From positions 1 through 64,000 of the forward strand of contig JAFRPW010000025.1 of the NCBI GenBank assembly GCA_017428945.1: DNA of 64,000 nt, read 5' to 3'. Source of the stretch: Bacteroidales bacterium. GTDB lineage: Bacteria; Bacteroidota; Bacteroidia; Bacteroidales; UBA932. The position numbers and the translations under genes were made by a program. Of the stretch, positions 1-64,000 are shown piece after piece (position 1 is the stretch's first letter; the number at the start of each line of letters is the position of its first letter). The notes under the pieces are model-generated. The model was not told where the DNA came from. It saw only the letters and a program-made list of their open reading frames with translations, and ran no database searches.

Positions 1-162
1 GTTTCCATCGACTATCCTCCACCTACGGGCATGTTGCTCACGCGTTACTCACCCTTTCGCCGGTCGCCGGCATTGTATTGCTACAACCCGCTGCCCCTCG
101 ACTTGCATGTGTTAAGCCTGCCGCTAGCGTTCATCCTGAGCAAGGATCAAACTCTTCAGTGT
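1..162 (-). rRNA. rrs: 16S rRNA, 5' end (partial)
   Basis: Read on the minus strand, the sequence begins AAGAGTTTGATCCTTGCTCA (the 27F primer site), followed by the conserved GATGAACGCTAGCGGCAGGC segment and GTGAGTAACGCGTGAGCAAC. These are the first ~160 nt of a Bacteroidetes-type 16S gene. The gene runs off the left edge, so the rest of the rRNA operon is outside the window. The mature 5' end is placed just upstream of the AAGAGTTTG motif and may be off by several bases. Confidence 0.97.
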
Positions 163-352
163 ATATTTTTGTATAAATCTAAGCTTGTCCTTGGCACTTA
201 GTTTCCTAAGAAACTGACGCTCGTATTCTTGAAATTGTTACAATTTCTCGGTACTTGCTTGTACTTTCCTTTCAGTCTTTTCAATGAACTTTTGGTGGCC
301 CTTGCCTTTCGGTTTTGGGCGTTAAAAACCCGCTCGTTTCGGAAGCGGGATG
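163..352 (-). promoter_or_regulatory. rRNA leader with boxA-like site
   Basis: This is the untranslated leader between the rRNA promoter and the 16S gene. On the minus strand it carries a boxA-like GTTCATTGAAAA (278-290), as expected for rRNA antitermination. A small hairpin AGTTTC-TTAG-GAAACT follows nearer the 16S gene and is followed by GTGCCAAG. Short open frames here on both strands have no coding character and are rejected. Confidence 0.7.
324..349 (-). terminator. Terminator-like hairpin at the rRNA start site
   Basis: On the minus strand CCCGCT...AGCGGG forms a 6-bp GC-rich stem (329-349) followed directly by five T (324-328), the form of an intrinsic terminator. It lies about 95 bases beyond the stop codon of the last glucan-locus gene, and also at the predicted +1 of the rRNA promoter. 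It could stop read-through from the locus while being too close to +1 to terminate rRNA transcripts. That role is inference. Confidence 0.55.
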
Positions 353-383
353 CAAAGGTAGAAACTTTTTTTGAACTGACAAA
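353..383 (-). promoter_or_regulatory. rRNA operon promoter
   Basis: On the minus strand a -33 TTTG (383-380) is followed after exactly 19 nt by a -7 box TACCTTTG (360-353). This matches the Bacteroidetes primary sigma consensus TTTG/TAnnTTTG at the expected spacing, upstream of the 16S gene. The start of transcription should fall near 347-349. Confidence 0.88.
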
Positions 384-443
384 ACTTTTCTGCAAAAAAT
401 TTCAACTATTTTTTAAAATTTTTTATTAAGTGTTGAAGCTCAG

Positions 444-2045
444 CTATTTAACCGAAAAGCCTAATTTTGCCAGCCCTGAAAGGACTTCCAGATTGCCCAT
501 AAACAGCTCCCAGCACAGCCCAGAGCGGTAGTTTTCTATCATAACCACAATGGGGCCCTGGTCAATTGCGATGTAGGACGAGGCAAACCATAAAGAATCC
601 AGACTGAAGGCGTCTTTAAAGCCGTACTCTCCCCACAGTTTGTCTCCATATATATAATAGAAGGTATGAAGCGCTGCCATGGACTCCTCAGGCACATAGG
701 GGAACGATGCCAGCGCGGCGGTAGGCGCAATCACTCCCCTGTCGTTCCCGGGGGACGATGCGGTATAGCCGCCGGGAATGTCGGACGCCGTGAGTCCCCA
801 CGAGGAAGCGGAGTACCCGGCATGACGGCCAGGATTGCGGACGCAGTAGTCGTAATTATACCTGGCGTGGGCAACGTTGTGCTCAAAATAATCGTCACAA
901 TATGCATCGCCCAGGCCGCGGGGATCAAGCCCCAGGAAGGAGTAGTGGGCAAAGAAGAGGGGGCCGTTCAAGGAAGGCTTCATGCCGCCTCCCCGGGCCC
1001 AGCCTTCCCGGTAGACATCGGCCTCAACGGGATGTGTGGGGGACGATGCCGCCAGGACATACACTATCAAGGCCTCGTTCCAGCCGCTTATGCGCATGTT
1101 CATGTCCCAGCCGTAATTTGGAGACCAGTGCCAGTACAGCGCCTTCTCCCCTCCCCGGGTGAACCAGTCCCATTCCACGTCCCGCCAGATGGCGTCGATG
1201 CCGGAGCGGATATCGGCCTCCGAGGGCCCGTCAAAATAGGCCTTCGCCGTCAGGAGCCCCTGGATGAGGAAAGCGGTCTCTACAAGGTCTGCTCCGTTGT
1301 CCTTCTGGGAGAAGGGAATCACCTTCCCGGTTTCGCCGTCCAGCCAGTGCGGGAAAGCCCCGTGGAAGCGATCCGCCTTCGTGGATAGGAAATCTATTAT
1401 GGTCCTCATTCGGGCCGATGCCTCTTCCCGCGTCACAAAGCCTCTTTCCACAGCAACCGGCAGAGCCGATATTCCAAATCCCGAACCGCCGGTGGTGACG
1501 GTGTTCCCGCTCCCCAGCCTTTCCCTGGCAAGCCCGCTCACCGGGTGGGCATAGTCCCAGAAGTACTTGAAAGTCTGTTTCTGAACCAGTGTAAGGAGGT
1601 CGTCGTCAGGGATGCGGGGGAATTTGTCCGAGGTGTCGTAGCCTGTTGTGAACTCCAGGGTATAATCCTCTACCAGATTAACCCCGAAGACCTCTCCGCC
1701 AAGGATCCGGAAGGTATACTTCCGCATGGAGAACAGAGGTGTAACGGGCGTAAAGACCAGATGAGCGGCATCTTCACCGGCACTTACGGTAAGGTCACCT
1801 CCGGTGAAAGTCACGTATCTGAGAGACGCCTCATCGGCCGTCACCTCTCCCGTAAACTCCACCACAATGCTGCTGTTTCCGGCTGGGACGTCGCTTATCT
1901 TGCCGGAAAGGGCCTGCTTTCCGCCGATAGAGGCTCCCACCACCATGGCTTTCCTGGCGGTAGATCCGGTATTCTGCTGTGGGCTGGTGCAGGCTGATGA
2001 AATGGCCGCGGCCAAAAGGGCGGCAAGAAAAAAGGGCGTTCTCAT
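444..2045 (-). CDS. GH144 endo-beta-1,2-glucanase-like lipoprotein with Ig-like domain
   Basis: A 533-residue lipoprotein with a signal peptide ending in lipobox SSAC (Cys19). Residues ~40-130 look like a bacterial Ig-like domain (VVEFTGEVTADEASLRYVTF). The rest is the putative glucoamylase fold (PF10091) now classified as GH144, with motifs YHWSPNYGWDMNMRISGWNE, FFAHYSFLGLDPRG, PTAALASFPY and IDQGP..VMIENYRSGL. Characterised GH144 enzymes cut linear or cyclic beta-1,2-glucan into sophoro-oligosaccharides. It is the last gene of a SusC/D locus that also encodes a second GH144 and a GH3, which supports that substrate. The lipid anchor and Ig spacer suggest the cell surface. The substrate is inferred from family and context. 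Confidence 0.85.
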   Translation of the reverse strand: MRTPFFLAALLAAAISSACTSPQQNTGSTARKAMVVGASIGGKQALSGKISDVPAGNSSIVVEFTGEVTADEASLRYVTFTGGDLTVSAGEDAAHLVFTPVTPLFSMRKYTFRILGGEVFGVNLVEDYTLEFTTGYDTSDKFPRIPDDDLLTLVQKQTFKYFWDYAHPVSGLARERLGSGNTVTTGGSGFGISALPVAVERGFVTREEASARMRTIIDFLSTKADRFHGAFPHWLDGETGKVIPFSQKDNGADLVETAFLIQGLLTAKAYFDGPSEADIRSGIDAIWRDVEWDWFTRGGEKALYWHWSPNYGWDMNMRISGWNEALIVYVLAASSPTHPVEADVYREGWARGGGMKPSLNGPLFFAHYSFLGLDPRGLGDAYCDDYFEHNVAHARYNYDYCVRNPGRHAGYSASSWGLTASDIPGGYTASSPGNDRGVIAPTAALASFPYVPEESMAALHTFYYIYGDKLWGEYGFKDAFSLDSLWFASSYIAIDQGPIVVMIENYRSGLCWELFMGNLEVLSGLAKLGFSVK

Positions 2046-2082
2046 ATTGGCAACGGCAGGGAGATCCCTCCCCCTGCCGCCG
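2046..2082 (-). promoter_or_regulatory. Intercistronic stem-loop, TGCCAA type
   Basis: On the minus strand an 8-bp perfect stem CGGCAGGG/CCCTGCCG (2079-2072 with 2061-2054) encloses a GA-rich loop and is followed by TTGCCAATATG, where ATG starts the downstream GH144 gene. Architecture and 3' tail resemble the five stem-loops in the fimbrillin operon, for example 26729-26760. It may set mRNA stability or translation of the last gene. Function is unknown. Confidence 0.55.
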
Positions 2083-2093
2083 TAATAATACTG

Positions 2094-2975
2094 CTAGAGA
2101 AGAGCGAAGTTGAGTTCTTCCCTGTAGAGAGCAGAAACCTCGTTCTCGGAGAGAGCCTTGTTGAAGATACGGATCTCGTCGATACCGCCGGCGAAGAAGG
2201 TCTGCCAGTCTGCAGCGCCCTGGTACTTCTCAATCCATGAGGACCAGCCGCCAACATACAGTGCATCAGCGTCAGCAGGGATGCACTTGCCGAAAGGCAT
2301 CTTGTCGCCGTACTCGGCGTCCTTGACCTTCACGGCGTCTACATAGAGAGACCATGCGCCGGTGCTTGCAGTGTAAGTGAAAGCAATCTGGCACCACTTG
2401 TCATAAACTGCGAATGCAGGATCCCAGGTGTCAAGCCACATGTTGGTCTCAGAGCCGTCGTCCTTCTTGAACATGATGCGGCCGTTGATCTGCTGCCTCT
2501 TTTCCTGGGTAGTCTCGTCAACGCCCTTGTTGTCGAACATGACAACAAATGAAGGCCAGTCCTGAGTGGCGAAGTGCTTGCCGTTCACGGAGAACAGACC
2601 GCCCTTCTGGAATTCCTCCACATTCTTTACCCAGACGGTGATGGTTACATCCTCAAGCTTTGAGAGGGCGTTGTCCTTTGCAAGGTTGAACTTGAGATAG
2701 GACTCGTCGTTCTTGGCGGAGGTGTTGAAGTAGGCATTCTTCACCTGGCCTTTCTGGAAGTCGGCTGCACCGTTCTTGGAAGCGAAGGAAATACCTTCAC
2801 CAATGGCGACTGCCTTCTCTGCGGAGTTCAGGGGGAGGTAAACCACCTGGTTGTCCTTTGCGGTCTGGATCTCAGTGAGTTTGTCGGTTGCATCGTCGAT
2901 TACATCCTTGATGTCATCGAGGTTGCAGGCTGCCAGCATAAGGCCGGCTGCAAAAAGCATTAAAACTTTTTTCAT
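2094..2975 (-). CDS. LamG-like (concanavalin fold) surface lipoprotein
   Basis: A 293-residue lipoprotein with signal MKKVLMLFAAGLMLAAC (lipid on Cys17). After a short acidic helical linker (DDIKDVIDDATDKLTEI) comes a laminin-G-like jelly-roll domain (Laminin_G_3 type), with the typical strands ITVWVKN, FVVMFDN, WCQIAFTYTASTGAWSLYVD and the closing motif GGIDEIRIFNKALSENEVSALY. There are no obvious catalytic motifs. Following SusC and SusD, it fits a surface glycan-binding protein that helps capture the polysaccharide. A lyase or hydrolase role within the concanavalin fold is not excluded, but I see no active-site signature. Confidence 0.8.
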   Translation of the reverse strand: MKKVLMLFAAGLMLAACNLDDIKDVIDDATDKLTEIQTAKDNQVVYLPLNSAEKAVAIGEGISFASKNGAADFQKGQVKNAYFNTSAKNDESYLKFNLAKDNALSKLEDVTITVWVKNVEEFQKGGLFSVNGKHFATQDWPSFVVMFDNKGVDETTQEKRQQINGRIMFKKDDGSETNMWLDTWDPAFAVYDKWCQIAFTYTASTGAWSLYVDAVKVKDAEYGDKMPFGKCIPADADALYVGGWSSWIEKYQGAADWQTFFAGGIDEIRIFNKALSENEVSALYREELNFALL

Positions 2976-3015
2976 TGTGTTTTGGATTAAAAAAGGTTAA
3001 TAAATGGTATTGATA

Positions 3016-4485
3016 CTAATAAGTATATCCTGGTGTTTTGGGGAGGTTGGGGTTAAGCTCCATCTGTGCTGACGGTATGGGGAAAACGGCATTCTTTGCC
3101 GTGTAGCCAAGAGGTCCAAGCACTTCCTGGGCCTTTCCGGTACGCACAAGGTCAAAGAAACGGTTCTCTTCAAGGGCCAGTTCCGCACGGCGCTCGTCAA
3201 GGATGTTGTCGATATTTGCCGCCACGGGACCAAGACCGGCACGGCCACGGACCTCGTTAAGCGCCTGGTCTGCGGTATAACCGGACTCGGGGGTAATGCC
3301 CGCTCCGTTTACCATGGCCTCTGCGAAGATCAGGAGGACATCGGAATAGCGGAGAAGGCGCTGGTTGTGCTCCAGGCCGTAGGCGTTGTAGGAACGGGTG
3401 TTCCACTCGCGCGGGGTATATACCTTTCCGTTATAGTAAGGGTTGATACAGTTGGACGATATTTCATCGGTCTCATTTGCGCCCCTTTCAAGCACGGTCA
3501 CCTTGCGGCGCACGGCGTCTCCCCTGCCGTCCATCCAGCTTATGAGCTTCTGGCTGGGCACCTTGTAGCCCCATCCCTGGAAGGGCTCCTTGTTTCCGCG
3601 GGGACCCTGGATGAAGGCATAATAGTTTACGGGAAGAGGGTCCGACGTCTGACGGAGGGCACTGCTCTCTATCTCCATGAGGGACTCGCTGCCGCCCTCG
3701 TACTCTACGGCGAAGGCATCGGCAAAACGGGACTGGAGGGAATAGCGGCCGCTGGCAATCACAAGGTCGGCGCAGCGGGCAGCCTCTGCCCAGTCCTTGT
3801 TATACAGCGCCACCTTGGACTTAAGGGCAAGCGCCGTGTACTTGTTGTAACGCGTCTTGTAGTCCGGGAACACGTTGGGAAGGCCTTCTATGGCATCGTC
3901 CAGGTCATTATATATAAAGGTATACAGCTGTGCGGTGGTGGCAACGCCCTGGGAGGCCAGTTCCGTAGCGCTCATGGTCTTGTCTATGAGCGGAACGGTG
4001 CCAAACAGGCGTACAAGGTTCCAGTAGGCATAGGCCCTTATGACCTTGGCTTCTGAACGGCACTGCTCTACCTGAAGCAGACCGTCCTCGGAAGTGATGG
4101 CTTCCTTGTACAGGTCCATTGACTCTATGGCATAGTTGGCGGCCGATACGATATTGTAGAAGATGGTCCAGACGGCGCTTATGTGGTTGTTGCCGGGGCC
4201 GTAGGTGAAATTGTCAAACTCCGCCACGGTGGGGCCATCGGCCTCGGAGGATCCTTTGTCTGCATCGTCGGAAGTGACTTCCATGACGGCGATGTAGTTC
4301 TGGGCCTCTCCCTCTGCCATACGCATCGAGGCATAAGCGGCACTCACGGGAAGGAATATATTTTCCGGCTTGGAATAATCTATTCCGGAAGAGGGCATCG
4401 AGCCTTCGGTGCGGATATCCAGGAAATCAGAGCATCCGGCAAGGGCAATTACTGCCGCAACAAAGAGAATGATGTTCTTTTTCAT
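3016..4485 (-). CDS. SusD/RagB family nutrient-binding lipoprotein
   Basis: A 489-residue lipoprotein with signal MKKNIILFVAAVIALAGC and the typical SusD start SDFLDI. Internal SusD features are YAIESMDLYKEA, the RAYAYWNLVRLFG helix with IDK after it, and a C-terminal block with LLRYSDVLLIFAEAMVNG, ALNEVRGRAGLGP and ILDERRAELALEENRFFDLVRTGK. It would form the lid over the SusC barrel made from the gene 4 nt upstream and bind oligosaccharides at the cell surface. The substrate is inferred to be beta-1,2-glucan from the enzymes of the locus. Confidence 0.95.
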   Translation of the reverse strand: MKKNIILFVAAVIALAGCSDFLDIRTEGSMPSSGIDYSKPENIFLPVSAAYASMRMAEGEAQNYIAVMEVTSDDADKGSSEADGPTVAEFDNFTYGPGNNHISAVWTIFYNIVSAANYAIESMDLYKEAITSEDGLLQVEQCRSEAKVIRAYAYWNLVRLFGTVPLIDKTMSATELASQGVATTAQLYTFIYNDLDDAIEGLPNVFPDYKTRYNKYTALALKSKVALYNKDWAEAARCADLVIASGRYSLQSRFADAFAVEYEGGSESLMEIESSALRQTSDPLPVNYYAFIQGPRGNKEPFQGWGYKVPSQKLISWMDGRGDAVRRKVTVLERGANETDEISSNCINPYYNGKVYTPREWNTRSYNAYGLEHNQRLLRYSDVLLIFAEAMVNGAGITPESGYTADQALNEVRGRAGLGPVAANIDNILDERRAELALEENRFFDLVRTGKAQEVLGPLGYTAKNAVFPIPSAQMELNPNLPKTPGYTY

Positions 4486-4489
4486 AGTC

Positions 4490-7400
4490 CTAGAAGTTTA
4501 AGTTTACGCCAAGGGTGTAGATTGCCTGCATGGGATACACGGCCGATCCGTCAATGCCGTTCTCGATGGGAGAACCGCCAATTTCCGTGGTGAAGCCGTG
4601 ATACCTGAACAGCGACAGCGGGCGCTGGGCGCTCACATAGGCCCTTGCCTTTACGTTGTGCCTTGTCTTGAAGGTGTAACCCAGCTGCACATTCTGGATA
4701 CGGAACATGGAGCCGTCCTCCAGGAAGAAGGAGTTGCACTGGGCCTGGCTGCTTTCCTTGAGGGCCTTTGCGGAAGGATAGGTGCTTGAAGGCTTGTCCT
4801 CCCTCCATGCGTTCTTCCAGAAATCGTAGTCGTAGTTACCGTCGGCGAACACCTGCTTGTTAAGGCGCTTGAGGTTGAATATCTTGTTGCCGATGTTGGC
4901 GCTCACGGTCATGGAGAAGTCGAAGGCCTTCCAGTTGGCGCCAACGTTTCCGCCCAGCATGAGCCAGGGCAGCGGGGAGCCAAGGTAGACGCGGTCATCG
5001 GAGGTAATCTTGCCGTCAGGCTCCTTGGAGCCGTCGGTGCCGGCAAAGTCGTGATACTTCAGGTAACCGCCTTCCGCACCGGGCTGGTTGACGTCGGAGA
5101 GCTTTGCCTCAGCATCGTTTTGGAACACGCCGTCAACCTGGTAGCCCCAGAAGGCGCCTATGGGATAGCCCACCTGGGTCATGGTTGCATAAGCACCGTT
5201 CACAAGGCCTCCGGGGATGTTTTCCCTGTCCTTGAGGGAGAGGACCTCGTTGTGGTTGATGGTGGCGTTGACGCCCACGTTGTAGGAGAAATCGTCGGAA
5301 AGGGAATCGGCCCACTTGAGGGAGAGTTCAATACCCTGGTTCAGGACCTTGCCGTTGTTGGCCAGGAGGGTTGCCACGCCGCCGCCGGTGGCGATGGGAG
5401 CATGGAACACCACGTTGTCCGTAACCCTGCGGTAGAGGTCCAATTCACCGCTGAGGCGGTTTCCCAGGAGGGCGAAATCGGCACCCACGTTGGTTTCCGT
5501 GACCACCTCCCATCGGAGGTAGTTCTGGTACACCGTCTGTGCGCCCATGCCGTCCACCACCGTCTGGCCGAATACTGCCGATGTGCTCATGCCGGGAAGG
5601 CCCACGATGTTGATGTCGTTGGCGGGCACGTTGTCGTTACCCAGCATGCCCCAGCTGGCGCGGAGCTTCAGGTAATCTATGCCCTTTCCTTTCATGAAAG
5701 GCTCGTCGGAGATATTCCATCCAAGGCCGACGGAAGGGAAGATGCCCCACTTTTCCTGGTACTTGGAGCTGCCGTCGGCACGGAGGGTGACCGTGGCAAG
5801 GTATTTCTCCTTATAATTATATGTGCCGCGGGCAAAGGCCGACACTCCGTTGTAGCGGCTGGCACCGTCGCTTGCGTTCTGGTTCTTGTAGGAGCCGTTG
5901 CGGAGGTAACGGGAAGCATCGTCAAAGTCCGGGACATTGCGGGCGGTACCGGTGAGGGAACCACTGTACTGCATGCGCGTGGACTGGCCAAGCATGGCCG
6001 TGAAGGCATGTGCGCCAATCTTGTCCGAATAAGTGAGGGTATTGTCCAGGATGCGGTAAGTCCCATATCCGTAAGTCTTTGACAGGGACGATACCGACGT
6101 TCCCTGGCTGCCTCCCACGAAGTGCTCCGGAGTATAGTTCTGGGCATCGTAGAAGTAGAAGTCAAGGTTGTAGGAAGTCTTGAACTTGAGCTTCTCCGGG
6201 ATGATTGTAGCCTCTGCATAGGCGCTGAAAACGGTCTTGAGGCCCCACTCCTTGCTGTTGTGGTAGTAGGCCGATGCAGCCGGGTTGCCGTATGCGTTGG
6301 CGTAGCCGTAACGCTGCGGGGAGTCGAACTTCTGGGGATAGGCATCGGCATTGGCATCGGAGTATACTCCGTAAACGGGAGGGTTCACGAAGGCCTGGTA
6401 GAACACGCCGGAGTTGGCGTTATGCCTGTTGTGGGTGGATACAACCGTGTTGAAACCAAGTTTGAGCCAGCTGGTCATGGTCTGGTCCAGGCGGGCGCGG
6501 AGATTTATGCGGTCGTAGTCGTTCACCGTATAGTTCATGATACCGTCCTGGTAGAAGTAGCTGAGACCAACGCTGTAGTTGGTCTTCTCCGTGCCGCCGG
6601 AAAGGTCAAGCGCATGGGAATGGGTAAGGGCGGGATGAACCAGCTCTGCGTACCAGTCCGTGCTGACGCCGCCGTAATCGGCCACATTCTTGGCAGGTGC
6701 GGTGGAGGTCTTTGCCAGGTTGTACATCTCTACGTACTGCTCCGTATTTGCCATCTTGAGGATGTTGGTGGGAACCTGCACGCCGGCGTAGCCGTCGTAA
6801 GCAACGCGTACGCGACCGGTCTCACCCTTCCTGGTGGTGACCAGGATGACGCCGTTTGCAGCGCGCACGCCGTAAATGGCGGCAGCCGATGCATCCTTGA
6901 GCACGGTCAGGGACTCTATGTCGCTTGCGCTCAGGAAGTCTATGTTGTCCATGAAAGCGCCGTCAACAATGTACAGCGGATTGGCGTAATCCCCTATGGA
7001 GCCCACGCCGCGGATCTTGACGGAAGGGCCGGCACCGGGGGCGCCGCTCTGGGTAATCTGCACGCCGGAGACCATGCCCTGGAGGGCGCTCATAGGGTTG
7101 GCGGCAACCTGCTTGGAGAGCTCGTCGCCCTTCACGTTGACAATTGGCGCCGTGAGGTCCTTTGCCTTCTGGGTGCCGTAACCCACAACCACAACCTCGT
7201 CAAGGAAGTTGGTGTCCTCTTCAAGGACGATGCGGGAAGGGACGGCAGAGGCCGGGAAAGACTGCGTGGCGTAGCCTATGCAGCTTACCTCTACCATGGA
7301 ATCGGCGCTTTTCACCATGAGGAGGAAATCGCCGTCCAGGCCCGTGGAGGTGCCGTTCTGGGTACCGGCTTCCATCACCGTTGCGCCGATGACAGGGCCC

Positions 7401-7492
7401 AGGGCGTCCTCTACAACGCCTTTTACCTGATACTGGGCAAAGGCAGTTACGCCCGCCAGCATGAGGCTCAGTGTTATTAGTATTCGTTTCAT
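4490..7492 (-). CDS. SusC/RagA family TonB-dependent transporter
   Basis: A 1000-residue outer-membrane transporter. Signal peptide MKRILITLSLMLAGVTAFA is followed by a carboxypeptidase-D-regulatory-like domain (QVKGVVEDALGPVIGATVME, ~20-100), a TonB-box region with EVVVVGYGTQ, the plug domain (VQITQSGAPGAGPSVKIRG, IYGVRAANGVILVTTRKG) and a long beta-barrel ending in aromatic LGVNLNF. The length is normal for SusC. It imports oligosaccharides released by the surface GH144 into the periplasm together with the SusD encoded just downstream. Long open frames on the opposite strand across this gene are shadows. Confidence 0.96.
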   Translation of the reverse strand: MKRILITLSLMLAGVTAFAQYQVKGVVEDALGPVIGATVMEAGTQNGTSTGLDGDFLLMVKSADSMVEVSCIGYATQSFPASAVPSRIVLEEDTNFLDEVVVVGYGTQKAKDLTAPIVNVKGDELSKQVAANPMSALQGMVSGVQITQSGAPGAGPSVKIRGVGSIGDYANPLYIVDGAFMDNIDFLSASDIESLTVLKDASAAAIYGVRAANGVILVTTRKGETGRVRVAYDGYAGVQVPTNILKMANTEQYVEMYNLAKTSTAPAKNVADYGGVSTDWYAELVHPALTHSHALDLSGGTEKTNYSVGLSYFYQDGIMNYTVNDYDRINLRARLDQTMTSWLKLGFNTVVSTHNRHNANSGVFYQAFVNPPVYGVYSDANADAYPQKFDSPQRYGYANAYGNPAASAYYHNSKEWGLKTVFSAYAEATIIPEKLKFKTSYNLDFYFYDAQNYTPEHFVGGSQGTSVSSLSKTYGYGTYRILDNTLTYSDKIGAHAFTAMLGQSTRMQYSGSLTGTARNVPDFDDASRYLRNGSYKNQNASDGASRYNGVSAFARGTYNYKEKYLATVTLRADGSSKYQEKWGIFPSVGLGWNISDEPFMKGKGIDYLKLRASWGMLGNDNVPANDINIVGLPGMSTSAVFGQTVVDGMGAQTVYQNYLRWEVVTETNVGADFALLGNRLSGELDLYRRVTDNVVFHAPIATGGGVATLLANNGKVLNQGIELSLKWADSLSDDFSYNVGVNATINHNEVLSLKDRENIPGGLVNGAYATMTQVGYPIGAFWGYQVDGVFQNDAEAKLSDVNQPGAEGGYLKYHDFAGTDGSKEPDGKITSDDRVYLGSPLPWLMLGGNVGANWKAFDFSMTVSANIGNKIFNLKRLNKQVFADGNYDYDFWKNAWREDKPSSTYPSAKALKESSQAQCNSFFLEDGSMFRIQNVQLGYTFKTRHNVKARAYVSAQRPLSLFRYHGFTTEIGGSPIENGIDGSAVYPMQAIYTLGVNLNF

Positions 7493-7501
7493 AAATAAAG
7501 G

Positions 7502-8776
7502 TTAGTTTTCGTAGCTGAATCCAAGTTTCTCAAGGCCGGCCTGAATCTCGGGGGCTCCCATGAAGAGCTTCCATAGAAGGCCGCTGCGGTAGTTCTCTAT
7601 CATCACGGCCTCCGGGCCCTGGTCTATTGCAAGGTAATGGTCTATGACCGCAGGGTCATGGCCGGGGTTATATGCATCGTAAAAGCCGTAGGGACCAAAC
7701 ATCTCCGGAACATCCTCATACAGGTGACGTATCACCTTCATGGACTCCTCCGGCGTGTACACTATGGACGATATGGCCGCCGTGGGGCTCACGGTGCCGT
7801 TCTCGTCGGGCGTTCCGGGATGATGCGAGCAGTAGCCCACGTAGGGATCGTCGCTGGAGGTGAAGCCCCAGAGATTCTCTCCGTATCCCTTGTGGCCCTT
7901 GGGATTGTCTATGGCATAGGCCCTGTGGATAAGCGTGTGGGCCTTGTTGCGCTCAAAGTAGTTGGTATGGCCGTCGGTGAGGCCGCGGGGGTCCAGGCCC
8001 AGCCAGGAATAGTGGCAGAAGAACAGCGGACCGCCCAGTTCCATTCCAAGGGGCAGCTCTATTCCGTAGTACTGCTTACCATTATAATAATAAGGAGAAG
8101 TCTTGTAGCTGGCCTCGTAGCATTCCCTGGTTATGGGGAAGGACGGGGACGATGCCGCCAGGACGTATGTAATCATGGTTTCATCGTAGCCCTTTATGCG
8201 GTGGTTCATCTTGAAGCCGTAGTTCTTTGACCAGTGCCAGTAGAGGGAATCTGTGCCCTGGGTGTACCAGTTCCATTCCACTCCAAGCCAGAGGTCGTGG
8301 CAGCGTTCTGCCAGGGGGAAGTTGTCCTTTTCCAGCCATTCGCGGGCGGCGATGAGGCCCTGGACCATAAAGGCTGTCTCTACAAGGTCTCCGCCGTCAT
8401 CGTATTTGGAGAAAGAGAAAGGCTGCATGGAGTCTGCATCGTACCAGTGGGCCCAGGCGCCGTGGAAGCGTTCCAGCTTTTCCAGCGACTCTACCATTTT
8501 GCCGATGCGCCGGACGCCCTCCTCCCTGGAGTAGTATCCGCGCTCTGCCCCTGCTATTACCGCCATCATGCCAAAACCGGAGCCGCCAATGGTGACGATA
8601 TTGCCGTTCTGGTCATTATTGCGCTCCCGGGCAAGGCCCGTTGCGAGGTCCGCGAAGTCCGTGAAATAGCCGATGGTTGCCCTCTCGACTATGTCAAGGA
8701 GCTCATCATCAGAGGGTTTACGCGTACACGCGAGGCAAAGGACCGCTGTGGTTAGTAACAGATACTTAAATCTCAT
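7502..8776 (-). CDS. GH144 endo-beta-1,2-glucanase-like lipoprotein
   Basis: A second GH144 (PF10091) protein, ~424 residues from the chosen start MRFKYLLLTTAVLCLAC, which gives a clean lipoprotein signal with lipobox. An upstream in-frame ATG at 8812 would put 12 hydrophilic residues before the signal and is less likely. The start lies inside the end of the GH3 gene (11-bp overlap), suggesting translational coupling. Motifs shared with the paralogue at 444-2045 are LYWHWSKNYGFKMNHRIKGYDE, FFCHYSWLGLDPRGL, TVSPTAAISSIVYTPEES and AIDQGPEAVMIENYRSGLLW. It lacks the N-terminal Ig-like domain, so the two may act at different positions or chain lengths. Confidence 0.86.
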   Translation of the reverse strand: MRFKYLLLTTAVLCLACTRKPSDDELLDIVERATIGYFTDFADLATGLARERNNDQNGNIVTIGGSGFGMMAVIAGAERGYYSREEGVRRIGKMVESLEKLERFHGAWAHWYDADSMQPFSFSKYDDGGDLVETAFMVQGLIAAREWLEKDNFPLAERCHDLWLGVEWNWYTQGTDSLYWHWSKNYGFKMNHRIKGYDETMITYVLAASSPSFPITRECYEASYKTSPYYYNGKQYYGIELPLGMELGGPLFFCHYSWLGLDPRGLTDGHTNYFERNKAHTLIHRAYAIDNPKGHKGYGENLWGFTSSDDPYVGYCSHHPGTPDENGTVSPTAAISSIVYTPEESMKVIRHLYEDVPEMFGPYGFYDAYNPGHDPAVIDHYLAIDQGPEAVMIENYRSGLLWKLFMGAPEIQAGLEKLGFSYEN

Positions 8777-10931
8777 ACTTGAAAGATGCATTTTTTGTGC
8801 AATCTGATGCACCGCCGATGAAAATATTGAAGTCTCCGCTTTCCGGCCCCCAGGTCATATCCTGCCTGTAGAAGGAAAGGGTCTCCTTGCAGATGGTGAA
8901 CTCTACCTCGCGGGACTCCCCCGGCCCAAGGGTAATGCGCTCGAAGCCCTTGAGCTGGCGCACGGGACGGGTCACGCTTCCTACAAGGTCACGAATGTAC
9001 ATCTGAACCACCTCAGTTCCCTCACGGTCACCGGTATTGGTTACAGTAACTTTTGCCTTGAGAGTGCCCTCGCCTCTGAACGTCATTCCCGACTCCGATC
9101 GGGAATCTCCTCCCTCCAGAGTGATATCCGAATACTCAAAAGTAGTATAGCTGAGTCCATGGCCAAAGGCATACAAGGGCTCGTTGGGAACGTCCAGGTA
9201 ACGGGACTCGTACTTGGCGTCCGGGTGGATGTACGGGCGGCCGGTGTTCTTTGCGTAATGGTAGATGGGCACCTGGCCAAGGTTGCGCGGGAAGGTGACT
9301 GAAAGCTTGCCGCAGGGGTTGACATCGCCGAAGAGGACATCGGCAACGGCGTATCCGCCCATGGTGCCGGGGTACCAGGCCTCAAGGATGGCATCGGCAA
9401 GTTCAGACTCCTCGCTAAGATCCAGCGGACGGCCGTTCATGAGCACCACAACCACTTTCCTGCCCTGTTTCTTAAGCTGTTTCAAAATTGAAACCTGGTC
9501 CTCCGGTATCCGAATCGAACTTCTTGAAGCGGCCTCTCCGGTCCAGCTCCAGGGCTCTCCTATCACAAGGACAACCTTGTTTGCACCGGCCGATACCGGA
9601 GTCACTTCCTTTATGGCATCAAGGACGCTGGCGGGAACGGACTGAACCTCGCCGGCGCCTCTCCAGGAGCCAAGAAGGTCGTCCTTCGAATCTGCCAGGG
9701 GGCCAAGAACTGCAACTTTCTCACCTTTGGCAAGGGGAAGGATGCCGTTGTTCTTGAGAAGGACCATGGTCTCTGCCGCGAAGCTACGGGCAAAGGCCTT
9801 GTTCTCAGGGGTGAGGGTGCGGTCTTTCTCGCGCTGGGGATCGCAGTATTTATAAGGATCGTCCAGAAGGCCAAGGGCGGCCTTGAGGTTAAGGATGCGG
9901 CGGCAGGCGGCGTCGACGGTCTTTTCCGACACTTCGCCTTTCTCTACCTTTTCCTTGAGGTAGTTCATGAACGATGCACTCATCATGTCCATGTCCACTC
10001 CGGCATTTACGGAGAGGGCTCCGGCATCGGCCTCATTGGCGGCGTAGCCGTGCATCACCATTTCATTTATACCGGTATAGTCCGTGACGATGAAGCCCTC
10101 GAAGCCCCACTCGTCGCGGAGGATGTCCTGCATGAGGTGCTTGTTGGCATGGGCCGGGACGCCGTCAAGCTCGTTGAACGATGCCATGACACTCAGTGCG
10201 CCGGCGTCCACTGCGGCCTTGTAAGGCGGGAGGTAGAACTCCCTGAGCCAGCGCTCGCTCATGTCTACCGTATTGTAGTCACGGCCGGCCTGGGGGGCTC
10301 CGTAGGCTGCAAAGTGCTTGACGCAGGCCAGGACGGTGTTGTCCGAAGAGAGGTCATCGCCCTGGTAACCGCGTACCATGGCGGCAGCTATGAGACTGCC
10401 AAGGTAGGGATCTTCTCCAGAGCCCTCGCTGATTCGGCCCCAGCGGGGTTCCACGGAGATGTCGCACATAGGGCTGTAGGTCCACTGGAGACCTGCGGCG
10501 GCGGCCTCCTCCGCGGCTATCTGCGCACTCTTTTCTATGGCCTGGATGTCCCAGGAGGCGCTCATGCCAAGATTTATGGGGAATATTGTGCGGAATCCGT
10601 GAATGACGTCATAACCAAACAGGATGGGAATTCCAAGGCGGCTTTCCTCTACGGCTACGCGCTGGACCTCTCGGGTGAAATCTGCAGTATAGGCGTTAAG
10701 GAGGTTGCCGCAGCGGCCGGCGCGGATATCGTCCAGATAGCCCTGGCGCATGGTGGGGCCGGTAACTGACCAGTCGGAAGTGAAAAGGACCATCTGGCCG
10801 ATTTTTTCTTCCAGGGTCATCTGTTTCATGAGCTCTTCTACGCGGGGGTCGCTTTGCAAAAACTTGCCTGCCGGCTTCGGCGCGCATGCGACTGCGGCCA
10901 AAGCCAGGATTACGGTTAGTAGTTTTTTCAT
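8766..10931 (-). CDS. GH3 beta-glucosidase (BglX-type) lipoprotein
   Basis: A 721-residue GH3 protein with signal MKKLLTVILALAAVAC. Residues ~30-330 form the GH3 N-terminal barrel with LFGYDVIHGFRTIFPI, SEGSGEDPYL, VKHFAAYG and the nucleophile motif GFIVTDYTG (Asp284). The C-terminal alpha/beta sandwich includes LLKNNGILPLAKGEKVAVLGP, and an FnIII-like domain ends the protein (YALGHGLSYTTFEYSD region, VTVTNTGDREGTEVVQMYIRD). GH3 members in Bacteroides beta-1,2-glucan loci cleave sophoro-oligosaccharides to glucose. With two GH144 partners this is the expected periplasmic exo-acting step. It overlaps the downstream GH144 by 11 bp. Confidence 0.92.
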   Translation of the reverse strand: MKKLLTVILALAAVACAPKPAGKFLQSDPRVEELMKQMTLEEKIGQMVLFTSDWSVTGPTMRQGYLDDIRAGRCGNLLNAYTADFTREVQRVAVEESRLGIPILFGYDVIHGFRTIFPINLGMSASWDIQAIEKSAQIAAEEAAAAGLQWTYSPMCDISVEPRWGRISEGSGEDPYLGSLIAAAMVRGYQGDDLSSDNTVLACVKHFAAYGAPQAGRDYNTVDMSERWLREFYLPPYKAAVDAGALSVMASFNELDGVPAHANKHLMQDILRDEWGFEGFIVTDYTGINEMVMHGYAANEADAGALSVNAGVDMDMMSASFMNYLKEKVEKGEVSEKTVDAACRRILNLKAALGLLDDPYKYCDPQREKDRTLTPENKAFARSFAAETMVLLKNNGILPLAKGEKVAVLGPLADSKDDLLGSWRGAGEVQSVPASVLDAIKEVTPVSAGANKVVLVIGEPWSWTGEAASRSSIRIPEDQVSILKQLKKQGRKVVVVLMNGRPLDLSEESELADAILEAWYPGTMGGYAVADVLFGDVNPCGKLSVTFPRNLGQVPIYHYAKNTGRPYIHPDAKYESRYLDVPNEPLYAFGHGLSYTTFEYSDITLEGGDSRSESGMTFRGEGTLKAKVTVTNTGDREGTEVVQMYIRDLVGSVTRPVRQLKGFERITLGPGESREVEFTICKETLSFYRQDMTWGPESGDFNIFIGGASDCTKNASFKYEI

Positions 10932-10945
10932 CTTGGTTATGAGGA

Positions 10946-11350
10946 TTACTGTTTTAGCTTGTCAATGAATTCCTGGGCCTGCCTGGAACGTGGCAGGACC
11001 TGCTTGCAGGCACGCAGCCAGGCGTCATTGTCATCCTTGCCTACGCCCTTTACGCTGAATACTTCCTCTGCTTCTCCGTACGCGGTTTTTATATCCAGGA
11101 CCACTACACTCTGACTGATGGAGCCGGGGGTTGTCATGTGCTCTACCATGTTTGCACTGACCCAGACTGTGTCTGTGGCCTCTTCCGTGACGGTGAAAGC
11201 GCCGCCTTCAAGCATCTGGGTGAACCTCTGGAGCAGCACTACTGCAGCTTCCGCGGGCATTTCTCCGCTGAGCTTCACGGTGAATGACTGTCCCTGAGCC
11301 ATAAACATGGTTCCTAAAAAGGCTGTCAGAGTGAGCAGAAGACGTTTCAT
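10946..11350 (-). CDS. Small secreted protein of unknown function
   Basis: 134 residues with a cleavable signal peptide (MKRLLLTLTAFLGTMFMAQG), no lipobox and no transmembrane helix. The mature part has short strand/helix blocks (FTVKLSGEMPAEAAVVLLQRF; SQSVVVLDIKTAYGEAEEVF) and a C-terminal KGVGKDDNDAWLRACKQVLP segment that faintly recalls the GxGxx-A-x-x-A pattern of FlgT/LPP20-type periplasmic proteins. I do not recognise the family. It is the first gene after the locus promoter, 14 nt before the GH3 gene, so it is probably co-expressed with glucan use. Confidence 0.75.
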   Translation of the reverse strand: MKRLLLTLTAFLGTMFMAQGQSFTVKLSGEMPAEAAVVLLQRFTQMLEGGAFTVTEEATDTVWVSANMVEHMTTPGSISQSVVVLDIKTAYGEAEEVFSVKGVGKDDNDAWLRACKQVLPRSRQAQEFIDKLKQ

Positions 11351-11376
11351 AGTGTTTCGTTTAATTAATTAGTCTG

Positions 11377-11384
11377 CAAATATA
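11377..11384 (-). promoter_or_regulatory. Putative glucan-locus promoter (-7 box)
   Basis: TATATTTG on the minus strand matches TAnnTTTG, 27 nt upstream of the first gene of the glucan locus. The -33 region has no clean TTTG at 19-21 nt, which would fit a promoter needing an activator. The site lies back to back with the tRNA promoter on the other strand. Confidence 0.55.
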
Positions 11385-11392
11385 CAAATAAT

Positions 11393-11423
11393 TTTGGTTT
11401 TTAAACTTTTCTTTATACCTTTG
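11393..11423 (+). promoter_or_regulatory. tRNA-Val promoter
   Basis: -33 TTTG (11393-11396), 19-nt spacer and -7 TACCTTTG (11416-11423). This is the same strong arrangement as the rRNA promoter and lies 17 nt before the tRNA. Confidence 0.85.
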
Positions 11424-11439
11424 CAGTCCCAATTCTTAA

Positions 11440-11514
11440 GGGCGGTTAGCTCAGCTGGTTCAGAGCACCTGCCTTACAAGCAGGGGGTCACTGGTTCGAA
11501 TCCAGTACCGCCCA
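11440..11514 (+). tRNA. tRNA-Val (anticodon TAC)
   Basis: 75 nt with a full cloverleaf. The acceptor stem is GGGCGGT/ACCGCCC, the D-arm region TAGCTCAGCTGGTTCAGAGCA, the anticodon stem CTGCC/AGCAG around loop TTACAA with anticodon TAC, and the T arm CTGGTTCGAATCCAG. The discriminator is A and no CCA is encoded. A good promoter precedes it and a terminator follows. Confidence 0.97.
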
Positions 11515-11519
11515 CAAAA

Positions 11520-11549
11520 AAAGCCACCGTCATGGTGGCTTTAGTGTTT
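11520..11549. terminator. Bidirectional terminator
   Basis: A perfect 9-bp stem AAAGCCACC/GGTGGCTTT with loop GTCAT. On the minus strand it is followed by a run of seven T, making it a strong terminator for the response-regulator operon. On the plus strand the stem is followed by a weaker T-rich tract and would end the tRNA transcript. Confidence 0.88.
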
Positions 11550-11550
11550 T

Positions 11551-11952
11551 CTATTCCAACGGAATATTCAGCTGAGTGGCAATTGAATGCGTCAACTTGG
11601 ACAGGAGGATTGGCTTGGTAAGGAAGTCATTTGCACCAAGGTTATAGGCCTTGACTATGTCCTCGTTGGTATTGAGCGCACTCAGGACGATTATCCTGAT
11701 ACCTGCCATCTCCGGCTTGGACCGGATGGTGGAAAGCACCTCGAACCCGTCCATGACCGGCATCATGAGATCCAGGAGAATGAGGTCCGGCTTGCGGGCG
11801 ATTACTTCCCTCAGGCACTCCAGGCCGTTACCGGCCGTGCGGACATCAAAGTTGAAACGGGCCACCATCTTCTGGACAAGAGTGCAGTTCAGGGGCACAT
11901 CGTCCACGATCAGGATGCTGTAACGGGAGAGGTTGTCACTAGTGCTTGTCAT
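11551..11952 (-). CDS. Receiver-only response regulator
   Basis: 133 residues forming a single CheY-like receiver: acidic pocket IVDD (Asp17/18), phosphoacceptor Asp61 in LILLDLMMPVMDG, the Ser/Thr position in VLSAL, and Lys113 in FLTKPI. There is no output domain. It overlaps the preceding AraC-type gene by 14 bp, so the two are translationally coupled. It is closely related to the receiver at 36260-36676 (both have VDD.PLN..LVQKM and GFEVL...VI.LSALN.NEDVVK-type blocks). It probably acts as a phosphorelay intermediate or by protein contact. The partner kinase could be the one at 37897-39813 (inference). Confidence 0.93.
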   Translation of the reverse strand: MTSTSDNLSRYSILIVDDVPLNCTLVQKMVARFNFDVRTAGNGLECLREVIARKPDLILLDLMMPVMDGFEVLSTIRSKPEMAGIRIIVLSALNTNEDIVKAYNLGANDFLTKPILLSKLTHSIATQLNIPLE

Positions 11953-13297
11953 ATCCGGCAGGGACTTTTCTGTCTGCGTTCACCAGCCATACCTTGGGGG
12001 TAACGCCGGTAATCTTCTTGAAAATATTGTTGAAGGACGATGCGCTGAGGAAACCGCATGCCAGGGCCACCTCCTCCTGCTTTGCGCCCCTGTGATTCAG
12101 CAGATACTGCTCTGCATAGTCTACCCTGAGGGTATTCAGGAGCTCCGGGAAGCCAAGGTTGTAGGTGTTGTTCACCATCTTGGATACGTATGTCTTGTTG
12201 GTATGCATACGTTCCGCCACATCTCCCAGCGTCAGGCTGGGCTGGAGGAAGAGCTGCTCGTTGAGCATAAGGTTCTGGAACTTTGCAAGGAGGCTGTCGT
12301 CCCATGTACCGGCCACAGTGGCGAAGAGCTGCTCCTTCACTGCCGATATCTCCCTGGGACTCACAGCTTTTTCCATATTGAGGTTCTCCCCTATCTTTTC
12401 CTGGAGGCGCAGGAGGGCATCCTGTTCTGCCTCATCAAGGAGTTCTTCCATCATTATTTCCACGATGGGCCCCTTGATGCTCTTATTGTAGTTGAAGAAC
12501 ATCACGTGATTGGCCTGAACCCTGGTGATGGAATCCTTTTCTCCGAACAGCGAACCTACCATAAACGAAGAATACCCCACGGTTACTACAACGGACAGGA
12601 AAATGGAGAACCAGATATGGGTGTCAAGAAAACTCTTGAGGAATATAAGTTTCAGGAAAACGAACAGCATGGGAAGAATAAGGTTGAGCATCTGAAGGCC
12701 CGTAACCTTGATGCTGGTACCGTTGCGAAGGTAATTCCACAGATTCCGGAAACTGAAACGCTGTTTGATTAAAACGCGGACAATGGCTATGGCTGCTACC
12801 ACAAACTCAGTAGCGATGACAATCCTGAAGAACAGAGAAGTCCAGATATAATAGTGCCAGAGGATGCTGCCATTATACTCCGCTGCAACCGAGACTCCCT
12901 CCTGGTAAAGGCGAAGAAGGAAATCGGCGACTACTGGTTTGTCACAGATTTCCGTTAGGACTATGCCGGATATGAGGAGGGCGACAGGCGCAATCATCCA
13001 GATGAACTGGCCGCTACGGAAACGCCGCCGTTTAAGAAGGCGGTCGAAATAAAGCCAGAAAATGGGTATAAGGCAGGGTGCAGATCCCAACATCAGTATT
13101 CTGGCATAAAGCAACAATTCCGGAGGAATACCGGGCGTAGCGTAACAGCCATCGGATATAAAATACAAGAGCAGTCCTAATGACAGGGACTGCATAATCC
13201 AGAAGGTACTTGTCCGTCTGGCCAATATTGGATAAAGGGCCAGCCAGAACAAAGCTGCCGCCGCGGGCAAAAACAGAAACAGTATCAGCAGATTCAT
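11939..13297 (-). CDS. Seven-helix membrane protein with C-terminal AraC DNA-binding domain
   Basis: 452 residues. Seven hydrophobic segments fill residues 1-~240 (for example MNLLILFLFLPAAAALFW, FIWMIAPVALLISGIVL and IWFSIFLSVVVTVGYSSFMV). After a cytoplasmic linker, two helix-turn-helix units form an AraC domain (TLGDVAERMHTNKTYVSKMV and QEEVALACGFLSASSFNNIF, ending KKITGVTPKVW). It would be a DNA-binding regulator held in the inner membrane. The gene starts one base after the stop of the fimbrillin-like lipoprotein and overlaps the receiver gene downstream. Control of fimbrial genes is inferred from context. Confidence 0.88.
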   Translation of the reverse strand: MNLLILFLFLPAAAALFWLALYPILARRTSTFWIMQSLSLGLLLYFISDGCYATPGIPPELLLYARILMLGSAPCLIPIFWLYFDRLLKRRRFRSGQFIWMIAPVALLISGIVLTEICDKPVVADFLLRLYQEGVSVAAEYNGSILWHYYIWTSLFFRIVIATEFVVAAIAIVRVLIKQRFSFRNLWNYLRNGTSIKVTGLQMLNLILPMLFVFLKLIFLKSFLDTHIWFSIFLSVVVTVGYSSFMVGSLFGEKDSITRVQANHVMFFNYNKSIKGPIVEIMMEELLDEAEQDALLRLQEKIGENLNMEKAVSPREISAVKEQLFATVAGTWDDSLLAKFQNLMLNEQLFLQPSLTLGDVAERMHTNKTYVSKMVNNTYNLGFPELLNTLRVDYAEQYLLNHRGAKQEEVALACGFLSASSFNNIFKKITGVTPKVWLVNADRKVPAGYDKH

Positions 13298-14416
13298 CTA
13301 GAAATCGTCGTTATTTTCATAAATTTTAGTTTCCCAGTCGGACACACTTGGCGCAAACGTTATGGCAGAATAAATTCTGCTGAGGTCTATTCCAATATGG
13401 AAAGTGTACTGGCGGCCATAGACAAACTGATTGTCCGGAATGAGTCCGTAAAGCATGTAACGGGCCACCTGTTCAGTGAGAGGCTGGTAATAGAAACCGT
13501 TGTGTTCAAAGCCCTCGACGTCAAATACCACCTCCACGAACTGCTTGCCGATCCGGATTTCGTCAGGGATTGAATAATAGCGGTGAGAGTTTACCATGTG
13601 GTCTTCAAGGGTGTCAAAGCCAACGAACTTTTCATTCTCGGAACCGACACCAACCTTGGCGTCTCCCTCAAAAACAACAACATTGCGATAGTAACCCTGC
13701 CTGTGCCAGATTCCCTGGCTAAGAGTAACATCATTTATGAAGACCCCGGCAGAGGCGACGTTGTACGCTGTAAGCTTACGAAGATGAACCAGGCCCTGGA
13801 GAGCTTTGTCCGGGGTGGCATCACAGACGCAGTAACCGATGTCGTTGGTAATGTGCTGGAACTCCAGCGGGATCATGTTAAGCTGCGCGACCGCCATTTC
13901 CACTGTTTTGGACACAAGCGGGCCGGCCTGAGTCTCTTCAACAGTATAAGGAATGGAATATGACTCGAGCTCATCTCCGTACTGCACAGTATGTACATAA
14001 GGATAATAAGCACTGAAAGAGATTGTCTGGGAGCGAAGGTCGTCCCAATACATGGAATTGAGGAAAGCGCCGTAATAGGAGCCGTCCGAATTGACGGATG
14101 CATTGTCCACTACAAGGGCGTGATGCTCGTAATCTATACCGATGAGGCCGAACGGGATGTCCGCATCCATAGTAGCAAGTGCTACATTGGATTCATAGGA
14201 AGGAGAACCACCTTTAGTCATTATAGCCCGCCTTTCGGCCGAGATTTCCTCACCCTCGCGCGTTACCTTAATATCAAAGCCCACATTGGTGCCTCCGGAC
14301 CGGATATTGTCAAGCTCAGGGACATCTTGCAGTTTAACACAGGAGAATACCGCCATAGACAGGACGGCGGCAAACAGGAGTGCAAACTTATTGAACAAAT
14401 GCATAATAAAACTCAT
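13298..14416 (-). CDS. Fimbrillin-family lipoprotein (minor or regulatory subunit)
   Basis: 372 residues. Lipoprotein signal KFALLFAAVLSMAVFSC, then a two-domain beta-rich protein. An RRAIMTKGG segment near residue 65 resembles the trypsin-like processing site of type V pilins, and the C-terminal ITFAPSVSDWET is the fimbrillin end motif (compare FDPAVSDW in the array). Fimbrillin membership is by motif, so moderately sure. The start could be 14416 or the Met at 14404, which leaves a shorter n-region. The promoter -7 box ends at 14433, so the leader is short either way. First gene of an operon with the membrane AraC protein and receiver. Confidence 0.72.
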   Translation of the reverse strand: MSFIMHLFNKFALLFAAVLSMAVFSCVKLQDVPELDNIRSGGTNVGFDIKVTREGEEISAERRAIMTKGGSPSYESNVALATMDADIPFGLIGIDYEHHALVVDNASVNSDGSYYGAFLNSMYWDDLRSQTISFSAYYPYVHTVQYGDELESYSIPYTVEETQAGPLVSKTVEMAVAQLNMIPLEFQHITNDIGYCVCDATPDKALQGLVHLRKLTAYNVASAGVFINDVTLSQGIWHRQGYYRNVVVFEGDAKVGVGSENEKFVGFDTLEDHMVNSHRYYSIPDEIRIGKQFVEVVFDVEGFEHNGFYYQPLTEQVARYMLYGLIPDNQFVYGRQYTFHIGIDLSRIYSAITFAPSVSDWETKIYENNDDF

Positions 14417-14432
14417 TAAGGGTTTCCAAAGG

Positions 14433-14463
14433 CAAATATAAGAATAAATATTTCAAAAACAAA
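14433..14463 (-). promoter_or_regulatory. Promoter of the fimbrillin/AraC/receiver operon
   Basis: On the minus strand: -33 TTTG (14463-14460), 19-nt spacer, -7 TATATTTG (14440-14433). This is a consensus Bacteroidetes promoter, 17 nt before the first possible start codon. Confidence 0.8.
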
Positions 14464-15117
14464 AAATAATTACAAAAACTTGAATATTTATGAAAAATAA
14501 AAGAATCAAGCCCACAATGCGCCTGAAGAGGGGTGTAAATAAAACAGATAGTACAAAAGCATAGATGAAATCTTTCAAATATATTAAAAGCGATAAAAAT
14601 CTCACAAAACAGACGGATTACATGGCGAAAACATGGAGGAAGAGAAAGAAAGAAATGCATCCTGAAAGTTCAGAAACTAACCCCTTTATATTATATATAA
14701 TAAAGGAACGCGCGCGCGTAGGATAGAAAGAGGCGATCTGGTCAAAGAAAAATATCAAAAAAAAGAATGACCCAAGTGCCACGAATGGCACAAATAATGC
14801 ATCTTAAGTAGAAAAACGAGCAAAAATGAGGAAATCTCTACATTTTTAAGCTAAAAAAGAAGGATTATGAGTTTCGATGAGTTTCGTTTGTCAGGAAATA
14901 CAAGTTCTTTTATTAATGAGTATTTTTTTACAAAAAAGGAAAAAAGCGCTCTGAAGTATCTGAGAAGCCGATTTTGACAAAAACAACAAAGTAAGATGTA
15001 GAGAAAGATGTAGCCCCCCCCCTACAGACACTCTAAGAGGGCATAAGGACTGGAATTAATCAACTTTCAAACATATTTACGAATCTGCAAAAATTTACTA
15101 AAAAAAGTAAAATATTT
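14464..15117. other. Long AT-rich intergenic region without a gene
   Basis: About 650 bases between divergent promoters. I see no credible coding sequence; short open frames on the minus strand lack starts and codon bias. Notable elements are an imperfect palindrome rich in TA at 14683-14706 (CCTTTAT...ATAAAGG), an alternating CG run (14708-14718) and a run of nine C (15014-15022). It may hold an unrecognised small RNA or operator sites. No tRNA, CRISPR or attachment site is visible. Confidence 0.5.
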
Positions 15118-15149
15118 TTTGGAAAATAAAAAAATAAGCTGTATCTTTG
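15118..15149 (+). promoter_or_regulatory. Promoter of the large fimbrial operon
   Basis: -33 TTTG (15118-15121), 20-nt AT-rich spacer, -7 TATCTTTG (15142-15149), leaving a ~65-nt leader before the ATG at 15219. Confidence 0.82.
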
Positions 15150-15218
15150 CATTCGATTTAGGTGTAGAATGGCTGGAGGGGATTCCGGAACTTCCCCATA
15201 AGGCCGAACGGTAAAACA

Positions 15219-17021
15219 ATGAAAAACGCAATCAGAACCCACTTTGGGGCAAATACGCGCAAAGCGAAAGCGGCCATCAGCCTTAGGCTGGAGGTTGCTC
15301 TCGCCGTTCTGTTTGCGAATGCTTTTTTTGTACGCGCGCAGGTCACTGATGCCAGCGTACGAATCAACTTCCCGTTCGACAGCGCCATCCTTGACACCAA
15401 TTACATGTCCAATTCCGATGCCCTGGCAACTCTGGACAACATCGCAAAGCAGGCTCTCGCCTCCAACACCGCCCTTGACGTGGTCACCTATTCTTCTCCG
15501 GAAGGCAACTACACCTACAATCTCCGCCTTTCCGAAAAACGCGCCAAGAGTATCAGCGATTATCTTTACTCCAAGTTCCCGGGTATCGGATTGAACATAG
15601 TAACAGGAGCCGAAGCATGGGATGAGCTCCGCTCAAGCGTCATGGGTGACACCCGCCTGGATGCAGGTTCCCGCAAATCAATCCTCGTAATCATCGACTC
15701 CGACAATGATCCGGACACCAAGGAAAAGAGCCTCAAGGCCAATTCCGCATATGACAGCCTGTACAGCAACTACTTTGCAAGTTTAAGATACGCAAACATC
15801 TCTCTGAGAATCGAGAATCCCGCTCCCTTCAACGCGGAGTTTGTCGTATATTATTCCCTGAGTGAGGATTTCATCCGCCCGGACTACATGGGCAATGAGG
15901 AAAACCTCAACGCTATCCGCCGCCTCCTCTCCATCCCGGAGAACAGGCAGAAGGAGATAGTCCTTGAGGGCGCAGCATCACCGGAAGGTTCCGTTGACAT
16001 CAACGAGAGCCTGGGTAATGCACGTGCCAAGAGCTTGGCAGACTGGCTCATCAGCGAATTCCCCGATCTGGAAGGCCGCATCGTCATCCGCCCTAAGGGA
16101 GAAGACTGGGAAGGCCTCCGCGCACAGGTAGACAACTGCACCACCTTAAGCCCCGGCAACAAGAAGGCCATCCTTGGAATCATCGACTCCAACGCCACTC
16201 CCGAAAAGAAGGAGCAGCTCCTGAAGGCCAACAAAGCATATCAGACACTTGTCAACGACTGCTTCCCTTACATCCGTTTCGCACGCTTTACCGGCATCGA
16301 TTTTGTCCAGCAGGCAACTGACACCACAGCGGCCCAGCCGGCCGATACCCTGGTTCTTCCCCAGGTAGACACCATCGTTGCAAAGCCCGTTCAGGACACG
16401 CTGTCCACCATCAGGCCGGAAAACCTCAACAACGAGACAAAGGTCGCAATCCGCGGACGCAACACCATCGCCGCCGTCAAGACCAACCTCCTTTACGATG
16501 CCGCCACCGCTCTCAACGTAGAGCTGGAATTCCCCATCTGGGACCGCATCAGCGTAATGGTAGAGGACGTCTTCCCCTGGTGGGAGTGGGGCAACAAGTA
16601 CTGCTTCGAGATATGGGAGATGGGTGTGGAAGCCCGCTACTGGTTCAAGCCCTGGAAAACATACGGCACGGAAAAGCTCCGCGGCTGGTTCGCCGGTCCT
16701 TACGTAATGTCCGCCAAGTACGATTTCCAGCTGGATACGGAAGTCAACTACCAGGGCGAGATGTGGAGCGCAGGCCTTACAGGCGGCTTCGCAATGCCCA
16801 TCGGCAGGCGCAAGAGGGCAAACCTGGAGTTCAGCCTTTCCCTTGGCTACATGAAGTCCCCGTACAGGCACTACCTCCCTACGGACGACTACCTCAAGCT
16901 CATTCACGACCCGTCCAATGACGGTACGTTCTACAATATCTTCCTTTACCCTACAAAGGCAAAGGTAAGCCTGGTTCTTCCTATAAGCATCCCTACGTGG
17001 AAGGAGGTGAGATATGAGTAA
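15219..17021 (+). CDS. OmpA-like / DUF3575 outer-membrane protein of the fimbrial operon
   Basis: 600 residues. A long signal peptide ends near AFFVRAQ. Two OmpA-like repeats follow (INFPFDSAILD...VVTYSSPEG...LRLSEKRAKSISDYL, and IVLEGAASPEGS...NARAKSLADWL). The C-terminal third is a DUF3575-type membrane barrel (AVKTNLLYDAATALNVELEFPI, YWFKPW, GWFAGPYV, YMKSPYRHYLP). DUF3575 proteins often head Bacteroidales fimbrillin loci, where an anchoring or assembly role is supposed. Its stop overlaps the next start by 8 bp. It is the first gene of the 15219-34016 operon. Confidence 0.85.
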   Translation: MKNAIRTHFGANTRKAKAAISLRLEVALAVLFANAFFVRAQVTDASVRINFPFDSAILDTNYMSNSDALATLDNIAKQALASNTALDVVTYSSPEGNYTYNLRLSEKRAKSISDYLYSKFPGIGLNIVTGAEAWDELRSSVMGDTRLDAGSRKSILVIIDSDNDPDTKEKSLKANSAYDSLYSNYFASLRYANISLRIENPAPFNAEFVVYYSLSEDFIRPDYMGNEENLNAIRRLLSIPENRQKEIVLEGAASPEGSVDINESLGNARAKSLADWLISEFPDLEGRIVIRPKGEDWEGLRAQVDNCTTLSPGNKKAILGIIDSNATPEKKEQLLKANKAYQTLVNDCFPYIRFARFTGIDFVQQATDTTAAQPADTLVLPQVDTIVAKPVQDTLSTIRPENLNNETKVAIRGRNTIAAVKTNLLYDAATALNVELEFPIWDRISVMVEDVFPWWEWGNKYCFEIWEMGVEARYWFKPWKTYGTEKLRGWFAGPYVMSAKYDFQLDTEVNYQGEMWSAGLTGGFAMPIGRRKRANLEFSLSLGYMKSPYRHYLPTDDYLKLIHDPSNDGTFYNIFLYPTKAKVSLVLPISIPTWKEVRYE

Positions 17022-18108
17022 GAGATTTGCCCATATCATCATGGCCGCCCTGCTGCTCCTTGGAGCAGCAGCCTGCCAGCGCCGTCCCCTGGAAGACCCC
17101 AACGAAGTGGTCAAGATTGCAATCAAGGTGAACGTAAAGTCCGTCATCAACGTGAACGCCAACATACGCAGTTCCATCAAGCTTTATAACAGCAACACTA
17201 CCCTCTGGGAGCCCAAGATCTCACAGCTCGATCCCAAGATGATGCGCGTCCTGGTATACGATCCTTCATCCGAAAGGCTCCTCACCCAGAGCTTCATCTC
17301 CGCCACCACTTCGGACGAAGATGGCCAGAAGGTGTTTGCCGGAAACCTTGGTATCAGCCACGGTGACTACAACTTCCTGGTGTACAACTTCGACACCCCC
17401 ACCACCCAGGTCTCCTATGAGAACAACGAGGAAAGTATCCTCGCATACACTGATGAAATCTCACACGCCCAGAAGGCAAGGCTCCTCGGTTTCACCAAGG
17501 CTGGCGACGCCGACCCTTACGCAGGTACCTCCATCCATTATGAGCCTGAGCACCTCCTTGTTGCCAACAAAAAGAACGTCCGTATCTCCCCGCACGACAC
17601 CGTTGTGGTTGTGGAGACCGTGGCAAGTTCCATCATCGACACATATTACCTCCAGATCCGCGTGAAGGGACTGCAGTTCGCATCCGAGGCTACCGCCGTC
17701 ATCACAGGTCTGTCCCCGTCCAACCACATTGGCAACAACATCCGCACCATGGATCCCACCGCCGCCGTGGTATTTGACCTTCACAAGGGCTATGACGAGT
17801 CCCTGGACGGAGAGAACAAGGACGTCCTCTGCGCCGTATTCAATACATTCGGCAAGATTGAAAACATTACCTCGGACCTGCATGTCACCTTCAACGTGGT
17901 AGATACCGCAGGCAACCTCCTCCAGTACAACGCAAACCTGGATACCGTATTTGACTCGGAACTCGCACACCTGTATCACTGGCTCATCATCGAGGATGCC
18001 ATCATCGATATTCCGGATCCCGAAAACGGCCAGCAGAACACAGGAAACGGCGGCTTCCAGCCCACAGTTGACGATTGGCAGGAAGAACATGGCGAAATAG
18101 CATTGTAA
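17014..18108 (+). CDS. DUF5119-like fimbrial-locus lipoprotein
   Basis: 364 residues with signal MSKRFAHIIMAALLLLGAAAC and a lipid Cys at 21. Beta-rich body (MMRVLVYDPSSERLLTQSF, GDYNFLVYNFDTP). It ends FQPTVDDWQEEHGEIAL, the conserved W at the C-terminus typical of DUF5119 proteins found beside fimbrillins. Probably an anchor or minor subunit of the pilus (by analogy with Mfa2/FimB-like positions; inference). Translationally coupled to the OmpA/DUF3575 gene. Confidence 0.75.
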   Translation: MSKRFAHIIMAALLLLGAAACQRRPLEDPNEVVKIAIKVNVKSVINVNANIRSSIKLYNSNTTLWEPKISQLDPKMMRVLVYDPSSERLLTQSFISATTSDEDGQKVFAGNLGISHGDYNFLVYNFDTPTTQVSYENNEESILAYTDEISHAQKARLLGFTKAGDADPYAGTSIHYEPEHLLVANKKNVRISPHDTVVVVETVASSIIDTYYLQIRVKGLQFASEATAVITGLSPSNHIGNNIRTMDPTAAVVFDLHKGYDESLDGENKDVLCAVFNTFGKIENITSDLHVTFNVVDTAGNLLQYNANLDTVFDSELAHLYHWLIIEDAIIDIPDPENGQQNTGNGGFQPTVDDWQEEHGEIAL

Positions 18109-18133
18109 TTGCATATAAGTATTTGTATCTTTG
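18102..18133 (+). promoter_or_regulatory. Internal promoter before the fimbrillin array
   Basis: ATTG (18102-18105), 20-nt spacer and TATCTTTG (18126-18133), 26 nt before the first fimbrillin ATG. It overlaps the end of the DUF5119-like gene. It would allow the fimbrillin array to be transcribed separately from the two assembly genes. Confidence 0.65.
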
Positions 18134-18159
18134 TAAGATTATAATTTGTAAAATTATAA

Positions 18160-19215
18160 ATGAAAAGTTTTAGGCACATAGCATTCGTCCTCGCGGCAGC
18201 CGCCCTGGCAGCAGGGTGCACCAAGACGGAAGTATCTGCTCCGGAGAGGGAGATTACCTTCTCCGTAGGCAGTCGTGTGGCTAAGACCAAGGCTGCTGTT
18301 GAGATAACAGAGTTTGAATCCTTCAAGAGCAAGGGTTACCTCCATGCAGAAGGCGTAAACGACGTCCAGGACTTCTTTGGAGCTTCCGGTGAAACCATCA
18401 CCAAAACCGGTTCCGAATGGCTTCCCAGCCATCCTTACTACTGGCCCAAGAGCGAAAGCAGCTATATCAACTTCATCTCCTGGTACGATAAGAACGGCGC
18501 CCCCAATACCGTAACGGAAAACACCATCGAGTGGAGCAACCGCACCATTGCCCAGGACGACAACATCCTGGTAGCAAACAAGGCCTGGTTCCAGAAGGCA
18601 AATGTCCAGAACTACTTCACTTCCGGCGTTCCCACCCTGTTCAAGCACCTGCTTGCCCAGGTTGCCATTCAGGCCAAGACCACAATCGATTCTGAAACAG
18701 CCGGTAACGTGACAACCACCTGGACCGTTGAAGTCAGCGACGTTACCATCAACAATGTCCGCACCAGCGGCTCCATCTCCCTCAGCAACACCACGGCACC
18801 GGAAGATGAACAGACTTTGAAGATCACCGAATGGACAGGCAGCTGGGAGACCAACGCCACAACAGCAAACCTTGCAGGTCCCGCTACAGCCACAACGCTC
18901 AACGCAACAAGCTATACGGAAATCCTGCCCTGGCACGCAGTTCTTCCTCAGGACGTCGAAGACATTTACATCTCGCTGAGTTATGAAGTAACCACCGAAT
19001 CTGAGAACTCAGCAACCCACAGTACTCACTCGGTTACAGAGACCGTTGAAGTTCCCAACCTTGCTCTCAATTCCTTCACCGGATATGCAGGAAACTGGGA
19101 TTCAAACAAGAGAATTACTTATAGTATTCAGATTAACCCTAAGACCAATATCATCTCCGTCCTGCCCACCGTGGTTGCCTGGGAGACTGACAACAAGGAA
19201 ATAATAGTTGAATAA
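18160..19215 (+). CDS. Fimbrillin-family pilus lipoprotein 1
   Basis: 351 residues with signal ending AALAAGC. After it comes VAKTKAAVE, a Lys-containing site resembling the TKA motif of Mfa-like pilins where surface proteases remove the donor strand. Family signatures are YYWPKSESSYINFISWY, GVPTLFKHLLAQVAIQ and a C-terminal strand with VVAWET. Fits PF13149 (Mfa_like_1). The end departs from the FDPAV consensus of its neighbours (LPTVVAW), and no TGCCA stem-loop follows it. Possibly the anchor-proximal subunit of the array (inference). Confidence 0.84.
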   Translation: MKSFRHIAFVLAAAALAAGCTKTEVSAPEREITFSVGSRVAKTKAAVEITEFESFKSKGYLHAEGVNDVQDFFGASGETITKTGSEWLPSHPYYWPKSESSYINFISWYDKNGAPNTVTENTIEWSNRTIAQDDNILVANKAWFQKANVQNYFTSGVPTLFKHLLAQVAIQAKTTIDSETAGNVTTTWTVEVSDVTINNVRTSGSISLSNTTAPEDEQTLKITEWTGSWETNATTANLAGPATATTLNATSYTEILPWHAVLPQDVEDIYISLSYEVTTESENSATHSTHSVTETVEVPNLALNSFTGYAGNWDSNKRITYSIQINPKTNIISVLPTVVAWETDNKEIIVE

Positions 19216-19246
19216 TTATAAACAATAAACAAATAAACAAAGTATT

Positions 19247-20494
19247 ATGAAAAAGTATTTCATCATCGCAGTAGCTGCCATCGCAGCAATAGCCGCCTGC
19301 TCCAAGGTCGAGAACATCGACGCTCCAGCCCAGAAGGTCACCTTCCAGGCTGTTCCCTACACCACCGCCACCAAGGCCGGTGAGGTCTCTGTATTCGGCG
19401 ATTTCAAGAATTTCAAGAGCCGCGCTTTCCTGCACGCTGAAGGAGTAGATCTCCTTGGCGAGTCTGACAATTATGCCGTGAACGGAACTTCATATCAAGA
19501 GTTCTTCGGAGATAATGGTGAAACCATCAGCCCTTACAACAGCAGCGACGAAATCATTGCCAATCCCACCAAAGAAACTACCAATGTTTCTTACTGGGCT
19601 CCTTCACACGAGTACTACTGGCCCAAGTCCTCTCATAGCTTCGTTAACTTTGTTGGCTGGTACGGTCAAGTTCCTAGCGGAAACAGCGTTGCAGCATCCA
19701 ATCCAGATATCGACTACGCGTACACCAATAACAAATGGACAGCTACTCTTACATGGGATTTCTCCAATTCGACTGTTGGTGCAACTGGAGCAAACCTCCT
19801 CTATGCAGACATGCAGTGGCGCTACAATGACAACCCCAATGCCCAGTACAAACTCAATGGTCTTGCAAACGGTTATAAGGGCGTTCCCATGCTTTTCCAT
19901 CACGCTCTTGCCCAGATTAATGTGAAGGCCTATGCAAAGGAAGCCACTGACTATCCCACCATCAGCGCCGGCACTGGCAACGTAACTGACAATACTGCCA
20001 CCTGGACAATCACCCTTGAGGATATTGCCATCAACGATATTTACAACGCTGGTACCCTTACCCTTACTAATGCCGATCCTGGCACTGCTAACACAAAGCA
20101 GGCTTGGAGTTATGCAAATGGAACCATCGGCGGATGGGAAGGAACCGGCAATAAGGGTAAACTTGAGCCCACCGATGACTTCACTATCCAAAAGGTTACT
20201 TCTGAAACTGCAGAGAGTCTCATCGCTTCAACATGCGTTCTCCCTCAGGATCTTACCGGTGCGACACTTACTTTCAACCTGCACATTGTAACTGCATATG
20301 CCGGCAATGTGGATCACGAGGAGATTATTCCCATTAGCCTCAATCTTACAGACATGACCACTAGCGGTCAGTGGGATGTGAACACAAAATACACTTATTA
20401 CCTCCAGATCAATCCTTCCCAGAAGACTGTACGCTTCGATCCCGCAATCGAGACTGACTGGGCAACCGGCGCCACCGTTGATCAGACCATCTAA
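19247..20494 (+). CDS. Fimbrillin-family pilus lipoprotein 2
   Basis: 415 residues. Signal MKKYFIIAVAAIAAIAAC is nearly identical to those of the next two genes at DNA level. Processing-site-like TATKAGEV, then HEYYWPKSSHSFVNFVGWY, GVPMLFHHALAQINVK and a C-terminal VRFDPAIETDW. Two-domain Mfa_like_1 fimbrillin. A long HAEGVDLLGESDNY region shares the FLHAEGV block with the first array member. A stem-loop (20506-20537) lies between it and the next gene. Confidence 0.87.
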   Translation: MKKYFIIAVAAIAAIAACSKVENIDAPAQKVTFQAVPYTTATKAGEVSVFGDFKNFKSRAFLHAEGVDLLGESDNYAVNGTSYQEFFGDNGETISPYNSSDEIIANPTKETTNVSYWAPSHEYYWPKSSHSFVNFVGWYGQVPSGNSVAASNPDIDYAYTNNKWTATLTWDFSNSTVGATGANLLYADMQWRYNDNPNAQYKLNGLANGYKGVPMLFHHALAQINVKAYAKEATDYPTISAGTGNVTDNTATWTITLEDIAINDIYNAGTLTLTNADPGTANTKQAWSYANGTIGGWEGTGNKGKLEPTDDFTIQKVTSETAESLIASTCVLPQDLTGATLTFNLHIVTAYAGNVDHEEIIPISLNLTDMTTSGQWDVNTKYTYYLQINPSQKTVRFDPAIETDWATGATVDQTI

Positions 20495-20505
20495 TTATAT
20501 TACCG

Positions 20506-20537
20506 CTCCGGGGCGGGTGAAACCACCCCGGGGTGCC
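20506..20537 (+). promoter_or_regulatory. Intercistronic stem-loop E1
   Basis: An outer stem CTCCGGGG/CCCCGGGG (with wobble pairs) encloses a small inner GGT-GAA-ACC hairpin and is followed by TGCCAAG. There is no T-run, so it is not a classical terminator. Four more junctions of this operon carry the same architecture. Confidence 0.7.
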
Positions 20538-20585
20538 AAGACAACAAAAAGAAACAAATATAAACAAAACAAACACTAAAGCATT

Positions 20586-21857
20586 ATGAAAAAGTATTTC
20601 ATCATTGCAGTAGCCGCCATTGCAGCAATGGCCGCTTGCTCCAAGAACGAAGTTGAGTTCAACGCAACTTCCGACTCCAACAGGATTGGCTTCGAGGTGG
20701 CCAACTACTCCGCCCAGACCAAAGCCAACGTAGCCCTCACCAACGCCGAGGACGGCCTCTATCAGTTCCACACCTACGCCTATCAGTTCCCCAAGCTTGG
20801 TGACGCCGTGGAATTCATGAACGACGATGTATTTGCATGGGACAATGCCGCAACACCCGCAAAGGTCACTACCGGCACCGGTATCTACAAGTGGGCTACC
20901 GAGAATGACTACTTCTGGCCCAAGACCGGTTACATCAACTTCTACTCCTATGCCGGTACCCAGGCTCCCGCAGAGACCGTAAGCACCGACAAGAAGACCG
21001 TCACCCTTACCTACCAGAACAAGACTATCGTCGCTACCGACAACATTCTGGTTGCAGATGCAGCACTCCACTTCAACGGCAACCAGGAGACCTACAAGGT
21101 TGACGGCACTGAGGGTTCAGCTCATGTGACCAAGGGCGTTCCCACCCTCTTCCGCCACATGCTTGCAAAGCTCTACATGGACGTCAAGATCCAGATTCCT
21201 GAAGAAAAGAAGTCTGCCAACACCATCTGGAAAGTCGAGGTCCTTGACAACTTCGACATCGACGGCAACAGCACCGTCGCAGACGGCGAGAAGTCCCAGA
21301 TCTACCCTGTGAACAAGGGTACCCTCACCCTTGAGAACGCTGATGCACTTGCAGCAAATGCCGCCCTCAACACCACCGAGCAGCAGTGGACCCGCACCCA
21401 GACCGGCAATGACGTAGTAAGCGGCTGGAAGCCCGGCGACACCAACGAGCTCGTTCAGCTCCACCAGGAAAGCGTTTTAACTCTTCCCGTGAACACCATT
21501 ACCACTGATCCTGTCCAGCTCCTTGCATGGCGCACCGTTATGCCCCAGCTCACCGAGAATGTGGCCTTCAAGCTCATCTACAAGGTACAGGCCCTTCACG
21601 GCAGCACCGTCTTCATGGAGGAAATCCGCACCGTAGGTTTTGATGCAGCAGCAGACCTTCACGACCTCATGAAGGGTGCCAGCACCAACTACAGCATCGA
21701 CAAGTGGGAATCCAACAAGAAGATCACCTACCACATCATCATCGACCCCGTCACGGAGAAGGTTACCTTCGACCCCGCAGTGGAAGACTACGACAAAGTC
21801 GAGGCTAATGCCAACAATGTCATCAACATCGACCCCGACGGCCTCGTCGAGCCTTAA
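20586..21857 (+). CDS. Fimbrillin-family pilus lipoprotein 3
   Basis: 423 residues. Signal MKKYFIIAVAAIAAMAAC, processing-site-like AQTKANV, then YFWPKTGYINFYSYAG, GVPTLFRHMLAKLYMD and VTFDPAVEDYDKVEANAN. The C-terminus is longer and more acidic than in its neighbours (ends NIDPDGLVEP). Mfa_like_1 type. The preceding 91-nt gap holds stem-loop E1 and an A-rich tract before the ATG. A pilus shaft or accessory subunit; I cannot tell which. Confidence 0.87.
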   Translation: MKKYFIIAVAAIAAMAACSKNEVEFNATSDSNRIGFEVANYSAQTKANVALTNAEDGLYQFHTYAYQFPKLGDAVEFMNDDVFAWDNAATPAKVTTGTGIYKWATENDYFWPKTGYINFYSYAGTQAPAETVSTDKKTVTLTYQNKTIVATDNILVADAALHFNGNQETYKVDGTEGSAHVTKGVPTLFRHMLAKLYMDVKIQIPEEKKSANTIWKVEVLDNFDIDGNSTVADGEKSQIYPVNKGTLTLENADALAANAALNTTEQQWTRTQTGNDVVSGWKPGDTNELVQLHQESVLTLPVNTITTDPVQLLAWRTVMPQLTENVAFKLIYKVQALHGSTVFMEEIRTVGFDAAADLHDLMKGASTNYSIDKWESNKKITYHIIIDPVTEKVTFDPAVEDYDKVEANANNVINIDPDGLVEP

Positions 21858-21872
21858 TTCCATAATTTTCAT

Positions 21873-21903
21873 CTCCGGGCGGCTGACCCTGCCCGGGGGT
21901 GCC
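21873..21903 (+). promoter_or_regulatory. Intercistronic stem-loop E2
   Basis: An 8-bp stem CTCCGGGC/GCCCGGGG (21873-21880 with 21891-21898, including one G-T wobble) with loop GGCTGACCCT, then GGTGCCA. Same family as E1, E3, E4 and E5. Confidence 0.7.
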
Positions 21904-21926
21904 ACTATATTATTAAAACAAACATT

Positions 21927-23108
21927 ATGAAAAAGTATTTGCTCATTGCAACCGCCGCCATCGCAGCTATGGCAGCTTGCACCAGGAACGAGATCAACGA
22001 TCCCCGTCCCGAATCCCCTATCCGATTCTCCGTAATCAACCATCTCCAGCAGACCAAGGCAACCGCGGGCCTTGAGTATCCCAAGACCGTACCTTTCGGC
22101 GCCTATGCATGGTGGACCCAGAACAACTGGGAAGGCAAAACCGCAGACCAGAACTTCGTGTTCATGAACAACCAGGAAGTTGCCTACGACGCCACCAACA
22201 AGGAATGGGCTCCTACCACCGCCTTCTACTGGACCAAGACCGGTTACATCACGTTTGCATCCTATTCTCCCTACACCGCAGAAGGCAAAGACAACGGCTA
22301 CTCCGCAGTTCCCACCTACGATGTGGCAAAGGGCTTCCTCTTCACCAACTACACCATAGTTGACAACACCAACGTAGACCTCATGTACGCCAACCTTGCA
22401 GCAGACTGCACCAAGAACACCAACAAAAACGGCGCAGACGTTACCGACGGCGCCAACCCTGAAGGCGCATTCACCGGTGTTCCCACCGTGTTCAACCACG
22501 CCCTCTGCCAGATTGGCTTCGAGTTCCGCGCCATTGGCCGCAAGAACCCCAACGTCCAGGAAATCAAGGTGGTCCTCAACGACGTAGATATCAAAAACAT
22601 AGACAAGAAGGGCTCCTTCATCCAGATTCCCGCAAGCGGTGCAAAGTGGGCATCCAACCACACCAACCTGACGGAATATGACTACGCTCCTGCAACCGCA
22701 ATAGAGCTGCCCCTCATTGAGAACACCGCCGCAAACGTAGCTGCAACCAATAACTACACCTCCCTTAACAAGACCCGCATCCTCCTTCCCCAGGAACTTG
22801 GAGAGGATGACGACCCCACGGACCTTACCGTAGACCCCATCGCAACGACAAAGGACCAGAAGCTGGTTGTCAACTACAAAATCATGATCAAGTACACCAG
22901 TGCTCCTACCGTGTGGGCAACGGAGGAAGTCACTTCCGAGGTACGTCTCAATAACGGCACCATCACCGCCTGGAGAGACAACCAGAACATCACCTACAGG
23001 ATTTCCATCAATCCTTACAGCACCGTACCCGTCACCTTCGATCCCGCAGTCGCAGACTGGACGGACGTCTACTCCACCGACATCGACCTCAACCAGTTCG
23101 ACGACTAA
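21927..23108 (+). CDS. Fimbrillin-family pilus lipoprotein 4
   Basis: 393 residues. Signal MKKYLLIATAAIAAMAAC, processing-site-like LQQTKATAG, then FYWTKTGYITFASYSPYT, GVPTVFNHALCQIGFE and VTFDPAVADWTDVY. The canonical YWPK reads YWTK and the conserved LA[KQ] reads LCQ, leaving an extra Cys. Mfa_like_1 type, with a FGAYAWWTQN block shared with the gene at 24428. A 548-codon open frame on the opposite strand overlaps this gene and is a shadow. Confidence 0.86.
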   Translation: MKKYLLIATAAIAAMAACTRNEINDPRPESPIRFSVINHLQQTKATAGLEYPKTVPFGAYAWWTQNNWEGKTADQNFVFMNNQEVAYDATNKEWAPTTAFYWTKTGYITFASYSPYTAEGKDNGYSAVPTYDVAKGFLFTNYTIVDNTNVDLMYANLAADCTKNTNKNGADVTDGANPEGAFTGVPTVFNHALCQIGFEFRAIGRKNPNVQEIKVVLNDVDIKNIDKKGSFIQIPASGAKWASNHTNLTEYDYAPATAIELPLIENTAANVAATNNYTSLNKTRILLPQELGEDDDPTDLTVDPIATTKDQKLVVNYKIMIKYTSAPTVWATEEVTSEVRLNNGTITAWRDNQNITYRISINPYSTVPVTFDPAVADWTDVYSTDIDLNQFDD

Positions 23109-23149
23109 GCATCCGACATACACAAATACTAAACCATAATGCTTGTTTT

Positions 23150-23182
23150 GGCCCCGGGCGGCTGATTACCGCCCCTGGCCGC
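23150..23182 (+). promoter_or_regulatory. Intercistronic stem-loop E3
   Basis: Inner stem GGGCGG/CCGCCC (23156-23161 with 23169-23174) around CTGATTA, with an outer GGCC/GGCC pairing (23150-23153 with 23177-23180). The tail reads CGCAAAG, so it is the most diverged copy of the family. Confidence 0.62.
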
Positions 23183-23220
23183 AAAGAATTAATAAAGAAT
23201 ATATTAAAGAAAAACATATC

Positions 23221-24360
23221 ATGAAAAAGCTTATCTTATTTGCCGCTGCAGCTCTGGTTATGGGCGCATGCTCCAAGGTTGACGCCCCCGAGCTCCAGAA
23301 GGAAATCACCTTCGAGGTAGCCAAGGCCGTACAGACCAAAGCCGCAGGTTCAGTTTACAACAACGGCGCATTCGGTACTTATTCCTGGTTCACCACCACA
23401 GGCTATGCACCCACCAAATTCATGGTCAACGAAGAAGTAGACTTGGTGAGCGGCGCATGGAAAACCACGAACAACACCTTCTACTGGCCCAAGACCGGCT
23501 CCGTGGAGTTCATTTCCTACTCTCCCTTCAACGGTACCAACGCCACCGCAGACAGCAATCCGGAGATTACGCCCACCTCAATCAAATACACCGGTGTCAA
23601 CACAGCCGCTGCAAACATTGACTACATGTATGCAGACAAGGCAATCGCCTCCAAGAACATCAATGCCGTTACGGACGGTGTCGAGTCCGGCTACTCCGGT
23701 GTTCCCACCATCTTCCGTCACGCCCTGGCAAAGCTCAGCTTCAACATAAAGGCAAACTTTGTTTCCTGGACGGATTCAAAGACAAATACAACCACAACCT
23801 GGGACGTATATGTGACCAGCGCCAAGATTTCCGGTTTTAAGACAACCGGTGACTGCACCCTTACACTCAACACCGACGCAGAAGGCGTGACCATGCCCTG
23901 GAACAAGCCTTCTACCACTGTTGGCTCCAACAAATACAACGTCTGGACAAACCTCAGCGGTGCCACTGCTGAACAGGAACTTATCGATGCCACAACTTAT
24001 CCCAACGGCGTTCTTCTTACCACCGACGTACAAGACCTCAACGCAGCATCCGGCTTCGTAATGCCCCAGATCCTCGAGGACGGAACCCAGAAGATTGAAC
24101 TTACAATTCACATCACCACTCACCTTGCAAACGGACTTGACATCGAGGAAGACTTCAACCCGGTCATCGACATCAAGGCAATCTCCACCCTCAAGGCATG
24201 GGAGATGAACCAGAACATTGTCTACACCATCAACATCAAGCCCACCGCGAAGGCCGATGTCAACGGTCACGACGACGATCCCGAGGATGTAACCATTACC
24301 TTCGATCCCGCAGTTTCCGACTGGACCAACGTTTCTACAACTGCAACCATCCAGATTTAA
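23221..24360 (+). CDS. Fimbrillin-family pilus lipoprotein 5
   Basis: 380 residues from the ATG at 23221, chosen because it gives MKKLILFAAAALVMGAC, a clean lipoprotein signal. An in-frame ATG 78 nt upstream reads through stem-loop E3 and is rejected. Processing-site-like VQTKAAGS, then FYWPKTGSVEFISYSPF, GVPTIFRHALAKLSFN and ITFDPAVSDWTNVSTTATIQI. A standard two-domain Mfa_like_1 fimbrillin whose C-terminal strand matches the consensus of the array best. Confidence 0.87.
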   Translation: MKKLILFAAAALVMGACSKVDAPELQKEITFEVAKAVQTKAAGSVYNNGAFGTYSWFTTTGYAPTKFMVNEEVDLVSGAWKTTNNTFYWPKTGSVEFISYSPFNGTNATADSNPEITPTSIKYTGVNTAAANIDYMYADKAIASKNINAVTDGVESGYSGVPTIFRHALAKLSFNIKANFVSWTDSKTNTTTTWDVYVTSAKISGFKTTGDCTLTLNTDAEGVTMPWNKPSTTVGSNKYNVWTNLSGATAEQELIDATTYPNGVLLTTDVQDLNAASGFVMPQILEDGTQKIELTIHITTHLANGLDIEEDFNPVIDIKAISTLKAWEMNQNIVYTINIKPTAKADVNGHDDDPEDVTITFDPAVSDWTNVSTTATIQI

Positions 24361-24369
24361 GCTTTTTCA

Positions 24370-24402
24370 ACCCGGTTGCGGGTGATACCGCCTCCGGGTG
24401 CC
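24370..24402 (+). promoter_or_regulatory. Intercistronic stem-loop E4
   Basis: Outer stem ACCCGG/CCGGGT (24370-24375 with 24394-24399) and inner stem GCGG/CCGC around GTGATA, then GTGCCAAG and an A-rich tract before the next start. Confidence 0.7.
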
Positions 24403-24427
24403 AAGAAAAAAATAAAACATGATAGAG

Positions 24428-25543
24428 ATGAAAAAGTTGACGCTGATTACAATTGCCGCAGTTGCCGCAATTACATCGTGCACCAGGCAAATTGAATCCC
24501 CGGACGTTAATTCGGAGGTCATGTTCCAGGTCACACGCTACAATGCCGTGACCAAGGCAGACACTGAGGACTACAAGGACAATCATGCCTCAGTTCCTTT
24601 CGGCGCTTTTGCCTGGTACAAAGGTGTTTCCGCAAGCGATAATACCGTTTTCATGACCAACCAGCCCGTTGCCTACAACAGCGGGAAGGACGCCTGGGCG
24701 CCCCAGGGCTCCACATATTACTGGCCCAAGTCCGGTTCAATAGATTTCATCTGCTACTCTCCTTACACCGCAGACGGCAAAGATGCTCCGCTTCCCACCA
24801 TCACGGAAACCGGCATCTCCTATCCTGCATGGAATGTGGGCGAGCACCCGGACGTGGACATCATGTATGCAGACAAAGTGACCGGTGTAACCAACAACTC
24901 CAATACCTATTATTATAATGGTGTTCCGGTCCTGTTCCACCACGCACTTGCCAAGGTGAGTTTCAACATCCAGCAGTCCTACATGAGCGTAACAGCCGAT
25001 ACCGGCGACACCACCAGCTGGGAAATCACCGTCAACGACATCATCCTCACCGGCATTCTCACCAGCGGTTCACTGAACCTTACACTGAACCCGGACGGAA
25101 CATGGAACAAACCCGCCATATGGGACAGCACCGGCGGAACCACTGAAGACCTGGATCTCCTTGACGGCACCATCACCCTTGACGGCACCAATCAGGACCT
25201 CCTCACGGACTTCATGATTCTCCCCCAGAACCTCAACGAAGGCCAGAAGGTTGTGATTACCGTCACCATCAAGACCTACCGTGACACCGGAAACGGCCCT
25301 GAGCTTGTCCTCACGGAAACCAATGTTCCCATCGAGGCCCTCCTGTCCGGCGGCTCCCTTGCCAGCATAGGCGTAAACCAGAATGTTACCTATACATTCA
25401 ACATCACGCCCAGCCTTGGCACAGGCACCGGTACCGATGCCGACGGCGACGGAATCGAAGACATGCAGCCCACCGTGGTGTACTTCGACCCCGCTGTGTC
25501 TGATTGGGAAAACATAACTGTCAATGCCGGTATTAACATTTAA
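24428..25543 (+). CDS. Fimbrillin-family pilus lipoprotein 6
   Basis: 371 residues from 24428 (MKKLTLITIAAVAAITSC). A Met three codons upstream at 24419 is also possible. Processing-site-like AVTKADTED, then YYWPKSGSIDFICYSPYT, GVPVLFHHALAKVSFN and VYFDPAVSDWENITVNAGINI. Mfa_like_1 type. No TGCCA stem-loop follows it; the 17-nt gap instead contains a TAnnTTTG-like sequence. Confidence 0.86.
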   Translation: MKKLTLITIAAVAAITSCTRQIESPDVNSEVMFQVTRYNAVTKADTEDYKDNHASVPFGAFAWYKGVSASDNTVFMTNQPVAYNSGKDAWAPQGSTYYWPKSGSIDFICYSPYTADGKDAPLPTITETGISYPAWNVGEHPDVDIMYADKVTGVTNNSNTYYYNGVPVLFHHALAKVSFNIQQSYMSVTADTGDTTSWEITVNDIILTGILTSGSLNLTLNPDGTWNKPAIWDSTGGTTEDLDLLDGTITLDGTNQDLLTDFMILPQNLNEGQKVVITVTIKTYRDTGNGPELVLTETNVPIEALLSGGSLASIGVNQNVTYTFNITPSLGTGTGTDADGDGIEDMQPTVVYFDPAVSDWENITVNAGINI

Positions 25544-25548
25544 TTATG

Positions 25549-25556
25549 TATTTTTG
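25549..25556 (+). promoter_or_regulatory. Possible -7 box before fimbrillin 7
   Basis: TATTTTTG matches TAnnTTTG and ends 4 nt before the ATG at 25561, so transcripts from it would be essentially leaderless. No good -33 element is visible, so it may be chance. Confidence 0.3.
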
Positions 25557-25560
25557 TAAG

Positions 25561-26721
25561 ATGAAACGCATCATTATCCTCATAGCCGCAGTTGCATTTG
25601 CAGCAGTCTCCTGCTCCAAGAACGAGTCCGCAGGTACTGCCGGAAGCCAGGCCATTGCCTTCCAGGCTCAGGCAGGCGTGAGCACCAAGGCTCCCGCCAT
25701 CACCGGCACTACATTCCCTGTTACGGAGACCTTCTCCGTATACGCCTGGACCGCCGCCACCCTCACGGAGTACTTCATGAACAACGTCACCGTAGCCTTT
25801 GACAACGGCGGCACCGCAGACGACACCTCGGACGACACCTGGAAGCCTCAGGGAGAGACCTTCTACTGGCCCAAGGATGCAACCGTAGACTTCATCGCCT
25901 ACTACCCCACCGGCATTGAAGGCATTACCGTAAAGGAAAACGAGATAAAGTTTGAAGGCGTCGATGTCAAGACCCTCCAGAAAGACATCATGTATTCGGA
26001 TAAAGCCGTGGGCTTCTCCAACAACGTAGACCTGGTATCCGATGCAGTGAGCGCATACAACGGCGTTCCCATCATCTTCAGGCACGCAATCTCCAAGGTC
26101 AAGATTCTTGCAGAGCTTACCTATAATTATAAAAAGGAAGAGGATGGCACAGAGACCGAATGGACTGTCAAAGTGAACAGCGCCTCCCTCTCCGGCCTCT
26201 ACACCAAGGGCAACTGCACCATGACCCTTGCCGATGCCTCCAACCCCGGAATCATTGGCTGGAACAAGCCCGACGGCGGCGTCTGGGAAGTTACCGGCGC
26301 TACCAGCTCCGTTACCGGACTCAGCAACACAACCGTTGTTCCCGGAAAGGAGTATACCGCAATTGAAGAGCTCTTTGTAATGCCGCAAGCCCTCAGCGCA
26401 GGCGTACAGAAGATTACCCTCAACCTCACCATTACCACCAAACGTAACGGCGTGGATTTCCTGAGCGAGACCTTCGAAAAGAGCGCAGACATCTACATCG
26501 CATCCCTGGATGCATGGGAGATCAACCACAGCTATACTTACAAGATCATGCTCAGCCCCACTTCCAGCAATGGTAACGGCGGCAACCCCTACGCCGATCC
26601 CAACGACCCTTCATCGTCCGTGGATCCCAGCAATCCGGACCTTTCCGACGCCATCATCACCTTCGACCCCGCTGTTGACGGCTGGGAGGGCATAGATGTT
26701 GTAGCCACAATTAATTTATAA
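25561..26721 (+). CDS. Fimbrillin-family pilus lipoprotein 7
   Basis: 386 residues from 25561 (MKRIIILIAAVAFAAVSC); the Met five codons upstream is less likely because it lies inside the 17-nt gap. Processing-site-like VSTKAPAI, then FYWPKDATVDFIAYYPTG, GVPIIFRHAISKVKIL and ITFDPAVDGWEGIDVVATINL. A PYADPNDPSSSVDPSNPDLS linker, rich in Pro, Asp and Ser, sits before the last strand. Mfa_like_1 type, last of the seven closely related subunits. Confidence 0.87.
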   Translation: MKRIIILIAAVAFAAVSCSKNESAGTAGSQAIAFQAQAGVSTKAPAITGTTFPVTETFSVYAWTAATLTEYFMNNVTVAFDNGGTADDTSDDTWKPQGETFYWPKDATVDFIAYYPTGIEGITVKENEIKFEGVDVKTLQKDIMYSDKAVGFSNNVDLVSDAVSAYNGVPIIFRHAISKVKILAELTYNYKKEEDGTETEWTVKVNSASLSGLYTKGNCTMTLADASNPGIIGWNKPDGGVWEVTGATSSVTGLSNTTVVPGKEYTAIEELFVMPQALSAGVQKITLNLTITTKRNGVDFLSETFEKSADIYIASLDAWEINHSYTYKIMLSPTSSNGNGGNPYADPNDPSSSVDPSNPDLSDAIITFDPAVDGWEGIDVVATINL

Positions 26722-26728
26722 TATATTG

Positions 26729-26760
26729 CTCCGGCGGGGGTGATACCCTTCCGGAGTGCC
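26729..26760 (+). promoter_or_regulatory. Intercistronic stem-loop E5
   Basis: Perfect outer stem CTCCGG/CCGGAG (26729-26734 with 26751-26756), inner GGG-TGATA-CCC, then TGCCAAATATG, where ATG starts the next gene. The 3' tail is nearly the same as in the stem-loop at 2046-2082. Confidence 0.7.
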
Positions 26761-26764
26761 AAAT

Positions 26765-28303
26765 ATGAAAAATACAGCTTCATACCTTATTATAATGGCT
26801 GGCGTTGTCCTGAGCCTTGCCTCATGCCGTGACAAGCACGAGGAATGGATTGGCGACAGCATCAGTTTTGAGACCAGCATCGGAACAAAGGCCTTCCTCA
26901 ACTCTACGGCAGACCTGAATACCACCGGGTCTAAAATACAGGTGTATGATATCCTGAACAACTTCACCGGGACTATAAACGGTAACGAATATAACAACCA
27001 GACTGCCTTATATTTTTCAGAGGAGCTAGCTTATAATGGTGCAGAATGGGAGTTCCAGGACCTTACCTACCGCTGGACCCGCACCGGGATTCACAACTTC
27101 TTCGGGTGGCTGGTTTACGATGCCAAGTCCTCGATGTATTCATCCGACAAAGTGAATCCCTCGTTTTCAAATTACGTCCTTACCATTCCGTCAAAGACCA
27201 TCACAGCTTCCTCTGACCAGTTTGATTTCCTGTATTCCAGAAATGAAGTTGTGAGGGATGCCGCTGCAAAGAACTATGCCACCGTACCACTGAACATGGC
27301 GCATCTCTTCTCTGCAGTTGCCATCACCGTCGAGAATAAGTCCAACGACCCAGTCAGGCTCAATTCCATCTCATTGCCCAATCTCCCGGTCATGAACGGC
27401 AGCGCTACCATAGACTTCACACCTGACGGCCGTACAGCCCCTGTGGTAACATACACCGCACCCACAACGGGAGCAACCAAATTCTTCACCAACCCTATTC
27501 CCGCCGGCGGAAAGGCGCTCGACTCAAAAAACGGCACCAACAAGAAGGTCAACGCGTTCACCGGTGAATATGTTGCAAGCAGTGAGCCAAATGACTTCAG
27601 GATTCTCTGGCCTCTTGGTAGCACTATCCTTTCCCCCACCACGGATAATACACACGCCGGCTCCGGAGACAAATGGAACGACTCCGTCAACGACCCGGCC
27701 GACTCCCTCATAAGGCTTTCATACCAGTTCACCGTCACCCCCGAAGGCGGCGGAGACCCCATTACAATAGTGCGTGACGATATAGGCGTAAAGTTCCCCA
27801 ACACCGTGGATTTCGCCCCAGGCAAGAAGACCGCCATAAACATAACCTTGAACGACAAGGTTGTGGACCTGACCTTCATTGTGCAGGAGTGGGACGTTCA
27901 CGAGATGCCAATCGATTTCTCCACTCAGTCGGCCACCGTAACCTCACCTTGGAGTTTCATCCCGGGAACTTATGACTCAAATGTTGGCAAGAATTATTAC
28001 ATAGACGGAGCAAAACCCATACAGGGTACGTTCTCCATAACCAACCCCGTAGGTGCCAACATCTACGTCCAGCCAATTGGAGACGCCAGCTATTTTGACG
28101 TGAGTATTGATCACGACACTGTAGATCCTACTGTAGATCTTGGGCAGATTACCGTGACCGTGACTCCCAAGACATCGATGAACCCCACTACGGCCAAGCA
28201 CCTGCAACTCAGTTTCACCCTTGTGAATGGCCTGCAGGAGATTAATATCGACAGCGAAGTTCGCTTCATATCGGAAGGGTATAATATCATATGGTCTAAT
28301 TAA
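26765..28303 (+). CDS. Divergent fimbrillin-like lipoprotein
   Basis: 512 residues from the ATG at 26765; a GTG three codons upstream lies in the stem-loop tail. Signal NTASYLIIMAGVVLSLASC. IGTKAFL resembles the processing site, followed by LTYRWTRTGIHNFFGWLVYD in place of the YWPK block and PLNMAHLFSAVAITVEN in place of GVPxxFxH. It lacks the FDPAV end: IVQEWDV comes at ~residue 385 and an extra ~120-residue beta domain follows. Probably a specialised subunit near the tip or an adaptor (inference). Confidence 0.75.
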   Translation: MKNTASYLIIMAGVVLSLASCRDKHEEWIGDSISFETSIGTKAFLNSTADLNTTGSKIQVYDILNNFTGTINGNEYNNQTALYFSEELAYNGAEWEFQDLTYRWTRTGIHNFFGWLVYDAKSSMYSSDKVNPSFSNYVLTIPSKTITASSDQFDFLYSRNEVVRDAAAKNYATVPLNMAHLFSAVAITVENKSNDPVRLNSISLPNLPVMNGSATIDFTPDGRTAPVVTYTAPTTGATKFFTNPIPAGGKALDSKNGTNKKVNAFTGEYVASSEPNDFRILWPLGSTILSPTTDNTHAGSGDKWNDSVNDPADSLIRLSYQFTVTPEGGGDPITIVRDDIGVKFPNTVDFAPGKKTAINITLNDKVVDLTFIVQEWDVHEMPIDFSTQSATVTSPWSFIPGTYDSNVGKNYYIDGAKPIQGTFSITNPVGANIYVQPIGDASYFDVSIDHDTVDPTVDLGQITVTVTPKTSMNPTTAKHLQLSFTLVNGLQEINIDSEVRFISEGYNIIWSN

Positions 28304-28315
28304 AGCGATATGCAC

Positions 28316-30847
28316 ATGAAAAGAATCATACCGTTTGCGGCCTTAATGCTCATGATTGCAGTGCCGTCCTGCCAGGACGAGTTCTTCCCCGGTGAAGACA
28401 TCCGTCAGGACAAGTATGCACTCAGGTTTGTGTGCGATGATATAAAGACCAAGTCAGAAATCAGCGAGGGCCTCCCTCAGGAGCGTATCCTCAACTCCAT
28501 AGACGTATATTTCTATCGTGACGGAGCAACGTCCTCTGATGCCGTATTTCATAAGCGACTTAACCTTAATGAGGTCTATACCAGATACAATACAAACATC
28601 GACTTCCTTGCATCTGAAGTATCCAGCCTTTTCCTGTCATCCGCAGACTGCGAAGTGTTCGCAATTGCCAATGTAGAAGAAAACCTGCTTCCTGGAAACA
28701 CATCCGTGTCCCTGGCAGGTTCTTCCATGCCGGAGCTTAAGGCTATCGCTGTGTCCAGCACCTTCGGGGCGGCCGAAGACGCAAATCACATCCCGGAGTC
28801 TTTTGTAATGACCGGGTATAACAAAATTAAACTCATAAGCCGCTCCAAGACCACCGTCGCCTCCGGCACCGTTCCGCTATACAGGCTTGCAGCCAAACTG
28901 GAACTGCTCATCCACGTCAAAGACTCCATCCACCTTGCCACCACATACAAGGAAGATGATAAAGAGTATCCCGCCAGGGAAGTATGGTATCCTATGATAG
29001 AAAGACAGGGTTCCACAGCCCAGGTGGAGGCCTACTTTGAGAATGGCTACAATGAAGCCAGGCTTGGTGTCCAGTCCGACCCCGCCACCTTCATGGTCAA
29101 CAGCAACACGGCCGAACAAGGCAAGTTCTTCACATATTCCAGGAACAAGATGCCTTACGACGCCCAGACCACCGTTACCATTACGGAGCCCAAGCGCTGG
29201 ACTTATTCAGACTACCAGAACCACCTCTGCGGCCTGGATCAGGTGGGCCTGAACATAGAGGGACAAACCGTGAATACCGAATACATGTACTCGGATCCGG
29301 CATACACCTATCCCGAAACCTGGACCCGCGGTGTGAAGAAGGAGCCCTACTACAAGCTCTGTCTCCCATGGCGAAGGGAGGGCATCCTGCTGGTTTATAA
29401 GAACGGTTTGCAGAATGCTCCGGAAGTCTTACAGAATTATAATACCGCTCAAAAGCAGTACTATTACAAGATTGTATTCCCGGTTGACGCCCTGGAATCC
29501 AATAATTTCTACCGCTTCAAGATGAACGTGGCCATCCTTGGCAGTGAAACCGACGATGCAAAAGTGGTAATGACGCCCACCTATTCTGTTGCCGGCTGGC
29601 AGAACAAGGCAGAAATCCTCGAAGAGGCAGAGGTTGGAAATTCCCGCTTCCTGAGCGTCGCTCAAAGCGCGTACACTCTTTATAACGAGGGTAACCTTTC
29701 TATTCCTATCGTTTCTTCTGATGACTGCGTTATTGTAGATGCTTATTGGTATAAACCCTATTATGGAACGAAAACCGCCGGGCAGAATGACGGTGCGGGT
29801 AATAGAATTTCCGATGGTAACGATACCGATTATAACGGTTTTTCAAAAATAACCGGGGGAAAAACAAACGGAAAAATATACGATTCTAACGGAAATAAAC
29901 AATCTGGCAACGATAATTGGACATTTAACATCGTAGACAATAAGAGTATTGTATTCCAGCATGCTCTGAACAATGTCCAAGGTCAAACTATGGATGTTAC
30001 CCCATATTATATTACGTTCACCATTGAGCATTTTGACTTTCAATTCCCGAAAACGATTACCATTATCCAGTATCCCGCAATTTATATCAGCCAGATTGAA
30101 GGTGGAAACGTCTTTATTGACGGTTATTTCGGCAACGTAGGTGGGGGTTATAGTAATAATTACGCAAACCACAATTACGGCAACAGTTATATAATGACGC
30201 CCTATAGGACTGTTACAAGAGAAACACCTTCTTCTGGGACCACTCTTACTCGAGTAAGCGTTTCAGCATTTAATAGTTCAAGTAATTCATTTACTTCCCA
30301 TTTGGGCACTGTTGGATATGTCATAAGCGATCCCAGGGTTAGTTCAGGCTGGAGTTCCACTGATCTTATTAATTATGGCTTTCTCGATGGTGAACCCGTA
30401 AATGGACGGAATAATGTCACTGCTACATCATGGGGGGATAAAGCAGCAAAGATTCTTGTAGGAACTGCTGAGCCTCAAATTATTTCTCCGTCCTTTTTTA
30501 TCGGTTCATATTGGGCATCCATGTACATTGACGACCCCTTGACATTTGATAACGCGAAGAAGCGTTGCGCTACTTACCAGGAGGCGGGATATCCTGCAGG
30601 GCGTTGGCGTCTCCCGACAGAAGCCGAGGTGAATTATGTCCAGCAGCTTCAGACTAATGGGCACATCGCTTCATTGTTTAATACCAGCTATCATTATTGG
30701 ACATCCAGCGGATATGGATATAGAGCAAGTGACTCGAATTATACGGATTCTCGTACTGATCCTGGCGTGCGGTGTGTTTATGATGTATGGTATTGGGGTG
30801 AAACACCTGAATCTGCCAAAGTCTATCATCCCAACCCCACAGAATAG
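28316..30847 (+). CDS. Large fimbrial tip/adhesin lipoprotein with lectin-like C-terminus
   Basis: About 843 residues. Start chosen at the second Met (MKRIIPFAALMLMIAVPSC); 28310 is also possible. The N-terminal half is fimbrillin-like (LNSIDVYFYRDG, VPLYRLAAKLELLIHV, YYYKIVFPVDALESNNFYRFKMNV, VAGWQNK). The C-terminal ~100 residues contain WRLPTEAEVNYVQQLQ and VRCVYD, the signature of FISUMP/DUF1566-like domains with a C-type-lectin fold. Bases ~29690-30800 are visibly more AT-rich than the first half, suggesting an exchanged or fast-changing adhesive region. The gene is 12 nt after the divergent fimbrillin. Confidence 0.78.
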   Translation: MKRIIPFAALMLMIAVPSCQDEFFPGEDIRQDKYALRFVCDDIKTKSEISEGLPQERILNSIDVYFYRDGATSSDAVFHKRLNLNEVYTRYNTNIDFLASEVSSLFLSSADCEVFAIANVEENLLPGNTSVSLAGSSMPELKAIAVSSTFGAAEDANHIPESFVMTGYNKIKLISRSKTTVASGTVPLYRLAAKLELLIHVKDSIHLATTYKEDDKEYPAREVWYPMIERQGSTAQVEAYFENGYNEARLGVQSDPATFMVNSNTAEQGKFFTYSRNKMPYDAQTTVTITEPKRWTYSDYQNHLCGLDQVGLNIEGQTVNTEYMYSDPAYTYPETWTRGVKKEPYYKLCLPWRREGILLVYKNGLQNAPEVLQNYNTAQKQYYYKIVFPVDALESNNFYRFKMNVAILGSETDDAKVVMTPTYSVAGWQNKAEILEEAEVGNSRFLSVAQSAYTLYNEGNLSIPIVSSDDCVIVDAYWYKPYYGTKTAGQNDGAGNRISDGNDTDYNGFSKITGGKTNGKIYDSNGNKQSGNDNWTFNIVDNKSIVFQHALNNVQGQTMDVTPYYITFTIEHFDFQFPKTITIIQYPAIYISQIEGGNVFIDGYFGNVGGGYSNNYANHNYGNSYIMTPYRTVTRETPSSGTTLTRVSVSAFNSSSNSFTSHLGTVGYVISDPRVSSGWSSTDLINYGFLDGEPVNGRNNVTATSWGDKAAKILVGTAEPQIISPSFFIGSYWASMYIDDPLTFDNAKKRCATYQEAGYPAGRWRLPTEAEVNYVQQLQTNGHIASLFNTSYHYWTSSGYGYRASDSNYTDSRTDPGVRCVYDVWYWGETPESAKVYHPNPTE

Positions 30848-30877
30848 TCTGGTAAAAGGCTAAAACAGTCAAACCCA

Positions 30878-30898
30878 ATTATAAAACAGGTTTATAAT
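30878..30898 (+). promoter_or_regulatory. Inverted repeat over a start codon
   Basis: ATTATAAA (30878-30885), spacer ACAGG, TTTATAAT (30891-30898): a perfect 8-bp inverted repeat whose right arm includes the first two bases of the ATG at 30897. In mRNA it would form a weak hairpin masking the start. Confidence 0.5.
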
Positions 30899-33800
30899 GA
30901 AGAAGAGATTAATAAGCATCCTGACACTTCTTGCCACACTCTGTGCGGCCGTGCCCTCATGCACCAGAGTGCCTGAACTTGAGCCCATAGTCTCTTCTGA
31001 GACGGACGACGATGCTCCTGCCGGCAAGGTTAAAGTCCGTTTCTCCGTAGGTATTACGGAGTTGGAGGCATCGCTTACCACTAAGGCCGACACACGCGGC
31101 GAGACCCCCAATCTCCAGTCTATGCATGTTGCCGTTTTCGGCGGCTCCGGTTATCTGAAACAGTATGAGAAGGCAACCTTGGTTACTACTCCTACCGACA
31201 ATGACCAAATAAGGACATACGAAGTTGAACTCTGGCTCACCAACAGCAGCATCAAGGTCCACTTCATTGGAAACGGGCCTTCAAACCTCCGTTTCGACTA
31301 CGAGACCAATTGCATTCCAGAGCTTTACAGTTCCTTGGAAAATGAGCATTCCGACGCCTACTGGCAGCGTATCACAATTCCAAGAGGCATCAGGGCAAAG
31401 ACTGCAACATCATCCGGTACCGGGCCCAATGGAACACCGGTTGCGATTGGCGATTATATAGATCAATATGGTAACAAGATTACCGGCTCCACAGGTTATG
31501 TCGTTGCAGATGAAACCGTTGAAGCCATGAGCAACATCAAGCTCATACGTAACTTCGCACAGATTTCCGTAGAGGCTGCAGACGCTTCCACCTCAAACTT
31601 TGATTTAATATCATATACCATTGTAAACGAGCCGCTTCAAGGAACCATTGCTCCTTACACAGATACCTGGCTGGACTATTTGTCCTACGTAGATGATGGC
31701 GGAACCAATGCCTACGAAGATTTGCTGGCAGCCTATAAGGGTTCTGAATACGTGAACACAACGTATGACGCCTCATACCCTGCTGCGTCTGCTTTTACTT
31801 CTACCCCACTTGGCACCGGAGTAATACCGGAAGGCAGTGTTGGCTATATCTATGAACGTCCCGCCCCAAGGGAGAACCCCACTTACCTGATTGTCTATGG
31901 ACAGTATAAAAAAGAAGGAGACCCGAATTACAACAACTACTGCTACTACAAGATAGACCTTATGGAAAAGGGCGTATATCTTACCCTGTTCCGTAATTTC
32001 AAGTATAAGATTACCATCAAACACGTTGCCAAGTTTGGTAAGACAACACCCAAGTCTGCAGCAGAAGGAGCCGGAAGTGGCGATGTGTCGGCCGACGCCG
32101 AGGCCGCCAGCCTCACGGATATTTCCGATGGAGAATGTCAGCTCTATGTAACGGAGATGCAGCCTATACTGGTGGAAGAGTATAAGGACTTCAGCTATGC
32201 TGCCCTTATGTACAAGTTTGTATATAAGGTAAACGGCAACGAGGGGGATGCCGGAGATGCGGCAGTAGACAATAACTATACTGCCCAGGATCAGCAAAAC
32301 ACCATAACCGTAGAAGGTGTTTCCCATGACAATACCGGCAAATATGGCGGTGCCGGGAAGCAGCTCACCATGAACTTTTTCAGGGTAACCGACTCCGGTC
32401 ATATCATACCTTTTGACGCTGAAGAAGAAGGCGAAGGCGACATTATAAGCTCTTTCAAGCTTGACCCTCTCCCTCAGCCTGCCGCTACCAATTATTACCG
32501 GACAATCTTCTTTACCACAAAGGCGCCATCCGGTTCCACCAAAACAGAAAAGTTCAGAATCAAGGCCACTTATGTTACCGGGCAAGGAACAGAATCTGAA
32601 AAGACTCATACCCTGTACAGAGATGTTCTCTTCACGCTTTTGAAGACGCAACAGCTTTCCGTAAAGTGCATACCGGAAGAGATTGAAGAAGGGGCTTCCA
32701 AGGATATGACTGTGCGCATAACCATACCTTCCGGTCTTCCCAAGGCCATGTTCCCCCTGCAATTCCCCATAGAGATTGCAAACAACAGCCTTGGTCCGGA
32801 CTATGACCACACAGACCAGACTCTGCCCGTTACCTATGGCCAGACATATCAGTATACCGAAGATGAAGGCAACAAGGTTCGTGGCGATAATAATGGATAC
32901 TACTTTATTCGTTCATTGGATTACGATGAGTACAGCGGGCTTGCATCATCCGACGGTTTAGTGAGTTTTGACAGCTATTTCGAGACCACCAAAGCCATAA
33001 GTGAGAGTGATATTTATGTGGGCTGCCTGCCACCCACCGGTAAAACCGTATCCTATTTCGAACCCAACAAAACAAGTTTCGGCAACTACATCAAGCGCCA
33101 GTTTACCTGGGATACCAACTACAACGATGAGCACTTCTGGGAAGCCAATACCGACAAGACGCTCACGTTCCACTTGGATAATGACGATATCCCTCAGGAC
33201 GTTTACGTACGCCTGTCATCCAACCTCACTCCTGCCCAAGGCAGCTCCAACCTGGCAAATACGGCAACGGAAAACCTTTATAAGATTAGCAACGTGGTGA
33301 ATGGCAACGAAGTTACCATCAAGGTCCATGTGACCGATGCTGCCGGACTTCCTGCAAACGTGGAACTCTCCGCTAGACATTACGACACCAACACCCAGTG
33401 CACCGGCACTACGGGAAGGTGGAAAGAAGTCACCGTCGTGAACACCACCACCAATACGCAGACCAGGACTCAGAACAGGAGTTTCGCCCGTGCAGATTTT
33501 GCCAGCAACTGGACAGTCACAAAGACCGACATCACTCTGGCCCTGAGTAACTGTGTAAGGACTAACAATTATATATCACTTGGATCTGACAATGCAACCG
33601 ATTATACTGCAGGAACTATAACGGTGACAGGCCTTCCCACTATGGCCTCTACCACTACTGAGGGCAATGTCACCACAGAAGTAACCAATCCTTGGATAAG
33701 TAAGATGGTGTTTACTTATACCGAAAACAATTATTCCGGTGGAGATAATCCTTCTGTTAGCGGCGGTTCAGTTAGCAATAGCAGTTATTCCAAAAACAAC

Positions 33801-34016
33801 ACGACTGGAACATGGACAGGCTCTGCAGTTGATGGGCTGACCTTTACTATGCCTTATGCAACATCTGAACGAAGAGGCGGTATTTTTGGGATTGGGGCCA
33901 GAACATACTACTATGGTAAAAGGATTACTAAAATAGATGTGACCTATTCGTGGAACGTCATAACCACTACAAGCACCACCACCACTGAGCCCCAGTGGGT
34001 AACCTCAGATGACTAA
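30897..34016 (+). CDS. Giant fimbrial-operon surface lipoprotein
   Basis: 1039 residues with signal MKKRLISILTLLATLCAAVPSC. The N-terminal ~400 residues are fimbrillin/DUF4906-like (VKVRFSVGITE, TTKADTRGE with a TKA site, MSNIKLIRNFAQISVEA, LTLFRNFKYKITIKHVAK). The remainder is a string of beta-rich modules and ends in a Ser/Thr/Asn-rich stretch (GGSVSNSSYSKNNTTGTWTG, ITTTSTTTTEP). No transmembrane helix or catalytic motif. As the last gene of the operon and the largest, it fits a tip adhesin or long surface stalk (inference). A terminator follows 15 nt after the stop. Confidence 0.75.
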   Translation: MKKRLISILTLLATLCAAVPSCTRVPELEPIVSSETDDDAPAGKVKVRFSVGITELEASLTTKADTRGETPNLQSMHVAVFGGSGYLKQYEKATLVTTPTDNDQIRTYEVELWLTNSSIKVHFIGNGPSNLRFDYETNCIPELYSSLENEHSDAYWQRITIPRGIRAKTATSSGTGPNGTPVAIGDYIDQYGNKITGSTGYVVADETVEAMSNIKLIRNFAQISVEAADASTSNFDLISYTIVNEPLQGTIAPYTDTWLDYLSYVDDGGTNAYEDLLAAYKGSEYVNTTYDASYPAASAFTSTPLGTGVIPEGSVGYIYERPAPRENPTYLIVYGQYKKEGDPNYNNYCYYKIDLMEKGVYLTLFRNFKYKITIKHVAKFGKTTPKSAAEGAGSGDVSADAEAASLTDISDGECQLYVTEMQPILVEEYKDFSYAALMYKFVYKVNGNEGDAGDAAVDNNYTAQDQQNTITVEGVSHDNTGKYGGAGKQLTMNFFRVTDSGHIIPFDAEEEGEGDIISSFKLDPLPQPAATNYYRTIFFTTKAPSGSTKTEKFRIKATYVTGQGTESEKTHTLYRDVLFTLLKTQQLSVKCIPEEIEEGASKDMTVRITIPSGLPKAMFPLQFPIEIANNSLGPDYDHTDQTLPVTYGQTYQYTEDEGNKVRGDNNGYYFIRSLDYDEYSGLASSDGLVSFDSYFETTKAISESDIYVGCLPPTGKTVSYFEPNKTSFGNYIKRQFTWDTNYNDEHFWEANTDKTLTFHLDNDDIPQDVYVRLSSNLTPAQGSSNLANTATENLYKISNVVNGNEVTIKVHVTDAAGLPANVELSARHYDTNTQCTGTTGRWKEVTVVNTTTNTQTRTQNRSFARADFASNWTVTKTDITLALSNCVRTNNYISLGSDNATDYTAGTITVTGLPTMASTTTEGNVTTEVTNPWISKMVFTYTENNYSGGDNPSVSGGSVSNSSYSKNNTTGTWTGSAVDGLTFTMPYATSERRGGIFGIGARTYYYGKRITKIDVTYSWNVITTTSTTTTEPQWVTSDD

Positions 34017-34031
34017 CGCTTACAACATCAC

Positions 34032-34066
34032 AAAAAGGTTCGGCCACAATGCCGAACCTTTTTCTT
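34032..34066 (+). terminator. Intrinsic terminator of the fimbrial operon
   Basis: A 13-bp perfect stem AAAAAGGTTCGGC/GCCGAACCTTTTT with loop CACAAT, continuing in a T-rich tract. It closes the 15219-34016 operon. Confidence 0.93.
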
Positions 34067-34079
34067 TTAGCAATTAGAG

Positions 34080-34128
34080 ATTCCCGGGACAAGCCCGGGA
34101 ATGACGAAAGAGGGGCCGGGAATGACAT
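34080..34128. repeat. Palindromic intergenic repeat (REP-like)
   Basis: ATTCCCGGG-ACAAG-CCCGGGAAT is a perfect 9-bp inverted repeat, followed by GACGAAAGAGG and a second half-copy GGCCGGGAATGAC. Similar CCCGGGAATGAC palindromes occur as dispersed repeats in many bacterial genomes (general knowledge). This is the only copy I see in the window. Confidence 0.6.
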
Positions 34129-34130
34129 TA

Positions 34131-34162
34131 ATTGCTATTTTGAAAAACAGTATATATCTTTG
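34131..34162 (+). promoter_or_regulatory. Promoter of the antitoxin gene
   Basis: ATTG (34131-34134), 20-nt spacer, TATCTTTG (34155-34162), 14 nt before the ATG. The surrounding TATATATC/GTATATATA repeats could be an autoregulatory operator. Confidence 0.65.
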
Positions 34163-34176
34163 CAAAAAGTATATAT

Positions 34177-34443
34177 ATGGAGACGGGATCCGCCATATCA
34201 CACAGAAAACTGATTGACATCAGTTCGGAATCATTCAAGGTCTTGTCCAATGACGCATACAGGCAGAGTGTCTCGCTGAAAAAGTATATTGAGAACATGC
34301 TGGAGTCACGGGCAAGGGAAATAGAGGCCAGGAATCTCAATGTGAGTCCGTCTATTATGCGTCTCATTGGATCGGCCCTGCCGGCAAATGGGAGAATAGA
34401 GGATATTGACGATGACCGGTTGCAATACTTACTCTCAAAATGA
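34177..34443 (+). CDS. Ribbon-helix-helix antitoxin-like protein
   Basis: 88 residues. The segment KLIDISSESFKVLSNDAYRQ..SLKKYIENMLE follows the Bacteroidales RHH antitoxin pattern: a short N-terminal strand that would contact DNA, then two helices. The C-terminal acidic tail (IEDIDDDRLQYLLSK) would bind the toxin. Its stop overlaps the start of a 31-codon reading frame that looks like a deleted PIN toxin. Likely a DNA-binding autoregulator whose toxin is gone; the antitoxin class is inferred from pattern only. Confidence 0.65.
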   Translation: METGSAISHRKLIDISSESFKVLSNDAYRQSVSLKKYIENMLESRAREIEARNLNVSPSIMRLIGSALPANGRIEDIDDDRLQYLLSK

Positions 34444-34535
34444 AAGTCTTCCTGGAAGTTCTTCCCATGGATAACAACATCAAAGGACTCAACGCCCAAA
34501 CCCCGGCAGAATTCCTATCCTCCTTTAAGGTCTAA
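34440..34535 (+). pseudogene. Internally deleted PIN-domain toxin remnant
   Basis: An ATGA overlap with the antitoxin stop starts a 31-residue frame: MKVFLEVLP, then NNIKGLNAQTPAEFLSSFKV. The first nine residues resemble the start of VapC/PIN toxins (MKVFLDTN...) and the last twenty resemble their C-terminal strand and helix (NIKDF...TPEEFL). The whole catalytic middle is missing, consistent with an in-frame deletion. Its end overlaps the convergent gene at 34532. Confidence 0.5.
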
Positions 34536-34954
34536 ATATGCCCCCCGCCCTGCTCGGCCAGCTCCTTGTCTACTTTGTTCTTCTCGGCCATAAGCAGGTC
34601 AAGGAGCCAGTCTTTTTGCTCGTCAACAAGGCCAAGGTCCCGGCAGGCGGACTCGTAGCGGGCAAGGACGGCTTCCTGATAGCGGTGGTAGAGCATTGAT
34701 TTACGGATTTCGTCCTCTATGGTGTCGTGCTCAATCTCGTAGGAGTCCTTGTAGTACTCCTTGTACACTTTCTCCGAAGTGTAGCGGATGCAGAACCAGA
34801 AAAGGCCCGAGGCAAGGACCACTATGCCAAATATCCCCAGCACCAGAGGCACTTTCTGGATGAGGCCAAGCATGGCAAAGGTGGCACCTACAAGGAATAT
34901 GGCAAGGGCGACGAGCTCGCTTGAGTGATTCTTAAAGATTAAGGATATCTTCAT
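34532..34954 (-). CDS. Small two-helix membrane protein, unknown function
   Basis: 140 residues. Two transmembrane helices (ELVALAIFLVGATFAMLGLI, LVLGIFGIVVLASGLFWFCI) are followed by a charged, mostly helical cytoplasmic tail (VYKEYYKDSYEIEHDTIEDEIRK...). No known family recognised. The gene starts inside the end of the TPR protein upstream (23-bp overlap), so it is the last member of the 39813-34532 signalling operon. It may be a membrane partner or scaffold of that pathway (inference). Confidence 0.75.
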   Translation of the reverse strand: MKISLIFKNHSSELVALAIFLVGATFAMLGLIQKVPLVLGIFGIVVLASGLFWFCIRYTSEKVYKEYYKDSYEIEHDTIEDEIRKSMLYHRYQEAVLARYESACRDLGLVDEQKDWLLDLLMAEKNKVDKELAEQGGGHI

Positions 34955-36260
34955 AGCCTGTGAGGGGATTTGTTGTGCGGTTCTGCAGGATCTTTATCTT
35001 GTACTGGTTTTCGCTTTCCTTGGCATCCATGGCCTTCTGGAAGGCACGGCGGGCGGCAATGGCCTGGTTGTTTTTCCTGCGCATTTCTTCCAGGTTCTGG
35101 CGCAGCTGCCACTGGTTGAACAGTATGGCGAAGAAAGCGATGGCAAACATTACCAGGAAACCAATCATTATGGTCATCTGGTTCTGGGCCTTGAGACGCT
35201 GGGCGTCCTCGCGCAGCTGGGCGTTGTTCATCTCGGCGTCAAGGATGGCGAGGTCCTCGTTCTGGACCTTAATATATATGGAATCTTTCTGCTGCATGAG
35301 GCCGGAGAGCTGGCCGTAGGCGCTGTCAAACTCTCCCAGCTGGGCGTAGATACCGTGCTTCTGCTCGAAGCGGTCGCGGGCGGTGCCAAGGGAATCGGCC
35401 TTTGAAAGGGCTTCTTCCAGGAGGCCTTTGGAGCGGAGGTAGCAGATGTCCATGTCGAAACGGGTGTCGGCATCTGTCTGGAGGCGGTAGAGGTGGTTGT
35501 CCAGAAGGGCATCGTAGCAGTGCCAGAAGGCATCGTTATTACCCTTGGCGTAGTTGAGATAGGCTCTTGTCATCTGTGCCTTGAGTTCCACCGAAGGGAA
35601 GTAAGCCTGGTACTCTTCCGCCCGGGAGCACCAGTTGTCGGCCGCGACAAAGTCCTTCATCTTCACGCACTCCTGCGCAATGAGGATGTAAAGGTTGGGA
35701 AGGTCCTGCTCTGAACGCGCTTCCCTGCAGTAGCGGGCGGCCTTTTCAAAGTTCCTCACAGCCAGATGGGAATTGTCCCTGTAGCTCTGTATAAGGCCGA
35801 TGATCCGGTAACTGTACATCTTCCCCAGGGGCTTTTTCTCCGCCGATGCAATTCTCTCCATTGCCCTTGCCTCCAGCACCGCGTCCGAAGCCCTGCCTAT
35901 GTGGACAAGGTACTGGCAGTACTCGTGAAGGGTTGGGAAATAGAAGGTGCGGAGGTCCTTGCGGTCTCCGATGAGTTCCTTTATCTCCACTATGCAGGAG
36001 TCCATGCGGGCATACTCCCCTTGCGCAAAGCGGACGGGGAATTCCAGGGAAAGCGCCAGGCACTTGTAGCGGAAATTGCCCTGGCGGAGGCCTTCGGAGT
36101 ACAGGGAATCGGCCAGGACAAGGTTGCCGGGACTGTACTCCTGCATACGGCCCCAGGCGTAGCGCTCGAAGGTGTCTTTGTCTACGTTGAGCCTATTCAC
36201 TATCTGCGCCCCGGAGGTGAGGCACAGGAACAAGGCGGCTAGTGCAATGAGTTTTCTCAC
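34932..36260 (-). CDS. TPR-containing membrane sensor protein without kinase
   Basis: 442 residues: signal peptide (MRKLIALAALFLCLTSGAQ), periplasmic helical repeats of TPR type to about residue 340 (ADSLYSEGLRQGNFRYKCLAL, LAVRNFEKAARYCREARSEQ), one transmembrane helix (MTIMIGFLVMFAIAFFAILF), then a cytoplasmic coiled coil. This resembles the sensor half of Bacteroidetes TPR histidine kinases, but the chain stops ~50 residues after the membrane with no HisKA or ATPase domain. It overlaps the receiver gene by 1 bp. It could be a co-sensor or decoy. Confidence 0.82.
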   Translation of the reverse strand: MRKLIALAALFLCLTSGAQIVNRLNVDKDTFERYAWGRMQEYSPGNLVLADSLYSEGLRQGNFRYKCLALSLEFPVRFAQGEYARMDSCIVEIKELIGDRKDLRTFYFPTLHEYCQYLVHIGRASDAVLEARAMERIASAEKKPLGKMYSYRIIGLIQSYRDNSHLAVRNFEKAARYCREARSEQDLPNLYILIAQECVKMKDFVAADNWCSRAEEYQAYFPSVELKAQMTRAYLNYAKGNNDAFWHCYDALLDNHLYRLQTDADTRFDMDICYLRSKGLLEEALSKADSLGTARDRFEQKHGIYAQLGEFDSAYGQLSGLMQQKDSIYIKVQNEDLAILDAEMNNAQLREDAQRLKAQNQMTIMIGFLVMFAIAFFAILFNQWQLRQNLEEMRRKNNQAIAARRAFQKAMDAKESENQYKIKILQNRTTNPLTGYEDILNL

Positions 36261-36676
36261 TATTTCTTAGCCTCTGCCAACTTGAGCTGATTGACAACAC
36301 AGGAGAGGAGTTTCTCCATTATGATGGGCTTCATGATGAAGTCGTTGGCGCCGGCGTTGAAGCCTTTAACCACGTCCTCATTGGAATTGAGGGCGCTCAG
36401 GATTACAATCTGGATATCTGCCGTGGCGGGGTCTTCGCGGAGACGGCGGAGAACTTCAAAGCCATCGATTCCGGGCATCATGAGGTCCAGGAGGATGAGG
36501 TCCGGCTTCTCCTGGGCAACTGCATCCAGGGCCTGCTGGCCACCGGAAGCAGTGCGCATCTTGAAGTTGAACTTGGACAGCATCTTCTGAACCAGCAGGA
36601 GGTTCAGGGGAATGTCATCTACCGCTAATACGTTGAAAGCGGAGAAATCGAAATTCTGGGCGTAAAGGGGGGTCAT
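36260..36676 (-). CDS. Receiver-only response regulator
   Basis: 138 residues, a CheY-like receiver: acidic VDD (Asp20/21), phosphoacceptor Asp64 in LILLDLMMPGIDG, the VILSAL strand and Lys116 in FIMKPI. No output domain. Close paralogue of the receiver at 11551-11952. It sits between two kinase-less TPR proteins and downstream of a complete histidine kinase in the same operon, which makes that kinase its likely phosphodonor. Target unknown. Confidence 0.94.
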   Translation of the reverse strand: MTPLYAQNFDFSAFNVLAVDDIPLNLLLVQKMLSKFNFKMRTASGGQQALDAVAQEKPDLILLDLMMPGIDGFEVLRRLREDPATADIQIVILSALNSNEDVVKGFNAGANDFIMKPIIMEKLLSCVVNQLKLAEAKK

Positions 36677-36679
36677 ATC

Positions 36680-37900
36680 TTATTCTTTATGTTTCCTTCT
36701 TTCCAATAAAAGAGCCGCCGCACCTGCCAGAAGGATAAGCAGCAGGACTCCAGAGTAAATCATTGCTCTCCTGGCCTTCCTGTTGGCTTTCTCCAGCTCT
36801 GTCTCAAGGCGGCTGGTCTCATAATGCGCCGTGAGCTGCTCCAGCCTCTGGTTGTTGATACGGGAGATGTCCCCATACAGGCGGCTGCTGAGGAGAGACA
36901 GTATCCGGGCCGATGTTTCCCACTGCCCGCGGGTGGATGCAAATCCGGCTAAAAACCCCATCTGCTGCCTATAGTACAGAGACCGGATGTCTTTCTCTAT
37001 GGAAGCAGAGTTGCCGGCCAGGATATTGTCTATGCAGTTGAAAACAACTTTCCCGGAGCGGATGGTATTATGGAAAACCGGCTTGGAAAGGCAGAAATCC
37101 CTTTTGTTGCGGTATTCCTGAAGATTGTTGTCCCATGCGTCAAGCTGCGCGCCGTAGTATGCCACGCGGACCGAATCCATAAGGGAGACGCGGCAGCCGG
37201 CGGCCTTGCCATAATACATCCTGGCCGAGTCCGACGCTACCGGATAAGTATCGGCAAGGTCACAGTACTGCATAACCATGCTCTGGCGTCTGATTGTGGC
37301 ATCCTGGCTGGTCTCGAAAATCTTCACCACCTGAAGGAGGCACTTCTGGGTATTGACAATATCGCTCATGCGGAGGTATAGCTTGCCAAGGTTCATGAGG
37401 CTCTTCCACAGGGCGTACTCGTCACCCGTTTCCTTTGCCTCCTCCATCATGGAGGTGAGCATCTCCGCAGCGTGCGTGTCCTGCTGGGTATTGAAGTAGT
37501 AGGTCTGGCACAGCTCCGAAGCATAGTAGTAATACTGCATGTAGCCGGTGGCCTTGGAAATGCGCTGGGCAGTTTCACGGGCATCTTCCACCTTTGAATT
37601 CCACATGCCGGAATCCCAGGAGCTGATATCTTTGTTCCTCTTATACTGCGCCTCATGGGACATGCGCTTGAGGATTTCCACATAATAGAGCGTCTGGGCC
37701 TTGGAGTCTTTCTTGCGAAGGGACGATTCCAGAAGGGCCTGGACAGCGGTTTCAAACTCATCGGAATCAAAATTGTCCATATTCTGCTCCGAAATGCGGA
37801 AGTATGAGTAGCACTCGTCGTCTATCTGATACGGGTTTTTCTGGGCCGGTGCCGGGAGCGCCAATGCCAGAAGGAATAGTATTAGGATTAGCTTTTTCAT
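36680..37900 (-). CDS. Kinase-less TPR sensor paralogue
   Basis: 406 residues: signal peptide (MKKLILILFLLALALPAPAQ), TPR-like periplasmic domain, and one transmembrane helix near the C-terminus (AMIYSGVLLLILLAGAAALLL) followed by RRKHKE. It clearly shares its sensor domain with the kinase upstream (DSKAQTLYYVEILKR versus DTKAQTLYYVERLKN; TIRRQSMVMQYCDLADTYP versus TIRKESATRLYCDMSDTFP). It is a tandem duplicate that lost, or never had, the kinase. It overlaps the kinase gene by 4 bp, so the two should be made in coupled amounts. Confidence 0.85.
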   Translation of the reverse strand: MKKLILILFLLALALPAPAQKNPYQIDDECYSYFRISEQNMDNFDSDEFETAVQALLESSLRKKDSKAQTLYYVEILKRMSHEAQYKRNKDISSWDSGMWNSKVEDARETAQRISKATGYMQYYYYASELCQTYYFNTQQDTHAAEMLTSMMEEAKETGDEYALWKSLMNLGKLYLRMSDIVNTQKCLLQVVKIFETSQDATIRRQSMVMQYCDLADTYPVASDSARMYYGKAAGCRVSLMDSVRVAYYGAQLDAWDNNLQEYRNKRDFCLSKPVFHNTIRSGKVVFNCIDNILAGNSASIEKDIRSLYYRQQMGFLAGFASTRGQWETSARILSLLSSRLYGDISRINNQRLEQLTAHYETSRLETELEKANRKARRAMIYSGVLLLILLAGAAALLLERRKHKE

Positions 37901-39813
37901 TGCTGTGGGGCCGGGTTACAAGGTATGGCAAAAACAAAACGGGCGCCGCCGGCGGTATAAGTTGTGTCAAGGTAAACCTTGGCGCCCATGCGTCCGGCTA
38001 TGTCCCGGCAGATGCTGAGGCCAAGGCCGGTGCCCTGGACAAAGTCGTTAAGCTTGGCAAAGCGCTCGAATATCTTTTCTGCCTGCTCCGGAGGCACGCC
38101 GGTTCCAGTGTCCGTTACGGAATATGTCACAAAACCGGGGTTCTCAGTGAGGGAACTGGCCAGCCTGATTTCTCCGGATGCGGTGTGCTTGCAGGCGTTT
38201 GTGAGCAGGTTTATCAGTATCTGCTGAACGCGGCGGGGATCTGTGCTGAAGTTGAAGGGTTCTTCCTGACAGGGCTGGTAGTACATGCGTACGCCCGGCT
38301 GCAGGCGGTGCTCTGCGCTGGATATGGCGGCCTGGGCCATGTAGTGCATTTCCCCATCCTCGTAAGTGATGCGATAGTTGCCGCTGTCCATTGCCGATGC
38401 GTTGAGGATATCGTCCAGAAGCATTGTGAGCATCTTGGTATTGTTGACGATATGGCCTGCGAACTCCTCCTTCTCCTCCTCCGGGAAACTGCCGTCCGGG
38501 AGGCTCAAAAGCTGGGAAAAGCCCACTATGGCGTTGAGCGGGGTGCGGACCTCGTGACTCATGTTCTGGACAAAGCGGGTCTTTGCGGCATCGGCCATGC
38601 GGACCTTCTCGTTGGTCTTACGCAGATTCAGGGCGTAGAATACCATGAACACCGTTATCACAAGGAGGATAGCTATGATGAGGAGCATCACCATGCGCAT
38701 AGCACGCTGTGCGCGATGGGTTTCCTCGCTTATCTTGGCGCTTAATACGTCGTTACCCATTTTGGCCTCGATTTCCGCCAGTTTGGACTGATTGGCCGCC
38801 GCCAGAACCCTTTCCTCATAGGCCACCAGGTTCTTCTCAATCTTGAAAGCCAGTTCCTTACGGCCGTACTCCTCTGCTATATTGGCAATGTACTTCACCT
38901 CCCTGAGGTGCTTGGACATGGTGACAAAGTCAAACTCGTCTATCTGATTTCCGTAAACCAGCCTGTCTATGTATCCGAACATGGTGGGCGCCGTGGTGCT
39001 CACCATGTGAAGATGAGAATCCGACAGACAGTAATCCCTGGCATACTCATAGGCCTTCACATCCTGCTGGAATGCGGCCAGCTTTGCATGGTGGTACTCA
39101 TAACGCAGGGTGTCCATGTGCTGTTTACGGGCGGCTTCGGCCTTGGCCAGGAAGTAAGGGACGGAGTCGTTGCCTATGGGAAAGGTGTCCGACATGTCGC
39201 AGTACAGACGCGTCGCGGACTCTTTCCTGATAGTGGGGTCGTCCGTTGTCTCGTATACACGGATGGCTTCCTTTATGTATTTCTTTGCCGATATGTAGTC
39301 GTTCTGGGCGATATACAGGGAGATGAGGTAACGGTTTCCCATCCAGATGCCGTATGGCTCCTTGCGTGCCACCGCCTGCTCACGCATGTCCTGCACCAGT
39401 TCCATGGTGTGGACAAGCTTTCCGTGAATATAATAATAACTCTGGACAATGTCGTAAGCCTGGTAGAAGAACTTGGTTTCTCCAAGATCTGAGGCGACCC
39501 TCTTGAGGTCTTCCATGTACTTGAGGATATTCTCATCCTCTGCCTGGGTGGTATTTTTCTTGTCCTTGAGAAGAGCTGTTGCGTTCTTGAGACGCTCTAC
39601 ATAGTACAGGGTCTGGGCCTTTGTATCCCCTTTTTCAATTGCCTTGCTAAGCAGCGCTGAATTGGCACTGTCAAAGCCAATCTTACCTTCCAGATGCATT
39701 GCCTCCTCCAGGAGTTTATGAAACTCCTGGTCAATTCCGTACGGATTATCCTGCGCGGCCAGGGAGAAAAGCGCCGCAGCAAGAAGAACAAATGAGGTCA
39801 GCCATTTTTTCAT
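37897..39813 (-). CDS. TPR-sensor histidine kinase
   Basis: 638 residues from the ATG at 39813, which gives the signal peptide MKKWLTSFVLLAAALFSLAA; an upstream in-frame ATG at 39888 passes through the promoter region and is rejected. Periplasmic TPR-like sensor (~25-365), transmembrane helix (~372-394), HisKA with phospho-His420 in FVQNMSHEVRTPLNAIVGF, then HATPase with N box INLLTNACKHT, G1 DTGTGVPPEQ, F box and G2 GTGLGLSICRDIAGRMG. No receiver is fused, so the separate receivers in the operon and at 11551 are candidate targets. Confidence 0.93.
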   Translation of the reverse strand: MKKWLTSFVLLAAALFSLAAQDNPYGIDQEFHKLLEEAMHLEGKIGFDSANSALLSKAIEKGDTKAQTLYYVERLKNATALLKDKKNTTQAEDENILKYMEDLKRVASDLGETKFFYQAYDIVQSYYYIHGKLVHTMELVQDMREQAVARKEPYGIWMGNRYLISLYIAQNDYISAKKYIKEAIRVYETTDDPTIRKESATRLYCDMSDTFPIGNDSVPYFLAKAEAARKQHMDTLRYEYHHAKLAAFQQDVKAYEYARDYCLSDSHLHMVSTTAPTMFGYIDRLVYGNQIDEFDFVTMSKHLREVKYIANIAEEYGRKELAFKIEKNLVAYEERVLAAANQSKLAEIEAKMGNDVLSAKISEETHRAQRAMRMVMLLIIAILLVITVFMVFYALNLRKTNEKVRMADAAKTRFVQNMSHEVRTPLNAIVGFSQLLSLPDGSFPEEEKEEFAGHIVNNTKMLTMLLDDILNASAMDSGNYRITYEDGEMHYMAQAAISSAEHRLQPGVRMYYQPCQEEPFNFSTDPRRVQQILINLLTNACKHTASGEIRLASSLTENPGFVTYSVTDTGTGVPPEQAEKIFERFAKLNDFVQGTGLGLSICRDIAGRMGAKVYLDTTYTAGGARFVFAIPCNPAPQQ

Positions 39814-39819
39814 ATCCCT

Positions 39820-39890
39820 CAAAGATAATGATTTTTCTTTTAAGTGACAATAACCACGTAATCCTGGAGTTTTGTTCCTCCGTGTCACTT
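39820..39890 (-). promoter_or_regulatory. Promoter of the kinase operon with flanking inverted repeat
   Basis: On the minus strand ATTG (39851-39848), 20-nt spacer, TATCTTTG (39827-39820). The ATG follows only 6 nt after the -7 box, predicting a nearly leaderless mRNA. An 8-bp inverted repeat AAGTGACA/TGTCACTT (39842-39849 and 39883-39890) overlaps the -33 element and could be a regulator site. Confidence 0.6.
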
Positions 39891-39940
39891 ACCGGGACTT
39901 CGTCGGCTTACAGTCCAAAAAGTTTATGCAAACTACAGCG

Positions 39941-39965
39941 AACGGCTGCCGGGAGGGCAGCCGTT
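39941..39965 (-). terminator. Hairpin ending the second fimbrial operon
   Basis: A perfect 10-bp stem AACGGCTGCC/GGCAGCCGTT with a 5-nt loop, 28 nt after the stop of the last gene (39993). Only a scattered T-rich tract follows on the minus strand, so termination efficiency is uncertain. Confidence 0.6.
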
Positions 39966-39992
39966 GCATTCGTTATGACGCCAAAGGGTGCG

Positions 39993-42044
39993 TTAAGGTG
40001 CTACCGATGGCGTTATACTCCTGTCCGGGAAGTCCTTGATGCGGAGGAAGACGCCCAGATTGATGGCATCACCCAACGCGTAGCGGTTGCGGATGTCCTT
40101 GAGGTAGAACTCCACCAGACCGTCGGCAGGGTAGGAGTCGATAGTGTACTCGTAGAAGAAACCCCAGGAAGACGCGTTGTAGTTCCAGTCCGTCTTTACG
40201 GAAGAACTGGGAACCGTGGCGGTGGAGCCAGTGATAATGCCGAACTTGCTCGAGCGTGTTGAGTAACCGCCTGCTCCGTCATTGTAAGGTTCCAGGGTGT
40301 TGGTCGCAAAATGGATGGAGAGAGGGAACAGGTCTGCCTGCAAAGACTGGGAGAGTTTGAAGGAGAGCTTGTAAACAGGCCGGATGGGATCGTCCCCCCC
40401 AGGTCCCAGGTAAGGGCTTCCTCCCTCCGTCACCTGTATAAGGACAGGTTCTGCACGATACTTGAATTCGTCCACGGCATACACGTGGATGGTACGGTAA
40501 AGGCCACTCTTCTTGTGGCGGATTATCAGATGGTCATCGAAGGTGTAGGTGTGGCCTACACTACTGATTTTAAGGTTGAACTCCCACTGACCGGTACCAG
40601 AATTAAAGGTGGGCAAGTCGTCCGATACTCCGGGGTTGTTGATATCCCAGGCATCGTTGATATCCCAGCCGCTGTTGATGTTTTCTTCCCAATATAGAGT
40701 AAATGCATCGGCGTTTGAGCTATTCTCTCCCTGGATGGGATTACCGGAGCCATCCTTACCCATAAAGGTGAACTTGATAGGGATGACGGTATTGGCAACC
40801 TTTACCATTACGTTGGTGGCAGTTGGTTCCACGATGCTCAGGGTATAAGAACCATCAGAGACAGTAGGTACGGAAGGGTCCACGTCTGCCGGGTTATTGG
40901 CGAAGTCATCGGATGCCGGGAGAGAGGCCATTGCAAGAGAAGGATATCCTTCATGCTGGAGACTCTTTATATTAAGGATATAGGTGTTGTTTCGGGTAAT
41001 CTGAATCTGGTTACCGTCACCGTCACGAAGCAGAATGAGGACGTACTTGACTCTGGAATTGACAGAGGTAAGTTTCAGGATCAGGCGCACACGGCCCGCC
41101 TCATCGTGGGTCTTGGTGTTGTGGTCGTCGAAGAGGTACAGGAAAGAGTTCTCCGGATGTGCAGGGTCTATGGTCTCGAAACTTCCCTCGGTGGCCTGGA
41201 AACGGCCGCTTTGGGTGTATTCATTCATGGATACCGTAGAGGCGGTTCCCCCGGCATTACAATAATTTGCCCAGGGATTGGATTCAGTAATTTCGTACGG
41301 AGCGATGTATCCCCTGTCGCGGCCGTTGGTCACGGTCCATTCAATGGAGGCAACATTCTCAGTGTAAACCTCACTTCCAAAACCGAAGCGGACGTTGTTA
41401 AAGATATCGGCCGACTGGAAGGACAGCCTCACCCTTGCCCTGTCACGGAGCAAATGAATCACATTGGGTGTAGGAGAGACCGAGCCGCCTTCGCTGGCGC
41501 CCAGTCCTGCCTGGAGCCAGGTCTTCATAGCCGATGCATTAGACTCCATATGGTAGCCCCAAAGCTTGACGGATGTCTCCGAATAGAGGGAGGTAAGGGC
41601 TTCGGACTGCATGATAATCCTTTCGGAAGTGCCTACCGGGAAACTCATTGGATCCGGCAGGTTGGCATTGACCACAAAGTGGATGCGGGCCGTGCCGTCC
41701 GGGACATAGCCCCAGAACTGATTCAGGCCTGTCTCGATATGGGCCTGACGGATGCCGATATAGTAGCCCGACCTGTCGAAGCAGAGCAGCTGCATGGCAT
41801 TCTCGCTGAAGGGAGTAGTTTCCGGACCAAAGAGCATTCCCTTGGTGTCCGGTGCACCCACACCCTCCATCCGGAGGAAGAAGGGCATTTCCCCTTCCGG
41901 GACTTCGAAAGCAGGAATCGTGGATTCCGGAGCCGTGCCTTCCCCTTCAACGGGAAGACGCTCCTCCTGACAAGCGACTGAAAGTGCCAGTACGGCCGAC
42001 AAAGTCAATATTGCGTATAATATATGCTTCATAGCTTCTTTCAT
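39993..42044 (-). CDS. Fimbrial tip-type lipoprotein (DUF4906-like)
   Basis: 683 residues. Signal HILYAILTLSAVLALSVAC. Start at 42044, or at 42032 where a weak AAAGAAG precedes the ATG. Beta-rich body with APDTKGM (TKG processing-like site), FSENAMQLLCFDRSGYY, VIHLLRDRARVRLSF and NTYILNIKSLQHEGYP, then further beta modules. The pattern matches large non-shaft fimbrillin-like proteins. It is the last gene of the second fimbrial operon, starting 3 nt after the preceding stop, and is followed by a hairpin. Tip or adhesin role inferred. Confidence 0.72.
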   Translation of the reverse strand: MKEAMKHILYAILTLSAVLALSVACQEERLPVEGEGTAPESTIPAFEVPEGEMPFFLRMEGVGAPDTKGMLFGPETTPFSENAMQLLCFDRSGYYIGIRQAHIETGLNQFWGYVPDGTARIHFVVNANLPDPMSFPVGTSERIIMQSEALTSLYSETSVKLWGYHMESNASAMKTWLQAGLGASEGGSVSPTPNVIHLLRDRARVRLSFQSADIFNNVRFGFGSEVYTENVASIEWTVTNGRDRGYIAPYEITESNPWANYCNAGGTASTVSMNEYTQSGRFQATEGSFETIDPAHPENSFLYLFDDHNTKTHDEAGRVRLILKLTSVNSRVKYVLILLRDGDGNQIQITRNNTYILNIKSLQHEGYPSLAMASLPASDDFANNPADVDPSVPTVSDGSYTLSIVEPTATNVMVKVANTVIPIKFTFMGKDGSGNPIQGENSSNADAFTLYWEENINSGWDINDAWDINNPGVSDDLPTFNSGTGQWEFNLKISSVGHTYTFDDHLIIRHKKSGLYRTIHVYAVDEFKYRAEPVLIQVTEGGSPYLGPGGDDPIRPVYKLSFKLSQSLQADLFPLSIHFATNTLEPYNDGAGGYSTRSSKFGIITGSTATVPSSSVKTDWNYNASSWGFFYEYTIDSYPADGLVEFYLKDIRNRYALGDAINLGVFLRIKDFPDRSITPSVAP

Positions 42045-42047
42045 TAA

Positions 42048-44699
42048 TTAGTTCAACGCATCGATTTCTGCCTGTGTAAGGTCACGGACGCAACGGACAG
42101 TGTGTGTAGTCAACCCTGATCCGGTCGCGACTTCATTACCGTTCAAGGCCCTGTAATAACCGGCGTTAAGGACCTGGTTCAATGAAGTATCGCCATCCGG
42201 AGAGGTGGTCTGAAGTCCGATGATAACGCTTATTTCTTCTTCGGTGGGAAGTCGCCAGCCTGTATAATAAACACCGTTTTGGCCAACTTCAAGATAGGTC
42301 TCACAATGCTTTGCTTCCCAACGCTTTAATTCATCTTCAGACGAAACTCTCGTAGTCCCATAGTTAGCAGCAGTTGGACTACCAACAATAGTCGGCATGC
42401 TTGAGGTAGAGCCGAGTTGAGAAGCAATCATGAATGCCGGGGAGAAAACTCTGTCATCAGAAAGGCCGTCGCTTTCAATGTTAGGCCTACCCATAACGTA
42501 TGAAGACGATGTTGAGGAAGATTGTACAATAAACATACGAGGATTAAAAGACAAGGCGTCACCTGCAACAACTCGACCTCCGGTAGAAGTATTGTTTGCT
42601 TTCATGTAGTAAACAGTACCACCACTTACATACTTTGGCCTGAAGGGTGCGTTGGAGCTGGTGTTATTACCTTGGGAAGCAACACGGAATGTATGGGTTC
42701 CGGTTATATCCACGTCATAGTTTACCCAGCGATAGTTTCGGAAAGCCTGGCTGCTGCTCGGGACATGATCCTTATTCAGATTGTAAGAACCACCTGAATA
42801 ACGGTACTCTTCCGGTCCATAGGGGCCGGTTGATGTGCTGAACGGCTCATAATTAGGATCAGTGGAAGCCAATGCACTGCGTGCGGAAATACGGGACGAC
42901 CACGCACCGACTACATGCGAGATACGGGTTGTGGACAGGTGCCGGATGGTAATGTCCCTGTAAAGCCCCTTGGACTCCCAGTCCGTGACATCCAGATATA
43001 CCCTGACCATTATGTATTTATCTGAATGATTAGGGAGCGAGCAGGACTCGATGGTGAGGGTTCTGTCCGAACGGGTGAATTTATTCTGCAGATAAGTGGT
43101 TGTGCCCGCCACAACAGAGCCTACCGTCTTAGTGGACACAAAGTGATTCTGCTTGTTACCTTGAAAGTTGAAGAAATAAGGTGCCGGAGCGTTTTGTGCC
43201 ACATCGTCAGAAAAGGCGTATTCTGTGTACGTGGCAGACGTGGTGTTGAAAGGCTCTTCTGCGGTCGCATTGGGCAATGTGACATACTTCAGCTTTATAT
43301 TACGCTTGTTGGGCTTGATAATGGTAACATTCTCCGACTGCATACCGTCACCACGGAGCGTAACACTTGTAGGTGAAACGTCAAAATAGTCGTTGTCCGA
43401 GTGGTCTACGTCGGCGATATCTTCGCTGTTGACCGGGATGTTACCCCAGGGGATGATGTCGTAATTGCAACGTACCTTATAAGCGTCCGTGAGGAGTTCG
43501 CCGCCCTCTGAAGCGATGGTGGCTTCTATCTTGTAGAGTTTGTTGCGGCCGATTGCGGTCACACCGCCCTCCGGATTCACCACGGGAATCTTGTATGTCT
43601 GATAAGTGGTGACATCGGTGGAGGTGTCCTTATAACCCAGCGAAAGGATGATGGCAGGGGCCTCGGAACTGGCGCTGCCTGCAGTCCAGCTGAGCGGATA
43701 GGTATAAGTTGCAAAAGTGAAATGCTTGTCTGCGCCGGTATATAACAGGTCTGTGTCAACGGCATCGTTGCCCATCATGATACCGCCGGCCACGAAGATG
43801 GACTTGTTGTAGTTGACATCGGCCCCGGTAATCTTGCTGGGGTCTATGACCGGAGTGCTGAAGGAGAAATTGTAGAATCTCCAGGCGGGGGCACCGGTGA
43901 CTTCCACATTCTTTGCAGCCAGGGAAGTGATGAAAGTGTCGCTGAAATTGACATCCACCACTATCTTGGCAGCCGCCCTCACCAGTGCCAGGGCGATGGA
44001 TTCGGTGGAACCCGCGGTGAAGGTGGTCTTGCCGTCCATCAGGAATGACTTTTCATTTGCGTAATAGCGTTTCTGCTGGGAATTGCCGGTTGAAACGTCA
44101 AATGTGGACTGCTGGATATACTTCTTGTGGAGGTCCAGCCATTCGGGATTCAGGTTGTCCTCATTGTATGCACCCCAATAGGGCTTGTGTCCGCCTTCGC
44201 CGTTAGCTTCCGAAGGGTCGTAATCGAACTCAATCATGGACTTCAGACCCGCCAGGTCCGTAATGCCGGCACTGCCCAGCTCACTTGTTGCTGAACTGTT
44301 GCCGGAATTGGCCGCAGTCTTCACCTGCCTGCTGTTTGCCGACACATAGACGTCGTAGCTGTTTCCGACGACGAAACCGTCTGCACGCCAGTCACTGGTA
44401 ACTCTCCAGGAGGTTTCACCGGTCTTGTCGGAGGCGGAGTTGAGCGTAAAATGCTTGATGGAAGGACTTGCGTCGCCGCTGAAAGTACCATAGAAATAGA
44501 CGTTAAGCAAATCGACGGCATCTTCCTTGAGGCTGGTAACGGAAGGCACTTCCGCCTTGGTGGCGGGGGAAGATACGGACGTCTGCAGGATAAGGGCATA
44601 ACTGTCATCCACAGGCATTTCCTCTTCATAAGAACAGGAAACGGCTGCAAAGGAAAGAAGCCCGGCAACAATGGTGTAATATAGAATGTTCTGTTTCAT
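42048..44699 (-). CDS. Large fimbrial tip/adhesin lipoprotein with lectin-like C-terminus
   Basis: 883 residues with signal QNILYYTIVAGLLSFAAVSC. SSPATKAEVP resembles a pilin processing site, followed by VDLLNVYFYGTF and LALVRAAAKIVVDVNF (tip-fimbrillin blocks). The C-terminal ~90 residues carry CETYLEVG, GWRLPTEEEISVIIGLQT and VRCVRD, the FISUMP/DUF1566-like lectin-fold signature also found in the tip protein at 28316-30847. The coding region for this end (~42100-42850) is more AT-rich than the rest. Middle gene of the second fimbrial operon. Confidence 0.78.
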   Translation of the reverse strand: MKQNILYYTIVAGLLSFAAVSCSYEEEMPVDDSYALILQTSVSSPATKAEVPSVTSLKEDAVDLLNVYFYGTFSGDASPSIKHFTLNSASDKTGETSWRVTSDWRADGFVVGNSYDVYVSANSRQVKTAANSGNSSATSELGSAGITDLAGLKSMIEFDYDPSEANGEGGHKPYWGAYNEDNLNPEWLDLHKKYIQQSTFDVSTGNSQQKRYYANEKSFLMDGKTTFTAGSTESIALALVRAAAKIVVDVNFSDTFITSLAAKNVEVTGAPAWRFYNFSFSTPVIDPSKITGADVNYNKSIFVAGGIMMGNDAVDTDLLYTGADKHFTFATYTYPLSWTAGSASSEAPAIILSLGYKDTSTDVTTYQTYKIPVVNPEGGVTAIGRNKLYKIEATIASEGGELLTDAYKVRCNYDIIPWGNIPVNSEDIADVDHSDNDYFDVSPTSVTLRGDGMQSENVTIIKPNKRNIKLKYVTLPNATAEEPFNTTSATYTEYAFSDDVAQNAPAPYFFNFQGNKQNHFVSTKTVGSVVAGTTTYLQNKFTRSDRTLTIESCSLPNHSDKYIMVRVYLDVTDWESKGLYRDITIRHLSTTRISHVVGAWSSRISARSALASTDPNYEPFSTSTGPYGPEEYRYSGGSYNLNKDHVPSSSQAFRNYRWVNYDVDITGTHTFRVASQGNNTSSNAPFRPKYVSGGTVYYMKANNTSTGGRVVAGDALSFNPRMFIVQSSSTSSSYVMGRPNIESDGLSDDRVFSPAFMIASQLGSTSSMPTIVGSPTAANYGTTRVSSEDELKRWEAKHCETYLEVGQNGVYYTGWRLPTEEEISVIIGLQTTSPDGDTSLNQVLNAGYYRALNGNEVATGSGLTTHTVRCVRDLTQAEIDALN

Positions 44700-44708
44700 A
44701 CTTCTTAA

Positions 44709-46388
44709 TTAAGGGGTGACGACGGTTCCATTCGGGTTATACAGGGTTCCGGTATAGGTATATACTGCCGGGCCGACATAATAGAAGGTAAGTTCCTTGT
44801 TGGATTCTCCGGGCAGGCGGTAGTAATCCGGAGTGCCGGCATTGTTGAAGGACATCTCATGGAATGTACCGGATTCAACGGAGAGGAGGGATACGATGCA
44901 CTTCTTCTCCGACTCCGGAGCGTCAATTCTGAACTGCTTCACAGGCACCACGGAGAAGTAGGTCTGAACTGAGGCGCCTGAGGGGATTTCAATGGCATCG
45001 GTAAGAGAATGGTCCGAGACAGCTGCGGCGTTTCCGTTATACTGGACGAACTTGAAGTTGGGGTTGTCAAGCACCAGGCGGAGAACGGTGTTGGATTCCG
45101 ACTCGGTGGCCACTTCGATAACGGGTGAGAAGGCGGAGCGCAGCGAGGCGTCCGGGGTGTTGGTGATAATCACCTCCCCGTCGTGGTTCATATAGCCGTA
45201 GGATACTACAATGAAGCTTTCATCCCAATTGGAGTAATCGCTGTCTGTGTCATATCTACGATATTCTTCACAAGCTTTAATCTTTGCAGCTGCCGGAGAG
45301 ACGTAGTTGTAAGAGTAATCCACTGCTGTGGCGGCTTCGGAATCCCAGGCGCTGACAGTGAGTGCGGAAAGGAGCAGCTCTCCGTTAGGAAGCGCAAGAC
45401 CAGTAATCCTATGCTTATTGCACGCGGCGAAAGAGATGAACTCGTCGGGGTTCGTAGGATGGGTGCTGGAATACTTGAGTGGAAGCGTGCGGTAACTTGC
45501 AGCTCCTCCCTTTTCTATATTAAAGGTTATGCTGAGGTTGTTCAGGACCTGAGGAAGGGCCAGAACGGTAAAGGTAAGAGACTTGGTCTGGGTAACATCC
45601 ACACCCTCGCCGAAGCTCACGCTTATGCTGGTTGAAGCAGAAGAAATGCTGCCAAAGGTGGAAGCTCCGCCGTCTGCAAAGGCCGTGACGGCGAATGTGC
45701 CGGCGAGTTCACTTGTCGTTGAGGAAAGAGTGAAGGATTTGATTTTGAGGGTGATGTCATCCTGGCTCTTGAGGTTGAACTCAAATGCGGTGAATGCAGG
45801 GTAGAAGTCCATTGTAAAGTCCGAAGAGCCTTCGGTCACACCGGACTTGTCTGCCAGCATCCAAGCGCTGCTAAGGTCCGGCGTAAAGGTGGTGAGCGTG
45901 GATGTTGATGTCTTATGCTCTGCATCATCAATCACGTTCTGCGTGGCAGGGATGCTAAGTCCCGTTGCGCTTGCAGAACCGGAACCGGACACGGTGATGG
46001 CGTGGGAGGGATAAATACCCCAGAAGTGGTGAGTACCACTACCCCACAAGAGGCCATCGGTTCCGGAAACAGCCAACTCTGCCGTAGACGTAGCGCCGGA
46101 AGCAGCGGGTGTACCGGATATGACGTAATCCGCGTAATTGTCGCCGCCCTCCGTTTCTGCGAGGTCACTGGCGATGCGGATTATATCGTCCACTTTCCAG
46201 TCTATGCGTTCGCGTCCTGCATTGACAACGCCGCTGTACGAGGTTTTGGTAGCGGACTCTGCGCCGGTTACTGAGGTAATGGCTTTGAACCGGATGACTT
46301 TCCCGGTGTAATCTTTTTCACAAGATACCACTCCCAGCAGGCATATAGCCGCGAGGATGGGTATCAGAAGATGGAATGTTTTCTTCAT
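44709..46388 (-). CDS. Fimbrillin-like lipoprotein of the second operon
   Basis: 559 residues with signal KTFHLLIPILAAICLLGVVSC. The N-terminal part has the fimbrillin layout: IRFKAIT, ESATKTSYSGVV (TKT site), RIDWKVDDIIRIASD, HHFWGIYPSHA and MDFYPAFTAFEFNLKS. ALTVSAWDSE near residue 345 corresponds to the C-terminal strand of simpler subunits, and a ~200-residue beta extension follows. A probable shaft or stalk component. It starts 21 nt after the stop of the 57-codon gene upstream. Confidence 0.75.
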   Translation of the reverse strand: MKKTFHLLIPILAAICLLGVVSCEKDYTGKVIRFKAITSVTGAESATKTSYSGVVNAGRERIDWKVDDIIRIASDLAETEGGDNYADYVISGTPAASGATSTAELAVSGTDGLLWGSGTHHFWGIYPSHAITVSGSGSASATGLSIPATQNVIDDAEHKTSTSTLTTFTPDLSSAWMLADKSGVTEGSSDFTMDFYPAFTAFEFNLKSQDDITLKIKSFTLSSTTSELAGTFAVTAFADGGASTFGSISSASTSISVSFGEGVDVTQTKSLTFTVLALPQVLNNLSITFNIEKGGAASYRTLPLKYSSTHPTNPDEFISFAACNKHRITGLALPNGELLLSALTVSAWDSEAATAVDYSYNYVSPAAAKIKACEEYRRYDTDSDYSNWDESFIVVSYGYMNHDGEVIITNTPDASLRSAFSPVIEVATESESNTVLRLVLDNPNFKFVQYNGNAAAVSDHSLTDAIEIPSGASVQTYFSVVPVKQFRIDAPESEKKCIVSLLSVESGTFHEMSFNNAGTPDYYRLPGESNKELTFYYVGPAVYTYTGTLYNPNGTVVTP

Positions 46389-46409
46389 ACGTCTTCTTTT
46401 TTTTAATTC

Positions 46410-46583
46410 CTACTCCCAGACCTGGTTGAACTGGGTGTCGGAAAAGTCATACGATTGCACCTCCTGGCCCTTGGTCTGGACCTTGGTGTCCTTGGTTACC
46501 ACCGACCCTGCAAGGAAGTCTTCCTCCAGGAGCACGTCAACTGTGTTGAGCACACGAGGTGCCAGGTACTTTTTCATGTTCAT
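46410..46583 (-). CDS. Small conserved-looking protein of the fimbrial/UpxY operon
   Basis: 57 codons on the minus strand, starting MNMKKYLAPRVLNTVDVLLE and ending QSYDFSDTQFNQVWE. No signal peptide or membrane helix. It is acidic, with a Lys/Pro start, a central LLEEDFLAGS and an aromatic-acidic tail. Small proteins of the same layout (start like MKKYxxP, end like W-E) sit beside fimbrillin and NusG-like genes in other Bacteroidales as far as I recall (not checked). Spacing supports a real gene: 6 nt after the UpxY stop and 21 nt before the fimbrillin start. Function unknown. Confidence 0.65.
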   Translation of the reverse strand: MNMKKYLAPRVLNTVDVLLEEDFLAGSVVTKDTKVQTKGQEVQSYDFSDTQFNQVWE

Positions 46584-46589
46584 ATATAG

Positions 46590-47102
46590 TTACTTTTCAA
46601 TTTTTTCCAACCAGGCGCGAGGGACTCTTGCCCTGGCGTACAGGCAGTTCATGAGGCTTACCACCACGTAGAAGCGGCCCTGGAACTCCATTACGGTTCC
46701 TTCCACCCCGCGGAGGGAACCCTTGACCACGCGGACCCACTCTCCCAGCTGCAGGGGTGCGTCCACCAGGCCGCCTTCCTCCAGCGAGGCGTTGAACACG
46801 CGCCTGAAGTCGTCCATCTGCTTGTCCGGGACGGTCATGAGCTGGCGTGTTGCGCAGTCGAAGAGGTAGTCTGCCTTTACTCCCTGGAAGTGGATGAGGT
46901 CAAGGGCGTTGGCCCTTGTTGTGTGGATGAAGACGAAGTTCATCATGGCAGGCACCTCCACGGAACCTTTGCCGCGGGAGGACTTGCGCGTACGGGTGGG
47001 GACGAAGTTCTCCACGCCAAGAGCAGACAGACGGTCACGGACACCCAGTTCGGCTCCGTGACGAGTCTTTGCGACGTACCAGTATGCGTTTTGCCTTTCC
47101 AT
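46590..47102 (-). CDS. UpxY-like NusG-family transcription antiterminator
   Basis: 170 residues. NusG N-terminal domain (WYVAKTRHGAELGVRDRLSALGVENFVPT) and a C-terminal KOW motif (GEWVRVVKGSLRGVEGTVMEFQGRFYVVVSL). UpxY proteins in Bacteroides bind elongating RNA polymerase and permit transcription through capsule loci. Here the gene is second in an operon, overlapping the priming transferase by 1 bp and preceding fimbrial genes. It may relieve termination in this operon's leader (palindrome at 48479-48496) or in the divergent polysaccharide operon. The target is inference. Confidence 0.88.
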   Translation of the reverse strand: MERQNAYWYVAKTRHGAELGVRDRLSALGVENFVPTRTRKSSRGKGSVEVPAMMNFVFIHTTRANALDLIHFQGVKADYLFDCATRQLMTVPDKQMDDFRRVFNASLEEGGLVDAPLQLGEWVRVVKGSLRGVEGTVMEFQGRFYVVVSLMNCLYARARVPRAWLEKIEK

Positions 47103-48424
47103 TAAAACTTCTTCCCGCTTACAATGCTCAGGAACGTGAGGCCAAGGACCTTTGCGTCGAACCAGATGGAGTGGTTGCGTAGGTAATAGAGGTCCAGATC
47201 CAGGCGGGTGAGCATCTTTTCCAGGGTATCTGTGTATCCGTTGTATAATGTGGCGTAGCTTGTAACGCCCGGCCTTATCTGGTAAAGGTAGCGGTAGCGG
47301 GCGTTGTGCTCCATTATTTTATCTATATAGTATTGTCTTTCCGGACGATATCCAATGAAGGACATGTCTCCTTTGAAGACATTCCAGAGCTGGGGAAGCT
47401 CGTCAAGGTGATGGGCCCTGAGGAAGCGTCCGGTGCGGGTAAGGCGGGGATCCTCCTCTCCGGAGTAGAGGGCGGGGGAGCCGTCAGCTTCCGCATCCAG
47501 GCGCATGGAGCGGAACTTGTAAATCCGGAATGGCTTTCCGCCGCGGCCTATGCGCTCCTGCGCAAAGATTGCGGGACCGCCGTCTTCGCGGCGCACCATG
47601 ATGGCGCAGATGGCAATTATGGGGCTGAATATGAGAAGGAGCACACCGGAAAGGGCGATGTCAAAGCTGCGCTTTAGAGCGTGGCCCATGAGGGACATGC
47701 CGTCCCGCTGAGGCTTTTCTTCCACCGCGGAGCCGTCAGAGGACTTTATCTCGGCGATGGTCTTTGGGAAGAAGAGGCCGTCTATGCCGCCCAGCTGCCA
47801 CTGGAGGCGGACCATGTCTTCGTCTGTGCGGCAGAAATAGATTACGAGGTCGTGAATAACGCGGCCGGACATGGAAGGATCTGTAGTTACAAGGCCCACT
47901 ACATCATAGCCTTCGCGTGTGAGTTCCTCGGACATGAGGATGGAAGGCTCATCCGTGCCGTAAACCAGGGCACTGCTGCGTGAGGCTTTTGCCTTGATGT
48001 CCGTATGCTTGAGGAGCAGACGGGCAGAGAGGCGGAGATACAGGAGCACGCCTGCGGTGAGGATGGCGTCCGCCATTATTGCTATGATGGCGTGTGTGAG
48101 CGGAATGCTGATGAGGCCCACCAGCATGGCTACGGTAAGAAGCGCCTCTTTTACCAGGATGGTGAGGCAGGTCTTGGCCATGGAGCGAACCGTGGCAAAG
48201 CTGCGTACTTCCTTGTGGGACGATGTTAGGAGCATACCGGTGGACATTCCCACAGCGGCGGCGCCTAACCATTTGAAAACCAACAGGGTGAAACCAGGAA
48301 TCGGATCCGACAGCCAGCGCACCAGGAGGATGGTGAGAAGGGACGCCAGCATGGACAACAGGAGGTCCTGCAGGAATACCATTCTTGCCCTTTGGTGGTG
48401 CATTATGTTGCTGTCTTCTTTCAA
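47102..48424 (-). CDS. Polyprenyl-phosphate priming sugar transferase (WcaJ-like)
   Basis: 440 residues. Four or so N-terminal transmembrane helices, a nucleotide-binding-like middle (SALVYGTDEPS), another helix (DIALSGVLLLIFSPIIAICAIM) and the bacterial sugar transferase domain (PF02397): AQERIGRGGKPFRIYKFRSM, TRTGRFLRAHHLDELPQLWNV and MSFIGYRPERQYY. It would place the first sugar-1-phosphate on undecaprenyl phosphate to begin repeat-unit assembly. Divergent from the flippase and glycosyltransferase operon it should serve. Confidence 0.92.
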   Translation of the reverse strand: MKEDSNIMHHQRARMVFLQDLLLSMLASLLTILLVRWLSDPIPGFTLLVFKWLGAAAVGMSTGMLLTSSHKEVRSFATVRSMAKTCLTILVKEALLTVAMLVGLISIPLTHAIIAIMADAILTAGVLLYLRLSARLLLKHTDIKAKASRSSALVYGTDEPSILMSEELTREGYDVVGLVTTDPSMSGRVIHDLVIYFCRTDEDMVRLQWQLGGIDGLFFPKTIAEIKSSDGSAVEEKPQRDGMSLMGHALKRSFDIALSGVLLLIFSPIIAICAIMVRREDGGPAIFAQERIGRGGKPFRIYKFRSMRLDAEADGSPALYSGEEDPRLTRTGRFLRAHHLDELPQLWNVFKGDMSFIGYRPERQYYIDKIMEHNARYRYLYQIRPGVTSYATLYNGYTDTLEKMLTRLDLDLYYLRNHSIWFDAKVLGLTFLSIVSGKKF

Positions 48425-48478
48425 GTGGCTGATAATTAATAATTTACCCCCCCTAGTGGTTTCCTTTTAATTAAAGTA

Positions 48479-48496
48479 TGTGCGTACGTACGCACA
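48479..48496. promoter_or_regulatory. 18-bp perfect palindrome (operator or leader hairpin)
   Basis: TGTGCGTACGTACGCACA is a perfect palindrome just downstream of the minus-strand promoter, about +10 to +27 of that transcript. It could bind a dimeric regulator or fold in RNA as a pause or attenuation signal for the UpxY-like protein. No T-run follows directly. Confidence 0.65.
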
Positions 48497-48509
48497 AGTT
48501 TACAAATCG

Positions 48510-48541
48510 CAAAGTTACCCCATTTTGGAAAACTATGCAAA
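48510..48541 (-). promoter_or_regulatory. Promoter of the priming-transferase/UpxY/fimbrial operon
   Basis: On the minus strand -33 TTTG (48541-48538), 20-nt spacer, -7 TAACTTTG (48517-48510). Both boxes match consensus. Confidence 0.82.
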
Positions 48542-48611
48542 TCGTGATAATAATTATTTTTAGAATTCGTTTCGCGGGGTTTCGTTTCTATTTCATTTGA
48601 AAAATTTTTAC

Positions 48612-48681
48612 TATATTTGCATCGGAAATGAAATCGCATTTCTATACTTTTTCTGTCCCGGGCTACAAACTGTAACCCCGG
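48612..48681 (+). promoter_or_regulatory. Promoter -7 box and leader hairpin for the outer-membrane/polysaccharide genes
   Basis: TATATTTG (48612-48619) matches the -7 consensus with no clean -33 at the right spacing. The leader contains a stem CCGGG-TACA/TGTA-CCCGG type hairpin (48657-48681) about 40 nt before the ATG at 48721. Confidence 0.55.
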
Positions 48682-48720
48682 CGGCGGAGCCGTTTTCCAG
48701 ATTTCTGATATTATAACATA

Positions 48721-49419
48721 ATGAAAAAGACTGTTTTAACTGGTCTTATCCTCTTATTCGGGGGGTTGACTCTTGTAGCCCAATCCGGCCAATACAGCCA
48801 TGAGGGACACTTCTACGCAGGTATTCAGCAGGGCCCCATGCTAAACATCTACGAGAATTATTTCTCTTACGTAGAGAACAAAAAGCCACTGGACCTAATT
48901 ACTTTCCAGGCTGCCCTTGTAGGCGGTTACGATGTGAACGAGATGTTCGGAGTAAGGCTGACGGCCGGCTATGCGAAGAATGCCGCCGCGTGCAATACCC
49001 ATAATACATCCGCGCACGGTTTCTACCCTTACACTTTCAGCAGCATCAATGTCTTTGCAGACGCCATCCTTGACCTTCAGGGCATGTCTGACAGGCTCAC
49101 TGCTTTCCGCATCAAACTGTACGGTGGTCTTGGCCTTGGTCATTCTTTCAACATGACGGATTCCCAGCACCCCTGGCAGGCGGTGCAGGATCCAAGCACG
49201 GCTTTCGGTTTCCGTTTAGGAGGAATTGCAGAGTATAATATCTTTGAGAATTTCGCCATGTATCTGGATGTCTGTGGCGAGGCTTATTCAGATGAATACA
49301 ACGGTCTTCTGCCCTCTCTCAAAGACCAGACAGACGTTTACGAGGGATATGGCGGATTCCCCTTCGACCTTCGCGGTCTTATTTCTATTGGCTTTATTTA
49401 CAGGTTCGGACAATTCTGA
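48721..49419 (+). CDS. Outer-membrane beta-barrel protein
   Basis: 232 residues with a cleavable signal (MKKTVLTGLILLFGGLTLVAQ). Alternating amphipathic strands (FYAGIQQGPMLNIYE, LVGGYDVNEMFGVRLTAGYA, IKLYGGLGLGHSFN, FRLGGIAEYNIFENFAMYLDV) end in GFIYRFGQF, a C-terminal aromatic typical of outer-membrane barrels. No enzyme signature. It is 2 nt upstream of an OmpA-family gene and heads the plus-strand operon, so it may belong to envelope anchoring of the polysaccharide. Function not established. Confidence 0.8.
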   Translation: MKKTVLTGLILLFGGLTLVAQSGQYSHEGHFYAGIQQGPMLNIYENYFSYVENKKPLDLITFQAALVGGYDVNEMFGVRLTAGYAKNAAACNTHNTSAHGFYPYTFSSINVFADAILDLQGMSDRLTAFRIKLYGGLGLGHSFNMTDSQHPWQAVQDPSTAFGFRLGGIAEYNIFENFAMYLDVCGEAYSDEYNGLLPSLKDQTDVYEGYGGFPFDLRGLISIGFIYRFGQF

Positions 49420-49421
49420 AT

Positions 49422-50564
49422 ATGAAAACGAAATTTATATTTTTGGCAGCGGCACTGATGTCGCTTGGTTTCATTGCATCGGCCCAGGAAGAAAGAGACG
49501 ACCGGTGGGTGTTTGTCGGTACTGGTATCGGCATGAATGTAGGTTTTGACGGCCAGCAGTTCTACGACCGCGAGAATTCCCATGTGGGCGCAGGTCTGGC
49601 CAATGACTCTTACTTTGGATACATGTTCAGCGACTGGGGCGGCTTCAGGGTTGGTTTCCAGGGCCTGAGCATCTCCAACAAGTTCACTGACTTCGGCAGC
49701 AAGAGGTACGAGTACCTGCACGCCGACATGCTCATCAGAGCGGGTAAAAGCGTCCTCCCGTATGTTCACATCGGCCTTGGACGTATAGACAACTTCGCCT
49801 TTGGCGGCGGCGCCGGCGTTATGTTCCCTATATATATCACCAAGCGTATTGCAATTGTGCCCGATATCAAGGCCACCGCATTTAACAACCGCATTTTCGC
49901 GGGGGCAAAGAACCTGCCGTCGGCAACCGTCAGCGCTACTCTGGGTATCAGCGTTAACCTGTGGAAGAACCCTGGCAAGAAGGTTAAAGAACTGCAGGCG
50001 GAGGTGAACTCCCAGAAGGAAGTACTGCAGGAGCAGCAGAAGAGCCTGAGGGCGAAGGATGAAGCCCTGAAGGCAAAGGACGAGGCCCTGAGAGCCCAGG
50101 AGGAGGCAACGCGCCAGGCCCTCCAGAACATCCAGAGGCCTGATATCGTCCGCGACACCGTCCTGGTCACCAGGATCCAGCACGACACCATCGTGGTCAA
50201 CAACGTTACCATGGTGCCCAACGAGATTATCACCACCATGCATGCCGACGCCCTGTTCGACACAGCGTCCGACGTCATCAAGACCGACTACTACTCCCAG
50301 CTTGAGGCAGTCGTCACCTGGATGAAGGAGCACCCTGACGTGGGCATCATCGTCGAGGGTCACACTGACAACGTGGGCAGCAAGGACTTCAACATGAACC
50401 TGTCTCTGCGCCGTGCCCAGAGCGTGAAGACCTTCCTTGTACGCCGCGGCATACGTCCTTCGCTCATCACCATTGAAGGTTACGGCTTCTCAAGGCCTGT
50501 TGCAGACAACAAGACCGAGGAAGGCCGCCAGCAGAACAGACGAGTGGAGGTGAGAGTACGGTAA
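49422..50564 (+). CDS. OmpA-family outer-membrane protein
   Basis: 380 residues: signal (MKTKFIFLAAALMSLGFIASAQ), small beta-barrel (~25-185), a coiled-coil linker (~190-240) with repeated KSLRAKDEALKAKDEALRAQ, and a C-terminal OmpA peptidoglycan-binding domain (ALFDTASDVIKTDYYSQLE, IIVEGHTDNVGSKDFNMNLSLRRAQSVKTFL, QQNRRVEVRVR). It links outer membrane and cell wall. The heptad-like linker is unusually regular. It follows the barrel gene by 2 nt and precedes the flippase by a 126-nt structured gap. Confidence 0.92.
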   Translation: MKTKFIFLAAALMSLGFIASAQEERDDRWVFVGTGIGMNVGFDGQQFYDRENSHVGAGLANDSYFGYMFSDWGGFRVGFQGLSISNKFTDFGSKRYEYLHADMLIRAGKSVLPYVHIGLGRIDNFAFGGGAGVMFPIYITKRIAIVPDIKATAFNNRIFAGAKNLPSATVSATLGISVNLWKNPGKKVKELQAEVNSQKEVLQEQQKSLRAKDEALKAKDEALRAQEEATRQALQNIQRPDIVRDTVLVTRIQHDTIVVNNVTMVPNEIITTMHADALFDTASDVIKTDYYSQLEAVVTWMKEHPDVGIIVEGHTDNVGSKDFNMNLSLRRAQSVKTFLVRRGIRPSLITIEGYGFSRPVADNKTEEGRQQNRRVEVRVR

Positions 50565-50618
50565 ATCACAGAGTTGTTTCGCTTCTCTATAGAACGGACA
50601 TACTGACTATATCAAGTA

Positions 50619-50656
50619 CCCGGAGGCGAATGCCGCACAAGGCTTTGCCCTCCGGG
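50619..50656 (+). promoter_or_regulatory. Stem-loop before the polysaccharide operon
   Basis: A perfect 8-bp stem CCCGGAGG/CCTCCGGG separated by 22 nt, without a following T-run. It sits in the 126-nt gap between the OmpA gene and the flippase. It could be an attenuator or processing site in the leader, possibly the place where the antiterminator matters. Confidence 0.5.
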
Positions 50657-50690
50657 CTACTGATTGTTAACGGAGAGGTTTTTTTACGAG

Positions 50691-52226
50691 ATGAGCGAGA
50701 ACAGGCAACTGGCCAGAAACGTTTTTTTTAACTGCGGCACTTTTTTTATAAACTTGTGCCTGTCCTTCTTCCTGTCTCCATATCTGATACGGACGGTGGG
50801 AAAGGAAGCTTATGGGTTTTACCCGCTCATCAGCAATATAATCGGTTATTCCAGCATAATCTCTTCTGCTATCGGGTCTATGGCAGGCCGTTTCATTACA
50901 ATGTCCTATTACAAGAGGGATTACAAAGAGGCCCAATCTTATTTTAACTCTGTCTTCTTTTCCAATATCGTCCTTTCTGCTTTCTTCGCAGTCCTGACGC
51001 TGGTTGGCATTTTTATCCTTCCCAGGATTCTTCAAATCCCGGATTATCTGCTTTCCGACGTAAAATGGATGTTTGGGTTGTCAGGTTTTGCGATGATCAT
51101 AGGGCTGTGTTTTGGGATTATGGGCATAGGGACATATTTAAAGAACCGTATAGATTTGTCATCGATGACTGACCTGGGTTCACATATTGTGAGCGCCCTT
51201 GTCATTATCTTGCTGTTTGCCTTTTTCAATCCAACAGTAGCTTATGTATCAGTAGCCGCCTTGAGTGCAGCCGTCTTTACCATGGTTGTTAATTTCCATT
51301 GGAAGCGGCGGTTCTTACCAGAGTTTTCAGTACGGCCTTTTTCAGATCACAGCCTCCCCAAGATAAAACAACTGATTACTTCTGGAATCTGGAATTCTGT
51401 CAATCAGCTCAGCAACGTACTACTTACACAATTGGACTTGCTCATAAGCAATATCTTCATCAGCGCAAGCGTAACCGGTGATTATGCACTCGTTAAAATA
51501 ATCCCCAACTTCATGTATTCGTTTCTTGCAGTCCTCTCTGGGTCTTTTACTGCATCTTTCAATATACTCTATGCAAAGGGAGAACTTGAGAAGTTGACTC
51601 AGGAACTTCAGAAAGCAATTAAGATAGTAGGTTACATTGCGTGTCTTCCTCTTGGGTTCATACTGGTATTTGCTAAAGATTTTTTCAGTCTGTGGGTTCC
51701 TTCGGCGGACGCCGGATTCCTTGCAGGGTTGTCATTTCTGACCATTCTTCCTATGATTTTTGGCGCCAGTATCAATCCGGTTTTCGGAGTGTTCACTATC
51801 ACAAATAAACTAAGGGTCCCTTCATTAGTTCTTCTTGGAGCTGGAATCCTGAATACTACTGCCATTTTTATTCTGCTTAAGACCACGTCTTTGGGTATTT
51901 GGGCAATAGTAATAGTCGGTGCCATTCAACACGCTTTGAGGAATTTCTTCTTTAGCCCTACGTACGCAGCACACTGTCTCAAATTGAAATGGTACACGTT
52001 CTACGCCAATATATTAAGATGCTGTATAGGGCTTGGTATTACCGCCGGCGTCGGTCTTCTTGTAAAACAGATTCTATCCGGTGATTCCTGGGCACTTTTG
52101 ATTGCTGAAGGGATTCTTGTTGTGATGATTTCCGGGGCAGCCAATTTATTTATCGTTCTGAAACGTTCTGACAGGGAATACCTGGTCAGTTGGATAAAGA
52201 GCCATCTCGCATACGATGAAAATTAA
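50691..52226 (+). CDS. Oligosaccharide flippase (Wzx-like)
   Basis: About 511 residues from the ATG at 50691; a TTG nine codons upstream is the alternative. A polytopic membrane protein of 12-14 helices with the MATE/Wzx start NVFFNCGTFFINLCLSFFLSPYLIRTVGKEAYGFYPL and FVLISNIF-type central region (LLTQLDLLISNIFISASVTGDYAL). It would move undecaprenyl-linked repeat units across the inner membrane. First gene of the tightly packed polysaccharide operon, overlapping the radical SAM gene by 11 bp. Confidence 0.9.
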   Translation: MSENRQLARNVFFNCGTFFINLCLSFFLSPYLIRTVGKEAYGFYPLISNIIGYSSIISSAIGSMAGRFITMSYYKRDYKEAQSYFNSVFFSNIVLSAFFAVLTLVGIFILPRILQIPDYLLSDVKWMFGLSGFAMIIGLCFGIMGIGTYLKNRIDLSSMTDLGSHIVSALVIILLFAFFNPTVAYVSVAALSAAVFTMVVNFHWKRRFLPEFSVRPFSDHSLPKIKQLITSGIWNSVNQLSNVLLTQLDLLISNIFISASVTGDYALVKIIPNFMYSFLAVLSGSFTASFNILYAKGELEKLTQELQKAIKIVGYIACLPLGFILVFAKDFFSLWVPSADAGFLAGLSFLTILPMIFGASINPVFGVFTITNKLRVPSLVLLGAGILNTTAIFILLKTTSLGIWAIVIVGAIQHALRNFFFSPTYAAHCLKLKWYTFYANILRCCIGLGITAGVGLLVKQILSGDSWALLIAEGILVVMISGAANLFIVLKRSDREYLVSWIKSHLAYDEN

Positions 52227-53310
52227 AAGGTACATAGAGTGTTTTGTTCCTGTGACAACTTGTACGTTACGTTGCCACTACTGCTACATAACCGTTCACC
52301 GGAAGTTTGAAGGGCCGCTGCCCACATTCAATTATTCCCCTGAACAGGTCAGGCATGCGCTTTCCGTAAAGCGCATGGGAGGCGTTTGTCTAATCAATCT
52401 ATGTGCTGGAGGAGAAACCCTGCTCACACCTGATATTGTAGAGTATATACGCGTACTGCTGGAGGAAGGGCACTTTGTAATGGTTGTAACCAACGGAACT
52501 GTGACAAAGCGTCTTAATGAGCTGGCAGCATTGCCTTCAGGACTGCTCAGGCATCTGATATTCAAGTTTTCATATCATTATTTGGAGTTGAAGAAACGCG
52601 GCCTGACAGATCAGTTCTTTTCAAATATCCGAATGATGCGTGACGCAGGTTGTTCTTTTGTCCTGGAAGTAACGCCATCTGATGAATTGATTCCATATAT
52701 CGATGAAGTGAAGGACCTGGCGATACAGAATGTTGGGGCGGTCCCTCATGTTACTATTGCGCGTGATGAACATGACCCTGACAAACTACCTGTACTTACA
52801 AAACTGACCGACGAAGAGTACAAAAAGGTCTGGGGCGCATTCGATTCAGAAATGTTCCGTTATAAAACAACAATATTCGGAGTCAAACGTCGTGAATTCT
52901 GTTATGCCGGAGACTGGTCTTTTTATGTGGATCTGACCACCGGTGAAATGTCCCAGTGTTATCAGTCCTGGTTTAAACAGAATATCTTTGAGAATCCGGA
53001 AAAACCTATCAGATTTGTTCCCATGGGGAAGCATTGCAAAGAGTATCATTGTTACAACGGGCATGCATTCATAACTCTTGGAGACATTCCTGAATTGGAT
53101 GCACCAAGTTATCTAAACATCAGAGACCGTTTATGTCCGGATGGCTCACACTGGGTTAAACCGGAAGTCGCAGAATTGTTCTCTTCCAAATTGAGAGAGT
53201 CAAACCGGGAATACACCCGAATAGAAAAAGGGTGGTTTGAACTGTGCTTTGCCGGCAGACGTTGTGCCGCCCGCTCAAAACACCTGATCAAACACATCAT
53301 CGGCAAATGA
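52216..53310 (+). CDS. Radical SAM protein in polysaccharide operon
   Basis: 364 residues. The radical SAM cluster motif CTLRCHYC (Cys16, Cys20, Cys23; CxxxCxxC) and the GGE-like motif CAGGETLL are present, followed by VVTNGT. The C-terminal half adds several Cys (REFCYAGDWSFYVDLTTGEMSQC, KHCKEYHCYNG) that could hold an auxiliary iron-sulfur cluster, SPASM-like in position. Reaction unknown; placement between flippase and pyruvyltransferase suggests sugar or phosphoryl-substituent modification. It overlaps both neighbours. Confidence 0.85.
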   Translation: MKIKRYIECFVPVTTCTLRCHYCYITVHRKFEGPLPTFNYSPEQVRHALSVKRMGGVCLINLCAGGETLLTPDIVEYIRVLLEEGHFVMVVTNGTVTKRLNELAALPSGLLRHLIFKFSYHYLELKKRGLTDQFFSNIRMMRDAGCSFVLEVTPSDELIPYIDEVKDLAIQNVGAVPHVTIARDEHDPDKLPVLTKLTDEEYKKVWGAFDSEMFRYKTTIFGVKRREFCYAGDWSFYVDLTTGEMSQCYQSWFKQNIFENPEKPIRFVPMGKHCKEYHCYNGHAFITLGDIPELDAPSYLNIRDRLCPDGSHWVKPEVAELFSSKLRESNREYTRIEKGWFELCFAGRRCAARSKHLIKHIIGK

Positions 53311-54269
53311 ATCGCTTCAAAGTTATCATAGATTCAACACTCGCGCCACTCATCGACCGGGATTATGTCTTCCTGGACCTTCCGTACCATGGCAACGCGG
53401 GTGATTCATTCATCTATGCCGGGGTTATGGATTTTTTGTCTGCTACGGGTCACAAATGCCTTTACAAGTGTTCTGAAAACACATTTGATGGACGGGCTAT
53501 CGGCCAAGACACGATGATTGTGTTTAATGGCGGAGGAAATTTTGGCGATATGTGGCCGGACTGTACCGAGTTTCGAAACAGGATTATTTCCAGGTATCCA
53601 GACAACAAGTATATCGTTTTCCCTCAAAGCGTTTACTATAGTGATAGGGCAAACCTTGAAAGAGACATGTCTCTATATTCCAAATGCAAGGATATGACAA
53701 TATGCGCTCGTGATGATGAGTCTTTTTCGTTCCTTTCTCAGCATTTTACATGCAATAGGATTCTGAGGGTGCCGGATATGGTGTTTCATATTCCTGATAA
53801 TATGTTGTTTAATGGTAACAAATCTGCTGGAAAGAGTTTGTTTATCAAGCGTAATGATCGTGAGACTGTGAGCAGGCTGTTCTTGGACAATGTTCCTCAC
53901 GACGCCGAAATTAAGGATTGGCCAACAATAGATTGCAAGAAGGGATGGCCATATGTCATATGGAGATATTTCCGGAAGTTGGTTGGCCTTTTTGACCGTA
54001 TGGGACTGAACAAGATGGCGTTGCACATGTCCGATTTCTATTGGCAGAAAGTGATTATTCCCTATAATATCCGTACAGGATTCAAGCTTATTGGAGCATA
54101 TGACACGGTATACACAACCAGGCTCCATGCTGCACTTGCCGGTGTTCTTCTTGGAAAAAACGTAGTTGCTTTTGACAATGTATACGGCAAGCTTTCTTCT
54201 TATGTGAATACTTGGATGAAAGACAGCCCGTCAATTAGGGTTTTTCAAAATAATCAGGCCGGACTGTGA
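53307..54269 (+). CDS. Polysaccharide pyruvyltransferase family protein
   Basis: 320 residues from the ATG at 53307, which overlaps the stop of the radical SAM gene (ATGA); an upstream in-frame Met inside that gene is rejected. Family PF04230 features are DLPYHGNAGDSFIYAGVMDFL, the glycine motif VFNGGGNFGDMWP, VFPQSVYY, ICARDDESFSFL, VPDMVFHI and a late TTRLHAALAGVLLGK. Such enzymes add ketal pyruvate from phosphoenolpyruvate to sugars, giving negative charge. The substrate sugar is unknown. Confidence 0.88.
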   Translation: MNRFKVIIDSTLAPLIDRDYVFLDLPYHGNAGDSFIYAGVMDFLSATGHKCLYKCSENTFDGRAIGQDTMIVFNGGGNFGDMWPDCTEFRNRIISRYPDNKYIVFPQSVYYSDRANLERDMSLYSKCKDMTICARDDESFSFLSQHFTCNRILRVPDMVFHIPDNMLFNGNKSAGKSLFIKRNDRETVSRLFLDNVPHDAEIKDWPTIDCKKGWPYVIWRYFRKLVGLFDRMGLNKMALHMSDFYWQKVIIPYNIRTGFKLIGAYDTVYTTRLHAALAGVLLGKNVVAFDNVYGKLSSYVNTWMKDSPSIRVFQNNQAGL

Positions 54270-55216
54270 TGAAAAAACTTTCAATCGTCATACCTGTCTA
54301 TAAAGTCGAGGACTACGTAGGGCAATGTCTCCAATCGGTCTTTGACGGAGGATGTGACGAGAGCAAGTATGAGGTGATTGTCGTGAATGACGGCACACCG
54401 GACAAATCCATGGATGTGGTACGGAGGGTTTGTGAAGGGCACGGCAACGTCCAGATCATACAACAGGAAAACCATGGGCTCTCTGCTGCGAGAATGACTG
54501 GACTCGCACATGCTGAAGGAGAATATGTCTGGTTTGTTGACAGCGATGACTGGCTTGAGGCCGGAGCTGTGGATTCTATTATCAGGATATTGCTTCTCCA
54601 TTCAGGCATTTCAGTTCTTGCAATGCCTTTGATATGGATTAGCAAAAGCACTACCAGATACGAAAATGATTTCAAGGATGTAATTGCGCACAAAGGTAAA
54701 GACCTCCTTCAGGAAGGGTACCCATTGTCGGCAATCCAGCGTTACATTATTCATCGTGATGTTTTCAAAAACAAGAGTGTTTACTTTCCACGCGGACTGA
54801 TACACGAAGACGAGTATTTCTACCGTACCATGCTTTACAATGCCCCGGAAGTCCTGGTGCTTGAATCGTCCTTTTACTACTACCGTCAACGTGAGAAATC
54901 CATCATGAGCAGCAGGTCTATCCGCTCTTGTCATGACGTTGTATCTGTTTACAGACTTTTGGAAGGCTTCCTAAATAGCTCTGTCGACCACCAGGATAAA
55001 AAATGGTTCAAGCGCAGTATCGTATCATTATTGCTTCACAGCTATAAATACAGCTATAGTATTACCAGCAAAAAAGAAGCAGAAGCTTACCGTAGGAAAT
55101 ATCGTTGGTACGTCCTTCGCCAAGGATTGTTTTGCTATGGTTTTTCAATTAAGGAAAGATTGTGGATTGTAAGTCTCACCCTCTTTCCCATACTCTTAGA
55201 TACACATCAAAGATGA
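54269..55216 (+). CDS. Family 2 glycosyltransferase
   Basis: 315 residues. Start at ATG 54269, overlapping the preceding TGA; a GTG one codon earlier is possible. GT-A fold: LSIVIPVYKVEDYVGQCLQS, VIVVNDGTPDKS, the ENHGLSAARMTGL helix, and DxD motif WFVDSDDWLE. HEDEYFYRTMLYNAP provides the ED catalytic-base region. It adds one sugar of the repeat unit on the cytoplasmic side. Donor unknown. The end overlaps the next gene by 4 bp. Confidence 0.92.
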   Translation: MKKLSIVIPVYKVEDYVGQCLQSVFDGGCDESKYEVIVVNDGTPDKSMDVVRRVCEGHGNVQIIQQENHGLSAARMTGLAHAEGEYVWFVDSDDWLEAGAVDSIIRILLLHSGISVLAMPLIWISKSTTRYENDFKDVIAHKGKDLLQEGYPLSAIQRYIIHRDVFKNKSVYFPRGLIHEDEYFYRTMLYNAPEVLVLESSFYYYRQREKSIMSSRSIRSCHDVVSVYRLLEGFLNSSVDHQDKKWFKRSIVSLLLHSYKYSYSITSKKEAEAYRRKYRWYVLRQGLFCYGFSIKERLWIVSLTLFPILLDTHQR

Positions 55217-55980
55217 AAATGGTCCAATTTCTTAAGACTGTCGCCAAGTGGCTGCGGCTTAAGTTTTTACAACTAGAAGTGCTGATTAAGGTTGTTTGGT
55301 GGAAATTAAGAGGAGGGACCATGCCGGAGTATCATTCTATTCCCATTATTATCAATAACTATAACAGGCTGGATTCTTTAAAGCAGTTGATACATTCTCT
55401 TGAGAGCCGTGGTTATGCCAATATAATTATACTTGATAATGCCTCAACATACCCTCCCTTGCTGGAGTATTATAAAACGATTCCTTACGATGTGGTCCAC
55501 CTGGGCGGCAACTACGGCTTTATGGCCCTATGGAGGACTGCCGTTTACAAAAGATTCAAGAGTTCGTTTTACGTTTATACTGACCCGGACATCGTTCTGG
55601 ACAAGCAGTGCCCGGACGATTTTATGGAATTCCTTCTTTCTTCACTTAAACGGCATCCATCTTGTCTAAAGATAGGATTGGGAATCAGGATCGATGACTT
55701 GCCGGACTGTTATAAGGATAAAAGCCATGTTGTTTCCTGGGAAACCCAGTACTGGCAGAATAGGGTGGACGATTACCTTTTCATAGCCAGAGTAGACACT
55801 ACTTTTGCTTTATACCGTCCTTATTGCAAGGGCGGTTCAAGCCCTCATCTCACATATCGGACAGACTTCCCCTATGTCATACGACACCTTCCCTGGTACA
55901 ATGATTCGAATAATCTTTCAGATGAAGAGCGCTATTATATTGCGCACTCAAAGACTGCAACTCATTGGACCAGTCGGTAG
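55213..55980 (+). CDS. Family 2-like glycosyltransferase
   Basis: 255 residues from ATG 55213, overlapping the previous stop as ATGA; longer starts would lie inside the upstream gene. N-terminal hydrophobic/amphipathic segment (KTVAKWLRLKFLQLEVLIKVVWW), then GT-A elements: IPIIINNYNRLDSLKQLIHSL, NIIILDNASTYPPLLEYY, GGNYGFMALW, and the DxD-like YTDPDIVLD. Short for the family, without the usual C-terminal extension. Probably membrane-associated through its N-terminus. Confidence 0.85.
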   Translation: MKMVQFLKTVAKWLRLKFLQLEVLIKVVWWKLRGGTMPEYHSIPIIINNYNRLDSLKQLIHSLESRGYANIIILDNASTYPPLLEYYKTIPYDVVHLGGNYGFMALWRTAVYKRFKSSFYVYTDPDIVLDKQCPDDFMEFLLSSLKRHPSCLKIGLGIRIDDLPDCYKDKSHVVSWETQYWQNRVDDYLFIARVDTTFALYRPYCKGGSSPHLTYRTDFPYVIRHLPWYNDSNNLSDEERYYIAHSKTATHWTSR

Positions 55981-55988
55981 AATATAGA

Positions 55989-56933
55989 ATGCCTTTTATC
56001 TCTTTCGTCCTTCCTGCCTGGAAAAGCCTCCACCTCAGGGAGGCCGTTGCAAGTATCATTGCACAAACGTGTTCTGATTGGGAACTGGTGGTGGTGGATG
56101 ACTGTTCTCCCGAGCCCCTGGATGTAATAATAAACTCCTTTGAAGACTCCAGAATCAGGTATTATAGGAATTCTGAGAATCTGGGCGGCAAGAATCTTGT
56201 CAAGCAATGGAACCACTCAATTTCATATGCAAAAGGTGAGTTTATAGTTCTTGCAGCTGATGATGATGTATATCGGCCTTCTTTTTGTGAACAAGTGACG
56301 CGACTGTCCGGAAAGTATCCCCAAGTGGACGTCATACATTCTTCCGTAGAACAGATTGACGAAGACGGCAACCATTTATGGGACGACAGTATTCTGCCCG
56401 AGTTTACCAACAAGTATGAGTATCTTAACTGGTGGCTCACTGGGCGTTCTTTTACTTGTATAGGTAATTTTGCATTCAGGCGCACGGCGCTTAAAGAACT
56501 TGGTGGTTTTATTGACTTCCCCTGTGCATTTGGGTCTGATATTGCCACACCAATCTCTCTCTCCAGGAATGGCGTTGCCAACACCCCTGAAATGCTTTTC
56601 TGTTTCAGACAGTCCCGAAACCACCTTTCCGCTGACTCGTCCCGCTTTAAAGAAAAACTGGAGGCCGTTTCTCTTCTTTATGAGTTTCTGCTTTCCCTCC
56701 ACTACGAAGTTCCTGATAGTCCACAGGACAGATTATTTTATTCAATAGTGAATAAGGATTATCTTCACAAGAAATGCATATATGATTATTACAACCTTGT
56801 AATCAAACACCTTCCCCAAGAGCGGCTGTTCTCCTATATTAGGCTTTGCCGCCTGGCTTCATATAAGGATAAGTTCATTATGGTTCTGCGCTGGATAAAG
56901 AACAGGTTTGAGCAAACATTGTTATACGCATGA
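55989..56933 (+). CDS. Family 2 glycosyltransferase
   Basis: 314 residues from ATG 55989; a TTG eight codons earlier is less likely. GT-A motifs: ISFVLPAWKSLHLREAVASI, ELVVVDDCSPEPL, RYYRNSENLGGKNLVKQWN, and DxD region VLAADDDVYRPSF. The late GSDIATPISLSRNG is in the position of the ED base region. Overlaps the licD start by 4 bp. One of three family-2 enzymes in the operon, so the repeat unit probably has at least four sugars including the priming sugar. Confidence 0.92.
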   Translation: MPFISFVLPAWKSLHLREAVASIIAQTCSDWELVVVDDCSPEPLDVIINSFEDSRIRYYRNSENLGGKNLVKQWNHSISYAKGEFIVLAADDDVYRPSFCEQVTRLSGKYPQVDVIHSSVEQIDEDGNHLWDDSILPEFTNKYEYLNWWLTGRSFTCIGNFAFRRTALKELGGFIDFPCAFGSDIATPISLSRNGVANTPEMLFCFRQSRNHLSADSSRFKEKLEAVSLLYEFLLSLHYEVPDSPQDRLFYSIVNKDYLHKKCIYDYYNLVIKHLPQERLFSYIRLCRLASYKDKFIMVLRWIKNRFEQTLLYA

Positions 56934-57715
56934 AACAACTCACGCCGCCGGAAATAAAGGAATCTTTACTGTCAATACTGAATTCTGTCACACTTTTTTG
57001 TCAGAAGAACAATATTCAGTATTATCTGGCATGGGGTACACTAATAGGCGCAGTTAGACACAAGGGTTTTATTCCGTGGGACGACGACATAGATATCTGG
57101 ATGCCTCGTTCAGATTATAATCGTTTCATCGAGCTGTATGACAATCAAATCTTCCACTTCCGGTCTATGCAGACCGAAGAAGACTTTCCGTTGTGTTTTG
57201 GAAAAGTTTGTGATGAACGGTTCAGCGCCATAGACGAGTACGACAAAGACTTTGGTTTGTATGTTGACATATTCCCGTTGGACGGGTTACCAACAGATTT
57301 GACCGATGCCAAAAAGCATATCAATAGAATCCGCCGGCAAGAAGTGCTTTGGAGCAGCCAGGTATTAACACGAAGGATGCCCATATCTATCAAGCTGCCC
57401 GCAAAAAAGATTCTGAAAATTATTGGAGCCAGGCTGATTCATCCTTTTGTATCTGTTAAGAAAATACGTGAAAAACTTACTCTCTTATGCGAGAAATACA
57501 AATGGGAAGATTCAGTTAACATCATAGATTATTCCGTAAATTGTGTTTTCAATAAGGGCATGTTCGTTCCGTCAGATGAAAGAGTATTTGAAGGATATAC
57601 TTATTTTGTACCTGGAGATTACGATTCAATCCTTCGGATGTACTACGGAAACTATATGGAAATCCCTCCCGAGAGCGAGCGCATTAATCACGGGATAAAA
57701 GCTTATCTTAAATGA
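56930..57715 (+). CDS. licD: LicD-family phosphocholine transferase
   Basis: 261 residues. LicD signature: YYLAWGTLIGAVRHKGFIPWDDDIDIWMPRSDYNRFIEL, with the GxxxGAxRHxGFIPWDDDID metal/nucleotide motif intact, then YVDIFPLDGLP. LicD moves phosphocholine from CDP-choline to a sugar of a surface glycan. The specific assignment to choline, rather than another phosphoalcohol, rests on the adjacent licC, licA and BCCT transporter genes; LicD-like proteins alone are functionally broad. Overlaps both neighbours by 4 bp. Confidence 0.9.
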   Translation: MKQLTPPEIKESLLSILNSVTLFCQKNNIQYYLAWGTLIGAVRHKGFIPWDDDIDIWMPRSDYNRFIELYDNQIFHFRSMQTEEDFPLCFGKVCDERFSAIDEYDKDFGLYVDIFPLDGLPTDLTDAKKHINRIRRQEVLWSSQVLTRRMPISIKLPAKKILKIIGARLIHPFVSVKKIREKLTLLCEKYKWEDSVNIIDYSVNCVFNKGMFVPSDERVFEGYTYFVPGDYDSILRMYYGNYMEIPPESERINHGIKAYLK

Positions 57716-58575
57716 ACGCAATTATCTTGGCGGCGGGGATTGCCTCTCGTTTCGTTCCTCTTTCTTATGAGAAGCCAAAGGGGCTTTTTGAAGTAAGGGG
57801 AGAAAGGCTGATAGAACGGCAAATCAGACAACTTTTACAAGCCGGTGTTTCAGATATTACACTGGTTCTTGGCTATAAAGCGGAATTGTTTCAATATCTG
57901 AGAGAGAAATATGGTGTCAAAACCGTTTTAAACGAGGACTATCGTCGTTATAATAATATTTCTTCCCTAGTAAAGGTTATTGATTGTTTAGACAATACTT
58001 TCATTTGTTGTTCTGATCATTATTTTAACAGAAATGTGTTTCTGGAACAGCCCGGACACAGTTATTATGCTGCATTATTCGCAAATGGTGAGACTAATGA
58101 GTACTGTTTGACCACAAACGAGAATGATCAGATTGTTGAGGTCGGGGTTGGAGGTGCGAATTGCTGGTATATGGCGGGGCACGCCTTTTTTTCACACGAT
58201 TTTTCTGTAGTATTCAAGCGCTTCCTTGAACATGACTATAAGAATGAGTCTATGAGGCACTTCTATTGGGAGGATGTATTTGTTCGTCATCTGAAATATT
58301 TGCCCATGAGTATCATGCGATGCTGTGATGATGACATCAGAGAATTTGACACATTCGATGAACTGCGTTGTTTTGACTCGTCATATTTAATGGATAGCCA
58401 GTCTTCAATTATAAAAGACATTTGCATGCAAATGGGATGCAATGAATGGGAGCTGACGGGATTTCAAGTCATTCCAGAAATAAAAGAGTCCTTTATGTTC
58501 TGCAAATCCGGAATGAAGTATGGCTTCAACATAAAAACAAGGGTTATTCACGATATGTCAACCGAAGCCCGATGA
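57712..58575 (+). CDS. licC: LicC-like CTP:phosphocholine cytidylyltransferase
   Basis: 287 residues. Nucleotidyltransferase start MNAIILAAGIASRF.PLSYEKPKGLFEV (the GxGxR loop reads GIASR), then LVLGYKAELFQYL, REKYGVKTVLNEDYRRYNNISSL, CCSDHYF, NGETNEYCL and FYWEDVFVRHL, a series very like pneumococcal LicC. It would make CDP-choline for LicD. The chain is ~55 residues longer than LicC. The extra tail (NEWELTGFQVIPEIKESFMF...KYGFNIKT) resembles the N-terminal lobe of choline-kinase-type proteins and may be the vestige of a former LicC-LicA fusion (inference). Confidence 0.88.
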   Translation: MNAIILAAGIASRFVPLSYEKPKGLFEVRGERLIERQIRQLLQAGVSDITLVLGYKAELFQYLREKYGVKTVLNEDYRRYNNISSLVKVIDCLDNTFICCSDHYFNRNVFLEQPGHSYYAALFANGETNEYCLTTNENDQIVEVGVGGANCWYMAGHAFFSHDFSVVFKRFLEHDYKNESMRHFYWEDVFVRHLKYLPMSIMRCCDDDIREFDTFDELRCFDSSYLMDSQSSIIKDICMQMGCNEWELTGFQVIPEIKESFMFCKSGMKYGFNIKTRVIHDMSTEAR

Positions 58576-58578
58576 GGT

Positions 58579-59469
58579 ATGGAGACTAGTGATAATATAA
58601 TTGTATTGAGAGGTCTGCTGTCCGAGTTGTTACCTGAGAAAGATGCGCTGTCTGCAGAGATTGCCCCGATAGGAGGAATGAGCAATTGTAATTACCTCAT
58701 AAGCTTTCCTGATTCCAGTTTTGTTCTTCGCGTTCCGGGAAAAGGCAGTGAAGGAATGATTTTTCGGGATAACGAGAGGTATAACTCCATTATCGCATAC
58801 CAACTGGGCTTGTGCCCGGAGGTTCGTTTATTGGATCCCGATACAGGTATAAAGATTACAGATTATATCAAAGATTCTGAGTCTTTGTCCGCGGATACAA
58901 TTCAGGACTCTGAGAATCGTGGCAAAGTGGCCAGTGTTCTTCGTCATCTTCATTACTCATCAAAGCAACTTAAGAACGAATTCAATATATTTGGAGAGAT
59001 TGACCATTATCAAAGCCTGTTGGATAAAACACATGCCGTTATGTATCCCGGGTGGGAAGGTTTCAAGTCAAAAGTAATGGATATAAAGACTCGCCTGGAC
59101 AGAATAGGAGTATCTATAGTACCCTGCCACAATGACCCCGTCCCTGAGAATTTCTTAAAAAACCATAACGGAAGTGTATTCCTTATCGATTGGGAGTACA
59201 GTGGAATGAACGATCCAGTTGCCGATATAGCCGCATTGTTTTTAGAAAGCAATTTTTCCTCTGATAACCGCTACTTGTTTCTTACGGAATACTATTCAGA
59301 AGATAGTATTCCTTTATGGATAAATGAAAAGATTCTTTCTTATCAGATTCTTTGGGACTGTTTATGGGCACAATGGACTGTAATTAAAGAATCAAATGGA
59401 TATGATTTCGGCCGTTACGGCAGAGACAGGTTTGAACGCGCTGTTTATAATTTAACGCAGTTGTCTTAA
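58579..59469 (+). CDS. licA: LicA-like choline kinase
   Basis: 296 residues of the APH/choline kinase fold. N-lobe glycine region IAPIGGMSNCNYLISFPDSSFVLRVPG, catalytic Brenner-type loop VPCHNDPVPENFL (Asp and Asn), and metal-binding LIDWEYSGMNDPVADIA. It phosphorylates choline with ATP, the first step to CDP-choline. The order licD-licC-licA is the reverse of the Haemophilus lic1 locus. Separated from licC by 3 nt and from the transporter by 16 nt. Confidence 0.9.
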   Translation: METSDNIIVLRGLLSELLPEKDALSAEIAPIGGMSNCNYLISFPDSSFVLRVPGKGSEGMIFRDNERYNSIIAYQLGLCPEVRLLDPDTGIKITDYIKDSESLSADTIQDSENRGKVASVLRHLHYSSKQLKNEFNIFGEIDHYQSLLDKTHAVMYPGWEGFKSKVMDIKTRLDRIGVSIVPCHNDPVPENFLKNHNGSVFLIDWEYSGMNDPVADIAALFLESNFSSDNRYLFLTEYYSEDSIPLWINEKILSYQILWDCLWAQWTVIKESNGYDFGRYGRDRFERAVYNLTQLS

Positions 59470-59485
59470 CACGTTATATCCAGCC

Positions 59486-61003
59486 ATGACAAATCGGTTA
59501 ACACATCGTATTGATTGGGTAAAAACAATTATCCCATTTGTAGGAGTATTAGCTCTCTTTTTTGTATTCCTTTTATTTCCCTACAGCTCACAAACTGCTC
59601 TTGAACGAATCAGGCATTATATCGGTGACGACTGCGGATTGTATTTTGCCGTTTTAGGACTATGCGTATTTCTATTGTCAGTTTGGACGGCGTTTTCAAA
59701 ATATGGGAAGATCCGTTTGGGAAATACGGACAAACCACAGTACAACAGCTTTATTTGGGGTGCCATGATTTTTACATCAGCACTTGCTGCTGATATTGTT
59801 TTTTATTCGCTATGCGAGTGGTCTTTGTATGCTTCCAACGAATACGTGGAGACATTAGGAGAGGCGGAATTATGGATACCAACTATGCCACTGTTCCACT
59901 GGGGACCCATCGCGTGGTGCTTCCATATCGTGCTGGCTATATGCTTTGGTTTTATGATGCATGTCCGGCAGAGGAATAGACAGTGCTTTTCAGAAGCTTG
60001 TCGGCCTTTACTCGGGACATATCTTGACAGAGGGTGGGGACGCTTAATAGATATCGTTTCATTTATAGCAATGCTGGCCGGAATAGCAACTACCTTTTCT
60101 CTGGCCACCCCACTATTATCCTCCTCTATCTGCAGATTGTTCGGGATTGACAGTAATATATATTTGACAGTTTCAATCCTAATAGTAGTCGCAGTTATAT
60201 ATACAAGTGCAGTGTTGTTTGGGATGAAAGGTATTTCCAGATTAGCAAAGTGGTGTACATATTCTTTTGCTGCACTGTTGTTGTATGTTCTGTTACTGGG
60301 AGGAGAGACCCGTTTTATTCTTGAGACCGGCTTTCAGAGTATTGGGAATCTGATTCAGCATTTCTTTGGGCTTGCCACCTATATGGACCCCCTTCGCGAG
60401 AATTCGTTTCCTCAAAACTGGACTCTGTTTTATTGGGCATATTGGATAGCCTGGACAATTGGGACGCCTTTTTTCATCGCGTTAATCAGTAAAGGGAGAA
60501 CAATCAAAGAAACCATACTGGGCGGTTACGGATGGGCTCTCGCCGGCACTTTCTCATCTTTTATCATTCTTGGTAATTATGGTGTTGCCCAGCAATTAAA
60601 ACATGGGGTCGATATAATAGGCTTTATTGATCAAGGAGGGTCGTATTCCGATGCAATACTTCAAATAATCCAGACTCTTCCAGCCCCACAGCTTGTCCTC
60701 ATTGTTCTGGTTATAACGATGGTCTTGTTTTATTCTACGTCGTTTGACACTTTGTCTTTAATCGCTTCATCATATTCCTACAAATCCCTGTCGGCCAGCG
60801 AGGTTCCGGATAAAAGGATAAGAGTGCTCTGGGCTTTAGTCTTTATTCTTCTTCCCATTGGTCTTTTGTTTTCTGACAGTTCAATGTATGGGTTACAATC
60901 TGTCAGCATAATTGCAGCTTTCCCGGTAGGTATTATTATTATACTAATCATCATTTCTTTTTTCAAGGATGCCCGTCTCTACCTTAATGAAAAGAAGATT
61001 TAA
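59486..61003 (+). CDS. BCCT-family choline/betaine transporter
   Basis: 505 residues, about 12 transmembrane helices. BCCT signature WTLFYWAYWIAWTIGTPFFIALISKGRTIKE plus FHWGPIAWCFHIVLAICFG (conserved Trp-rich TM4 region) and FYSTSFDTLSLIASS. BCCT carriers take up choline, betaine or carnitine driven by sodium or protons. Following licD-licC-licA it should supply choline, the role of LicB in other species, though from a different transporter family. It overlaps the next start by 17 bp. Confidence 0.92.
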   Translation: MTNRLTHRIDWVKTIIPFVGVLALFFVFLLFPYSSQTALERIRHYIGDDCGLYFAVLGLCVFLLSVWTAFSKYGKIRLGNTDKPQYNSFIWGAMIFTSALAADIVFYSLCEWSLYASNEYVETLGEAELWIPTMPLFHWGPIAWCFHIVLAICFGFMMHVRQRNRQCFSEACRPLLGTYLDRGWGRLIDIVSFIAMLAGIATTFSLATPLLSSSICRLFGIDSNIYLTVSILIVVAVIYTSAVLFGMKGISRLAKWCTYSFAALLLYVLLLGGETRFILETGFQSIGNLIQHFFGLATYMDPLRENSFPQNWTLFYWAYWIAWTIGTPFFIALISKGRTIKETILGGYGWALAGTFSSFIILGNYGVAQQLKHGVDIIGFIDQGGSYSDAILQIIQTLPAPQLVLIVLVITMVLFYSTSFDTLSLIASSYSYKSLSASEVPDKRIRVLWALVFILLPIGLLFSDSSMYGLQSVSIIAAFPVGIIIILIIISFFKDARLYLNEKKI

Positions 61004-61823
61004 GCAGAGCGCTGTCTGGCGGTTATTACGCGAGTGCAAAGTGTTGGCGGAACACCGAAGAGTGGCTGGGATATGCCGTGACTTGATTGACGAGTATAGT
61101 GCCCAGCCGTGTAATTATGCGATCAGGCCCAAAGTTGATTTGGGAACAGATATGATTATCTGGCAGTATTGGTCACAAGGCTTTAATCAAGTTCCATCTA
61201 TAGTCCGGAAATGCTTGGAGTCTGTTGAAAAGAATATTGGGGATTACAAGATTATACGTCTTTCAGATGATAACATAACGGACTATCTGGATATCCCTTC
61301 TTTTGTCTTGCAGAAACGTACAGCTTTCAATGTCGCAATGTTCTCTGATATACTCCGTCTCATGCTTTTGAAAGCATATGGTGGAGTATGGCTGGATGCT
61401 ACAGTGTTTCTTTCAAAACCTATCCCGTCAGAGTATTATCATAATGATGTGTTTTTTTATCGCCGAGATCCCAAAGAGCCGGATTACAAGTATTGGAGGA
61501 ACACATATGCCTATTATTTTGGGTGGACAAAAGGTTTCAGGGTAAATATGCTGAACAGTATCCTATTTGCCAAAAAGGACAATCCCTACATATCCTATTT
61601 GTGCAATGTCATGCTATTCTGGTGGCAACATCACAATACAATACCATATTATTTCTTTTTTCAGATACTTTGTGACGTATATGGGTACCCTCTGGAAATG
61701 CCACTTGTAAGTGATACTCTTCCACATTACCTTCAGCAGGCCATGAATGATTCGCACTTCAAAATAATGTCCCGCGATGATATTCTGGATAATATTCCTA
61801 TTCATAAACTGACATACAAATAA
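60987..61823 (+). CDS. Capsular polysaccharide synthesis glycosyltransferase (Caps_synth type)
   Basis: 278 residues from ATG 60987; an in-frame ATG at 60969 is possible. Family PF05704 features: MIIWQYWSQGFNQVPSIVRKCLESVEKN, YKIIRLSDDNI, AFNVAMFSDILRLMLLKAYGGVWLDATVFLSKPIP, with the DILR...GGxWxDAT block binding nucleotide sugar and metal. Transfers a further residue to the repeat unit. The donor is not predictable. Confidence 0.88.
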   Translation: MKRRFKQSAVWRLLRECKVLAEHRRVAGICRDLIDEYSAQPCNYAIRPKVDLGTDMIIWQYWSQGFNQVPSIVRKCLESVEKNIGDYKIIRLSDDNITDYLDIPSFVLQKRTAFNVAMFSDILRLMLLKAYGGVWLDATVFLSKPIPSEYYHNDVFFYRRDPKEPDYKYWRNTYAYYFGWTKGFRVNMLNSILFAKKDNPYISYLCNVMLFWWQHHNTIPYYFFFQILCDVYGYPLEMPLVSDTLPHYLQQAMNDSHFKIMSRDDILDNIPIHKLTYK

Positions 61824-61824
61824 T

Positions 61825-62313
61825 ATGTCTCTCAAAGAGCTTCTTCTGGATTGGCTGATTCGCCCAGAAAAGTATTATATCAATAAATACCTTCTCTATT
61901 TGCGGAAAGAAGAGAAGTATACGTTCATTTCACCTAACAAGGTCCTTGCTTTTTGGTACCGCGGCAAAAAAAACCGCTTGGGCGCCCGTATTGGCTTTAT
62001 TATTCATGCTGGTTGTTTTGACGAAGGGCTGACATTGGAGCATTATGGATCTGTTATTGTCAATCCTAAGGCAAGAATAGGCAAGAATTGCACTATACAT
62101 GGCAATTGCTGTATAGGAAGCACTGGCGGATATCCTGATGATTCTCCTATCATTGGGGATAATGTGGATATTGGACAGTTTGCCCAGATTCTTGGAGGTA
62201 TCCATATTGCAGATGGCGTAAGGATTGGTGCCGGTGCAGTTGTGGTCAAGGATATCATGGAAGAAGGTGCCACTGTTATTGGAATCCCAGGCAGAATCAA
62301 GAATCATGACTGA
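61825..62313 (+). CDS. Left-handed beta-helix O-acetyltransferase
   Basis: 162 residues. Hexapeptide repeats dominate from residue ~70: HYGSVIVNPKARIGKNCTIHGNCCIGST, PIIGDNVDIGQFAQILGGIHIADGVRIGAGAVVVKDI, ending GIPGRI, as in serine-acetyltransferase-like (CysE/WcaB) enzymes. Near polysaccharide genes it most likely acetylates a sugar of the glycan rather than serine. 1 nt after the preceding stop; overlaps the next gene by 8 bp. Confidence 0.88.
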   Translation: MSLKELLLDWLIRPEKYYINKYLLYLRKEEKYTFISPNKVLAFWYRGKKNRLGARIGFIIHAGCFDEGLTLEHYGSVIVNPKARIGKNCTIHGNCCIGSTGGYPDDSPIIGDNVDIGQFAQILGGIHIADGVRIGAGAVVVKDIMEEGATVIGIPGRIKNHD

Positions 62314-63370
62314 AATCCTGACACGTCAGTCAACTCTTATCAAGGCGATGCGGTTCCCCTTGATTGTGATGGTACTTATCATCCATTCTCCAGGAGCCTA
62401 TTCTTCTTCTGAAATGGAGTGGTCTTTAGAAGGATGGAATATTTATCATTTTTTTGCCGAACTTCTTTCAGGACATATTTCTGCTATTGCAACAAGGTGT
62501 TTCTTTCTCTTTAGCGGATTCTTGTTCTTCCGCTATCTGAAAGATGGAGAGTTCTGCATGTCGTGGGTACTGTCCAAATGGAAGAAAAGAGTCTTTACAC
62601 TGCTGATTCCTTACATTTTCTGGAATTTGCTACTGGTGGCTGCAGTAGTGTTAAAGAATAGTGTCTTCGGTGCGTTTTCACTCGGTGAAAGCCCGGAAGA
62701 GATGTCACTCGTTCATCAAGGCCCCCTATTCTGGTTTGTCACCGGACCTGCTGATTATCCGTTATGGTACTTGAGGGATCTGATGGTAATGACTCTTCTA
62801 ACCCCTCTTATTTACTGCTTAATCAAGTATTTACGCCGGGCATCACTGGTTTTGTTGGTTCTATTGTACTATGCCCCTTTACAGTTTCCCTTTAATCAGG
62901 CATTGTTCTATTTTGGGATTGGAGCATGGCTTGGCATCAATCATAAGGACTTGATTCCCCTTTGTCATAAAGTAAGGATTCCAGCGGCTGTAGCAGCCTT
63001 CATGCTATTACCTGTAGCCACTTCGCAAGTGGGACGGCCTATGCATCTGCTGCTCTTTAAGTGTTACATCCCACTGGGAATAATCACTTTCATTAACATT
63101 TGCGACTTCATGACCAGAAATGACGTGATTCGCAATAAGTTATGTGCGTTGTCAGGAAGCGTGTTCTTCATCTATGCTGTTCACGAAATATATATTCTCG
63201 GCTGGACCAAGGGTCTTTGCCTTCGTTTGCTTGGGGATTCTCTTGTTGCAACATGGCTGCGTTATTTTCTTGTTCCCGTAATTGTCCTTGGAATATGCTT
63301 GTTACTCTATAAGTTATTGAACAGATGGTCGCCCCGGGCTTTGGCTTTTGCCTGCGGAGGGCGTACTTAA
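62306..63370 (+). CDS. Acyltransferase-3 family membrane protein
   Basis: 354 residues from ATG 62306; an upstream in-frame GTG or ATG inside the acetyltransferase gene is rejected. About ten transmembrane helices. PF01757 elements: STLIKAMRFPLIVMVLIIHS (His near TM1), TRCFFLFSGFLFF, KWKKRVFTLLIPYIFWNLL and LWYLRDLMVMTLLTPLI. Such proteins O-acylate sugars across the membrane. With the soluble acetyltransferase this suggests two acyl decorations on the exported glycan. Confidence 0.88.
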   Translation: MTEILTRQSTLIKAMRFPLIVMVLIIHSPGAYSSSEMEWSLEGWNIYHFFAELLSGHISAIATRCFFLFSGFLFFRYLKDGEFCMSWVLSKWKKRVFTLLIPYIFWNLLLVAAVVLKNSVFGAFSLGESPEEMSLVHQGPLFWFVTGPADYPLWYLRDLMVMTLLTPLIYCLIKYLRRASLVLLVLLYYAPLQFPFNQALFYFGIGAWLGINHKDLIPLCHKVRIPAAVAAFMLLPVATSQVGRPMHLLLFKCYIPLGIITFINICDFMTRNDVIRNKLCALSGSVFFIYAVHEIYILGWTKGLCLRLLGDSLVATWLRYFLVPVIVLGICLLLYKLLNRWSPRALAFACGGRT

Positions 63371-63382
63371 CCATAGCTTCCC

Positions 63383-64000
63383 ATGATTCCCCTTGCCATA
63401 GCATTCACTCCCAATTACATTGTCCCGGCGGCCACGATGCTTAAATCGTTGCTGGATTCATCGGCCGATACGTTTCATATTATTTGCTTGGTTACGGAAG
63501 AGATACCCCGTGAGATGCAGGAGATGCTGTACAAAATGGGGAATGGGAGGTTAGAGATGGAGTATTTTCCCCTAAAAGGACGCCTGGACGGTTATTATAC
63601 GGACGCAAGGTATTCTGAAGCTGCGTCTTTCCGCTTGCTCCTGCCGGAGCTGCTCCCTGACTATGAAAAGATCCTGTATCTGGACTGTGATATTGTTGTG
63701 CGGCAGGATATGGGCGCTTTGTACCGTAATACGGATTTGGAGGATAACTATCTGGCGGCCGTTTACGAGGCGCCCATTGAAGGGCAGGCCGACCGGATAA
63801 GAGCTTTGGGATGCATACCCGGACAGTATTTCAATTCCGGTATGTTGCTTATGAACCTTAAGCAAATGAGGGAGGAAAAAGTGTCAACCAGGCTATTGAA
63901 AGCCTGCGAGAAAGACTATATGGAATTCCCGGACCAGGATGCCCTGAATCAGGTTTGTCAGGGGAGAGTCCTGCCGATAAGTCCTGTCTATAACGGAATT
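63383..64000 (+). CDS. Family 8 glycosyltransferase (partial)
   Basis: 206 codons from ATG 63383, open to the window edge, so the C-terminus is missing. GT8 features: IPLAIAFTPNYIVPAATMLKSLL, the DxD motif ILYLDCDIVVRQD, QYFNSGMLLMNLKQMR and FPDQDALNQ. GT8 enzymes are retaining galactosyl- or glucosyltransferases acting on lipopolysaccharide or capsule. Same strand and 12 nt after the acyltransferase, so part of the same operon. Confidence 0.9.
   Translation, partial: MIPLAIAFTPNYIVPAATMLKSLLDSSADTFHIICLVTEEIPREMQEMLYKMGNGRLEMEYFPLKGRLDGYYTDARYSEAASFRLLLPELLPDYEKILYLDCDIVVRQDMGALYRNTDLEDNYLAAVYEAPIEGQADRIRALGCIPGQYFNSGMLLMNLKQMREEKVSTRLLKACEKDYMEFPDQDALNQVCQGRVLPISPVYNGI

Follow-up and report, generated by a model that had tools for sequence, protein, structure and literature searches.

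A predicted lic-type phosphocholine pathway with a BCCT transporter in a Bacteroidales polysaccharide operon

Four adjacent genes in a 64,000-nucleotide stretch of a Bacteroidales genome (contig JAFRPW010000025.1; the window) are likely, judging from their sequences, to encode a lic-type CDP-choline pathway that places phosphocholine on the capsular polysaccharide or exopolysaccharide of a Wzx-type operon (Table 1). Choline would enter through the BCCT transporter, be phosphorylated by LicA and be converted to CDP-choline by LicC. LicD would then attach phosphocholine to one of the repeat-unit sugars, a step that probably takes place on the cytoplasmic face and precedes export by the flippase. 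The initial annotation had proposed such a route from choline to phosphocholine on a glycan, and it is supported by the choline pocket of LicA, the specificity position of the BCCT transporter, the linkage of related BCCT genes to licC and licA, and the lack of both a PEP mutase and an extra CDP-alcohol phosphotransferase. We infer each of the enzymatic activities, as well as the polysaccharide of the same operon as the acceptor of LicD and display at the cell surface.

Table 1. Predicted genes of the phosphocholine cassette and the surrounding operon (window positions).
Feature	Position	Strand	Basis
Wzx-like flippase, 520 aa	50664-52226	+	PF01943, 33.9 bits (cut-off 28.2); NCBIfam WZX_like below cut-off
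Radical-SAM protein	52216-53310	+	17 NCBIfam matches below cut-off, mostly radical-SAM
Polysaccharide pyruvyl transferase	53307-54269	+	PF04230, 93.1 bits (scanned from 53244); start 53307 chosen
Family 2 glycosyltransferase	54266-55216	+	PF00535, 94.8 bits
Family-2-like glycosyltransferase	55162-55980 (start may be 55213)	+	PF00535, 21.7 bits, narrowly missing the cut-off of 23.3
Family 2 glycosyltransferase directly 5' of LicD	55965-56933	+	PF00535, 80.8 bits
LicD-family phosphotransferase, 261 aa	56930-57715	+	PF04991; proposed phosphocholine transferase onto glycan
LicC, CTP:phosphocholine cytidylyltransferase (predicted), 287 aa	57712-58575	+	PDB 1jyk and Pfam match
LicA, choline kinase (predicted), 296 aa	58579-59469	+	PDB 4r77 match and choline pocket
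BCCT transporter, 505 aa	59486-61003	+	PF02028, Asp103, tree, lic linkage; proposed choline importer
Caps_synth glycosyltransferase directly 3' of BCCT	60969-61823 (start may be later)	+	PF05704, 194.2 bits
Hexapeptide-repeat acyltransferase	61825-62313	+	PF00132, 40.9 bits
Membrane acyltransferase, family 3	62225-63370 (true start probably later)	+	PF01757, 87.2 bits
Glycosyltransferase-like ORF, open at window end	63383-64000	+	Named by eye only

The cassette (56930-61003, + strand) is nearly contiguous. Four-base overlaps join the preceding glycosyltransferase gene to licD and licD to licC, followed by gaps of 3 bases between licC and licA and 16 bases between licA and the BCCT gene. The adjacency and positions first annotated were borne out, with all four reading frames intact, on the same strand and free of internal stops. 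The polysaccharide-operon setting was likewise confirmed by genes for a flippase, a pyruvyl transferase, glycosyltransferases and a Caps_synth protein. The operon runs on along the contig past the window edge, where Wza-like (C16:70657-71406) and Wzc-like (C16:71363-73795) genes follow (locus L010). A defence role for the radical-SAM gene was considered and rejected; its weak viperin-like matches, near residues 13-98, are probably generic radical-SAM matches. A search for an invertible promoter in 46300-50800 gave no convincing candidate among nine inverted-repeat pairs, those closest to exact being 14-17 bases long.

LicA matched Pfam Choline_kinase with 83.5 bits (cut-off 29) and pneumococcal LicA (PDB 4r77) with an E-value of 2.5e-64 and 220.5 bits. 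We compared the eight choline-pocket positions described for the pneumococcal enzyme (Tyr197, Trp251, Trp254, Tyr268, Val178, Glu213, Asp176 and Thr29; PMC4364537). Seven are identical in the window protein and the remaining one carries Ser in place of Thr29, a change for which the same source describes fully kept activity (PMC4364537). Thus, LicA is a choline kinase as far as its sequence tells. A second LicD/LicC-kinase cluster of the genome (C35) was considered as a duplicate of the pathway and was not counted as choline-specific. Its kinase half has Tyr for Val178, Asp for Glu213 and Ser for Tyr268; in the LicC half, Met takes the place of the aromatic residue that most others have. Note that Val178 and Glu213 are variable among LicAs linked to a BCCT as well, which leaves Ser268 and the Met as the only informative differences.

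LicC matched Pfam NTP_transf_3 with 46.5 bits (cut-off 27) and pneumococcal LicC (PDB 1jyk) with an E-value of 1.6e-31 and 113 bits, far above the 37.5 bits obtained with the phosphonate enzyme PntC (PDB 6pd1). Compared with the LicC half of Treponema putidum LicCA, its identity is 42%, and LicCA of that species adjoins a BCCT transporter 47% identical to that of the window. The annotation of all motifs as intact holds for LicD and for the LAAG, PK and acidic metal-site residues of LicC. However, LicC reads GIASR and departs from the published consensus GXG(T/S)R, a site that also varies in some related LicCs (GTSSR in L045, GFASR in L052). Two further positions are said to separate phosphocholine from aminoethylphosphonate (AEP); these are Asp in pneumococcal LicC (D105 and D192) and Glu in T. 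denticola PntC. The window LicC has Cys100 and Glu187 there, one of the two resembling PntC, and the T. putidum protein carries Ser and Glu. By this comparison LicC is a predicted CTP:phosphocholine cytidylyltransferase with mixed residues at the two positions, and its selectivity residues are ambiguous.

With these two residues, a different amine might be the cargo, for example phosphoethanolamine, aminoethylphosphonate or a methylated ethanolamine. Such cargo has a precedent in the aminoethylphosphonate described on a B. fragilis capsule (PMC12413058). We nevertheless regard it as very unlikely in the window organism, given the complete choline pocket of LicA, the BetT-type Asp of the BCCT transporter, from a family of quaternary-amine carriers, and the lack of a PEP mutase match in the window genome (96.8% complete). 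The phosphonate form of this reading, which corresponds to the Pnt pathway, is rejected on the missing mutase. The initial annotation had itself named ethanolamine or glycerol as substrates of LicA and LicC that would overturn the choline reading; with a quaternary-amine-type transporter and a complete LicA pocket we judge this improbable, although the LicC residues are ambiguous. In addition, pneumococcal LicC, to which the window LicC is likened by sequence, is reported to prefer phosphocholine over phosphoethanolamine 2700-fold (PMC6697681).

LicD matched Pfam PF04991 with 153.5 bits (cut-off 22.6) and carries a WDDDID motif at residues 50-55, placing it among LicD-family transferases. Since enzymes of this family transfer several phospho-groups, the presence of LicD does not by itself tell which group is moved. 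CDP-choline might instead serve a lipid, either phosphatidylcholine or a phosphocholine glycolipid, with LicD acting on the lipid. T. denticola LicCA provides a model for this, as it makes CDP-choline with phosphatidylcholine described as the end product (PMC8590670). LicD also matched Mycoplasma Mf1, a diacylglycerol cholinephosphotransferase, with 97.6 bits, below the cut-off of 225. Moreover, LicD is present in only 11 of 34 database loci of the BCCT clade, within the available flanks. The cassettes of the congeners G667, G672 and G725 have no LicD within ~7 kb (all three genomes encode one elsewhere), that of G672 sitting among housekeeping genes, and congener G765 has the cassette and no LicD match anywhere in its genome. 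Against a lipid product, the licD gene of the window overlaps the preceding glycosyltransferase gene of a polysaccharide operon. The window genome has two CDP-alcohol phosphotransferases, within the range of one to three in six congeners without a detected lic-type BCCT, and thus offers no extra candidate. Together with the missing PEP mutase, this argues against phosphonate or phosphatidylcholine as the product. We consider the lipid reading unlikely and favor phosphocholine on the polysaccharide.

The BCCT transporter matched PF02028 with 381.8 bits (cut-off 27) and NCBIfam bcct with 382.6 bits, below the cut-off of 407.55; the profile match and a tryptophan-rich TM8 signature place it in the BCCT family. 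Asp103 is present in the window protein and in all 30 aligned database relatives. The same column holds Asp in E. coli BetT, Ala in CaiT and Gly in every one of the 19 generic BCCTs compared from this order, and corresponds, as we assume, to G153 of BetP. A G153D variant of BetP is described as choline-specific (PMC6400524). In TM8, Tyr319 is shared by the window protein and 30 of 30 relatives, compared to Trp in CaiT, BetT and the 19 generic BCCTs. One point against the choline reading is a third position of the aromatic box, where the window protein has His147 and 26 of the 30 relatives have Tyr.

Among solved structures the best match is DddT (280 bits; CaiT 160), a DMSP transporter, which carries Asp in the Asp103 column. 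This would fit import of betaine, carnitine or a sulfonium osmolyte, with the lic neighborhood arising by chance. We find such a coincidence highly improbable, because the only BCCT of the genome lies in the lic operon, the BetT-type Asp is invariant among the aligned relatives, and the clade is linked to licC and licA in three phyla. In the tree this clade spans Bacteroidota, Firmicutes and spirochaetes and usually adjoins licC/licA. LicA lies within 700 bases of the BCCT gene in 24 of the 34 database loci and farther away in 3 more. Among the 7 loci without a visible LicA, 3 end within 15 bases upstream of the BCCT gene and 2 have a BCCT match that is broken in one case and partial in the other, which leaves L046 and L057 as genuine exceptions. 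All 5 genomes of the genus sample that have a lic-type BCCT carry LicA next to it or one gene away. In contrast, LicA, LicC and LicD are all missing from the 20 generic BCCT loci examined in the order, in control flanks of only ~1-1.5 kb. What is new here is that the transporter belongs to a lic-linked clade across three phyla and that replacement of LicB by a BCCT is recurrent. The substitution noted in the initial annotation is thus real at this locus and not unique to it.

The cassette is rare: sampling showed it in 5 of 350 genomes from the genus and in 1 of 393 from the order. Six close relatives carry a small outer-membrane porin gene 5' of it; no match to this porin was found in the window genome at E-values up to 1. 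The claim that every step from uptake to transfer is encoded stands for LicD, LicC, LicA and BCCT, and omits the crossing of the outer membrane. In two metagenome-assembled genomes labeled Prevotella (L043 and L045), BCCT, LicA, LicC and LicD genes occur together with a glycosyltransferase gene nearby. We lean towards the view that porin, LicC, LicA and BCCT form a transferable choline salvage and activation cassette of Bacteroidota, a LicB-independent parallel to lic1, some members of which, including that of the window (without porin), decorate capsular polysaccharide with phosphocholine.

In the open-license literature searched, we found no report of phosphocholine on capsular polysaccharide for Bacteroidales. 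C-reactive protein and natural antibodies of the host recognize phosphocholine on bacterial surfaces. The partners suggested in the initial annotation for such a surface, namely CRP, the PAF receptor and choline-binding proteins, would be possible ones. If our reading is correct, a Bacteroidales source would add to the bacteria able to shape these responses, and capsule chemistry would be tied to host or dietary choline. The lic-linked BCCT clade also provides a genetic marker by which genomes capable of phosphocholine decoration can be recognized when a LicB search overlooks them. A 2019 survey of human-gut genomes, which included 97 Bacteroidetes, reported LicB only in Actinobacteria, Firmicutes and Proteobacteria; for BetT, the phyla reported were Firmicutes and Proteobacteria alone (PMC6620236).

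The lic1 systems of Haemophilus, commensal Neisseria and pneumococcus share with the window LicA, LicC, LicD and a dedicated uptake gene. They differ in using LicB, in gene order and in lying outside a Wzx-type polysaccharide operon such as that of the window. No match to the LicB/drug-metabolite-transporter family was found among the operon genes scanned, and the locus is not lic1 in the strict sense. The order in lic1 is A-B-C-D and that of the window D-C-A-transporter, so that "reversed", as first annotated, is right in that the order differs but loose as a description. Haemophilus licA is subject to phase variation by short repeats; no such tract is present in 50664-64000, where tetranucleotide arrays of at least four units are lacking, and the lic genes contain no short tandem arrays. 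Use of exogenous choline to decorate surface glycans is described for lic1 (PMC10434233).

Treponema LicCA resembles the window in its LicC and LicA relatives and in the adjoining BCCT (T. putidum, L055; T. vincentii, L053). In the window, however, licC and licA are separate genes and LicD is encoded in the same operon. The Pnt pathway for aminoethylphosphonate tailoring, proposed for capsules of the B. fragilis type, needs the PEP mutase that the window genome lacks, and to our knowledge involves neither a choline kinase nor a BCCT. It places a CMP-activated amino-phospho group on a glycan, and its PntC is a relative of LicC (PMC6697681). The commensal Clostridium immunis is reported to make a phosphocholine-modified exopolysaccharide (PMC12355684). 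Phosphocholine on an extracellular polysaccharide, as described there, is the likeness to the product predicted for the window, although C. immunis belongs to another phylum.

The genes for LicD, LicC, LicA and the BCCT are co-directional and overlap or almost touch in the window, and all four are intact. The licD/licC/licA/BCCT cluster within a flippase and glycosyltransferase operon, as claimed in the initial annotation, was borne out. LicD overlaps the upstream glycosyltransferase gene by 4 bases. The 5' flank encodes a flippase, a radical-SAM protein, a pyruvyl transferase and, with one of them slightly below the Pfam cut-off, three glycosyltransferases; Caps_synth and two acyltransferases, one hexapeptide and one membrane, are encoded 3' of the BCCT. 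Further glycosyltransferases, along with one Wza-like and one Wzc-like gene, were found beyond the window edge on the same contig (99,323 bases), where a 424-aa ORF with no Pfam match is our guess for the polymerase. GC content was 39.7-44.7% from flippase to membrane acyltransferase (39.7-41.6% for the four lic genes), compared with 50.2% for the window and 55.6% for the OmpA-like gene directly upstream of the locus. Such low GC is what one would expect of a capsule locus exchanged horizontally. We infer a Bacteroidales affiliation from a nearby UpxY antiterminator (115.5 bits against a cut-off of 100) and from the Prevotella-labelled relatives.

Coordinates of the lic cassette, its surroundings and related loci (L and G handles, database loci and sampled genomes; G000, window genome; C, contigs)
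Feature	Location	Strand	Remark
LicD	window 56930-57715	+	intact
LicC	window 57712-58575	+	intact
LicA	window 58579-59469	+	intact
BCCT	window 59486-61003	+	intact
Radical-SAM protein	window 52216-53310		weak viperin-like N-terminal match; within polysaccharide operon
UpxY antiterminator and WcaJ-like initiating sugar transferase	window 46590-48424	-	divergent from polysaccharide operon
16S rRNA gene, 5' end	window 1-162	-	start of contig
Candidate polymerase (guess)	L010:2099-3373		beyond window edge
Second lic-like cluster (L009)	G000:C35:9.7-16.4 kb		window genome
Porin-like gene	L043:2630-3370, L044:660-1385, L045:4790-5521		precedes licC/licA-BCCT cassette
Porin-like gene	L086:5085-5789, L087:10997-11737, L088:5802-6533		precedes licC/licA-BCCT cassette
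Fused LicA	L043:3367-4962, L044:1387-2973, L045:6388-7974		

The closest solved relative of window LicA is the pneumococcal choline kinase (220.5 bits). In the latter, Tyr197, Trp251, Trp254, Tyr268 and Val178 ring the quaternary amine of choline, Glu213 lies at the pocket rim, and Asp176 and Thr29 are on the choline hydroxyl (PMC4364537). Window LicA keeps 7 of these 8 residues, with Ser in place of Thr29; the pneumococcal T29S variant has full activity (PMC4364537). The choline pocket is not general to the LicA fold, since Val178 is replaced by Gln and Trp254 by Val in the weaker LicA-like proteins L033-L037 of the order. Many BCCT-linked LicAs depart from the pneumococcal enzyme at Val178 and Glu213 (Tyr for Glu213 in Treponema putidum), and therefore neither position is a strict choline marker.

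Window LicC scored 113 bits against pneumococcal LicC and 37.5 bits against PntC, its phosphonate counterpart. LicC prefers phosphocholine and PntC aminoethylphosphonate; D105 and D192 of LicC are singled out for selectivity, both being Glu in T. denticola PntC (PMC6697681). Window LicC has Cys100 and Glu187 at these positions, which leaves its predicted selectivity ambiguous; the corresponding residues of T. putidum LicC are Ser and Glu. Positions labelled D107, W136, Y190, W191 and D218 were also included in our LicC residue comparison. CDP-choline is the product of LicCA in T. denticola, a relative of T. putidum (PMC8590670). Naming follows gene context: an enzyme encoded near PEP mutase genes is called PntC, one accompanied by licA or other lic genes LicC (PMC6697681). 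In the window, licA adjoins licC, and no PEP mutase was found in the window genome.

In an alignment of 53 BCCT rows (one, L005, duplicating part of the window), Asp occupies position 103 in the window BCCT and all 30 database relatives of its clade. This column is Asp in E. coli BetT, annotated as a choline:H+ symporter, Ala in CaiT and Gly in 19/19 generic BCCTs of the order. We take BetP G153 to be equivalent to this column, BetP itself lying outside the alignment. A choline-specific BetP variant contains G153D (PMC6400524). Asp103 alone is no proof of choline transport, because DddT, the nearest solved structure, likewise has Asp. At TM8 position 319, the window BCCT and 30/30 relatives have Tyr, and CaiT, BetT and the 19 generic rows have Trp; the residue at 147 is His in the window BCCT and Tyr in 26 of the 30 relatives.

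Searching genome contigs with the window BCCT yielded 34 loci. LicA lay less than 700 bases from the BCCT in 24 and further away in three (L072, L074, L075). It was not seen in seven (L046, L056, L057, L063, L068, L070, L076), of which L056, L063 and L070 extend no more than 15 bases upstream of the BCCT; the BCCT match is broken in L068 and partial in L076. LicD was present in 11 of the 34, a count limited to the available flanks. LicA, LicC and LicD were all missing from the generic BCCT loci used as controls, 20 from the order (L012-L031, with flanks of up to ~1-1.5 kb, L030 being fragmentary) and two from the genus whose flanks were larger (L090, L091). In a tree of 58 BCCT sequences, omitting partial and duplicate rows, 35 lic-type rows fell on one side of a branch (support 100/99). 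The window BCCT clustered with L086 and L087 of the same genus (99/99), next to L044 and the Prevotella-labelled MAG L043, within a broader Firmicutes and spirochaete set; CaiT, BetT, L072 and L089 drew a long-branch warning. The unity of the lic-type rows is partly by construction, because they were picked by similarity to the window; their linkage to LicA, in contrast, is not.

Lic-type BCCTs occurred in 5 of 350 genus genomes (G000, G667, G672, G725 and, as a partial match, G765), always with LicA adjacent or one gene off; three further genomes had generic BCCTs. Only the window genome exceeded the BCCT cut-off among 199 family genomes. Of 393 genomes sampled from the order, 20 had a BCCT match; setting aside the window genome and one short fragment, identity never exceeded 30%. 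Nine of the 393 had a LicA match, which exceeded 92 bits in the window genome only.

CDP-choline might alternatively feed phosphatidylcholine synthesis. CDP-alcohol phosphotransferases numbered two in the window genome, 0 (G667, 55% complete), 1 (G672) and 2 (G725) in cassette congeners, and 1-3 in six congeners lacking a lic-type BCCT (G041, 1; G022, G601, G779 and G647, 2 each; G588, 3). G667, G672 and G725 have no LicD within ~7 kb of the cassette and carry one elsewhere, in two cases next to a gene for a polymerase-like protein or a glycosyltransferase (L097, L102); G765 gave no LicD match. For the window, whose LicD sits in the polysaccharide operon, use on a glycan is the simpler reading.

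In six related loci (L043-L045, L086-L088), the gene immediately 5' of the licC/licA part encodes a protein of 234-246 aa whose N-terminus is signal-like. This protein was absent from the window and from G765 (L089). Of four tested, three matched the TorF putative porin family with scores under its cut-off. A rough AlphaFold model built from three rows (mean pLDDT 64) had 12 strands, and Foldseek retrieved outer-membrane barrels, OmpG at the top and the specific porins NanC and KdgM included. Some match to an alignment of these six proteins occurred in 65 of 350 genus genomes; the three above 400 bits were themselves rows of that alignment, adjoining licC, and none of 17 weaker loci (L104-L120; short flanks) had lic genes. 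We infer a candidate outer-membrane choline channel dedicated to the relatives' cassette. The L044 contig, whose BCCT is the closest to the window's among the database BCCTs (71%), is labelled Lachnospiraceae UBA3772, yet carries this outer-membrane porin-like gene; it is probably a misbinned Bacteroidota contig.

LicA is fused C-terminally to a divergent nucleotidyltransferase-like domain in nine loci (L043, L044, L045, L050, L051, L052, L054, L065, L066); in six of these (L043, L044, L045, L051, L052, L066) a stand-alone LicC also occurs within the stretch examined. The N-terminal signature of this domain is altered (ILTAR(K/R)ER in L043-L045), and its role is possibly regulatory. Firmicutes fused LicAs have an extra N-terminal helix-turn-helix-like segment (by eye). 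The second lic-like cluster of the window genome encodes LicD, a second LicD-like protein, a 517-aa fusion of LicC with a kinase whose pocket is altered, another LicC-like enzyme and, assigned by eye, amidohydrolase-like and dehydrogenase-like ORFs. It perhaps serves a CDP-activated amino-alcohol other than choline.

A survey covers 26 species known for phosphocholine expression, and the strings bacteroid, BCCT and betT are absent from the available part of its text (PMC10434233). A phosphocholine-modified exopolysaccharide of Clostridium immunis is cited in PMC12355684. In the open-licence literature we found no description of phosphocholine on a Bacteroidales capsule, of a licC/licA-BCCT cassette, or of the wider lic-linked BCCT clade that includes the window BCCT. 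The choline-to-glycan pathway proposed initially stands as a prediction. Uptake by a BCCT in place of LicB was likewise retained, but is not unique to the window, recurring across the wider clade. Judged by its sequence, the window cassette is a variant of the lic pathway that is BCCT-fed and lies in a Bacteroidales-type polysaccharide operon.
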